A stretch of DNA of 32,909 bases from Rhodovulum strictum (GTDB lineage Bacteria > Pseudomonadota > Alphaproteobacteria > Rhodobacterales > Rhodobacteraceae): contig NZ_WJPO01000035.1 of NCBI RefSeq assembly GCF_009649175.1, positions 1 to 32,909 of the forward strand. Reading direction: 5' to 3'. Position 1 is the stretch's first letter. Every line of letters begins with the position of its first letter. Both the position numbers and the translations under genes were made by a program. Of this stretch, positions 1 to 32,909 are shown in pieces. Under the pieces are notes generated by a model. The model was not told the DNA's origin and ran no database searches. It saw nothing but the letters and a program-made list of their open reading frames with translations.

Positions 1-86
1 ACTTCGGAGCACTCGGCGACATCTCAACACTCGCCGACCCTTCCGTCGTCGAGCAGCTCATCGACAACAGGATGAACCGCGGCTGA
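1..86 (+). CDS. 3' end of an unidentified protein gene (partial)
   Basis: The reading frame that is open from position 3 ends at a TGA at 84-86. It encodes 27 visible residues ending in DNRMNRG. The frame is cut by the window edge, so the start and domains are missing and I cannot assign a family. Codon use is GC-rich like the neighbours. The next gene on the other strand (the small lipoprotein) converges on it, so this is most likely the last gene of its transcription unit. Confidence 0.5.
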   Translation, partial: FGALGDISTLADPSVVEQLIDNRMNRG

Positions 87-162
87 GGCTTACCGTCACC
101 GCAGCCCCCCGGCCGGTGCCCGTTGGCGCCGGTCGGTTGCGTTCCGCGCACCGGAAAAGGAA

Positions 163-214
163 CGCGCCCGGCCCTGGGGGACGGGACCGGGCGCGACCCG
201 GGCCTTCGCCCGGG
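163..214 (-). terminator. Tandem hairpins between convergent genes, probable terminator
   Basis: Two GC-rich stem-loops lie side by side. The first has arms CGCGCCCGG (163-171) and CCGGGCGCG (187-195). The second has arms CCCGGGC (197-203) and GCCCGGG (208-214) around a CTTC loop. On the minus strand the outer hairpin is followed by TTCCTTTTCC, so it best fits a terminator of the small lipoprotein gene, and it could act for both converging genes. Confidence 0.55.
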
Positions 215-273
215 GGGTGGTCCCGGCAGAAAATGCTGCCGCGACCGGGACGTTCCGGGCCAATCGTGGCGCG

Positions 274-423
274 TCAGCAGCCCGGAGGGGTGACGGTCGC
301 CATTTCGCTGATCGCTCCGACGCCGGGTTCGCATTCCGCGACCGGGGCGGCGGCACAGGCGGAAAGCAGCCCAGCGAGCAACATTCCGAGAAACGCCTTG
401 CGTAGCGGTATGACTGGGGCCAT
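274..423 (-). CDS. Very small lipoprotein (49 aa)
   Basis: This 49-residue protein starts at ATG 421-423 and stops at 274-276. It has a basic N-terminus (PLRKAF), a hydrophobic stretch, and a clear lipobox, LSAC, with the acceptor cysteine at residue 23, so signal peptidase II processing is expected. The mature lipoprotein would be only about 27 residues, rich in Ala/Pro, with two further cysteines including the last residue (TPPGC). A Shine-Dalgarno-like AGGGA lies 7 bases before the ATG. Overlapping frames are longer but lack a lipobox and look like shadows. Small lipoproteins of this pattern are common in Rhodobacterales, but I know of no function. It stands alone, convergent with the partial gene on its left. 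Confidence 0.65.
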   Translation of the reverse strand: MAPVIPLRKAFLGMLLAGLLSACAAAPVAECEPGVGAISEMATVTPPGC

Positions 424-431
424 AGGATCAT

Positions 432-931
432 CCCTCGTTCAAGCGGATCAGGCGACCCGCAAATCTGAACTGTAATGTTCAGTTAAGTTTTGTCCATGAT
501 TGCGATCAACCGTGACGCAACGACGTCGCGTCTTTTTGTGCACAGGCTGAAGCAGGACTGCCACAGCGCCCAAGGGCGCATCCGAAGGGTCTTGGCTCGG
601 CGCGGTCGGGATAAGAAATGCCTTGTTTGCAAGGGCTTTCGCGCTGGGCCGCGCCCTGACAGATCCAAGTCCCGTGGAATCATTGCCCCTGCCCGCAGCG
701 GAGTCCCGAAGCGGCTGTTCACAAGGTTTTCCACAGGCGCGTGCCCGGGACGTAGCGACTGTCATGCCTGCCGATTCCCTTAGCGTCACACGCAACGCTT
801 CGGAACGGGCACCGTTCAATAGTTGTCTTTCCGTGAACTTGACAACCCCAGATGGTGAAAAAATCTTCGGTTGCGCGCGCTTTCACACAAGCCCCGCGTC
901 CGACCCGGCAGATGCCCCGAAAATGTGCGGA
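432..931. other. 500-bp gene-poor stretch
   Basis: No convincing gene is visible on either strand; the open frames here lack ribosome binding sites and recognisable sequence. An inverted repeat CTGAAC (465-470) / GTTCAG (477-482) sits about 40 bases upstream of the lipoprotein start and may be an operator. A TTGACA (839-844) without a good -10 faces the LOV gene end. One TTTTCCACA word near 727 resembles a DnaA box but is isolated. Confidence 0.4.
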
Positions 932-1306
932 TCAGACCGGATTCTGGGCGCCCGCGTAATACATCAGCCGCCCCTCGTCGTCGAAGATCGGCCGAATCCG
1001 CAGCCGGTTCATGAAGGGCGTGCCGTCCTTGCGGTAGTTCAACAGGTCGATGGTAAAGGGCGTCCGGGCATGCAGGGCGTGGCGGATCGCCTCGACCGCA
1101 TGGGGATCGGTGCCCGGCCCCTGCAGGAAGCGGCAGTTCCGACCCAATGCCTCGGCCACGGAATAGCCGGTCTGGCGCTCGAACTCCTCGCTGACATAGA
1201 TCATCGGGTTGTCGGGCAGGGTCGGGGCGGAAATGACCACGCTCATCTCGCGCTCGTCCCGCGCCAGCAGCGCCCGCGCATGATCGTCCGACAAATCCCT
1301 GCGCAT
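932..1306 (-). CDS. Short LOV blue-light photoreceptor (124 aa)
   Basis: This is a stand-alone LOV (PAS-type, flavin-binding) domain. Blue light forms a covalent adduct between FMN and the cysteine of the canonical motif GRNCRFLQ, here residues 55-62 with Cys58. Further LOV hallmarks follow in order: NYRKDGTPFMNRL (90-102), which binds the flavin ring, and YYAGAQ (116-121). No output domain (kinase, HTH, GGDEF) is fused, so signalling must occur through dimerisation or a partner; such short LOV proteins are known from Rhodobacterales (for example DsLOV and RsLOV). The start at ATG 1304-1306 is preferred because AGGGGG lies 6 bases upstream and the longer frame adds 61 residues with no LOV similarity. 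It is divergent from sufT. Confidence 0.88.
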   Translation of the reverse strand: MRRDLSDDHARALLARDEREMSVVISAPTLPDNPMIYVSEEFERQTGYSVAEALGRNCRFLQGPGTDPHAVEAIRHALHARTPFTIDLLNYRKDGTPFMNRLRIRPIFDDEGRLMYYAGAQNPV

Positions 1307-1393
1307 GCCCACCCCCTGACGGTCTTGCACTGCCCTTCGAGCTATCCCGCCGCGTCGTTCAGACAAGTACCGACGCCGCGGATCAATCCGGCT

Positions 1394-1422
1394 CTGGACG
1401 GCGCCGCCGCCTTTCCTTATAT
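1394..1422 (+). promoter_or_regulatory. Possible promoter of the SufT-like gene
   Basis: CTGGAC at 1394-1399 and TTATAT at 1417-1422 are separated by 17 bases and lie about 27 bases upstream of the ATG at 1449. The -35 is a weak match, so this is only a candidate. Confidence 0.35.
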
Positions 1423-1448
1423 CTTTTGTAGGATTTGCAGGAAACGCG

Positions 1449-1811
1449 ATGTCCATGCAGCAGGAAAAGCTCGAGGGGGCACCCCTCATCCGGCCCTCCT
1501 CGACCGATCATCCGCTTTACGAGCAGGTGGTCCAGGCGTGCCGGTCCGTCTATGACCCGGAAATTCCGGTCAATATCTACGATCTGGGCCTGATCTACAC
1601 CATCGAGATCGATTCCGAGAACGCGGTGGCGATCACCATGACCCTGACCGCGCCGGGCTGTCCGGTGGCGGGCGAGATGCCGGGCTGGCTGGCCGAGGCG
1701 GTCGAGCCATTGCCGGGCGTCAAGCAGGTCGATGTCGAGATCACCTGGGATCCGCCCTGGGGTATGGACATGATGTCCGACGAGGCGCGGCTGGAACTGG
1801 GGTTCATGTAG
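1449..1811 (+). CDS. SufT-like / MIP18 (DUF59) family Fe-S assembly protein (120 aa)
   Basis: The protein matches the MIP18/DUF59 family, whose bacterial SufT members help mature iron-sulfur proteins in the cytoplasm. The family core is visible as VYDPEIPVNIYDLGLIY (about residues 34-50) and LTAPGCPVAGEMPGWL (about 66-81), which contains the conserved cysteine, followed by the terminal VEITWDPPWGMDMMS (about 96-110). Length is normal for the family. The start at 1449 has AGGA 8 bases upstream; a second ATG two codons later is possible. In related bacteria this gene often closes the suf operon, but here no sufBCDS is adjacent; the Fe-S carrier gene at 3241 lies one gene further on. Confidence 0.85.
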   Translation: MSMQQEKLEGAPLIRPSSTDHPLYEQVVQACRSVYDPEIPVNIYDLGLIYTIEIDSENAVAITMTLTAPGCPVAGEMPGWLAEAVEPLPGVKQVDVEITWDPPWGMDMMSDEARLELGFM

Positions 1812-1856
1812 CCGTCATCCATTCGTCGCACGACTTTCACGCGCGCCCGGCAAATG

Positions 1857-1886
1857 GTCTCCGTTACTTCCCCAAGATGCGGAGAC
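1857..1886 (+). promoter_or_regulatory. Hairpin that pairs the ribosome binding site of the phosphodiesterase gene
   Basis: GTCTCCG (1857-1863) and CGGAGAC (1880-1886) form a perfect 7-bp stem. The GGAG inside the 3' arm is the only plausible Shine-Dalgarno of the gene starting at 1891, so the folded mRNA would mask it. Whether this is used for control is inference. Confidence 0.4.
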
Positions 1887-1890
1887 TGAC

Positions 1891-3117
1891 ATGATCCTCC
1901 CCCGCCTGACGGCTGCTGCCGCGCTGTTCGCCGCGACGGCCGCCCCCGGCCTTGCCGAGACCGCCATCGACTATGACCCCCGGCCCTATTACCTCATCGA
2001 CAAGATGAAGGATGGCCCGCTCAAGGACAGGCTGACTGCCTGCATCGGCCAGACGCCCAGCCGCACCGATTTCTCCATCGGCCATCGCGGCGCGCCGCTG
2101 ATGTTCCCCGAACATACCGTGGAATCGAATGTCGCCGCGGCGCGGATGGGGGCGGGGATCCTCGAATGCGACGTGACCTTCACCAAGGACAAGGAACTGG
2201 TCTGCCGTCACGCCCAGAACGATCTGCACACCACCACCGACATCCTGCTGACCGATCTGGCCGCGACCTGCATCACGCCCTTTGCCCCGGCCAGCGGCGA
2301 TACGCCCGCAACCGCCGAGTGCCGCACCTCCGAGATCACGCTGGCCGAGTTCCGCACGCTCAAGCCCAAGATGGACGCCGCCGACGCGACCGCCACCACG
2401 CCCGAAGCCTATCAGGGCGGCATCGCGGCCTTCCGCACCAATCTTTACACCCATGGCGCGCAGTCTCTGACCCATGCCGAGTCGATCGAGCTGTTCCGCT
2501 CGCTCGGCGCCAAGTTCACCCCCGAACTCAAGTCGCCCTCGGTCGAGATGCCCTTCGACGGCTTCACCCAGGCCGATTACGCGCAGAAACTGATCGACGA
2601 GTACAAGGCCGCGGGCATCCCGCCCGAGGATGTGTTCGCGCAATCCTTCGACCTCGCCGATATCCTCTACTGGATCGAGAACGAGCCCGAATTCGGCGCC
2701 CAGGCGGTTTATCTCGACGACCGCTACGAAGCCGAGACCGAAATCGAGGGGCTGATCGACCCGATGGATCCGGCCACCTTCAAGCCGACCATGCAGGAAC
2801 TGGCCGACATGGGCGTGCGCTATATAGCGCCGCCGACCTGGATGCTGGTCACCATCGAGGATGGCCGGATCGTGCCCTCGCCCTATGCCCGCGAGGCCAA
2901 GGAAGCGGGGCTGAAGATCATCACCTGGACGCTGGAACGCTCGGGGCCGCTGGCCACCGGCGGGGGCTGGTATTTCCAGTCGATCAAGGACGTCACCGAC
3001 AATGACGGTGTCTATTACGAGCTTCTCGACGTGCTGGCCCAGGATGTGGGCATCGAGGGCATCTTCTCGGACTGGCCGGCGACGGTGACCTATTATGCCA
3101 ATTGCATGGGGCTTTGA
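1891..3117 (+). CDS. Periplasmic glycerophosphodiester phosphodiesterase (GlpQ-like, 408 aa)
   Basis: The enzyme would hydrolyse glycerophosphodiesters from phospholipid breakdown to glycerol 3-phosphate and an alcohol. The N-terminal 22 residues are a Sec signal peptide ending near GLAETA, so it acts in the periplasm. The catalytic signature of the GDPD TIM barrel is clear: IGHRGAPLMFPEHTVES (about residues 63-79), followed by ECDVTFTKDKELVCRH (about 91-106), giving the paired histidines and acidic metal ligands. The barrel end is seen as IEGIFSDWPATVTYY near the C-terminus. The length, near 400, includes insertions between strands typical of larger periplasmic members. A strong terminator follows, so the gene is monocistronic. 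Glycerol-phosphate transporter genes are not adjacent. Confidence 0.9.
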   Translation: MILPRLTAAAALFAATAAPGLAETAIDYDPRPYYLIDKMKDGPLKDRLTACIGQTPSRTDFSIGHRGAPLMFPEHTVESNVAAARMGAGILECDVTFTKDKELVCRHAQNDLHTTTDILLTDLAATCITPFAPASGDTPATAECRTSEITLAEFRTLKPKMDAADATATTPEAYQGGIAAFRTNLYTHGAQSLTHAESIELFRSLGAKFTPELKSPSVEMPFDGFTQADYAQKLIDEYKAAGIPPEDVFAQSFDLADILYWIENEPEFGAQAVYLDDRYEAETEIEGLIDPMDPATFKPTMQELADMGVRYIAPPTWMLVTIEDGRIVPSPYAREAKEAGLKIITWTLERSGPLATGGGWYFQSIKDVTDNDGVYYELLDVLAQDVGIEGIFSDWPATVTYYANCMGL

Positions 3118-3126
3118 CCCCATGCC

Positions 3127-3160
3127 GGGCAGGGTGGCCGCGCGCTACCCTGCCCTTTTT
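3127..3160 (+). terminator. Rho-independent terminator after the phosphodiesterase gene
   Basis: GGGCAGGGT (3127-3135) pairs perfectly with ACCCTGCCC (3147-3155), and the stem is followed directly by TTTTT (3156-3160). Confidence 0.9.
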
Positions 3161-3240
3161 CCGCCCTGTCCGCCTCTACCGCCCCTTGAGACCATGCCGG
3201 GGAAACCCTAGTCTTTGACTTGGGAAAAGGAGGCGCATCC

Positions 3241-3609
3241 ATGTTCGGCATCCCCGGAAAATCACCCGTCACACTGACACCCGCCGCCGCGGCTCAGGTC
3301 GCCCGGCTGATGGCCAGGGACAGTTCGGCCGCCCTGCGGATCGGCGTCAAGAAAGGCGGCTGCGCGGGGATGGAATACACGATGAATTACGTCGCCGACA
3401 TCGACCCCCATGACGAGGTGGTGGAACAGGACGGCGCCCGCGTCGCGATTGCGCCGATGGCCCAGATGTTCCTGTTCGGAACCGAAATCGACTACGAGAC
3501 AGGCCTGCTGGAATCCGGATTCAAGTTCCGCAACCCCAACGTGGTCGATGCCTGCGGCTGCGGCGAATCGATCAAGTTCCGCGAGGTGGACGAGGCCCGC
3601 GGCGGCTGA
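3241..3609 (+). CDS. sufA: SufA/IscA-type iron-sulfur cluster carrier (122 aa)
   Basis: This A-type carrier receives an Fe-S cluster from the scaffold and passes it to apo-proteins in the cytoplasm. The three invariant cysteines are present: Cys41 in KKGGCAGMEY and Cys105/Cys107 in DACGCGES near the end. The fold region PVTLTPAAAAQVARLM at the N-terminus also fits. The ATG at 3241 is chosen because AAAGGAGG lies 8 bases upstream; an in-frame upstream start would add only seven residues. Family length is normal. No suf or isc operon adjoins it. The symbol is by family resemblance; it could also be named iscA or erpA. Confidence 0.85.
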   Translation: MFGIPGKSPVTLTPAAAAQVARLMARDSSAALRIGVKKGGCAGMEYTMNYVADIDPHDEVVEQDGARVAIAPMAQMFLFGTEIDYETGLLESGFKFRNPNVVDACGCGESIKFREVDEARGG

Positions 3610-3701
3610 CCCCTTTCCTTGCTGCGCGAAAAAGAGGCGTTCCGCTTCGGGAGCAAATCTCCTAGAAGGCGCGCGACATTTGCAGCAAGGGAGGATTGCG
3701 C

Positions 3702-4451
3702 ATGCGGCGGAAACTGGCAGCCGGCAACTGGAAGATGAACGGAACGGGTGCGGCGCTGGCCGAAGTGACGGCGCTGGCCGCAGCCCATCCCGCCCCCGCG
3801 GTCGATCTGCTGCTGTGCCCGCCTGCCACGCTGGTCGAGCGAATGGCGCGCGCCGCAGACGGCACGGCGATTGCCGTGGGCGGGCAGGATTGCCACGCCG
3901 CCGCCGCGGGCGCCCATACCGGGGACATCTCGGCCGCCATGCTGCGCGATGCGGGGGCAAGCCATGTGATCCTTGGCCATTCCGAACGGCGCACCGATCA
4001 TGCCGAGACCGACGCCATCGTGCGCGCCAAGACCGAGGCGGCGCTGGCCGGGGGGCTGATCGCGGTGGTCTGCGTCGGCGAGACCGAGGCCCAGCGCGAT
4101 GCGGGCCAGACGCTGGGCGTGGTCGGCAGCCAGCTGACCGGCTCGCTGCCCGAAGGCGTGACCGGCGCGACTGTCGTTGTCGCCTATGAACCGGTCTGGG
4201 CAATCGGCACCGGCCGGGTGCCGACGCTGGCGCAGATTGCCGAGGTGCATGATTTCCTGCGCGCCGAACTGGTCGCCCGCTTCGGCGAGGCGGGGCAAGG
4301 GGTCCGGCTGCTTTATGGCGGTTCGGTCAAGCCCGATAATGCCGCCGATATCTTTGCGACCTCGAATGTCGATGGCGCGCTGGTGGGCGGCGCCTCGCTG
4401 AAGGCGGCGGATTTCTCGGCCATCATCACCGCGCTGGAAGCCGCGGTCTGA
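3702..4451 (+). CDS. tpiA: Triosephosphate isomerase (249 aa)
   Basis: The enzyme interconverts dihydroxyacetone phosphate and glyceraldehyde 3-phosphate in glycolysis and gluconeogenesis. All catalytic elements are seen: AAGNWKMNG with Asn9 and Lys11, ILGHSERR with the electrophilic His93, and [11 protein letters not shown] with the base Glu163 and the flexible loop 6. The phosphate-binding [11 protein letters not shown] near the C-terminus is also intact. The ATG at 3702 is preferred over a TTG two codons upstream because GGAGG ends 7 bases before it. The length is typical. It is a single gene between sufA and a convergent Crp/Fnr regulator. Confidence 0.97.
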
Positions 4452-4463
4452 CGTTCAGGTGCG

Positions 4464-4482
4464 GAGGCGGCGCTGCCGCCTC
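4464..4482. terminator. Hairpin between convergent tpiA and Crp/Fnr genes
   Basis: GAGGCGGC (4464-4471) and GCCGCCTC (4475-4482) form an 8-bp stem with a 3-base loop that overlaps the regulator's stop codon. There is no clear T-tract, so terminator function is only likely from position. Confidence 0.4.
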
Positions 4483-5194
4483 AGCCCGCCCTGCGGTCGC
4501 AGTTGTCCCGGTCGCCCCGCTTCTGGCAAAGCGCGGCCGCCAGCGCCGCGGGATCGACGATGCGCAGCCAGCCATAACCGGTCTCGACCAGGCCCTCGGC
4601 AACGAACTGGCGCATCGCCCGATTCGCCGAGTTTCGCGACAGCCCCGACATCTCGGCCAGTTCCGACTGCGTGATGGGAAAGATCGTCGCGCCGTCGTTG
4701 AACCGGTGCAGCCGCTGCAACGAGATCAGCAGCCGCACCCGCGGATCGGGATTGGCCTGCGCCTGCAACAGAAGCACGAGGCTGTCATATTGCGCCGCGA
4801 CATTCGTGGCGACATGGCGCCAGGTGGCGCTGTCGCGCCGGGCCAGCGCCTCGACATGCATCCGCGGCACCGACAGCAGGACAGAAGGCGCGCGGGCGAC
4901 AACGGTGCAGCGCCGCTCGGACCCGCCGACAATGGCGATACTTCCGGCCCACCAGCCCGGATGGGCCACGAAAACCAGCCGCGCCTCCTCGTCACCCGCC
5001 TCGGAATAGACATAGAGAAGCCCGTCCACGAGCCCCAGGAAATCCGGCGCGGGATCGTCGCGGTGAAACAGCACCTCGCCGGTGCCGCAGCGGCGCAGGT
5101 TCGACCCGGCGAGCAGGGCTGTGCAAAAAGGTCCGGGCAGGCTTCGCAGCCAACCAACCTCGCGGATTCGGCGTCTGGCGTGATTCAGATCCAT
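4481..5194 (-). CDS. Crp/Fnr-family transcription regulator (237 aa)
   Basis: The protein has the Crp/Fnr plan: an N-terminal cupin-like sensor domain (about residues 30-115, with GTGEVLFHRDDPAPDFLGLV), a long dimerisation helix (about 120-150), and a C-terminal winged helix-turn-helix with ITQSELAEMSGLSRNSANRA at 174-193. The sensor lacks the four-cysteine cluster expected of FnrL and the residues of cAMP-binding Crp are not evident, so the ligand is unknown. It is divergent from fpr across a 386-bp region that contains a 15-bp palindrome and an FNR-like box, so self-control or control of fpr is possible but unproven. Confidence 0.85.
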   Translation of the reverse strand: MDLNHARRRIREVGWLRSLPGPFCTALLAGSNLRRCGTGEVLFHRDDPAPDFLGLVDGLLYVYSEAGDEEARLVFVAHPGWWAGSIAIVGGSERRCTVVARAPSVLLSVPRMHVEALARRDSATWRHVATNVAAQYDSLVLLLQAQANPDPRVRLLISLQRLHRFNDGATIFPITQSELAEMSGLSRNSANRAMRQFVAEGLVETGYGWLRIVDPAALAAALCQKRGDRDNCDRRAG

Positions 5195-5245
5195 GGTAGA
5201 TATGGAATACCTCTAAACTTCAGGCATAGTGTCAGCATTGATACA

Positions 5246-5260
5246 TTAACGTAACGTTAA
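5246..5260. promoter_or_regulatory. 15-bp palindrome in the divergent Crp/Fnr - fpr region
   Basis: TTAACGT and ACGTTAA are separated by a single A, giving a perfect dyad in an unusually AT-rich patch 52 bases upstream of the regulator start. It could be an operator. It does not match the TTGAT-N4-ATCAA Crp/Fnr consensus. Confidence 0.4.
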
Positions 5261-5420
5261 CCAAAAGACGGGAGTACGCGGTTCCCGGAAGAAAGTTGCG
5301 TCCAGCGGAAAGCAGCCTACAAAACCCCGTCTTTCAAGCGTTTTCCGACAAAATCCGGCCGTCCGGACCGGCAAGGGGCCAGCCTTGCGCCAGCCCGCCC
5401 GGCAGGTGCGACATCCTGGC

Positions 5421-5434
5421 TTGATCTGGGTCAT
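5421..5434 (+). promoter_or_regulatory. FNR-box-like site upstream of fpr
   Basis: TTGATCTGGGTCAT resembles the alphaproteobacterial FnrL consensus TTGAT-N4-ATCAA, with a good left half and an imperfect right half. It lies about 150 bases before the fpr start, in the right place for redox control. Confidence 0.4.
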
Positions 5435-5479
5435 GGTCCCGCGTGCCATGCTCGGGAATACCCCGCGGGTAGTTCCGCG

Positions 5480-5570
5480 CCGGGCCTCTCTGTCCGGCCC
5501 GGAAGGTTGGGGGTTTCCCCGAAGGGCGAGGACACCTAGAAGGAAAGGAGCGGGGCGTCCTGCCCCGTTG
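5480..5570 (+). promoter_or_regulatory. Structured leader of fpr with distant ribosome binding site
   Basis: The stem CCGGGCC (5480-5486) / GGCCCGG (5496-5502) and then GGGGC / GCCCC (about 5552-5566) lie upstream of the ATG at 5581. The only good Shine-Dalgarno, AAGGAG near 5545, is about 30 bases from the ATG, with the second hairpin in between. Folding would bring the two closer. Confidence 0.35.
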
Positions 5571-5580
5571 CATCTGACAC

Positions 5581-6402
5581 ATGAACCAGCAGAGCGCCGT
5601 GACCCAAGCAACCGCCGCCAAGAAGACCCTGCCCGATGCGCAGACCGTGACCGAGGTGCGTCATTACACCGACGATCTGTTCTATTTCCGCACGACCCGG
5701 CCGCAATCGCTGCGCTTCCGGTCGGGCGAGTTCGTGATGATCGGGCTGCCCGGCGATGACGGCAAGCCGATCATGCGCGCCTATTCGATCGCCTCGCCCG
5801 CCTGGGACGAAGGGCTCGATTTCTACTCGATCAAGGTGCAGGACGGCCCGCTGACATCGCGGCTTCAGCACATCAAGCCCGGCGACGAGATCATCCTGCG
5901 GCCCAAGCCCGTGGGCACGCTGGTCCTGGATGCGCTGCTGCCCGGCAAGCGGCTGTGGTTCCTGGCCACCGGCACCGGCATCGCCCCCTTCGCCAGCCTG
6001 ATGCGCGACCCCGAGACATATGAGCAGTATGACGAGGTCATCATGATGCATACCTGCCGCGAGGTGGCGGAACTGGAATTCGGGCGCGAACTGATCGAAA
6101 GCCTGCCCGAAGACCCGCTGATCGGGGAGTTCGTCGGCGACAAGCTGAAATACTACCCCACCACCACGCGCGAGGACTTCCGCACCATGGGCCGGGTCAC
6201 CGACAACCTGTCCTCGGGCAAGGTGTTCCGCGATCTGGGCCTGCCCTGCGAGACGATGGACCCGGCCGTGGACCGGGCGATGGTCTGCGGCTCGCTCGAC
6301 TTCAACAAGGACGTGATGGCGATCCTCGAAGGCTGGGGCCTGCGCGAAGGCGCGAATTCCGAGCCTGCGGAATACGTGGTCGAAAAGGCGTTCGTCGGCT
6401 GA
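5581..6402 (+). CDS. fpr: Ferredoxin/flavodoxin--NADP+ reductase (273 aa)
   Basis: This cytoplasmic FAD enzyme exchanges electrons between NADP(H) and ferredoxin or flavodoxin, serving oxidative-stress defence and Fe-S or nitrogen metabolism. It closely resembles Rhodobacter capsulatus FPR in length and sequence: FAD-binding RAYSIASP at 66-73, the FAD/phosphate region GPLTSRL at 89-95, the NADP-binding ATGTGIAPFASL at 129-140, and the C-terminal EYVVEKAFVG. The start at 5581 is fixed by an in-frame TGA at 5575-5577. No Shine-Dalgarno lies at normal distance. A strong terminator follows directly, so it is monocistronic. Confidence 0.96.
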   Translation: MNQQSAVTQATAAKKTLPDAQTVTEVRHYTDDLFYFRTTRPQSLRFRSGEFVMIGLPGDDGKPIMRAYSIASPAWDEGLDFYSIKVQDGPLTSRLQHIKPGDEIILRPKPVGTLVLDALLPGKRLWFLATGTGIAPFASLMRDPETYEQYDEVIMMHTCREVAELEFGRELIESLPEDPLIGEFVGDKLKYYPTTTREDFRTMGRVTDNLSSGKVFRDLGLPCETMDPAVDRAMVCGSLDFNKDVMAILEGWGLREGANSEPAEYVVEKAFVG

Positions 6403-6422
6403 GACGCCCCGACAGGACATAA

Positions 6423-6456
6423 AAAGCCCCGCAAGAGATCGCTCTTGCGGGGCTTT
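6423..6456. terminator. Bidirectional rho-independent terminator after fpr
   Basis: AAAGCCCCGCAAGAG (6423-6437) pairs perfectly with CTCTTGCGGGGCTTT (6442-6456) around an ATCG loop. A-runs and T-runs on both sides let it serve fpr and the convergent Ala/Glu-repeat gene. Confidence 0.93.
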
Positions 6457-6511
6457 CCCGTTCTTCCGGGGCGCAACGCCGGATCGGCCGCGCCCCGGTC
6501 TTCCGTCGGGC

Positions 6512-6952
6512 TTACATGCCCAGCGCGGTCCGCACCTGGTCCAGCACCGCGCCCAGCATGTCGGGCACGTTGCGGGCGGTTTCGACAGCGGCTTTCAGGG
6601 CGTCTTTCTCGGCAACGTCCAGCGACGACTCGTCGATCATCGCGATGACCGCATCGGCGTCGAAGCCTTCGGGGCTCAGCACGTCGGCGGGCGGGGTCGT
6701 CACGGCTTCCTCGACGGCCTCGGCAGCGTCTTCGGCCGCCTCGACAGCCTCATCCACAGCCTCGGCGGCCTCTTCGGTGGCTTCCTCGACGGCCTCTTCG
6801 ACCGCTTCGGCTGCGTCCTCGACGGCCTCATCCACGGTTTCGACCGCGGCCTCGGGGGCCGCCGCTTCCTCGGCCATGTTGCCGATGTACCAGATGTAAC
6901 CGCCGACGCCGACAGCGGCCAGGATGATGATCGTGATCAGGGCCTTCTTCAT
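6512..6952 (-). CDS. Membrane-anchored acidic Ala/Glu-repeat protein (146 aa)
   Basis: I do not recognise a named family. The N-terminus MKKALITIIILAAVGVGGY is a single membrane anchor or uncleaved signal, followed by about 65 residues built from degenerate AVEEA / AAEAVDEA units with no proline, predicted to be one long, strongly acidic helix or coiled coil (about residues 28-88). A compact C-terminal part with SPEGFDADAVIAMIDES and DALKAAVETARN follows. The start at 6950-6952 has GAGG about 8 bases upstream; the longer frame would add residues before the anchor. It is convergent with fpr and divergent from infC. The repeats are encoded by a low-complexity tract prone to slippage. Confidence 0.7.
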   Translation of the reverse strand: MKKALITIIILAAVGVGGYIWYIGNMAEEAAAPEAAVETVDEAVEDAAEAVEEAVEEATEEAAEAVDEAVEAAEDAAEAVEEAVTTPPADVLSPEGFDADAVIAMIDESSLDVAEKDALKAAVETARNVPDMLGAVLDQVRTALGM

Positions 6953-7160
6953 TGGTGTGTCCTCATTCTCCCATGATCGCGCAATTCTTACGCTGCCCGC
7001 TTTTCGCACAAATTGCTGCGCAAGCAAACCGTATCGAACGCCGCAGCGGCGCAACCTTGCCGGTATATGACCCGCAGAGCCCCGGGAAAACCGCCTTGAT
7101 GCAAGCCGGACGCCCGGGTAACTTGTTGCGCGTCAATCACGGCAGAAAAGGAACCACACC

Positions 7161-7703
7161 ATAGCCCGCAGACCTCACAACGCGCCGCCTACCCGGGAAA
7201 CTGGTCCCCGCGTGAACGAGCGCATTCGTGCCCCCGAAATCCGCCTTATCGGCGCGGATGGCGAGAATATCGGCGTCGTGTCCCCCGAGCGGGCGATGGC
7301 CCTTGCGGCAGAAGCGGGGCTCGACCTCGTCGAGATCTCGCCGAACGCCACGCCTCCGGTCTGCAAGATCATGGATTTCGGCAAGTTCAAGTACGAGACC
7401 CAGAAGCGCGAATCCGAGGCGCGCAAGAAGCAGAAGATCATCGAGATCAAGGAGGTCAAGTTCCGCCCGAACACCGACACCCATGATTACGAGGTCAAGA
7501 TGCGCAGCGTGGTGCGTTTCCTCGAAGACGGCGACAAGGTGAAGGTCACGCTGCGCTTCCGCGGCCGCGAGATGGCGCACCAGAATCTGGGGCGCGACCT
7601 GCTGGAACGGGTGGCCGAGGACGTCAAGGAAATCGGCAAGGTCGAGAACATGCCCAAGCTCGAAGGGCGTCAGATGGTGATGATGATCGGGCCGGCCAAG
7701 TAG
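7161..7703 (+). CDS. infC: Translation initiation factor IF-3 with apparent ATA start (180 aa)
   Basis: IF-3 binds the 30S subunit, prevents premature 50S joining and checks start-codon/initiator pairing. The N-domain ([20 protein letters not shown]), the linker with [18 protein letters not shown], and the C-domain ([17 protein letters not shown] ... [10 protein letters not shown]) are complete. The conserved N-terminal leader [16 protein letters not shown] lies upstream of the first GTG (7212), and no ATG, GTG or TTG precedes it in frame after the stop at 7119. The codon at the expected start is ATA (7161-7163), with AAAAGGA about 8 bases upstream. Rare start codons in infC (ATT in E. coli) let IF-3 repress itself, so this is credible. 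The gene stands alone, without rpmI-rplT. Confidence 0.93.
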
Positions 7704-7730
7704 CCGCCCGACCGCGCCATGGACCACGAG

Positions 7731-7757
7731 GGGCCGTCCGCCGGGGCGGCCCTTTTG
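7731..7757 (+). terminator. Rho-independent terminator after infC
   Basis: GGGCCGTCC (from 7731) pairs with GGGGCGGCCC (ending about 7752) across a short loop, with one bulge, and the stem runs into CTTTT. Confidence 0.75.
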
Positions 7758-7760
7758 CGT

Positions 7761-7775
7761 GAAACAGCCTGTTTC
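7761..7775. promoter_or_regulatory. Short palindrome upstream of the chemotaxis transducer gene
   Basis: GAAACA (7761-7766) and TGTTTC (7770-7775) form a perfect dyad with a 3-base centre, about 120 bases before the transducer start. Possible operator; the regulator is unknown. Confidence 0.25.
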
Positions 7776-7893
7776 TGCCTAAAACTCGACGCATACCCCA
7801 TGCCGCCACAGAAGCGGTAACGACCGGTCAACATTCTGCTGCTTTCTTCGGCCAGGACAGCCGCGAACAAACCGACAGAGGTCGAACCGCATC

Positions 7894-9234
7894 ATGGAAA
7901 AACGTGAACCCGCCCGCCTGTGGGCCTACGGTCTCGACCGCAAGACCCGGGACTCGCTCAGGGAGGCGGGAAAGATCGTCATCCCGCATCTCGACGAGCT
8001 GCTGGAGGAGTTCTACTCCGATGTCGACAAGACCAAGGAATGGTCCGACTTCTTCAATAAGCCGGGCCTGCGGCTTCATGCCAAGAACAAGCAGAAGGAA
8101 CATTGGATCAAGATGTTCACCTGCGACTACGCGCAGGACTACTTCGAAGCCGCCGACAGGATCGGCCGGATCCATTTCCGCATCGGCCTGCCGTTTCGCC
8201 ACTATGTCGCCTCTTACGCCCGCGTTTCGGCCCGGTTGCAGAAAATGCTGGCGGCCGAGGCAAGCCGCGGCCTGCCCTTCATTGGCCAGCGGCGGACGAA
8301 CGATCTGGTCGACGCGCTCAGCCGCGGGCTGTTGCTCGACATCGAGCTTGCGATCACCGGCTTCCAGAACGCCCAGACCGAGGAGTTCGAGGCCCGGCTG
8401 CATGCCCTTGGCGAAAGCTTCGAGGCCGAGGTTGGCCGGGTCGTCGATGTGCTGCACGCCTCGATGGACCAGTTGCACAGCGCCGCCGACGGCCTTGACG
8501 ACGAGATAACCGGCGCCCGGCACGGGGCGGGCTCGGTCTCGGCCAACGCCGCCCAGATTGCCACCAGCACCCAGTCCGTCGCCGCCGCGATCGAGGAACT
8601 GTCGGCCTCGATCACGTCGATCACCAAGGATGTCGTCGCTGCCGCCTCGGCCTCTGTCACCGCCGCGGCCGAGGCCGAGGCCTCGTCGGCTCAGGTTGTC
8701 ACGCTTCAGACCGCCGTCGAGGAGATCGGCGAGGTGGTCAGCCTGATCTCGTCGATCGCGCGCCAGACCAACCTCTTGGCCGTCAACGCCACGGTCGAGG
8801 CCGCCCGCGCCGGCGATGCGGGCAAGGGCTTTGCCGTTGTCGCCTTCGAGGTCAAGGCGCTGGCCCAGCGCATCAGCGAGGCGACCGCCTCGATCACCGA
8901 CCGTATCGGTCGCATCCAGACCGAAAGCGGCTCGATGGCCTCGCGGATGGCGGGTGTGGGCGAAAGCGTCAAGCGGGTGAAGGAGTTCACCGAAAGCATC
9001 CGGACCGCGGTGGACGAACAGAAGCTTGCCGCGCAGCACATCACCTCGCATGCCGAATCGACCGCCGCGAGCAGCAACGAGATGGCCGACATGATCCACG
9101 ACGTCTCGTCCCGGGTCGAGCGGACCGGCACGACCTCGGGCACGTTGAAACATGCCGTGGCCACGGTATCGGGCGAGACGATGACGCTTTCGGAACGGGT
9201 GCGCAGCTTCCTCGGCTCGCTGCGCGCGGCCTAG
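7894..9234 (+). CDS. Globin-coupled (HemAT-like) soluble methyl-accepting chemotaxis protein (446 aa)
   Basis: The protein senses a gas, probably oxygen, through haem and signals to CheA/CheW. The N-terminal ~170 residues are a sensor globin; the proximal haem ligand is likely His94 in [15 protein letters not shown] (90-104), a hallmark of globin-coupled sensors. There is no membrane segment, so it is cytoplasmic. The C-terminal half is a coiled-coil signalling domain with the conserved MCP hairpin tip [20 protein letters not shown] at about 288-307 followed by [12 protein letters not shown]. The receptor end lacks a CheR-docking pentapeptide. The ATG at 7894 has GAGG about 12 bases upstream. 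No other chemotaxis gene is adjacent, so it feeds a system encoded elsewhere. Confidence 0.9.
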
Positions 9235-9379
9235 GATCGGCCCGGCCGCCGCCAATCCCGGCGGCAATCGACCGGCCCGGCTTCGGCACCCGCCGGGGTC
9301 GAGACCGGGGGAATCGCCTCATCCGCCACCGCTCGCCCCCTTGCTTCCCTGAGTTGCAGAATTCATACGGCGCTTGACT

Positions 9380-9397
9380 CACGATCCCGTGATCGTG
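9380..9397. promoter_or_regulatory. Palindrome in the promoter region of the diheme cytochrome gene
   Basis: CACGATC (9380-9386) and GATCGTG (9391-9397) are perfect inverted arms with a 4-base centre, 85 bases before the cytochrome start. The word CGCTTGAC is repeated on both sides (9371 and 9401). A TTGACT just before it could be a -35. This looks like an operator for an unknown regulator. Confidence 0.45.
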
Positions 9398-9481
9398 TGA
9401 CGCTTGACCCCATGGTGCGGATGCCCACGGGGCGAAATGCTGTTCCCGGGACATTTCTACCGCTGTTCAGGGAGGGAACGG

Positions 9482-10387
9482 ATGACGACGGTCAAGGATT
9501 TGCGCAAGGCGATCACGGGGTTGGTGTTCTGCGGCGGCGCCGTCATGGCGATGGCTGCCCATGCCGACGGAGACGACGACGAGTACGAAGAACAGGAACA
9601 TCTGGAAAGACCGCTGAGTCTGGCAGAGCAACTGGCCAAGGATCTGGCCGCCGGAGCCAAGAGCTTTGAAGGCGATGCCGCGGTGGTCGAGGAACTGATC
9701 CTGCGCCGCGGCCTGCCGATCCCCTACAGCTATGTCGACATGCTGATGCACACGCCGAACGCCTTTGGCACCGGGCCGGCCTGCGTGGTCTGCCATTCCA
9801 ATGCCGACCCCGCGAAAAGCTATCGCGGCCTCGATCTGTCCTCGTGCGAGGGCATCCGCACCGGCGCGACCGAGGAACCGGCGCGGGCGCTGTTCGTGCC
9901 GGGCGAGAACCCGTCCAAGGAAATTCTCGGCCGCAGGCTGCGCAACAACCGCATGCCCTTCGGCATCGGCTACCAGCTTGCGACCGGTTCGCCCAGCATC
10001 GACATCGTCGAGGACTGGATCCGCGAGGGCGCAGTGGATGACGACCATTTCCGGGAAACCGTGCTGCCGCTGTTCGCGACCGAGGGGGCCTTTGGCCATG
10101 ACCTTCCGGCCTGCACCGACTGCCACATGTCGAATCAGGAACCGCCCAGCTTTCACGAACTGGACCTGACCTCGTTCCAGGGCATCATGCTGGGTGCCGA
10201 TTCGGTGGCGAAGGGGGTCGAGAACGCGACCAAGGTCGTGATCCCCGGCAATCCCGAGGCCAGCCCGATCTTTCAGCATCTGGTCGAGAACCGCATGCCC
10301 CCGGGCATCAGCCCGCTGGAGGATCGCGACCATCCCAACACGCTGATCCTGTTCGAATGGGTCCGGCAGGGGGCGCCGTGCGACTGA
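9482..10387 (+). CDS. Periplasmic diheme c-type cytochrome (301 aa)
   Basis: A signal peptide of about 28 residues (ending MAAHA) is followed by an acidic patch and two tandem cytochrome-c-like repeats. Each has a CxxCH haem site, CVVCH at 101-105 and CTDCH at 211-215, and a likely distal Met ligand, RMPFG (Met158) and RMPPG (Met272). Each repeat ends in a similar helix, DWIREGA and EWVRQGA, showing internal duplication; the style resembles PSCyt1-type cytochromes. The ATG at 9482 has GGGAGGG 7 bases upstream; earlier in-frame ATGs would bury the signal peptide. It overlaps the next gene by 10 bases, so the two products probably work together in periplasmic electron transfer. The redox partner is unknown. 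Confidence 0.85.
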
Positions 10388-11469
10388 GCCTGACGCGGCG
10401 AAGCGTTCTGGTGGCACCGTTGCTGCTGCTCCCCGCGCGGCGGGCTGCCGCCGCGCAACCCTTGGCCAGCTTGCGGGTCTGGCAGACGGAAAACGCGGTA
10501 CTCACCCCGCCGACGCTTGCCGAGGGAAAGCTGTTCTTCTGCGGCACCACGCATGCGGGCTGCATCCTGCCCGAGGCCGAGGCCCCGCTCTGGCAGCGCC
10601 CGCACGACCTGCCCGGCCCAGCCGCCTTCCGGCCAAGGGTGCTGGGCGAGCGGGTGATCGTCGGCGGCCGCGGCGGCATCGCCTGCCTGAACCGCGCGGA
10701 TGGCAGCGAGATCTGGCGCCATGTCGCCGAGATCGAAACCGGGGTGCCGGTGCTGGACCGCGACAGCGTGGTGTTCGGCGACGGCCACCGGATCGTCGCC
10801 CGCGATCTGGAGAGCGGCGCGGAACGCTGGCGCTTTGCCGCCGTGCCCGACACGATGGCCGCCTATGCGCCCTGCATCCTTGGCCCGCATGTCTTTGCAG
10901 GGCCGGGGGACGGCGTTCTTTATTGTCTCGATCTTGCCTCGGGGGCGCTGGTCTGGGCGCAGGAGCGGCGCCGCCTGTGGCAATATCTGCGCCAGATCCA
11001 TGCCGCCGAGGGGTTGCTGGTCGCGGGCAGCTACAAGGAACAGCTTTTCGGCATCGCGCCCGGGGATGGCCGCATCCTGTGGCAATTCGTGGCCGGGAAT
11101 TTCATCAATTCCCATCACCTGAGCGGCGATCTGGCCTGTCTGTGGTCGCCGACCGGCTGGGTCTATGCCATCGACATCCGGACCGGCGCGGTGCGCTGGC
11201 GCCATCAGACCACCGATTACGGCCCAGGCGGCGACAACTGGGCCTCGTTGATGGCGGAACTCGCCAGCCGCTCGGGGCGGCTTTACACGCTCGACATGAA
11301 GGATACGCTGCGGCTTCTCGATCTTGGCGATGGCGCGCTGCGCACCTCGGGCCGCGTCCCGGGGCGGGTGCGCCATGCGGTGCTGCCGCTTGACGATCAG
11401 CGGGTGGTCTTTCCGATGATGGATGGCAGCCTGCTGATGACACGGGCACCCACAATCGACGGCGACTGA
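10378..11469 (+). CDS. PQQ-like beta-propeller repeat protein, exported (363 aa)
   Basis: The GTG at 10378 lies inside the cytochrome gene with GGCAGGGGG in front of it, so translation is coupled. The N-terminus [22 protein letters not shown] is a Tat-like twin-arginine signal. The body is made of short beta-blade repeats with the pattern (D/G)G-x-(I/L)-x-W, such as [42 protein letters not shown] and [11 protein letters not shown], as in PQQ-dependent dehydrogenases and BamB. It is shorter than true quinoprotein dehydrogenases (about 550-600 aa), and I see no clear PQQ or calcium ligands, so it may be a non-catalytic scaffold or substrate-binding partner. The coupled diheme cytochrome supports a redox role. 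Confidence 0.75.
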
Positions 11470-11686
11470 GCCGCCGGACAGGCTGTCGGACCCAGCGCCG
11501 CTGATGCCCTTGTCACACGCGATGCCCGGGCGATTCGGCCGACAGGCGGGAAGCCCGGGTAGCCCCCCGGCACGCGGCATCTGCAAAGACGACTGACAGG
11601 GCGCCCTGGATCGGGCCATATCGTCCCGCGCGAATCGCCCGGCCGCGGGCGGGGCATCGACGCAAGGCAGAGGGCAGGACGCTGGC

Positions 11687-13600
11687 ATGCTGAAACTCGA
11701 CGACAACACCTTGCCGCTGGTGCTGACCGGCCTGACGCTGGCCGGGATGGTGGTGGCGGGGATCGCGCAATGGGCGCTGCCGGCGGAATGGGCCTGGGGG
11801 CCGGTGCTTGCCGCGGCCGCGCTGCTGCTGGTCTATGCCGCGGGCGGCATCCCGGCGGGTGCGCGGGCGCTGGGTGCGCTCTGGCGCGAGCGGGTGCTGG
11901 ATATCGACCTGTTGATGGTGATCGCCGCGCTGGCCGCCGCGGCCGTCGGGGCCGCCTTCGAGGGGGGCGTCCTGCTGGCGCTGTTCAGCCTGTCGACGAC
12001 GCTGGAAAGCCGCGCGATGGGCCGCGCGCGCCGCGCCATCGAGGCGCTGATGGAACTGCGCCCCGACCGCGCGCTGCGCCGCACCGCCACCGGCACCGAG
12101 GAAGTGGCGGTCGAAACGCTTGTTCCGGGCGATGTCGTGATCCTGCGCCCCGGCGCGCGGGTGCCGGTCGATGGCGTGATCGTCGAGGGCGAGGGCGCGC
12201 TGGACGAGGCCACCATCACCGGCGAATCGGTGCCGGTCCACAAGACGCCCGGCGCGCAGGTCTTCGAGGCGACGGTGAACCTGCATGGCGTGCTGGCCGT
12301 CCGCGTCGCCCGGCCGCTGTCCGAAAGCACGGTCGCGCGGATGATCGCGCTGGTGACCCAGGCGCAGGCGGCGCGTGCACCGTCCGAACGGTTCTCGGCC
12401 TGGTTCGGCCAGCGCTATACGGTCGCGGTGCTGGTGGGCGCGGTGCTGGCCTTTGCCGCGTTCCTGGGGCTGGGGCTTGGCTGGCACGCGGCGCTTTACA
12501 AGGCGGCAACGCTGCTGGTGGCGGCCAGCCCCTGCGCCATCGTGATCTCGGTGCCCGCGGCGATCCTGTCGGCGCTGTCGGCGGGCGCGCGGGGCGGCGT
12601 GCTGTTCAAGGGCGGCGCGGCGCTGGAAACGCTGGCCTCGGTCTCGACCTTTGCCTTTGACAAGACCGGCACGCTGACCACCGGGCGACAGGAGGTGGTG
12701 GGGCTGCATTGCGCGGGGGACGAGTCGGATTTCCTCGCCCGGCTTGCCGGGGTCGAGGCCCATTCCGAACACCCCATCGCCGACGCGATCCGCCGTCTGG
12801 CCGAGGCGCGCGGCATCGCCCCGATCGAGGTGCGCGAGGCGCGCGCGGTGCCGGGCGAGGGCATGGTGGGCGTCGATGACGAGGGCATGATCTGGGCCGG
12901 AAACGCGCGGCTGGCGCAACGGATGGGCGCGCGCGGCGTCGAACAGGAAACCCGCGCGCTGATCGACAGCCTGCATGCGGTGCCGCAGACGCTGGTCCTG
13001 CTGGGGCGCGGCCCGCGCATCCTGGGCGCGGTGATGGTCGAGGACCGGCTGCGCGACAGCGCCCCCGCCGGGCTGGCTGCGCTGCGCCGGGGCGGGGTGC
13101 GGCATGTGGCGATGATGACCGGCGACCGGCGCGCGGTGGCCGAGCGGGTGGCGCAGCCGCTGGGGATCGAGCCTGCCGCGATCCATGCCGAACTGCGCCC
13201 CGAGGACAAGCTGCGGCTGGTCTCGGAGATGGCGGGCCGGAGCCGCGTCGCCTTTGTCGGCGATGGAGTCAACGATGCCGCGGCGCTGGCGCGGGCGGAT
13301 GTGGGTATCGCGATGGGCGCGGCGGGCTCCGAGGTGGCGTTGCAGGCCGCCGACGTGGCGCTGCTGTCCGAGGATATCGGCCGGCTTGCCGCGGCCCATG
13401 CGCTGGCGCGCCGGACCGCGCGGATCATCCGCCAGAACCTGATCTTTGCCATGGGCGCGATGGTGACGATGGTGGTGATCGGTGTCTTCTTTCATCTGCC
13501 GCTGCCGGTCGCGGTCATCGGCCACGAAGGCGGCACCGTGCTGGTCGTGCTGAACGGCCTGCGCCTGCTGGCAGACCCGATCCGCAAGCGAAGCCGGTAG
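11687..13600 (+). CDS. Heavy-metal-translocating P1B-type ATPase, Zn/Cd-like (637 aa)
   Basis: This inner-membrane pump uses ATP to export divalent metal. All P-type signatures are present: TGES at 178-181 (actuator), the metal-site SPC at 281-283 in helix 6, DKTGT at 325-329 with the phosphorylated Asp325, the P1B-specific HP in EAHSEHP near 360, MMTGDRR near 480 and GDGVNDAAAL near 525. SPC with the C-terminal GHEGGTVLVVLNGLRLL fits the Zn2+/Cd2+/Pb2+ (ZntA/CadA) group rather than copper pumps. It has no N-terminal metal-binding domain, which makes it short. It is preceded by 217 bp without a gene and converges with the kinase gene with an 8-bp gap. No MerR or ArsR regulator adjoins it. Confidence 0.92.
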   Translation: MLKLDDNTLPLVLTGLTLAGMVVAGIAQWALPAEWAWGPVLAAAALLLVYAAGGIPAGARALGALWRERVLDIDLLMVIAALAAAAVGAAFEGGVLLALFSLSTTLESRAMGRARRAIEALMELRPDRALRRTATGTEEVAVETLVPGDVVILRPGARVPVDGVIVEGEGALDEATITGESVPVHKTPGAQVFEATVNLHGVLAVRVARPLSESTVARMIALVTQAQAARAPSERFSAWFGQRYTVAVLVGAVLAFAAFLGLGLGWHAALYKAATLLVAASPCAIVISVPAAILSALSAGARGGVLFKGGAALETLASVSTFAFDKTGTLTTGRQEVVGLHCAGDESDFLARLAGVEAHSEHPIADAIRRLAEARGIAPIEVREARAVPGEGMVGVDDEGMIWAGNARLAQRMGARGVEQETRALIDSLHAVPQTLVLLGRGPRILGAVMVEDRLRDSAPAGLAALRRGGVRHVAMMTGDRRAVAERVAQPLGIEPAAIHAELRPEDKLRLVSEMAGRSRVAFVGDGVNDAAALARADVGIAMGAAGSEVALQAADVALLSEDIGRLAAAHALARRTARIIRQNLIFAMGAMVTMVVIGVFFHLPLPVAVIGHEGGTVLVVLNGLRLLADPIRKRSR

Positions 13601-13608
13601 ACCCCGGC

Positions 13609-14595
13609 TCAGACCGGGCGGAACAGCGTCAGCCCTTCGAGCACGGCATGGGCGGTGCGCACCGCCCGGTTGAGGTAAAGCCGGATCCGCGGATCGCCGG
13701 GCGCAAGGCGCGGCATCGTCCAGCCGACCGAGACCAGCGTGCGCAGCATCACGAAGACCGGCAGCATCGCAAGGTCATGCTCAGTCAGCGGGCGCTGCGT
13801 GGCGTAGCCCTCGATCAGCCCCGTCGCGATCGCGTCAAGCGCCGGTTCCTCCAGGTTCTGCGCAAGCGCCGTGCCCAGATCGTACAGCCGGAAACCGAAA
13901 CCGCTGTCGTCGAAGTCGATCAGCCTTGCGTGATGGGCATCGCACAGGATGTTCTCGCGCAGCAGATCGGCATGGATCAGCCCCTGATCGGCGCCGCGGG
14001 CGGCATAGTCCGACAACCGCTCGCGGGCAAAGCGGCGGGCCTCCTGCAACAGGATCGCCTCGGCCTCGCTGGCGGCGGGGTGGTCCCAGAACCGGCCCCA
14101 GAAGGGCGCGGGCCCCAGGAACCCCTCGATGTCCCAATGCGGGCGGCTGAACCAGGGCGGCAGGGTGATCCGGTCGGTGGCGACATGCAGTTGCGCGACG
14201 GCCCGGCCGACGCTGGCATAGCGGCGCATCTGGTCGTCGGGCGTGCCGTCCAGCGGTTCGCCCCCTGCACCGATGGGCGCGCCCTCGACCCAGCTCAGCA
14301 CCGAGGCGATGCGCCCGTCGGCAAGCTGCGCCATCAGCGCGCCGTCCACCGTGCGCTGGGGCCGCGGCACGCCCAGCCCCGCCTCGGCCAGCGCATCCAT
14401 CCACCACAGTTCCGAGCGGATCGCCTCTTCGGTCTGATAGCCGCGGCGGTGCAGCCGCAGCACGCCCCGGCAGGCATCGGGCAGGGTCACCGCAAAGACC
14501 GCGTTCTCGCGATGCGAGATCGGGCACGGATCGGCGCAGCCGGTCCAGTGGCCCGTGGCCTCCCGGGCCAGCGTCAGGACTTCGGCATCGGTCAT
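13609..14595 (-). CDS. APH-family small-molecule kinase, probably hydroxylysine kinase-like (328 aa)
   Basis: The fold is that of aminoglycoside phosphotransferases and choline kinases. The catalytic loop is GLIHADLLRENIL with Asp210 and Asn215, and the metal-binding site is LIDFDDSGFGFRLYDLG with Asp228. The N-lobe lysine region is less clear. It overlaps by 4 bases (ATGA) with the upstream class III aminotransferase gene, which belongs to the family that acts on phosphorylated amino alcohols. In animals the pair HYKK (an APH-type kinase) and PHYKPL degrades 5-hydroxylysine, so the inferred role is phosphorylation of an amino alcohol such as hydroxylysine or ethanolamine. Antibiotic resistance is unlikely from the context. 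Confidence 0.75.
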   Translation of the reverse strand: MTDAEVLTLAREATGHWTGCADPCPISHRENAVFAVTLPDACRGVLRLHRRGYQTEEAIRSELWWMDALAEAGLGVPRPQRTVDGALMAQLADGRIASVLSWVEGAPIGAGGEPLDGTPDDQMRRYASVGRAVAQLHVATDRITLPPWFSRPHWDIEGFLGPAPFWGRFWDHPAASEAEAILLQEARRFARERLSDYAARGADQGLIHADLLRENILCDAHHARLIDFDDSGFGFRLYDLGTALAQNLEEPALDAIATGLIEGYATQRPLTEHDLAMLPVFVMLRTLVSVGWTMPRLAPGDPRIRLYLNRAVRTAHAVLEGLTLFRPV

Positions 14596-15866
14596 GCGGG
14601 TTCCTCCGTCCGGGCCAGCAGATCGTCGAGCGTCTCGACCAGAAGATCGGCATTCTCGCGCGAAAAGGGCAAGGGGGGGCGGATCTTCAGCGTGTTCATG
14701 TACCGCCCGATGCGGCCGGTCAGGATACCGCGCAGGCGCAGCCCCTCGACCAGCCGCTCGGCGAATCCGGTGGCCGGGCTGCCGTCGGGATGGACAAACT
14801 CGGCGCCCAGGAACAGCCCCGCGCCGCGTGCCTCGGCCAGAAGCGGATGGCGCAGCGCGCGCAGCCGGGCCAGCAGATGCGCCCCGACATCGCGCGCATT
14901 CGCGACCAGCCCTTCCTCCTCCAGCACATCCAGCGTGGCCAACGCCGCCGCGGCCGAAACCGGATTGCCGCCGAACGTGTTGAAATACCCGAAAGCGGTG
15001 CGGAAATCGGCCATGATGTCTGGCCGCGTCACCACCGCGCCGACCGGATGGCCGTTTGCCATCGGCTTGCCCAGCGTCACCACATCGGGCGCAAATCCCA
15101 GCCGCTCATGGCCCCAGAACGCATCGCCCAGCCGCCCGAACCCCGGCTGCACCTCGTCGGCCAGGATCAGCCCGCCCGCGCGCCGGATGACGGCAACCGT
15201 CGGGTCCAGAAACCCCCTGGGCAGCGTGGGGAAGCCCTCGTTCGCGAAGAACGGGCAAAGCATGAACCCGGCAAAGCCCTGGCCGGTATCCTCCAGCTCG
15301 GCGATGGCGCGGGCGACATTTGCGGCAAAGGCTGTGGCCTGCGCCTCGGGGCTGCCGCCCAGCGGGGTCAGGCTTTCGGGGGCGGGGACAAGGCGCACAT
15401 GGGCGGGATAGCCGCCGATGGGCGGGCGGCGCGTCGAGAGTTGGCTGACAGCAGAGGTGTTGCCGTGATAGGTGTTGTCGGTCGCGATCAGCCCGCGCGC
15501 GCCGGTCGCCGCCTGCGCCATGCGTAGTGCAACATCATTCGCCTCGGACCCGGTGCAGACCATGATCGCCTGGCTCAGCCCATGGCCCAGCGTCGCGGTC
15601 AGCCGCTCGATATAGTCCAGGATGGCGGTGTGCAGATAGCGCGTGTGGGTGTTCAGCGTTGCCGCCTGCCGGGCAATGGCCTCGACCACGCGGGGGTGGC
15701 AATGGCCGACATGGGGCACGTTGTTATAGGCGTCCAGATAGCGCCGACCCGAGGCATCCCATAGCCAGACCCCCTCGCCGCGCACCAGATGAACCGGTTC
15801 GGCATGGAAGGTGGGCACGTTCGGCCCCATCAGCCGGGCGCGGCGCTCAATCAGGGTTTCGCTCAT
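14592..15866 (-). CDS. Class III PLP aminotransferase-fold phospho-lyase, AGXT2L-like (424 aa)
   Basis: The enzyme uses pyridoxal phosphate; the Schiff-base lysine is probably Lys267 in VTLGKPMANGHPVG and the pyridine-nitrogen aspartate is Asp237 in ILADEVQPGFGRLG. The substrate-end motif AYNNVPHVGHCHPRV (46-60) and NTHTRYLH (72-79) are typical of the AGXT2L group, whose human members are phospho-lyases of phosphoethanolamine and 5-phosphohydroxylysine. The start at 15864-15866 has GAGGAGG 3 bases upstream and skips a nine-residue extension. The downstream kinase gene overlaps by 4 bases, so the two form a kinase-then-lyase route. The exact substrate cannot be read from the sequence. Confidence 0.8.
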   Translation of the reverse strand: MSETLIERRARLMGPNVPTFHAEPVHLVRGEGVWLWDASGRRYLDAYNNVPHVGHCHPRVVEAIARQAATLNTHTRYLHTAILDYIERLTATLGHGLSQAIMVCTGSEANDVALRMAQAATGARGLIATDNTYHGNTSAVSQLSTRRPPIGGYPAHVRLVPAPESLTPLGGSPEAQATAFAANVARAIAELEDTGQGFAGFMLCPFFANEGFPTLPRGFLDPTVAVIRRAGGLILADEVQPGFGRLGDAFWGHERLGFAPDVVTLGKPMANGHPVGAVVTRPDIMADFRTAFGYFNTFGGNPVSAAAALATLDVLEEEGLVANARDVGAHLLARLRALRHPLLAEARGAGLFLGAEFVHPDGSPATGFAERLVEGLRLRGILTGRIGRYMNTLKIRPPLPFSRENADLLVETLDDLLARTEEPA

Positions 15867-15929
15867 GGCCTCCTCGCCCGACTTGCGCCCCAATCTGGAA
15901 CCGGGGCGCGGGGCTTGGCAAGAGCGAGT

Positions 15930-16928
15930 TCAGCCGAAACCCGGCGCAAGCCGGATTTCCCCGGTCACGATCCCGCGCCAGTTCCGGATCGGCCCGCCCA
16001 GCCGCCGAAGTGTCGCCGGGTGGTCGGGGTCAAGCACGCCCAGCCGGATCAGGAGTCCCGCGATGGCGGCCTCGGCGGCGCGAGTGGCGCCATCCTCGAT
16101 CTTGACGGCGACGCCAAGGCGCCGGTCCGGCAGGATCGCGACAAACACCCCCTCGGCCCCGGTCTTGACCGCAACACGGCCATCCATGGCACGCATCAGC
16201 TCGGTGCAGGCCCGCCCCTCGCCCGCCACCAGATCGGGATGGGCCAGCATCGCCCCTGTCAGCCGCGCGGCGGCGCGGGTGCGGGGTTCGGCGGCATCGG
16301 GCCGGGCATTCGCAAAGACCGCCATGGCGCGGGCAAGGCCGTGCATGGTCGTCGCGAAATTGGGAGCCGAACAGCCGTCGATGCCCAAACACGGACTCGG
16401 CTGCCCTGTCACCGCCTCGAACGCGGCGCGGATGGCGCGCTGCACGGGATGGCCCGGATCGTTGTAATCGGACCCCGCGCCCAGATGGCGCGCCAGCGTC
16501 AGGAAACCCGCATGCTTGCCCGAGCAATTGTTGTGCAACTGGCTTGGCGCCTCGCCCGCGAGCAGCATCCGCCTGCGCTCGGCACGATCACGGCTGGGCT
16601 GCGCGCCGCAAAGCAGATCGGCCTCGGACAGTCCCAGCCGGTCAAGCCACGCGGCGACAAGCGTCACATGAACCGGCGCCCCTTCGTGCGAGGCACAGGC
16701 CAGCGCCAGTTCGGCATCGTCCAGACCCGCCGCATCGGCCGCGCCACTTTCGACCAGCGGCAGCGCCTGGATCATCTTGACCGAAGACCGCGGATAGATC
16801 ACCGCGCCCGGATCGCCCCAGGCATCCAGAACCGCGCCCGTGCCGTCGCAGATCACCGCATGCCCGCGATGGCGCGATTCGACCATGCCGCTGCGCCAAA
16901 GCTCGACCAGTGCGACCGCCTCGGCCAT
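15930..16928 (-). CDS. L-asparaginase II family protein (332 aa)
   Basis: The protein matches the asparaginase II family (PF06089; the Rhizobium etli type), unrelated to E. coli AnsA/AnsB, that hydrolyses L-asparagine to aspartate and ammonia. Diagnostic segments are SSVKMIQALPLVESGAA (about 45-61), ASHEGAPVH (about 81-89), HNNCSGKHAGFLTL (about 131-144) and CLGIDGCSAPNFATT (about 179-193). No signal peptide is present. The start at 16926-16928 has GGGGAGG about 6 bases upstream. It is followed, after 63 bp, by the aminotransferase-kinase pair on the same strand, so the three may form one amino-acid degradation operon. Confidence 0.88.
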   Translation of the reverse strand: MAEAVALVELWRSGMVESRHRGHAVICDGTGAVLDAWGDPGAVIYPRSSVKMIQALPLVESGAADAAGLDDAELALACASHEGAPVHVTLVAAWLDRLGLSEADLLCGAQPSRDRAERRRMLLAGEAPSQLHNNCSGKHAGFLTLARHLGAGSDYNDPGHPVQRAIRAAFEAVTGQPSPCLGIDGCSAPNFATTMHGLARAMAVFANARPDAAEPRTRAAARLTGAMLAHPDLVAGEGRACTELMRAMDGRVAVKTGAEGVFVAILPDRRLGVAVKIEDGATRAAEAAIAGLLIRLGVLDPDHPATLRRLGGPIRNWRGIVTGEIRLAPGFG

Positions 16929-17106
16929 GATCCGCCTCCCCTTCAAGCCCACGCGATTTTGTGCGATGAGGGATTTCACATCCCTGCGCGGCTACGGTAG
17001 GTTGCGCAGATCGAGTTGCAAACCGTCCCGCCACTGGAAATCCGGCCGAGCGAGGGGCCGATCCGGCGGACAGCGAGGCAAGCATGGCTGGAGGCCTGTA
17101 CCGACG

Positions 17107-17640
17107 ATGAACCCCCTGATGCGAACGGCCCTTGCGGGCGGGATGATGGCGCTGTGGGCCGTGGCCGCCCAGGCGCAGCAGGAATCGACCAACAATGTCG
17201 CGGTCAAGACCGACTGGAACGTCTTCGTCGAGACGAACCCGCGCGAATGCTGGGGCGTCTCGCCGCCGAAACAGACGGTCAACACCCGCGACGGACGGGT
17301 GGTCGCGGTGAACCGCGGCGAGATCCTTCTGTTCGTCACGTTCCGACCCGGCGCGGGCGCCGCGGGCGAAGTGTCGTTCACCGGCGGCTATCCCTTTGCC
17401 CAGGGCTCGACCGTCTCGGTCCAGATCGGCAGCGAGACCTTCGAGTTGTTCACCGACAACCAATGGGCCTGGCCCGCATCCAAGGCCGACGATGCCCGGG
17501 TGCTTGCCGCGATGAAACGCGGGGCCGAGGCGGTGCTGACCGGGCGATCCTCGCGCGGGACGCAGACCAAGGACACCTTCTCGCTGATGGGCTTTACCGC
17601 CGCGATGGAGGAGGCCGAGCGCCGCTGCGCCGGCAACTGA
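17107..17640 (+). CDS. Invasion-associated locus B (IalB) family periplasmic protein (177 aa)
   Basis: A Sec signal peptide (MRTALAGGMMALWAVAAQAQ) precedes a small beta-rich domain. The segments TNPRECWGVSPPK, RVVAVNRGEILLFVTFRPG, EVSFTGGYPF and TGRSSRGTQTKDTFSL are those of the IalB-type family common in Rhodobacterales and Rhizobiales. Only two cysteines remain in the mature part (in RECWG and ERRCAGN), which could form a disulfide. Despite the name, the function in free-living bacteria is unknown. The ATG at 17107 overlaps the stop of an eight-codon upstream frame beginning about 17083, preceded by no clear signal, so I treat that as chance. A terminator-like hairpin follows. Confidence 0.75.
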   Translation: MNPLMRTALAGGMMALWAVAAQAQQESTNNVAVKTDWNVFVETNPRECWGVSPPKQTVNTRDGRVVAVNRGEILLFVTFRPGAGAAGEVSFTGGYPFAQGSTVSVQIGSETFELFTDNQWAWPASKADDARVLAAMKRGAEAVLTGRSSRGTQTKDTFSLMGFTAAMEEAERRCAGN

Positions 17641-17666
17641 CCCCGGCCCGGTGCCGGTGACGAACG

Positions 17667-17707
17667 TCCCGCATGCGGCCTGCCGCCTGCGGGATGTTTC
17701 ATTTTGC
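17667..17707 (+). terminator. Terminator after the IalB-family gene
   Basis: TCCCGCA (17667-17673) pairs with TGCGGGA (17688-17694), and an inner stem GCGGC/GCCGC fills the loop. TGTTTCATTTT follows. Confidence 0.65.
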
Positions 17708-17753
17708 GGGCCGATCCCATATAAGGGTCACCCACCCGAAGGAGACGCGCCAG

Positions 17754-18983
17754 ATGACCGCGAGCCCGCCGATCACGCCCGAGGTGCTGCCGATCCCGCG
17801 CAAGCCGACCGAGGCCGCGCACCTGAACCTGGTGGGCCTGACCCGGCCCGCGCTGCGCGCCGCCCTTGTGGCAGCGGGCACGCCCGAGGCGCAGGCCAAG
17901 ATGCGCGAGAACCAGCTTTGGCAATGGATCTATCACAAGGGCGTGCGCAGCTTCGATGCGATGACCAACCTTGCCAAGGAGTACCGCGCGCTGCTGGCCG
18001 GGCATTTCATGATCGAGCTGCCGGAAATGGTTGCGCGCACCGTCTCGGCCGACGGCACGCGGAAATACCTGGTCCGCATCGCGGGCGGGCATGAGGTCGA
18101 GGTGGTCTATATCCCAGAGGACGGGCGCGGCACGCTCTGCATTTCCAGCCAGGTGGGCTGCACGCTGACCTGCACCTTCTGCCATACCGGCACCCAGCGG
18201 CTGGTGCGCAACCTGACCGCGGCCGAGATCGTCGGCCAGATCATGCTGGCCCGCGACGATCTGGGCGAATGGCCCGAGCCGGGCCGCGCGCCCAAGGACG
18301 AGACGCGGCTGATCTCGAACCTCGTGCTGATGGGGATGGGCGAGCCGCTTTATAATTTCGATGCGGTCCGCGACGCGATGAAGATCGCGATGGATAACGA
18401 GGGCATTTCGCTGAGCCGCCGCCGGATCACGCTGTCGACCAGCGGCATCGTGCCCGAGATCCCCCGCGCAGGCGCCGAGATCGGCTGCATGCTGGCGGTC
18501 AGCCTGCACGCCACCACCGACGAGCTGCGCAACCAACTGGTTCCGATCAACCGGAAATATCCGCTGGCGCAACTTCTGGACGCGCTGCGCGCCTATCCGA
18601 AACTGTCGAATTCCGAACGGATCACGTTCGAGTATGTGATGCTGAAGGACGTGAACGACAGCGACGCGGATGCGCGCCGGCTGGTCAGGCTGATCGCCGG
18701 GATCCCCGCCAAGATCAACCTGATCCCGTTCAACGAATGGCCCGGCGCACCCTATCAGCGGTCGGACTGGGAGCGGATCGAGGCCTTTGCCGATATCGTG
18801 CACAAGGCAGGCTATGCCAGCCCCATCCGCACGCCGCGCGGCGAGGATATCATGGCAGCCTGCGGGCAGTTGAAATCCGCCACCGAACGCGCCCGCAAGA
18901 GCCGGTTCGAAATCGCCGCCGAGGCCGGGCTGCCCCAGCCCGAACGGGTGGTGCGCCGCCCGGACGCGCCCGACCTGCACTGA
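17754..18983 (+). CDS. rlmN: Dual-specificity rRNA/tRNA adenine-C2 methyltransferase RlmN (409 aa)
   Basis: RlmN is a radical-SAM enzyme that makes 2-methyladenosine at A2503 of 23S rRNA and at A37 of certain tRNAs. The radical-SAM cluster motif CTLTCTFC gives Cys136, Cys140 and Cys143. The SAM-binding [14 protein letters not shown] and the C-terminal [16 protein letters not shown], with the second catalytic cysteine, are intact. The other methyl-carrying cysteine lies in the C-terminal region as expected. The ATG at 17754 has AAGGAG 10 bases upstream; an upstream in-frame extension is not conserved-looking. The length is slightly above the E. coli enzyme because of an N-terminal extension and an insertion near [12 protein letters not shown], as in other Rhodobacterales. 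Confidence 0.96.
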
Positions 18984-19062
18984 TCCTGTCCGCCCATCCC
19001 GGCGCGCTCCCGCCCCCGGGCCGCACGGGGCTTGCGCCCCGTTTGCCCGGCGTTGGGCGTGG

Positions 19063-19107
19063 CGCGGCCTGACGGCCGCGCGGGGGTATTTGGGCCAAGA
19101 AGAAGGG
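19063..19107. repeat. Rhodobacterales-type intergenic hairpin plus GTATTTGGGCC motif
   Basis: CGCGGCC (19063-19069) and GGCCGCG (19074-19080) form a hairpin, followed by GGGGGTATTTGGGCCAAGAA. From memory, this hairpin-plus-motif is seen repeatedly between genes in Rhodobacteraceae genomes. It sits between the convergent rlmN and LOG genes and probably terminates one or both. Confidence 0.5.
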
Positions 19108-19112
19108 TGGGG

Positions 19113-19928
19113 TCAGCCCTTCGGAGTCCAGCGCTCGATCACGGCCAGGGCCTCTTCGGCGGTCTCGACGAAGGTGAAGAGGTCGAGATCGGCGGACGAG
19201 ATCGTGCCTGCCTCGGCCAGGGCCTGCCAGTTGATGACCTTTTCCCAGAACGCCCGGCCGAACAGCAGGAAGGGGACAGGGTCCATCCGTTCGGTCTGGA
19301 TCAGGGTCAGCGCCTCGAACATCTCGTCGAGCGTGCCGAAGCCGCCGGGGAAGATCGCGATGGCGGCCGCGCGCAGCAGGAAATGCATCTTGCGGATGCC
19401 GAAATAGTGAAAGTTGAAGCACAGATCGGGGGTGATGTAGGGATTGGGCGCCTGTTCGTGCGGCAGCACGATATTGAGCCCGATCGACACGCCGCCCGCT
19501 TCGGCCGCGCCGCGATTGCCGGCTTCCATGATGCCGGGGCCACCGCCGGTGACGATGACGTGGTGCTTGCCGTTGCGCTGGCTCTTTTCGGTGATCAGCC
19601 GGGCGAATTTCCGCGCCTCGTCGTAGTAGCGCGTGAACTCGGCCAGCGTTTCGGTCGCGGCCTCGTCCCGGCGGGCGGGCTCGGGGATGCGGGCCGAGCC
19701 GAACAGAACGATGGTGCTGTCGATGCCGAATTCCTTCATCACCAGTTCGGGTTTCAACAGTTCCAGTTGCAGCCGGACCGGGCGCAGTTCGTCGCGCCAC
19801 AGGAATTCGGGATCGGCGAAGGCAAGCCGGTAGGCCGGGGCGCGGGTCTGCGCGGTGTCGGGTACCTCGCGGACGGTTTCGACATCCTCCTGGGCGTCGC
19901 GGAACGGGCGTCGGCTGTCGTCATGCAT
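19113..19928 (-). CDS. LOG family / TIGR00730 Rossmann-fold protein (271 aa)
   Basis: The protein belongs to the LOG (lysine decarboxylase-like) family, whose members include cytokinin riboside 5'-monophosphate phosphoribohydrolases and nucleotide 5'-monophosphate nucleosidases such as PpnN. The two diagnostic motifs are VTGGGPGIMEAGNRGAAEAG (about residues 128-147) and FPGGFGTLDEMFEALTLIQT (about 195-214), corresponding to GGGxGxMG and PGGxGTxxE. An N-terminal ~70-residue extension precedes the core. It is more likely a nucleotide-salvage or stress nucleosidase than a lysine decarboxylase. The start at 19926-19928 is one of two overlapping ATGs. It is divergent from dapD. Confidence 0.85.
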   Translation of the reverse strand: MHDDSRRPFRDAQEDVETVREVPDTAQTRAPAYRLAFADPEFLWRDELRPVRLQLELLKPELVMKEFGIDSTIVLFGSARIPEPARRDEAATETLAEFTRYYDEARKFARLITEKSQRNGKHHVIVTGGGPGIMEAGNRGAAEAGGVSIGLNIVLPHEQAPNPYITPDLCFNFHYFGIRKMHFLLRAAAIAIFPGGFGTLDEMFEALTLIQTERMDPVPFLLFGRAFWEKVINWQALAEAGTISSADLDLFTFVETAEEALAVIERWTPKG

Positions 19929-20019
19929 GGGCTTCTCATCGGGCTTGGATTGCGCCTTCGGTGTCTAGCCTCTATAGCTTGACGCCCAGTGAAGCGAGAG
20001 ACCAATTCCGGGGGTATCC

Positions 20020-20847
20020 ATGTCCGAATTCCAGCTCGAAGCCGCCATCGAAGCCGCATGGGAGGCGCGCGACACGATCACCCCCGCCACCAAGGGCGAA
20101 GTTCGCGAGGCCGTCGAGGCGACGCTGCATGCGCTGGATCAGGGCACGCTGCGGGTGGCCGAACGCCAGGCGGACGGTCGCTGGCATGTCAATCAATGGG
20201 CCAAGAAGGCGGTTCTGCTGGGCTTCCGGCTTCAGGATATGGCGGTGCAGACCGGCGGGCCGCAGGGCGGCACCTGGTGGGACAAGGTCGACAGCAAGTT
20301 CGCCCATTGGGGCGAGGCGCAGTGGAAGGCCGCGGGCTTTCGCGCGGTGCCCAACTGCGTGGTGCGCCGCTCGGCCCATATCGGCAAGGGCGTGGTCCTG
20401 ATGCCCTGTTTCGTCAACCTCGGCGCATATGTGGGCGAGGGCACGATGGTCGATACCTGGGCCACCGTCGGGTCGTGCGCGCAGATCGGCAAGAACGTTC
20501 ACCTGTCGGGTGGCGTGGGCATCGGCGGCGTGCTGGAGCCGATGCAGGCCGGCCCCACCATCATCGAGGACAATTGCTTCATCGGTGCCCGTTCCGAGGT
20601 GGTCGAGGGCGTGATCGTGCGCGAGGGGTCGGTGCTGGGCATGGGCGTCTATATCGGCCAGTCGACCAGGATCGTCGACCGTGCAACCGGCGAGGTCATG
20701 TATGGCGAGGTGCCGCCCTGGTCGGTGGTCGTTTCGGGCTCGATGCCCTCGACGGGCGGCGTGAACCTTTACTGCGCCGTGATCGTCAAGCGGGTGGACG
20801 AAAAGACCCGCTCGAAGACGGGGATCAACGAGTTGTTGCGTGACTAA
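20020..20847 (+). CDS. dapD: Tetrahydrodipicolinate N-succinyltransferase (275 aa)
   Basis: DapD transfers succinyl from succinyl-CoA to tetrahydrodipicolinate in the succinylase branch of lysine and meso-diaminopimelate synthesis. The N-terminal helical domain ([17 protein letters not shown]) and the left-handed beta-helix built from hexapeptide repeats (for example [20 protein letters not shown] and [10 protein letters not shown]) are complete; the C-terminus [15 protein letters not shown] is typical. Length is that of the E. coli enzyme. The start has a CGGGGG run about 6 bases upstream. A strong terminator follows at 20896. dapE is not adjacent within the window. Confidence 0.96.
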
Positions 20848-20895
20848 GGGGCGCGGGGCGCCCGACGCCGCCGGATAACGGTTGCCAAGCAGGCA

Positions 20896-20924
20896 CGGCA
20901 GGAGGCCCGGCCTCCTGCCGTTTG
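20896..20924 (+). terminator. Rho-independent terminator after dapD
   Basis: CGGCAGGAGGCC (20896-20907) pairs with GGCCTCCTGCCG (20909-20920) and is followed by TTTGG. Confidence 0.85.
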
Positions 20925-21212
20925 GCTATTGCCATGGGCATGAATGAAGGCCCGCGCGTGGCAGGCAGACCGGTGCGTGATCTTTGGATCGGATACGGGG
21001 GGCCAGAGCCTCGCAGGGTCAGTGCGGCGCCGGACCCGCGCTGCGGAAACCATCCGAGCCCTTGACCACCGCGCGTTGCGGTCGACAGCTCAGGCAGCCC
21101 GCCGACGGCACCCGCCTGCCCAAACCCGCGTCACGCGGCCTTGACCGATGCTCCCGCCAAGGTACAGACGGCGCACCTCGAAGGTCAAGCTAGGCCAGCA
21201 ATCGTCAAAGGA
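20925..21212. other. Gene-free stretch between the dapD terminator and tRNA-Val
   Basis: Open frames here are short, without ribosome binding sites or recognisable sequence. I see no promoter, repeat or RNA in it beyond the tRNA that follows. Confidence 0.4.
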
Positions 21213-21287
21213 TGGTGGGTGATGAGAGATTCGAACTCCCGACATCTTCGATGTGAACGAAGCGCTCTACCACTGAGCTAATCACCC
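21213..21287 (-). tRNA. tRNA-Val (anticodon CAC)
   Basis: Read on the minus strand, the acceptor arm GGGTGAT (5') pairs with ATCACCC (3'), followed by A and an encoded CCA. The D-arm TAGCTCAGTGGTAGAGC and the anticodon stem CTTCG/CGAAG with loop TTCACAT give anticodon CAC. The T-loop TTCGAAT is canonical. Confidence 0.95.
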
Positions 21288-21549
21288 GTGGCGCGCTAGT
21301 TAGCCCGTCTGTACGGGCTTCGCAAGGGGCTGTTGCCCTGAAAAGCCACCAATTCCATTGCCTGCCCCGGGATGTCGGTGACGCCAGTCCTGCCGGTCGG
21401 ATTCGCCACTAGCGACTGCGGGCAGCGATCCGGCCTGTGCCGATTCCTGGCGTGACCGCTGACCTGCGGCCCCCGACCTTTCAGACCGAAAGCGGGACGG
21501 GCCCAACCAGCTTGGTCGCCCCAAGCACATGAGAGGAAGATTGGAACTT
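21288..21549. other. Gene-free host flank left of the mobile element
   Basis: Between tRNA-Val and the left attachment site I see no gene. In particular, no secE is present on the minus strand, although secE-nusG often lies beyond the tRNA-Trp of related bacteria. Confidence 0.4.
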
Positions 21550-21572
21550 AACGGCCTGGCAGGGGCGGAGGG
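21550..21572. repeat. Left attachment site (attL), 23-bp direct repeat
   Basis: The 23 bases starting AACGGCCTGGCAGGGG are identical to 31428-31450. Of these, 16 match the 3' end of tRNA-Trp including its CCA. The match stops sharply on both sides (T/G before, C/A after). Confidence 0.9.
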
Positions 21573-21684
21573 CGGCACAGTCTTCCACGAAAACAAGGGC
21601 TTGGGTTGTCCAACCTCCAACGGCCGGGGCATTGAAAGCATTGGCGAAAATTCGCCTTTGTCCAACCGTATCCGGACCCCTGAA

Positions 21685-21732
21685 AATGAAAACCCCGGCG
21701 CGCTGGCGGGCGCAACCGGGGCTCTTTTCATT
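21685..21732. terminator. Bidirectional terminator at the left end of the element
   Basis: AATGAAAA CCCCGG (21685-21698) pairs with CCGGGG (21716-21721), then, after a CTC bulge, TTTTCATT (21725-21732). The flanking A- and T-tracts make it usable in both directions, insulating the element from the host. Confidence 0.75.
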
Positions 21733-21797
21733 GATCGGCAGATCAAGTCCCAAGACTACCACCGGCAAGGGCCGAAAGCAAGCGAGCCCCTTATTTC

Positions 21798-21818
21798 GGT
21801 TCCTCAAATTGAGGAACC
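21798..21818. promoter_or_regulatory. Perfect palindrome near the left end, candidate operator
   Basis: GGTTCCTCAA (21798-21807) and TTGAGGAACC (21809-21818) are perfect 10-base arms around one A. It lies before the first gene of the element, so it may be the site of an activator or repressor. It does not share sequence with the operators at 29811-29854. Confidence 0.45.
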
Positions 21819-21888
21819 GCCCACACGGGGCAACGCAGAGGTTACGCCCAACGACCGCCTCGAGGACCGCCATAGGCGCGCCGTTCGC

Positions 21889-22254
21889 TTGCTTGGCCAT
21901 GCCTTGACCAGCAACAACGGAGCGGGCTGGCACGCTGCCGCCTTTGTCTGGGCGGCTCGACTTCATCAAGGCGAGCTTACCTGCCTTGCCGCCGCCGCCC
22001 TCCTGGCCCTTGAGCCCGACCTGCGCGAGGACGTATTCCGCCTGGTGCACTGGGGCGAAGTGTCAGGCGCGGGTGCGCCGATCCCGCCCTTTCTCAACGT
22101 CATGGACGAGGCCCGCTTCTGGGCTTCCATGGCTTCACGGCGAGAGGCCAAAGCCTATGCACTCGCCAGTTTCGAAGCCATGACCAAGATCGACCGTGCC
22201 GCCTTTCTTCGCCACATCACGAAGGAGGCTGTCCATGACGGACCGCGAGCTTGA
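21889..22254 (+). CDS. Unknown element protein, start unresolved (about 121 aa)
   Basis: I do not recognise the family. The C-terminal part looks truly coding: PPFLNVMDEARFWASMASR followed by AKAYALASFEAMTKIDRAAF and LRHITKEAV, preceded by a helical, Ala/Leu-rich segment. The frame stays open upstream to 21529, across the palindrome, the terminator and attL, but there is no ATG or GTG in the sensible region; the TTG at 21889 is the first standard alternative start after the terminator and has a poor ribosome binding site. A lost N-terminus is possible. It overlaps the next gene by 20 bases, and the strong GGAGG of that gene lies inside it, so the two are co-translated. Confidence 0.5.
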   Translation: MLGHALTSNNGAGWHAAAFVWAARLHQGELTCLAAAALLALEPDLREDVFRLVHWGEVSGAGAPIPPFLNVMDEARFWASMASRREAKAYALASFEAMTKIDRAAFLRHITKEAVHDGPRA

Positions 22255-22486
22255 CGAAATCCTGACCTTGCGCTGGCCCGTTCTTGTGCGCCGCGCGATG
22301 ATCGACGGGGACAAATGGACACGCTCATTCGTCCTGTCCATCGCCCGCAATGGCAAACGCCCGAACTGGCGGCCGACCCCCAAGCAAGAAGCCATCATGC
22401 GCCGCCTTCTCATGGATATGGCACAGCATGAGGACCAACCACCTGAAGTGATCGAAGATGAAGGAGAACTTTTCAGGTCCGCCTGA
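22235..22486 (+). CDS. Small unknown element protein (83 aa)
   Basis: The start at 22235 is supported by GAAGGAGG about 7 bases upstream. The sequence is helical and basic in the middle (SFVLSIARNGKRPNWRPTPK, about residues 31-50) with an acidic tail (DQPPEVIEDEGELF). Small proteins with an RP-x-W-R-P-T-x-K-Q motif occur in alphaproteobacterial prophages, but I know no function; DNA binding or a role in replication is possible. It is the last gene before the 450-bp structured region that precedes the terminase genes. Confidence 0.6.
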   Translation: MTDRELDEILTLRWPVLVRRAMIDGDKWTRSFVLSIARNGKRPNWRPTPKQEAIMRRLLMDMAQHEDQPPEVIEDEGELFRSA

Positions 22487-22537
22487 TCGGAGAACCTGTG
22501 TCCGCTGGACGGTTCAGACGGTGGCGGCGGAGACACA

Positions 22538-22543
22538 TATATG
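22538..22543 (+). promoter_or_regulatory. Possible -10 element before the structured region
   Basis: TATATG in the sequence ACACATATATGG is a fair -10 in an otherwise very GC-rich stretch; a poor TTCAGA lies 19 bases upstream. A transcript from here would start just before the predicted RNA fold. Confidence 0.25.
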
Positions 22544-22585
22544 GCCTGCCACGGGGCGCGCGCATAGGCCAACCCGAGCCCGAAA

Positions 22586-22748
22586 GGTCGAACGGGGCGC
22601 GCCGGGGGAAGGAACACCCCCGCAAGTAGCGACCAAGCCGCACGCAGTTCCCTAGAGACGTGCGGCGCCCAAGCGATGGACCGGCTCCGAGGGGCAGTCT
22701 TCACGCGACGGGCTAGGGACCAACCTGCGCAAACAGCGCGGGCTGGTC
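22586..22748 (+). ncRNA. Candidate structured RNA with pseudoknot, upstream of terminase genes
   Basis: Several perfect helices are packed into 163 bases with no coding signal. GGTCG (22586-22590)/CGACC (22630-22634) encloses CGGGGG/CCCCCG (22603-22608/22617-22622). GCCGCACG (22637-22644)/CGTGCGGC (22659-22666) has a loop containing TCCCTAG (22649-22655), which is exactly complementary to CTAGGGA (22713-22719), forming a pseudoknot. A last hairpin is GACCA/TGGTC (22718-22722/22744-22748) with an inner GCGC/GCGC stem. I do not recognise a known RNA family. The strand is inferred from the gene direction. Confidence 0.45.
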
Positions 22749-22816
22749 GCCCTATGCCCTTCGCTCCGAACCTCACCAAGGGGCAACACCAGTTTCTAAG
22801 TAGGAAAGGCCCACAG

Positions 22817-22924
22817 ATGAACACGCGAACCAGACGGACAGCGACCCCCGCAAGGGTCCTTTTCGCGCCGGGCGTATGCGGTGGGCGGGGGCCCGAAGTG
22901 TCAGCCTCTGCAAAAAATCAATAG
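22817..22924 (+). CDS. Possible 35-aa leader peptide before the small terminase
   Basis: An ATG at 22817 has AGGAAAGG 7 bases upstream and opens a 35-codon frame beginning MNTRTRRTATPARVLF. It is basic and has no relatives I recognise. It runs across the cos-like sequence and ends 13 bases before the small terminase start. It may be chance. Confidence 0.25.
   Translation: MNTRTRRTATPARVLFAPGVCGGRGPEVSASAKNQ
22841..22867 (+). other. Lambda-cos-like sequence / hairpin upstream of small terminase
   Basis: GCGACC (22841-22846) followed shortly by CCGC, then GGGT and TTTTCGCG (22860-22867) recalls the lambda cosN core GGCGACCTCGCGGGTTTTCGC in word order and spacing, and lies 71-97 bases before a Nu1-like gene as cos does in lambda. 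The same bases form a hairpin GACCC (22843-22847)/GGGTC (22854-22858) followed by CTTTT, so a terminator of the structured RNA is an equally good reading. Confidence 0.4.
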
Positions 22925-22937
22925 GGGGTAAAGACTT

Positions 22938-23444
22938 ATGCGGATCATGCGGGAACTTCCGGGGCTTGAAGGTGGCCGCGCCGTTGCGCGCATCGGAGGC
23001 GCTGACCTCTGCAACCTGCTGCGCATCACCCCCGCCGCCCTCACTGGCCTGGTGAAACGCGACCTTGCCGTGAAGCTGGGCCATGATGCATATGATCTGG
23101 CCGAGACAGTGGGCCGGTACGTCGAACATCTGCGCGGCACGGCGTCCGGGCGCGGGGGCGAAGAACAGGTGCGGACCCTGACCGGCGAACGCGCCCGGCT
23201 GGCCCGCGCCCAAGCGGACGCCCAAGAGCTGAAGAACGCGACCCTGCGCGGCGAGCTGGTGCCAGCTACCGAAGTCGAACGCGCCTGGGCGGACACCCTG
23301 CGCGGCCTTCGTTCTCAGTTGCTGGCCGTGCCGTCGCGCATCCGCGCCGATCTGGGGAACCTCACCCCGGCGGACGTGGCCCAGATCGACCGCATCATGC
23401 GCGACACTCTGGCAGACCTGGGCGAAGCCGATGCCGACGATTGA
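22938..23444 (+). CDS. Terminase small subunit, Nu1-like (168 aa)
   Basis: The small terminase recognises the packaging site and recruits the large subunit. The N-terminal part (about residues 22-45, GADLCNLLRITPAALTGLVK) is a winged HTH like that of lambda Nu1, and the middle ERARLARAQADAQELKNATL (about 83-102) is the characteristic helical linker, followed by LVPATEVERAWADTLRGLRS as in the Nu1 family. AGGGGG lies about 10 bases before the ATG; a second ATG is three codons in. It overlaps the large terminase by 14 bases, which is standard for a terminase pair. It fixes this element as a lambda-type (cos) packager by family. Confidence 0.8.
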   Translation: MRIMRELPGLEGGRAVARIGGADLCNLLRITPAALTGLVKRDLAVKLGHDAYDLAETVGRYVEHLRGTASGRGGEEQVRTLTGERARLARAQADAQELKNATLRGELVPATEVERAWADTLRGLRSQLLAVPSRIRADLGNLTPADVAQIDRIMRDTLADLGEADADD

Positions 23445-25212
23445 GCAAATCCAGCGCAAGGCCCTGCGCGCCCTGATACCGCCGCCCCGCCTGCGCCTGT
23501 CCGACTGGATCGAGGCCGAAGTGTGCCTTCCCGCTGGTGTCACGGCCCAGCCCGGCCCCGTCCGCCTCTGGCCCTTCCAGCGCGAGATTGCCGACGCCAT
23601 AGGCGATCCGCTGATTGAGCGTGTAACGCTGGTGAAGCCGGTTCGGGTGGGTTTCACCACGCTCTTGACCAGCGCCGTTGCCAGCTTCGTGGCGAACGAA
23701 CCCGCGCCCATTCTCTGCCTCTTGCCCGCCGAAGCCGATTGCCGGGATTACATGGTGTCTGACGTTGAACCGATCTTCGGCGCTTCCCCAGCCGTTGCCG
23801 CCGCCCTATCGGACGAAAAGGACGAAGCCGGGCGCAACACCCTTCTTTCGCGCCGATTCCCCGGCGGATCGCTCAAGATCGTGGCCGCGAAGGCCCCCCG
23901 CAACTTGCGCCGCCACAACGTCCGGATCCTGTTCATTGACGAAGCGGACGGCATGGAAGCCACCGCCGAAGGCTCGCCCATCCTCCTGGCCGAGCGCCGC
24001 ACCCTGTCCTTTCCAGATCGCAAGATCGTCATGGGCTCGACACCGGTTCACGAAGAAACGAGCCACGTCCTGCGCGCCTTCGCCCAGTCCGACGCCCGCC
24101 TTTTCGAAGTGCCCTGCCCCGAGTGTGGCAGCTTCACCGAAATTCAGTGGGCGCACATCATCTGGGACGAGGGCCAACCGGAAACGGCCCGCTTCAAGTG
24201 CCCCCATTGCGCCGCCGAAGTGCCCGAACGGCACAAGCCCCAGATGATCGCGCAAGGCCACTGGCGAGCCACACGGCCCGAAGTGCAAGGCCATGCGGGC
24301 TTCCGGCTCAACGCCCTGGTATCGCTTCACGCGAACGCGGCATGGGCGAAGCTGGCGGCGGAATTCATCGCGGCCAAGGATGACCCCAGCACCCTACAAA
24401 CCTTCGTCAACACCATTCTGGGGCAGGGCTGGCGTGCCGAAGGTGACGAGCTGGACGAAGGCCAGCTTTTGAACCGGACCGAGCCCTTCGGCCTGGACAA
24501 TGTGCCCGCCGAAGCCCTGGTGCTAACCGCAGGAATCGACGTTCAACACGACCGCCTCGAGGCCACCTTTCTGGGCTGGACGGAAGACGGCGCGGCGCTG
24601 GTCCTGGGGCATTCCGTGATCTGGGGCAGCTTCGAAGACGAAGACACATGGCGCGAGCTGGACGAACTCTTGCGCACCCGGTTTCGGCACCAGCTGGGCG
24701 GGCGCATCGGCATTGATGCCGCCGCCATCGACGCGGGCGACGGCGCGTCAATGCATCATGTGGTTGCCTTCGCAACGCCCCGGACCCGAGCCAAGGTGCT
24801 GGCCATCAAGGGAGCGGGCGGCAACAGGCCAATTATCGAGCGTGCCGGATCGAAGACCAAGACCGGCGCGCGCCTCTGGATTGTCGGCGTTGACACCGTG
24901 AAGGCCCAGCTGTTCGGCCGCCTGCCCCGCCCCGATGCAGTCCGGTTCTCTGCCGATCTGCCGCCGGTGTGGTTCGAACAGCTGGCAAGCGAACGCGCCG
25001 TGATCCGGTATCGGCGCGGCCAGCCCGTGCGGAGTTTCGAGCGCATACCGGGGAGAAAGGCCGAGGCGCTCGATTGTGTGGTCTATGCAACCGCGGCCCG
25101 GCAGATCGTCAACCCAGACTTCGCCAGACGGAAGGACGACCTGGCGACCGACCGCGCCCCCGCGCCTCGAGGCGGACCCGTGCTGCAATCCACCTGGATG
25201 CAAAGGAGATAG
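23431..25212 (+). CDS. Terminase large subunit, GpA family (593 aa)
   Basis: The large terminase is the ATP-driven motor that loads DNA through the portal and cuts it. The variant Walker A of the GpA family is VKPVRVGFTTLL (68-79), Walker B is RILFIDEADGM (165-175) with Asp170/Glu171, and a coupling motif follows as IVMGSTPVHEE. A zinc-finger-like pair CPECGS and KCPHCAAEV follows (about 228-270). The C-terminal nuclease part has AGIDVQHDRLEATFLGW and GRIGIDAAAIDAGDG with the acidic residues expected of the RNase-H-like fold. The length is slightly below lambda gpA (641 aa). It appears intact. Confidence 0.93.
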   Translation: MPTIEQIQRKALRALIPPPRLRLSDWIEAEVCLPAGVTAQPGPVRLWPFQREIADAIGDPLIERVTLVKPVRVGFTTLLTSAVASFVANEPAPILCLLPAEADCRDYMVSDVEPIFGASPAVAAALSDEKDEAGRNTLLSRRFPGGSLKIVAAKAPRNLRRHNVRILFIDEADGMEATAEGSPILLAERRTLSFPDRKIVMGSTPVHEETSHVLRAFAQSDARLFEVPCPECGSFTEIQWAHIIWDEGQPETARFKCPHCAAEVPERHKPQMIAQGHWRATRPEVQGHAGFRLNALVSLHANAAWAKLAAEFIAAKDDPSTLQTFVNTILGQGWRAEGDELDEGQLLNRTEPFGLDNVPAEALVLTAGIDVQHDRLEATFLGWTEDGAALVLGHSVIWGSFEDEDTWRELDELLRTRFRHQLGGRIGIDAAAIDAGDGASMHHVVAFATPRTRAKVLAIKGAGGNRPIIERAGSKTKTGARLWIVGVDTVKAQLFGRLPRPDAVRFSADLPPVWFEQLASERAVIRYRRGQPVRSFERIPGRKAEALDCVVYATAARQIVNPDFARRKDDLATDRAPAPRGGPVLQSTWMQRR

Positions 25213-25331
25213 GACAGGGCAGGGACTGCCCCCGGCTTCTGAAGGGTTGGCCGGAAAAGTCCCCCGTTACTCGGAGAGTGGGAAAACCCCGAGAGCGCGC
25301 GGACCCGGTCAGTCGCGGCGCGCGATCATCC

Positions 25332-25361
25332 TTGACAAAGGTCATTATTTAACCTTATTAG
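25332..25361 (+). promoter_or_regulatory. Promoter candidate before the HTH-portal-capsid genes
   Basis: TTGACA (25332-25337) is a perfect -35; TATTAG (25356-25361) follows after 18 bases, in an AT-rich island unlike the surroundings. It would drive the HTH protein and the head genes separately from the terminases. AAGGT and ACCTT arms inside the spacer could be an operator. Confidence 0.6.
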
Positions 25362-25399
25362 GAGTCGAAAACAAACATCATATCCTGTGAGGGCGCGCA

Positions 25400-25906
25400 A
25401 TGTCGTGGAGCATCGACCAAATGACCATTTCGACCGAGGCCCTTGCGGGCTTCCTCGACGTGAAGACCGAGACCTTTCGCACCTGGCAGAAGCGCGACGG
25501 GCTTCTGCGCGACGGCGCGCCCGGACGTGGCAAGGCAGCCGCCTTCGGCTTCGCGCAGTGCCTGAAAGCCTACGTCGCGAAGCAGTTGAACGGTATTGGG
25601 GCGAATACCGGCGCATCCGCCATCTTTGCCAATCATTGCGATGCCTTGGGCGCCTTCATGGCAGGCAAGCCGCTTGTGGTGCCCTTCCGCGATGGCAAGC
25701 CCAGCCTCGTCCATGATCCTGAACGCGACATGGTGCTGCACTTGCCGCTTGAGGAGTCCGGCTTGGCGCTGGCGGATTGGTTCTGCCATCACATCGCGGC
25801 CGCAATCGACCCGGAAACCGGGCGCCCTGGCGGCACCGAAGCCTATAACGCCGCGAAGCTCGACTTCGAACAGCGCGTGAACCTCCATCGGCTCAACGCC
25901 CAATGA
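25400..25906 (+). CDS. HTH-domain protein between terminase and portal (168 aa)
   Basis: The N-terminal third resembles a MerR-type or small-terminase-like HTH: STEALAGFLDVKTETFRTWQ (about 11-30) followed by a wing with RDGAPGRGKAAAFGF. The rest (about 65-168) is an unrecognised alpha/beta domain with HDPERDMVLHLPLEESGLAL. In lambda this place holds gpW, which here lies after the capsid gene, so this is an unusual insertion. GAGGG lies about 7 bases before the ATG, and it has its own promoter candidate. It overlaps the portal start by 4 bases (ATGA). It could be a regulator, or a second DNA-recognition subunit for packaging. Confidence 0.65.
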   Translation: MSWSIDQMTISTEALAGFLDVKTETFRTWQKRDGLLRDGAPGRGKAAAFGFAQCLKAYVAKQLNGIGANTGASAIFANHCDALGAFMAGKPLVVPFRDGKPSLVHDPERDMVLHLPLEESGLALADWFCHHIAAAIDPETGRPGGTEAYNAAKLDFEQRVNLHRLNAQ

Positions 25907-27228
25907 TCCACATTCGGAACTTCATCCGCCGCCTTGTGGCCCCGGCCTACGTTCGCCAGATCGAGGCGGGCGGCGGCGGCTGGCGGTTCCAAGGTGTCCC
26001 GATGCTTCCCGCGCCGCAGCAAAGCGCCCTTGCGGCCCGTGGCCCGGCGAAGGCGCGAGCGGCGGCGTTGTCCATGAACAACCCAATTGCCGCCCGCGCC
26101 GTCGAAGCATGGGCGGCAGCCCTTGTCGGCAAGGGCTGGCAGGTCCAATCGCAGCACCCTGACCGACAGATCGCGCGAGTCCTGAATGATGAGCTCGAGG
26201 CCCTTGTGTGGCCGCTGATGCCCATGATCGCCCGCGCCGTCGTCCGCGACGGAGAATGCTTCGTTCGCATGTTGTCAAGCCCGGACGGCTTCCGCCTGTC
26301 CCTGCTACCGGCGGACCAGATCGACCCGGCCATGACTCGTGACCTTGGGGACGGCGCGCGGATCGTTGCGGGTGTGGAGTTCGACGGATCGGAGCAAGTG
26401 ACCGCCTATCACGTCTTGCCCGACGCCCCCGGCACCCCGTTCGGAACCTATGGCGAAACGCTGCGCATCCCCGCGTCGGAGATCCTGCATGTCTTCGACC
26501 GGCAGTTTCCGGGGCAGGTTCGCGGCGTGACATGGCTCGCCCCGGTCCTGTTGAAGCTGGCAGACTATGACGCCGCATCCGACGCCATGCTGATGAACCT
26601 CAAGGTTCAAGCTCTTTTCGCGGGCTTTATCACCGACCTTGAAGGCGGCACCGCAGGATTCGACGGCACCGAGAAAGCGGGAACCGTGAATGTCAGCCTC
26701 GAGCCTGGCGCAATGCGCATGCTGCCGCCCGGCAGCGACGTGAAGTTTTCCCAGCCATCCGGCGGGCTTTCCCAGCAAGTCGAATTCATCAAATCGCAGC
26801 TGCATGAAATCGCCGCTGGGCTTGGCCTGATGTATGAACAGCTTTCCGGCGACCTGTCGCAAGCGAATTACAGCTCCGCCCGGTTCGGCCTGCTGGAATT
26901 CCGCCGCCGCGCCGAAATGCTGCAACGAACGCTGATCGAAGGCCAGCTTCTGCGCCCGCTCTGGCGGCACTGGATCGGCTGGAAAGCTCTTGCCGGGGAA
27001 ATCAGCCCCGAAGACGCAACCGCCCCCGATTACCGCGCCGTGCGCTTCGTCCCGCCGGGCTGGCAGTGGGTGGACCCCCTCAAGGAGGTGAACGCCGAGG
27101 TGCGCGCTATCGAGGCGGGCCTGAAATCCCGCGCCGAAGTCGTCGCGGGCCGGGGACGCGATCTTGACGAAGTGGATCAGGAGATTGCCGGGGACACACG
27201 GAGACCCGCGCAGGAAGGTGACGCATGA
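25903..27228 (+). CDS. Portal protein, lambda type (441 aa)
   Basis: The portal is the dodecameric ring at one capsid vertex through which DNA enters. The sequence follows the lambda gpB/Phage_portal_2 family: ALSMNNPIAARAVEAWAAAL (about 45-64), WPLMPMIARAVVRDGECFVR (about 101-120), IPASEILHVFDRQFPGQVRG near 190-210, and LSGDLSQANYSSARFGLLEF (about 315-334), which is a strong family signature. At 441 residues it is somewhat shorter than lambda gpB (533), mainly at the termini. It is coupled by 4-base overlaps to the HTH gene before it and the protease-capsid gene after it. Confidence 0.92.
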   Translation: MIHIRNFIRRLVAPAYVRQIEAGGGGWRFQGVPMLPAPQQSALAARGPAKARAAALSMNNPIAARAVEAWAAALVGKGWQVQSQHPDRQIARVLNDELEALVWPLMPMIARAVVRDGECFVRMLSSPDGFRLSLLPADQIDPAMTRDLGDGARIVAGVEFDGSEQVTAYHVLPDAPGTPFGTYGETLRIPASEILHVFDRQFPGQVRGVTWLAPVLLKLADYDAASDAMLMNLKVQALFAGFITDLEGGTAGFDGTEKAGTVNVSLEPGAMRMLPPGSDVKFSQPSGGLSQQVEFIKSQLHEIAAGLGLMYEQLSGDLSQANYSSARFGLLEFRRRAEMLQRTLIEGQLLRPLWRHWIGWKALAGEISPEDATAPDYRAVRFVPPGWQWVDPLKEVNAEVRAIEAGLKSRAEVVAGRGRDLDEVDQEIAGDTRRPAQEGDA

Positions 27229-29009
27229 CGATACATCTGCGCGCGGCCACGCCGCGCCCCTCGACCCTTGACGCGAACCTGCGGACCGTCGAAGCCATCG
27301 TTTCGACCGGCGCGCCGACAGCCCGCGCCGGATATGTCGAACGCCTCGACCTTTCCGGCGCCGACCTTTCCAGGCTCATCGGCGGGCCGGTCCTGGACGG
27401 GCACCGCGCCGAAAGCACCCGCGACCAGCTGGGCATTATCGAAGCTGCCGAGCTGCGCTCCGAAGGGCTCTGGGTCCGCATCAAGTTTCGCTCGACCGCC
27501 GCCGCGCAAGCCGTCCTGTCCGACATTGGCGATGGAACCCTGCGCGGCCTGTCCATCGGCTATTCGGTTCAGCAATGGCGCGAAGGTCAACAAGAAAACC
27601 GGCGGGTGCGAACCGCCGTCAAATGGACGCCCGTCGAAGTGTCCGTTGTCCCCATTCCGGCAGATGCCGGGGCTCACTTCCGAAATGGAGAATCCAGCAT
27701 GGAAAACGAAACCATCGAAACCACGACGCAACCGGCTGGCAACCTGACCCGCGCCGACATGAACCGGGAGATTCGCAGCATCGGGCAACTTGCCGGGCTT
27801 ACCGCCGAGTGGATCAATGGCCAGATCGACGCCGAGGCGACCCCCGAACAGGCGCGCGCCGCCGCCTTCGAAGAAATGGCAACGCGGCAGGCCCAGACCC
27901 GGACCCGCAGCGCACGGGCGGAAATCATCGCGGATCACAGCGACCCCGCCGTGATCGCCACGCGGGCCGGTGAAGCCCTGTTCGCCCGTTCGCACCCGGA
28001 GCACCAGTTGTCCGAACCGGCCCGCGCCCATGTCGGCCTGACCATTCCCGACATGGCCCGCGAATGCTTGCGCCGCGCGGGTATCTCGACCAGTGGCATG
28101 GCAACCGAAACGCTGGTCACGCGCGCCCTGCACACGACCAGCGATTTTCCCCTGATCCTGGGCGATGCCGTGAACCGCGAGCTGCGCCGGTCCTATCAGG
28201 CCCCGGTGTCCGGTGCCCGCCTTCTGGCCCGCCAGACCACGGCCCGTGACTTCCGGGCCAAGCGCCGCGCCATCCTGGGCGAAGCGCCCGAGCTCGAGAA
28301 GGTCAACGAGGGAGGCGAGTTCAAGCATGGCACTATTGACGAAGCCGCCGAAACCTACGCGGTGGCCACCTTCGGCAAGATCATCGCCATAAGCCGCCAA
28401 GCCCTGGTGAACGACGATCTGGGCGCGTTCACGACCGTTCCCGCCGCTATGGGCACCGCCGCGTTGAACTTCGAAGCGGCCCAGCTGGTGGCCAAGATCG
28501 AGGGCAACCCGCAAATGTCCGATGGTATCGCCGTCTTCGACGCAGACGGGCATGGCAACGCCAAGGCGGCAACGACAACCGGCGGTTTCTCCATGACCGA
28601 CGCCATCGCGGCAGACCTGGACGTGGCCCGAACCGCCATGCGCCGCAAGACCGGCCTGAGTGGCGCGCCGATCGACGTTGCTCCGCGCTATGTTCTGGCT
28701 CCGCCGGAACTCGAAACGGAGATGCAGAAGGCGCTTGCCGCCATTCAGGCGACCAGCTCCGAAGACTTCAACCCCTTCTCGACGCTGGCGCTTGTGGTTG
28801 AACCCCGCCTGACCTCGCAAACCCGCTGGTATGTGGTGGCAGACCCCGCGACGGTGGACGGCTTGGAATACGCCTATCTCGAGGGCGCGCCCGGTCCCCA
28901 GATCGAAACCCGCGCGGGCTTCGAGGTGGACGGAACGCAAGTCAAGGTCCGGCTCGACTATGGGTGCGGCTGGGTGGATCACCGCGGCTGGTATCGGGTG
29001 GGCACCTGA
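27225..29009 (+). CDS. Prohead protease / major capsid protein fusion (594 aa)
   Basis: One polypeptide joins the U35-type HK97 prohead protease and an HK97-fold coat protein. In the protease (about residues 1-155) the likely catalytic His60 is in VLDGHRAES and Ser110 in LRGLSIGYS. A helical scaffold-like segment follows (about 160-235), then the coat protein (about 240-594) with FPLILGDAVNRELRRSYQAP, AIISRQALVNDDLGAF-like sequence and the E-loop/A-domain pattern. The fused protease could free the coat by self-cleavage. An internal ATG at 27699 (residue 159) has GGAG 8 bases upstream and would yield a coat-only product. The stop overlaps the start of the gpW-like gene (TGATG). Confidence 0.92.
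   Translation: MTIHLRAATPRPSTLDANLRTVEAIVSTGAPTARAGYVERLDLSGADLSRLIGGPVLDGHRAESTRDQLGIIEAAELRSEGLWVRIKFRSTAAAQAVLSDIGDGTLRGLSIGYSVQQWREGQQENRRVRTAVKWTPVEVSVVPIPADAGAHFRNGESSMENETIETTTQPAGNLTRADMNREIRSIGQLAGLTAEWINGQIDAEATPEQARAAAFEEMATRQAQTRTRSARAEIIADHSDPAVIATRAGEALFARSHPEHQLSEPARAHVGLTIPDMARECLRRAGISTSGMATETLVTRALHTTSDFPLILGDAVNRELRRSYQAPVSGARLLARQTTARDFRAKRRAILGEAPELEKVNEGGEFKHGTIDEAAETYAVATFGKIIAISRQALVNDDLGAFTTVPAAMGTAALNFEAAQLVAKIEGNPQMSDGIAVFDADGHGNAKAATTTGGFSMTDAIAADLDVARTAMRRKTGLSGAPIDVAPRYVLAPPELETEMQKALAAIQATSSEDFNPFSTLALVVEPRLTSQTRWYVVADPATVDGLEYAYLEGAPGPQIETRAGFEVDGTQVKVRLDYGCGWVDHRGWYRVGT
27699..29009 (+). CDS. Possible nested capsid product from internal start (436 aa)
   Basis: Within the fusion gene, ATG 27699 is preceded by GGAG with an 8-base spacer, exactly at the border between the protease and the scaffold/coat part (product beginning MENETIETTTQ). 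Internal starts of this kind supply scaffold or coat in excess over protease in other phages, such as lambda C/Nu3. This is inferred from the sequence only. Confidence 0.4.
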   Translation: MENETIETTTQPAGNLTRADMNREIRSIGQLAGLTAEWINGQIDAEATPEQARAAAFEEMATRQAQTRTRSARAEIIADHSDPAVIATRAGEALFARSHPEHQLSEPARAHVGLTIPDMARECLRRAGISTSGMATETLVTRALHTTSDFPLILGDAVNRELRRSYQAPVSGARLLARQTTARDFRAKRRAILGEAPELEKVNEGGEFKHGTIDEAAETYAVATFGKIIAISRQALVNDDLGAFTTVPAAMGTAALNFEAAQLVAKIEGNPQMSDGIAVFDADGHGNAKAATTTGGFSMTDAIAADLDVARTAMRRKTGLSGAPIDVAPRYVLAPPELETEMQKALAAIQATSSEDFNPFSTLALVVEPRLTSQTRWYVVADPATVDGLEYAYLEGAPGPQIETRAGFEVDGTQVKVRLDYGCGWVDHRGWYRVGT

Positions 29010-29224
29010 TGCCCATTGAGCCCGAGGAACTTGTTTCCCTGCGCGATGCCCTTCTGAGGGCGCGCGCGACGGGCACCCGCTCCGTTGATTATGACGGCAA
29101 GCGTGTGACCTATGCGACCGATGCCGAAATGGCGACGGCGCTGGCCGACCTTGAGCGGCGCATCAACGCATCAACGCGCCCGCGCCCTGGTGCGGTTCGC
29201 TTCACGACCTCCAAAGGAGTCTGA
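29009..29224 (+). CDS. gpW-like head-completion (head-tail joining) protein (71 aa)
   Basis: This small protein has the size and plan of lambda gpW: a helix (EELVSLRDALLRARATG), a beta-hairpin (RSVDYDGKRVTYA, about residues 24-36) and a second helix (AEMATALADLERRINAS). gpW plugs or extends the portal after packaging and prepares the head for tail attachment. In lambda the gene precedes the portal; here it follows the capsid gene. The ATG shares its A with the previous stop. Its presence, with no tail genes, suggests heads ready for another phage's tail. Confidence 0.75.
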   Translation: MPIEPEELVSLRDALLRARATGTRSVDYDGKRVTYATDAEMATALADLERRINASTRPRPGAVRFTTSKGV

Positions 29225-29225
29225 C

Positions 29226-29561
29226 ATGAAGAACTTCGTGCAAACCGGTGACACTCTGACATTCACCGCCCCCGCCCCCGTTGTTTCCGGGCAGGGCGTG
29301 ACCATGGGAGCGCTGTTCGGCGTCGCCACCACGTCCGCCGCCGCTGGCGTGCCCTTCGAGGCAGCCCTTTCCGGCGTCTATGTGCTGCCCAAGGCGGCAG
29401 ACAACATCGCCGCCGGTGCCGCGCTCTACTGGGACGCCGCCGAAGGTCAGGTTACGACCGACGACGATGACGGCGCGAACCGCCTGGTGGGCGCCGCGAC
29501 CGAGAATGCTGGCACCAGCGCCGCCACGGTTCCCGTCAGGCTGAACAGCATCGCCGCCTGA
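29226..29561 (+). CDS. DUF2190-type capsid decoration protein (111 aa)
   Basis: The sequence matches the DUF2190 family of small phage structural proteins: MKNFVQTGDTLTFTAPAPVV at the start, GQGVTMGALFGVA, then ALSGVYVLPKAAD and AALYWDAAEGQVT, ending in VPVRLNSIA. Members are thought to decorate or cement the capsid surface. The start at 29226 has AAAGGAG about 8 bases upstream and follows the gpW-like stop directly. It is the last head gene; the repressor gene converges with a 10-bp gap. Confidence 0.8.
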   Translation: MKNFVQTGDTLTFTAPAPVVSGQGVTMGALFGVATTSAAAGVPFEAALSGVYVLPKAADNIAAGAALYWDAAEGQVTTDDDDGANRLVGAATENAGTSAATVPVRLNSIAA

Positions 29562-29571
29562 CGCAGCACGA

Positions 29572-29802
29572 TCACGGACGGCGCAGCCGGACCCCCGGCC
29601 CGCCGCCATTCGGATCAATGAATTCAACCCCCGCCGCTTCGAGTGCGGCACGGATCGCGGAAATGGCTTCGGCAGATGCACTTATCGCCCCTTGTCCCTC
29701 AGCACGCTTCACAGTCGGAATTGATAAGCCGGTGGCGTGCGAGAGCTGGGCCTGCGACCAGCCTAGAAGTGATCTTGCTGCGCGCAGCTGGTTCCCTGAC
29801 AT
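29572..29802 (-). CDS. Small Xre-family repressor (76 aa)
   Basis: A single HTH fills most of the protein: NQLRAARSLLGWSQAQLSHA (4-23) and TGLSIPTVKRAEGQGAI (24-40). The tail ending GVRLRRP is short, so there is no cI-like cleavage domain; induction would need a separate anti-repressor, as in phage satellites. AGAGGGAAC lies directly before the ATG. It is divergent from the integrase operon, and two palindromes lie between. The minus-strand orientation opposite the head genes is the usual arrangement for an immunity gene. Confidence 0.85.
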   Translation of the reverse strand: MSGNQLRAARSLLGWSQAQLSHATGLSIPTVKRAEGQGAISASAEAISAIRAALEAAGVEFIDPNGGGPGVRLRRP

Positions 29803-29810
29803 GTTCCCTC

Positions 29811-29828
29811 TTGATCCCTTTGGATCAA
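29811..29828. promoter_or_regulatory. Operator-like palindrome 1 and -35 of the integrase operon
   Basis: TTGATCC (29811-29817) and GGATCAA (29822-29828) are perfect arms with a 4-base centre. The left arm also forms the -35 (TTGATC) of a promoter whose -10 is TAATAT (29833-29838) at 16-base spacing, so bound repressor would block it. Confidence 0.65.
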
Positions 29829-29836
29829 AGTGTAAT

Positions 29837-29854
29837 ATGATCTTTATGGATCAT
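29837..29854. promoter_or_regulatory. Operator-like palindrome 2 over the -10 region
   Basis: ATGATC (29837-29842) and GATCAT (29849-29854) share the TGATC half-site with palindrome 1 but have a 6-base centre. It overlaps the end of the -10 and the expected transcription start of the rightward operon. Confidence 0.6.
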
Positions 29855-29877
29855 AACCAGCAAACGGAGCAACGACA

Positions 29878-30150
29878 ATGACCCATCTGACGACCGCCTC
29901 ACCCAAACCGTGCAACTATGTGATGGCATTCGAGGCGACCTATGAAACCATTCACCACCTGAAGGCGCTGGCCATCACCCTGCACGATCAGACCATCGAA
30001 AGCGCGGCAATCGACTTTTCGCACCGCGATGCAGCGACGCTCATGCCCATCATCGACATCATCAATGAGAAGATCCAACTGCTCGAGGCTCGGCACGATG
30101 CCGAACACGACGCGTGGAGCAGGGAACGGCAGGAGGCAAAGAGCGCATGA
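29878..30150 (+). CDS. Unknown small element protein (90 aa)
   Basis: I do not recognise this protein. It is predicted mostly helical, with YETIHHLKALAITLHDQ and LMPIIDIINEKIQLLEARHD, and a charged, coiled-coil-like C-terminal end. It is the first gene of the rightward operon under the two palindromes and overlaps the next gene by 4 bases (ATGA). CGGAG lies about 8 bases before the ATG. Its position suggests an early function, such as excision control, anti-repression or helper interference, but nothing in the sequence decides. Confidence 0.6.
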   Translation: MTHLTTASPKPCNYVMAFEATYETIHHLKALAITLHDQTIESAAIDFSHRDAATLMPIIDIINEKIQLLEARHDAEHDAWSRERQEAKSA

Positions 30151-30323
30151 ACCGCGCTGCCACCATCAAGCAGGACGAAATCAAGCGCGTCGTAAAGGCG
30201 GCGATGTCGGCCGGCCTGATGGTGGCACGGGTTGAGGTGGACACGATCAACGGCAAGGTTGTCGTCATTGCTCAGGGCGCATCCGACGATACGGAAAACC
30301 CCTGTGACAGGCTCCTGCGATGA
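30147..30323 (+). CDS. Small protein preceding the integrase (58 aa)
   Basis: A helix (QDEIKRVVKAAMSAGL), a strand pair (VARVEVDTINGKVVVIAQG) and a conserved-looking tail ENPCDRLLR make up the protein. Similar small proteins directly before integrase genes occur in alphaproteobacterial prophages; a recombination-directionality (excisionase-like) role is possible from place and size only. ATGA overlaps on both sides couple it to its neighbours. Confidence 0.6.
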   Translation: MNRAATIKQDEIKRVVKAAMSAGLMVARVEVDTINGKVVVIAQGASDDTENPCDRLLR

Positions 30324-31414
30324 TCCGCCGCCGCCGCAACCCATTCCCCGGCGTCTCTCGCGTCACCGACCGACACGGCCGGGTGCGCTGGCGTTTCCGG
30401 CGCAAGGGGTTCTCCGCGTATCTGCCGGGGCCGTATGGCTCGGCCGAGTTTCGCGCGGCCTATGAGGCGGCAGTTGCCGAGGTGAAGACCCCCGCCCCGA
30501 CCGCACGCTTTCCCCATGGCTCGCTCGGCTGGCTCATCACGCATTACCTCGCGTCCCCGCGCCACGCTCGAAAGGCCGCGGCGACCCGCGACACGCTGCG
30601 CCGCGAACTCGACTGGCTGCGCGAGGTGGCGGGCGATCTGCCGGTGACGGGTTTCCGGGGACGCCATATCGAGGCGCTGATGGCGAAGAAACCGGGACCG
30701 GCCGCACAGAACCGCGTGCGCGCCAACCTGTCCTTGATCTTCAATCATGCGATCCGCCTTGAGCTGATCGCGGCCAATCCGGTTCGGGGCACAGACAAGG
30801 TTGCCCACAAGTCGGACGGCTATCACACATGGACCGAAGCGCAGATCGCCCGGTTCCTCGATTTTCACGGGCCGGGCACGAAAGCACGGCTGGCGATGCT
30901 CCTGGCGCTGAACACCGGCGCGGCGCGGCAAGACCTCGCCAAGCTCGGCTGGCAGAACGTGACCGGCGGGCGAATCGCGTATCGACGCGGCAAGACGGGC
31001 GTTGAGGCTGATTTGCCGATCCTGCCCGAACTGGCGGAAGAACTGCGGCGCGTCCCGCGCGACCAGATGCTTTTCCTTCCGACGCAGGCCGGGGCGGCAC
31101 ACACCGCGGCCGGGTTCGGCGCATGGTTCAAGGATCGCGCCGTTGAGGCCGGGATCGACGTTCCATCCGCGAACGTACACGGGCTGCGGAAAGCTGGCGC
31201 GACCAAGCTTGCCGAGAACGGCGCGACCGAATGGGAGATCGCCGCCTTCCTCGCTCACGAGAACACGAAAATGGCCGCTGTCTATGTCCGCAAAGCATCG
31301 CGGTCAAAGCTCGGCACCGCCGCCCTAGCCCGACTCGATGGGCCGAAAAGGGAACAAAGCTTGTCCAACCTGTCGGCGGGGTTGGACAAATCGGGCAAGA
31401 AAAGCGAGGGATAA
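30320..31414 (+). CDS. Tyrosine-recombinase integrase (364 aa)
   Basis: The enzyme would carry out site-specific integration at the tRNA-Trp gene. It has an N-terminal arm-binding part (RWRFRRKGFSAYLPGPYG), a core-binding helical domain (about 68-160), and the catalytic domain with Arg203 (TGAARQDLAKLGW), Lys225 (RRGKTGVEADLPI), His287-x-x-Arg290 (VHGLRKAGATKLAENG), His313 (LAHENTKMAAVYVRK) and the nucleophile Tyr322. All catalytic residues are present, so it should be active. It ends 13 bases before attR and is coupled to the upstream small gene. Expression is probably under the repressor at 29572. Confidence 0.93.
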   Translation: MIRRRRNPFPGVSRVTDRHGRVRWRFRRKGFSAYLPGPYGSAEFRAAYEAAVAEVKTPAPTARFPHGSLGWLITHYLASPRHARKAAATRDTLRRELDWLREVAGDLPVTGFRGRHIEALMAKKPGPAAQNRVRANLSLIFNHAIRLELIAANPVRGTDKVAHKSDGYHTWTEAQIARFLDFHGPGTKARLAMLLALNTGAARQDLAKLGWQNVTGGRIAYRRGKTGVEADLPILPELAEELRRVPRDQMLFLPTQAGAAHTAAGFGAWFKDRAVEAGIDVPSANVHGLRKAGATKLAENGATEWEIAAFLAHENTKMAAVYVRKASRSKLGTAALARLDGPKREQSLSNLSAGLDKSGKKSEG

Positions 31415-31427
31415 CATGACGTTACAG

Positions 31428-31450
31428 AACGGCCTGGCAGGGGCGGAGGG
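31428..31450. repeat. Right attachment site (attR), 23-bp direct repeat
   Basis: Identical to 21550-21572. It covers the last 16 bases of tRNA-Trp including CCA, plus 7 bases beyond, so integration leaves the tRNA whole. Confidence 0.92.
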
Positions 31451-31510
31451 ACTCGAACCCCCGGCCCTCGGTTTTGGAGACCGATGCTCTACCAACTGAG
31501 CTACACCCCT
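31435..31510 (-). tRNA. tRNA-Trp (anticodon CCA)
   Basis: On the minus strand the acceptor AGGGGTG pairs with CGCCCCT, followed by discriminator G and encoded CCA. The D-arm TAGCTCAGTTGGTAGAGC, the anticodon arm with loop CTCCAAA (anticodon CCA) and the T-arm GGGGGTTCGAGTCCCTC are canonical. It is the integration target of the element. Confidence 0.97.
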
Positions 31511-31638
31511 AGGCCGTGCGCCGGATTACGTCAGGGCGGGACCGGAATCAAGCCCGGTTTTTCGCGAGCGGCCCGGTTTCGGCGCGATCCCTGTGACGCC
31601 GCTGGCCGGGAACGGGGCGGCGCATGGCACAGGCCCCG

Positions 31639-32700
31639 TCAATCCGCAGCCTTGGTGCCCGAGCCGCGCGCGCTTTCCGTCAGTTCGGCGAAGCGATCCG
31701 GCACGAAACGCTCGGAGAAACCCGCAACGGTGCACCAGACGACAAGGCGGGCGAAATCCTCGGTCGGGCGCAGCGGCAGGAGCGGGCTGGGGCTTGCGGG
31801 GAAGGAACCGGGTGCCAGTCCGGGCGGCGGGGGAACCGGCGCGCCCATCTGCCACAGGCTGAAATCGCCCTCGAGGAAGACCGGCCCGGACAGGATGTTG
31901 CCCATCATCAGGAAGAACAGGATCACCGCTGCAATCGCACCGACCAGAAGCCGCACCCAGAGCGCGCCGGGGGAATAGACGACATCCATGTCGTTCCAGC
32001 GCAGGCGCTCCATCTTCTTGGCATAGCCGAACAGCCGCGAGAAATAGGCCCCGACAATACCGAAATACATCACCACGAAGAAGGCGCCGAATTTCGACGA
32101 GGCCCAGCTGAGCGTGCTGTAGGCGTCTTCCAGGGGTTTCGGACGGAAGCTGATGGCTTCGCCCGCATCCGGCTGAACCAGCGCCGAGGAGAGAAGCTCG
32201 ATCATCGGTCCGAAGAACACCAGCGCGGTCGGCACCCCGATGATCAGAAGGCCCAGCCGGGTCAGCCGCGCCGAGACCTCGGCGCGTTTCTCGCGCTCGG
32301 CGAAGCGATAGGAATACTGAACGAACATGTCCTCGATCAGCGTGATCGCCACCGCGCGGCGCAGGTCCATGCCCGCCGCGCCCTGGGGGATCGCGTCGAA
32401 CTGCTTGCGCAGGGCGGCGCGGCTTTTCAGCCCCAGGTCCTCGGCCTCGATGAATTTCCGCTCGGTCTCGGCCACAAGCCGGGTGTCGTCGAGCAGCCGA
32501 AACAGGCGCAGCTCGATCTGGTTGACATCCGCCCATTGCTCGGCAAAGCCCGGCCGGCGCCCGCCGCCGCCATACTCGGTCTTCTCGATCAGCGCGTCGA
32601 TCCGGGGATCGGCCTTGCCGACATCCTCGTAGAGCACGAGCAGGTTCTGCCGGTAGCTCAGCCAGCCATAGGGCGGCTTGTTCGCGTAACGCCTCCACAT
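31639..32700 (-). CDS. Unknown integral membrane protein (353 aa)
   Basis: I do not recognise a named family. The N-terminal ~165 residues are soluble and helical (NKPPYGWLSYRQNLLVLYED, AETERKFIEAEDLGLKSRAAL). Three membrane helices follow: LLIIGVPTALVFFGPMIELL, FGAFFVVMYFGIVGAYFSRL and WVRLLVGAIAAVILFFLMMG. After a proline-rich loop the C-terminus reads DFARLVVWCTVAGFSERFVPDRF; endings of the form (A)GFSER(F/L)VP recur in uncharacterised bacterial membrane proteins. The start at 32698-32700 has GGAGA about 9 bases upstream and skips a 15-residue extension. It lies between tuf and tRNA-Trp on the same strand, a place where related genomes usually have no gene. Confidence 0.75.
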   Translation of the reverse strand: MWRRYANKPPYGWLSYRQNLLVLYEDVGKADPRIDALIEKTEYGGGGRRPGFAEQWADVNQIELRLFRLLDDTRLVAETERKFIEAEDLGLKSRAALRKQFDAIPQGAAGMDLRRAVAITLIEDMFVQYSYRFAEREKRAEVSARLTRLGLLIIGVPTALVFFGPMIELLSSALVQPDAGEAISFRPKPLEDAYSTLSWASSKFGAFFVVMYFGIVGAYFSRLFGYAKKMERLRWNDMDVVYSPGALWVRLLVGAIAAVILFFLMMGNILSGPVFLEGDFSLWQMGAPVPPPPGLAPGSFPASPSPLLPLRPTEDFARLVVWCTVAGFSERFVPDRFAELTESARGSGTKAAD

Positions 32701-32786
32701 CGGTCCTGTCTCCGAACCGCCGAAAAGGTGTCCCGATCCTAGCACCGCCCAACCCGGTGGCCCGACAACGCATGGCGTCGCAGCGA

Positions 32787-32816
32787 CAAGAAAGGCGCGC
32801 CGCTGCGGGCGCGCCT
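32787..32816 (-). terminator. Terminator after tuf
   Basis: On the minus strand AGGCGCGCC (32816-32808) pairs with GGCGCGCCT (32801-32793), followed by TTCTTG. A further hairpin GGCCGGC/GCCGGCC with an AAAA loop lies nearer the stop codon (about 32834-32851). Confidence 0.8.
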
Positions 32817-32865
32817 ATCGGGGTAGATGGCAGGCCGGCTTTTGCCGGCCCGGCCGTGATTGGTG

Positions 32866-32909
32866 TTACTCGATGATCTTCGACACGACGCCGGCGCCGA
32901 CGGTGCGGC
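32866..32909 (-). CDS. tuf: Elongation factor Tu, 3' end (partial)
   Basis: The minus-strand frame reads RTVGAGVVSKIIE and stops at TAA 32866-32868. This is the C-terminus of bacterial EF-Tu, which delivers aminoacyl-tRNA to the ribosome. The rest lies outside the window. Its closeness to tRNA-Trp fits the tuf / tRNA-Trp arrangement of alphaproteobacteria. Confidence 0.9.
   Translation of the reverse strand, partial: RTVGAGVVSKIIE

Follow-up and report, generated by a model that had tools for sequence, protein, structure and literature searches.

The window analyzed here is a 32,909-nucleotide stretch of Rhodovulum strictum DNA (GCF_009649175.1, contig NZ_WJPO01000035.1, positions 1 to 32,909). 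It contains a 9.9-kb element spanning positions 21550 to 31450, which is edged by exact 23-bp direct repeats and carries terminase, portal, capsid, adaptor, and decoration genes together with a repressor, an integrase, and several small open reading frames (Table 1).

Table 1. Features of the element and of its integration target, with coordinates in the window
Feature	Position	Strand	Evidence or remark
attL	21550..21572	+	exact 23-bp copy: tRNA-Trp 3' end plus 7 bp
orf241, conserved part	21844..22254	+	predicted all-helical; true start uncertain; AF2 pLDDT 83, pTM 0.44
orf96, conserved part (about 83 aa)	22235..22486	+	dN/dS 0.21
Candidate cos (packaging) site, immediately before terS	22854..22915	+	shared motif
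TerS, terminase small subunit	22938..23444	+	phrog_57, 1.5e-27; dN/dS 0.11
TerL, GpA-type terminase large subunit, ATPase and nuclease domains	23431..25212	+	PF05876/PF20454, about 1e-82; dN/dS 0.13
orf168, predicted MerR-type winged-helix regulator, TerL-portal gap	25400..25906	+	AF2 pLDDT 91
Portal protein, lambda family	25903..27228	+	PF05136, 7e-79
Prohead protease-major capsid fusion, satellite-clade capsid	27225..29009	+	PF04586; PF25209, 7e-57; NF045541; trees
gpW-type head-tail adaptor, after capsid	29009..29224	+	phrog_2545, NF047331
Decoration (cement) protein	29226..29561	+	PF09956, phrog_122
XRE-type small repressor	29572..29802	-	homologues in other satellites (L035, 70% identity)
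orf90	29878..30150	+
orf69, conserved part (57 aa), immediately preceding int	30150..30323	+	putative directionality factor
Tyrosine integrase	30320..31414	+	PF00589, 2.7e-14
attR	31428..31450	+	23-nt repeat overlapping tRNA-Trp 3' end
tRNA-Trp (cca), integration target	31435..31510	-

The head and packaging genes are open frames with family matches throughout, in agreement with an earlier note on this DNA that had described both terminase subunits and the portal, protease-capsid, gpW-like, and decoration genes as intact. The capsid fusion scores 695 bits against NCBIfam NF045541 (cut-off, 525) and also matches PF10124, with no match to PF05065 at E values up to 0.01. Comparison of the element with one relative (L139) gives dN/dS values of 0.09 to 0.31 in all eight genes tested, and the head genes are under purifying selection. 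Profile searches of the element against Pfam, PHROGs, and NCBIfam (NCBIfam only for the XRE gene, Pfam and NCBIfam only for orf90 and orf69) returned no tail, lysis, or replication family, as had been read from the letters alone.

The flanking repeats, previously called clean att sites, bear out that description: the exact 23-nt match exceeds the longest match in 20 shuffles (14 nt), and the 20-nt core, allowing at most one mismatch, occurs at two places genome-wide, which are the two ends of the element. The tRNA-Trp stretch is matched in all 16 genomes of the genus, source genome included, and the left flank of the window is kept in none of the eight genus neighborhoods read. On its left side, the neighborhood runs into genes identified by eye as of nusG and rpl type in two genomes (G008 and G006), and nusG lies on another contig (C15) in the source genome. 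Since these neighbors differ between genomes, the chromosome has been rearranged and no simple empty site is demonstrable.

Related loci, 192 with copies included, fall into two main types. In 95 of them a TerL-portal gap of at least 600 nt and an integrase near the capsid go together with the lack of any tail match, and 23 have a shorter gap and tail matches; the mixed types (long gap with tail, short gap with capsid-near integrase) are represented by none, the other 74 loci are incomplete in one respect, and the label "satellite" itself demanded a gap above 600 nt. The initial classing had left 42 loci unclassifiable and dropped four. Among 79 dereplicated satellites, tblastn with a library of 11 tail proteins from four loci found tube, tape-measure, or baseplate matches in none. 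gpW follows the capsid gene in 77 of the 79 and lies between TerL and portal in none, an integrase is found downstream in 62, and a primase-like gene in 45. Hosts of the family belong to the Rhodobacterales, Hyphomicrobiales, Sphingomonadales, Caulobacterales, and Acetobacterales, with patchy presence: of 394 genomes, 28 have a TerL match at an E value of 1e-100 or below.

The 23 repeat-bounded members measure 9.9 to 15.0 kb (median, 11.8); their boundary repeat is longer than the longest of 20 shuffles in 19 cases and no longer than chance in four (L107, L108, L113, and L125). A family confined to tRNA-Trp had been expected and was not found: integration sites in relatives include tRNAs for Cys, Tyr, Ser, Phe, Met, Lys, Glu, and Gln. 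The earlier note had proposed looking for the same gene order at tRNA-Trp, with conserved boundaries and always without tails; the order, the tRNA-type boundaries (in other genera), and the lack of tails in the 79 satellites all recur, but not always at tRNA-Trp. An accessory scan covered 100 of 104 non-core ORFs of at least 95 aa in the bounded members, leaving out a two-gene pair in L112 and another in L118. Its matches are the best 25 of 90 PHROGs, 25 of 38 PADLOC, and 25 of 27 Pfam families, so the chief evidence that the relatives lack tails is the tblastn library. One Phage_attach match occurs somewhere among these accessory ORFs.

Circular forms are also seen: one contig of 9,739 bp lacks an integrase (L279), and another of 11,371 bp carries one (L297), its attP giving no match to the tRNA 3' ends compared. 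A further contig (L287), encoding a Prim-Pol/D5 primase, has only an offset 100-nt overlap, and none of 47 additional contigs checked is circular. Decayed members exist as well (L127, with an interrupted TerL, and L358).

Other tail-less elements hold homologues of five of the element's six small ORFs that were tested; the exception is orf90, which has none among the collected loci. The mechanical start of the first ORF, at 21529, lies outside the element, and conservation begins near 21844. Other satellites have homologues of this orf241 at the position that in many of them is taken by replication genes, and orf96 comes after it there too; the AF2 model of orf241 gave no function. Both the small repressor and the integrase with catalytic residues, as first described, were recovered, the latter with HGLR at 287 and Tyr322, which we take to be the catalytic motifs. 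The regulator gene between TerL and portal (orf168) is absent from the earlier note. Its Foldseek matches to CvkR, RacA, and CueR are weak, none reaching an E value of 0.001 or better. AlpA shares the MerR-type winged-helix fold predicted for orf168; no AlpA family was matched in the element, and one relative (L047) shows a weak HTH_17 match.

In the capsid tree, 85 satellites are parted from 19 tailed or probably tailed phages by one branch (SH-aLRT, 96); this set leaves out L285, which is not a closed circle, and with all 86 satellites the same split is obtained (SH-aLRT, 97). In the TerL tree, the element falls in all-satellite clades of 15 rows (SH-aLRT, 95) and 31 rows (SH-aLRT, 85). Three tailed phages (L267, L284, and L290) share TerL at 65 to 70% identity, so packaging genes alone are no satellite marker. 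By these trees TerL, unlike the capsid, was exchanged between satellites and phages, and the motor perhaps moved from satellite to phage, because phage TerLs nest among satellite TerLs in a tree whose root is weak. Upstream of terS, GGGTCCYY is present in 69 of 78 satellites; the plain hexamer of this cos-like motif occurs in 33 of 122 shuffled stretches, and the terS genes of two resident prophages that were checked have no such motif ahead of them.

These data bear on whether the element could be a decayed prophage, that is, the immobile head cassette left of a siphophage after deletions had removed the modules for tail, lysis, and replication. Its head genes are phage-derived, tailed phages carry the similar TerLs just described, and some relatives are broken. 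Against such decay, tail-lessness is common to the whole capsid group, gpW is relocated in nearly all of its members, boundaries recur at many tRNAs, the frames are open with low dN/dS (relative to one relative), and homologues of the small ORFs, save orf90, recur in other elements that lack tails; we regard it as improbable. Close relatives with tail and lysis genes had been named in advance as the mark of a simple deletion; what was found is 79 satellites without tube, tape-measure, or baseplate matches and an element nested in an all-satellite TerL clade of 31 rows. A prophage remnant or recent deletion was likewise rejected on the trees, recurrent boundaries, and dN/dS. The reading as a satellite made from the sequence alone is thus upheld, and we conclude that the element is very probably an integrated, capsid-forming phage satellite that would depend on a helper and borrow its tail.

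Tail-bearing prophages, whose presence the earlier note had suggested checking, are co-resident. Three contigs of the genome carry a tail tube with tail modules alongside: two lambda-order siphoprophages (on C13 and C25) with tails like that of Rhodobacter phage RcDormio and one tail-only fragment (on C35). We tentatively favor the siphoprophages as helpers, although the case may well fall to another phage. The gpW of the element is 50 to 54% identical to that of the resident prophages over 68 aa versus 42 to 45% over 43 to 51 aa for L267 and RcDormio; the portal shows the same bias (36% versus 30 to 31%) and the capsid of the element has no match in the prophages, so the gpW match is weak as a pointer to a helper. 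The tail tube of these prophages was present in 14 of 28 satellite genomes versus 85 of 366 others (scored by eye; Fisher p 0.003, ignoring prophage load and relatedness).

Rhodobacterales are known for gene transfer agents (GTAs), and the RcDormio tail, which the resident prophage tails resemble, includes a "GTA TIM barrel" protein. The host, rather than being exploited by the element, might retain the heads for its benefit, in the manner of a GTA or as a tail-less container, which would also suit the purifying selection on the genes; the integrase, att repeats, varied tRNA sites, and patchy presence are instead marks of a mobile element, and we hold such domestication to be very unlikely. 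Equally slim is the chance of a capsid-forming satellite that takes the tail of the host's GTA and not that of a phage. RcDormio and the resident prophages do couple a gpW-bearing head to a "GTA TIM barrel" tail; however, the gpW of the element resembles prophage gpW, and GTA heads carry other adaptors.

For a satellite borrowing a phage tail, the following cycle is proposed. The integrase would insert the element at the tRNA-Trp 3' end, leaving the gene unbroken, and the XRE repressor would silence it. An active helper phage may then induce excision as a circle, with replication supplied by the helper or by orf241/orf96. TerS, TerL, portal, protease-capsid, gpW, and decoration proteins, expressed late, would form a head, which the element's own terminase would fill starting at the element's cos site. 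Through the gpW adaptor, this DNA-filled head would be offered to a stopper and tail encoded by the helper, and the resulting chimeric particle would deliver the satellite to a new cell. More broadly, the chances seem evenly balanced that all these elements form a single old, class-wide alphaproteobacterial lineage of tail-less, head-encoding satellites, independent of cf-PICIs, with its own capsid group, relocated gpW, freely swapped replication and defense modules, integrase-less circular forms, and TerS-TerL-cos traded with tailed phages.

If true, this would be a second lineage, with a different head toolkit, and head making with tail borrowing would then have evolved repeatedly and be common in Alphaproteobacteria. 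Direct tests on the element can build on a named site, a candidate cos, and candidate helpers resident in the same genome, and terminase exchange makes gene feedback from satellite to phage testable. Among the accessible papers, none joined Rhodobacterales with a phage satellite and a capsid or Rhodobacteraceae with a PICI satellite, and for capsid-forming phage satellites the Alphaproteobacteria were named in a reference list.

Satellites such as P4, PLE, and PICMI have no capsid of their own and hijack that of the helper (compare PMC11389934), a trait contradicted here by the element's own capsid and portal. As far as the accessible parts of the reports describe them, cf-PICIs are integrated, encode their own capsid, protease, portal, connector, and terminases, and lack tails (PMC10690885, PMC10448857, PMC13230959), with an HNH endonuclease in the packaging module (PMC10690885) and an AlpA homologue (PMC10448857) as further features. 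A Pri-Rep replication gene, induction by a helper phage, and particles with helper tails are also traits of cf-PICIs. The element, which probably works in their manner, shares the capsid, protease, portal, and a single connector (gpW type), both TerS and TerL, and an integrase with flanking att sites; like the family here, cf-PICI capsids stand apart from phage capsids in a tree (PMC13230959). It differs in its GpA-type TerL, its gpW after the capsid, its alphaproteobacterial host, and its PF25209 capsid fused to an S78 protease, the 900 published cf-PICI capsids having been collected by family PF05065 (PMC13230959). No HNH, Pri-Rep, or AlpA family was matched in it, and orf168 is predicted to have a fold that AlpA shares. 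The earlier assignment to a PICI type therefore stands for the head and terminase genes, integrase, and att sites and not for HNH, Pri-Rep, or a PF05065 capsid. In the accessible part of PMC13230959, known capsid-forming satellites are described from PICI-like elements, their capsids gathered under one family. The same text describes cf-PISP satellite-plasmids, capsid-forming circular episomes that invite comparison with L279 and L287 but differ in their Vibrio hosts, PF05065 capsid, and ParA/RepA, where L287 has its Prim-Pol/D5 primase.

MulchRoom and MiniFlayer, in the portion of PMC10690885 available, encode head and packaging genes and no obvious replicase, as here, and MulchRoom is believed to borrow the tail of its helper; they exploit virulent Streptomyces phages, have direct terminal repeats, and are reported as dissimilar to other satellites. 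The tailed phage RcDormio (MW677510) shares a GpA-type TerL, gpW, decoration protein, and a protease-capsid fusion that is 33 to 38% identical, yet this 41.6-kb phage also has genes for head-tail attachment, a minor tail protein, a tube, and a tape measure, and its gpW sits between TerL and portal.

The element in the window is flanked by two exact 23-bp repeats, the right of which overlaps the 3' end of tRNA-Trp, and the repeat core is found at only two sites in the 3.8-Mb genome, namely the two ends of the element; by chance, repeats reached at most 14 nt (20 shuffles). Family searches across 21550-31450 matched no tail, lysis, or replication family among its genes, confirming what had been read from the sequence alone. 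Comparison with the close satellite relative L139 displays a purifying signal (dN/dS of 0.11 for terS, 0.13 for terL, 0.09 for portal, and 0.10 for capsid), and the smaller genes yield 0.31 (gpW, the head-tail adaptor), 0.20 (decoration), 0.20 (orf168), and 0.21 (orf96, a small ORF left of terS). The sole gene in the window's TerL-portal gap is orf168, whose N-terminal part is predicted to form a MerR-type winged helix (pLDDT 91).

Coordinates and content of the element and of the features compared with it (G000, the window's own genome; G008, a same-genus genome)
Feature	Location	Content
Element	window 21550-31450	two small ORFs, TerS, TerL, regulator, portal, protease-capsid fusion, gpW-type adaptor, decoration protein; then divergent XRE gene, two small ORFs, tyrosine integrase
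Left flank in G000	window 21288-21549	neighbors tRNA-Val and dapD-like gene (named by eye)
nusG of G000	C15:49707
Second tail-less head element, other satellite family (L041)	G000:C13 about 1557-16100	integrase, 817-aa primase, TerS-like gene, TerL, NotI-like restriction enzyme and C5 methylase, portal, capsid, gpW, decoration
Element in tRNA-Trp (L362)	G008:C33 2327-6642	4.3 kb; integrase 96% identical to the window's; TerL family PF03354, PF05135 connector
Gene pair in satellite L112	2631-5020 (re-oriented)	~510-530 and 270-290 aa
Gene pair in satellite L118	12338-14736 (re-oriented)	~510-530 and 270-290 aa

In two same-genus genomes (G006 and G008), nusG- and rpl-type genes follow tRNA-Trp (named by eye). 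Since the left neighbors differ in the window genome and its nusG lies on another contig, the site has been rearranged there. In two further genomes of the genus, G005 (L136/L363) and G014 (L137/L364), tRNA-Trp adjoins pieces of an integrase that share 70-76% identity with that of the window, possibly as traces of earlier insertions. L362 carries another TerL family than the window, so that different head elements share one integrase.

Counting those of phage type, capsid relatives were recovered at E ≤ 0.001 from 33/147 related genomes, and TerL at E ≤ 1e-100 from 28/394 genomes sampling 393 genera of the family. Their neighborhoods follow a common plan of TerS, TerL, a variable gap, portal, capsid, gpW, decoration, integrase, and tRNA. 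The 23 repeat-bounded members span 9.9 to 15.0 kb (median, 11.8 kb); in 19 the repeat exceeds that of any shuffle, with tRNA-Trp, Cys, Tyr, Ser, Phe, Lys, Met, Glu, or Gln as targets (L114 is counted under Cys, although its tRNA-Cys is uncalled), while in L107, L108, L113, and L125 it does not exceed chance length. We assembled 192 loci, copies included, of which 160 were the best 80 of 87 relatives in GTDB contigs together with the best 80 of 492 in IMG/VR. These were labeled as 95 satellites with integrase, 21 without a recognized integrase, 23 tailed phages, 7 probable phages, and 42 unclassifiable, with 4 dropped. GTDB satellites belong to Rhodobacterales (33), Hyphomicrobiales (6), Sphingomonadales (2), Caulobacterales (1), and Acetobacterales (1), with 5 unplaced.

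The element belongs to this family and is very probably not a deletion product. The TerL-portal gap measures 694-3151 nt in 79 dereplicated satellites versus 252-476 in 14 phages, a difference partly by construction, since the satellite label itself used this gap. In the raw cross-table of the 192 loci, which is independent of that labeling, 95 combine a gap of at least 600 nt with an integrase (searched with satellite queries only) and no tail, and 23 combine a shorter gap with a tail; no locus pairs a short gap with an integrase, and the remainder have a long gap with neither (50), a short gap with neither (7), or a portal unplaced or absent (17). The earlier note held that close relatives with tail and lysis genes at the same site would mark the element as a simple deletion; 0/192 loci join long gap and tail. 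Its expectation of the same gene order at tRNA-Trp holds for the order, as one plan recurs, but not for the site, as many other tRNAs are used.

In the TerL tree (104 rows), satellite and phage states change 5 times versus 22.7 in shuffles, with two phage clades and L218 nested among satellites. L139 (91% identical) is the sister of the window, and the pair lies inside all-satellite clades of 15 rows (support, 95) and 31 rows (85). The direction of TerL exchange is uncertain because no branch sets the chosen outgroup apart from all other rows. In the capsid tree, where L218 and L286 are unplaced, one branch (SH-aLRT, 96) parts 85 satellites, including 7 of the second satellite family, from 19 tailed or probably tailed phages, giving 1 change versus 17.7 in shuffles. 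Another capsid tree with 86 satellites supports the dividing branch at 97, and L016, the one unlabeled row on its satellite side, is a decayed element that retains part of an integrase and gave no tail match. The TerL and capsid trees are quick searches without bootstrap and carry long phage branches. Against the tailed phage L267, the window is 70% identical in TerL and 31% in capsid and portal; the corresponding values against L041 are 36% (TerL), 41% (portal), and 50% (capsid). Together with the single-branch capsid split and the mixed TerL tree, these identities indicate that the capsid marks satellites and the packaging module moves.

In relatives, the position to the left of terS is occupied by genes for HTH_36 proteins, for AAA_25 proteins, or for primases of Prim-Pol/PriCT/D5 type. 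Some carry restriction-type genes in the TerL-portal gap: L041 a NotI-like nuclease and a C5 methylase, L037 type IIG, and L120 GmrSD; L036 shares this hotspot, and in L358 such genes lie upstream of capsid. The matching gene pair within L112 and L118 has a layout that we take to resemble an IS21-type insertion.

Sequence comparison suggests, rather than shows, a lambda-order siphophage as helper. A siphophage tail tube is present in three copies in the genome, on C13 and C25, which are lambda-order prophages with tails like those of the Rhodobacter phage RcDormio, and on the 17.5-kb contig C35, which has just a tail module. The window gpW is 50-54% identical to those of the resident prophages over 68 aa, whereas L267 and RcDormio reach 42% over 43 aa and 45% over 51 aa, respectively; the portal likewise leans toward the prophages, and the capsid has no match among theirs. 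Homologs of a 210-aa prophage gene between head and tail tube occur in 5/192 loci (2/79 dereplicated), plus L326, and are equally near the prophage's and L267's copies or slightly nearer the prophage's; the L148 copy is DUF6441. The prophage tail tube is present in 14/28 satellite genomes versus 85/366 others (P = 0.003, uncorrected for prophage load or relatedness).

Directly upstream of terS, most loci carry the motif GGGTCCTTCC, a ~20-nt spacer, and GGGGG, which we infer to be a candidate cos; it lies where cosL is annotated in BZS1. GGGTCCYY was found in the scanned stretch of 56/61 plus 13/17 satellites, 14/14 phages, 1/2 probable phages, and 24/28 unclassified loci, and the plain hexamer in 33/122 shuffled stretches (mononucleotide shuffle); in L267 and L272 the listed hexamer match coincides with the start of terS and is flanked by different sequence. 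The window's site differs from GGGTCCYTYC at one base and alone is no rarer than chance (search tolerating one mismatch), so its case rests on conservation. GGGTCC is absent within 400 nt upstream of terS in the C13 and C25 prophages, RcDormio, BZS1 (shorter stretch), and Pyei1. Exact 127-nt terminal repeats in 2/80 IMG/VR contigs (0/47 further contigs) reveal circular molecules or concatemers, not particles: L279, a 9,739-bp circle with TerS, TerL, portal, capsid, gpW, and primase and without integrase, and L297, an 11,371-bp circle with integrase. L279, L285, and L287 (~9.7-10 kb, circular or circularly arranged, integrase-less, with primase, Prim-Pol/D5 in L287) are possibly plasmid-like satellites.

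Capsid-forming PICIs (cf-PICIs) encode their own heads and packaging and take tails from helpers, according to PMC10690885, and we propose this mode of life for the element. The PICI-type assignment in the earlier note stands for head and packaging content, but not for HNH (PMC10690885), Pri-Rep (PMC10448857), or membership in the cf-PICI capsid family (PMC13230959). AlpA, another cf-PICI feature, had no family match, and AlpA proteins share the winged-helix fold predicted for orf168. The element's capsid family is already named in NCBIfam (NF045541, protease-capsid fusion).
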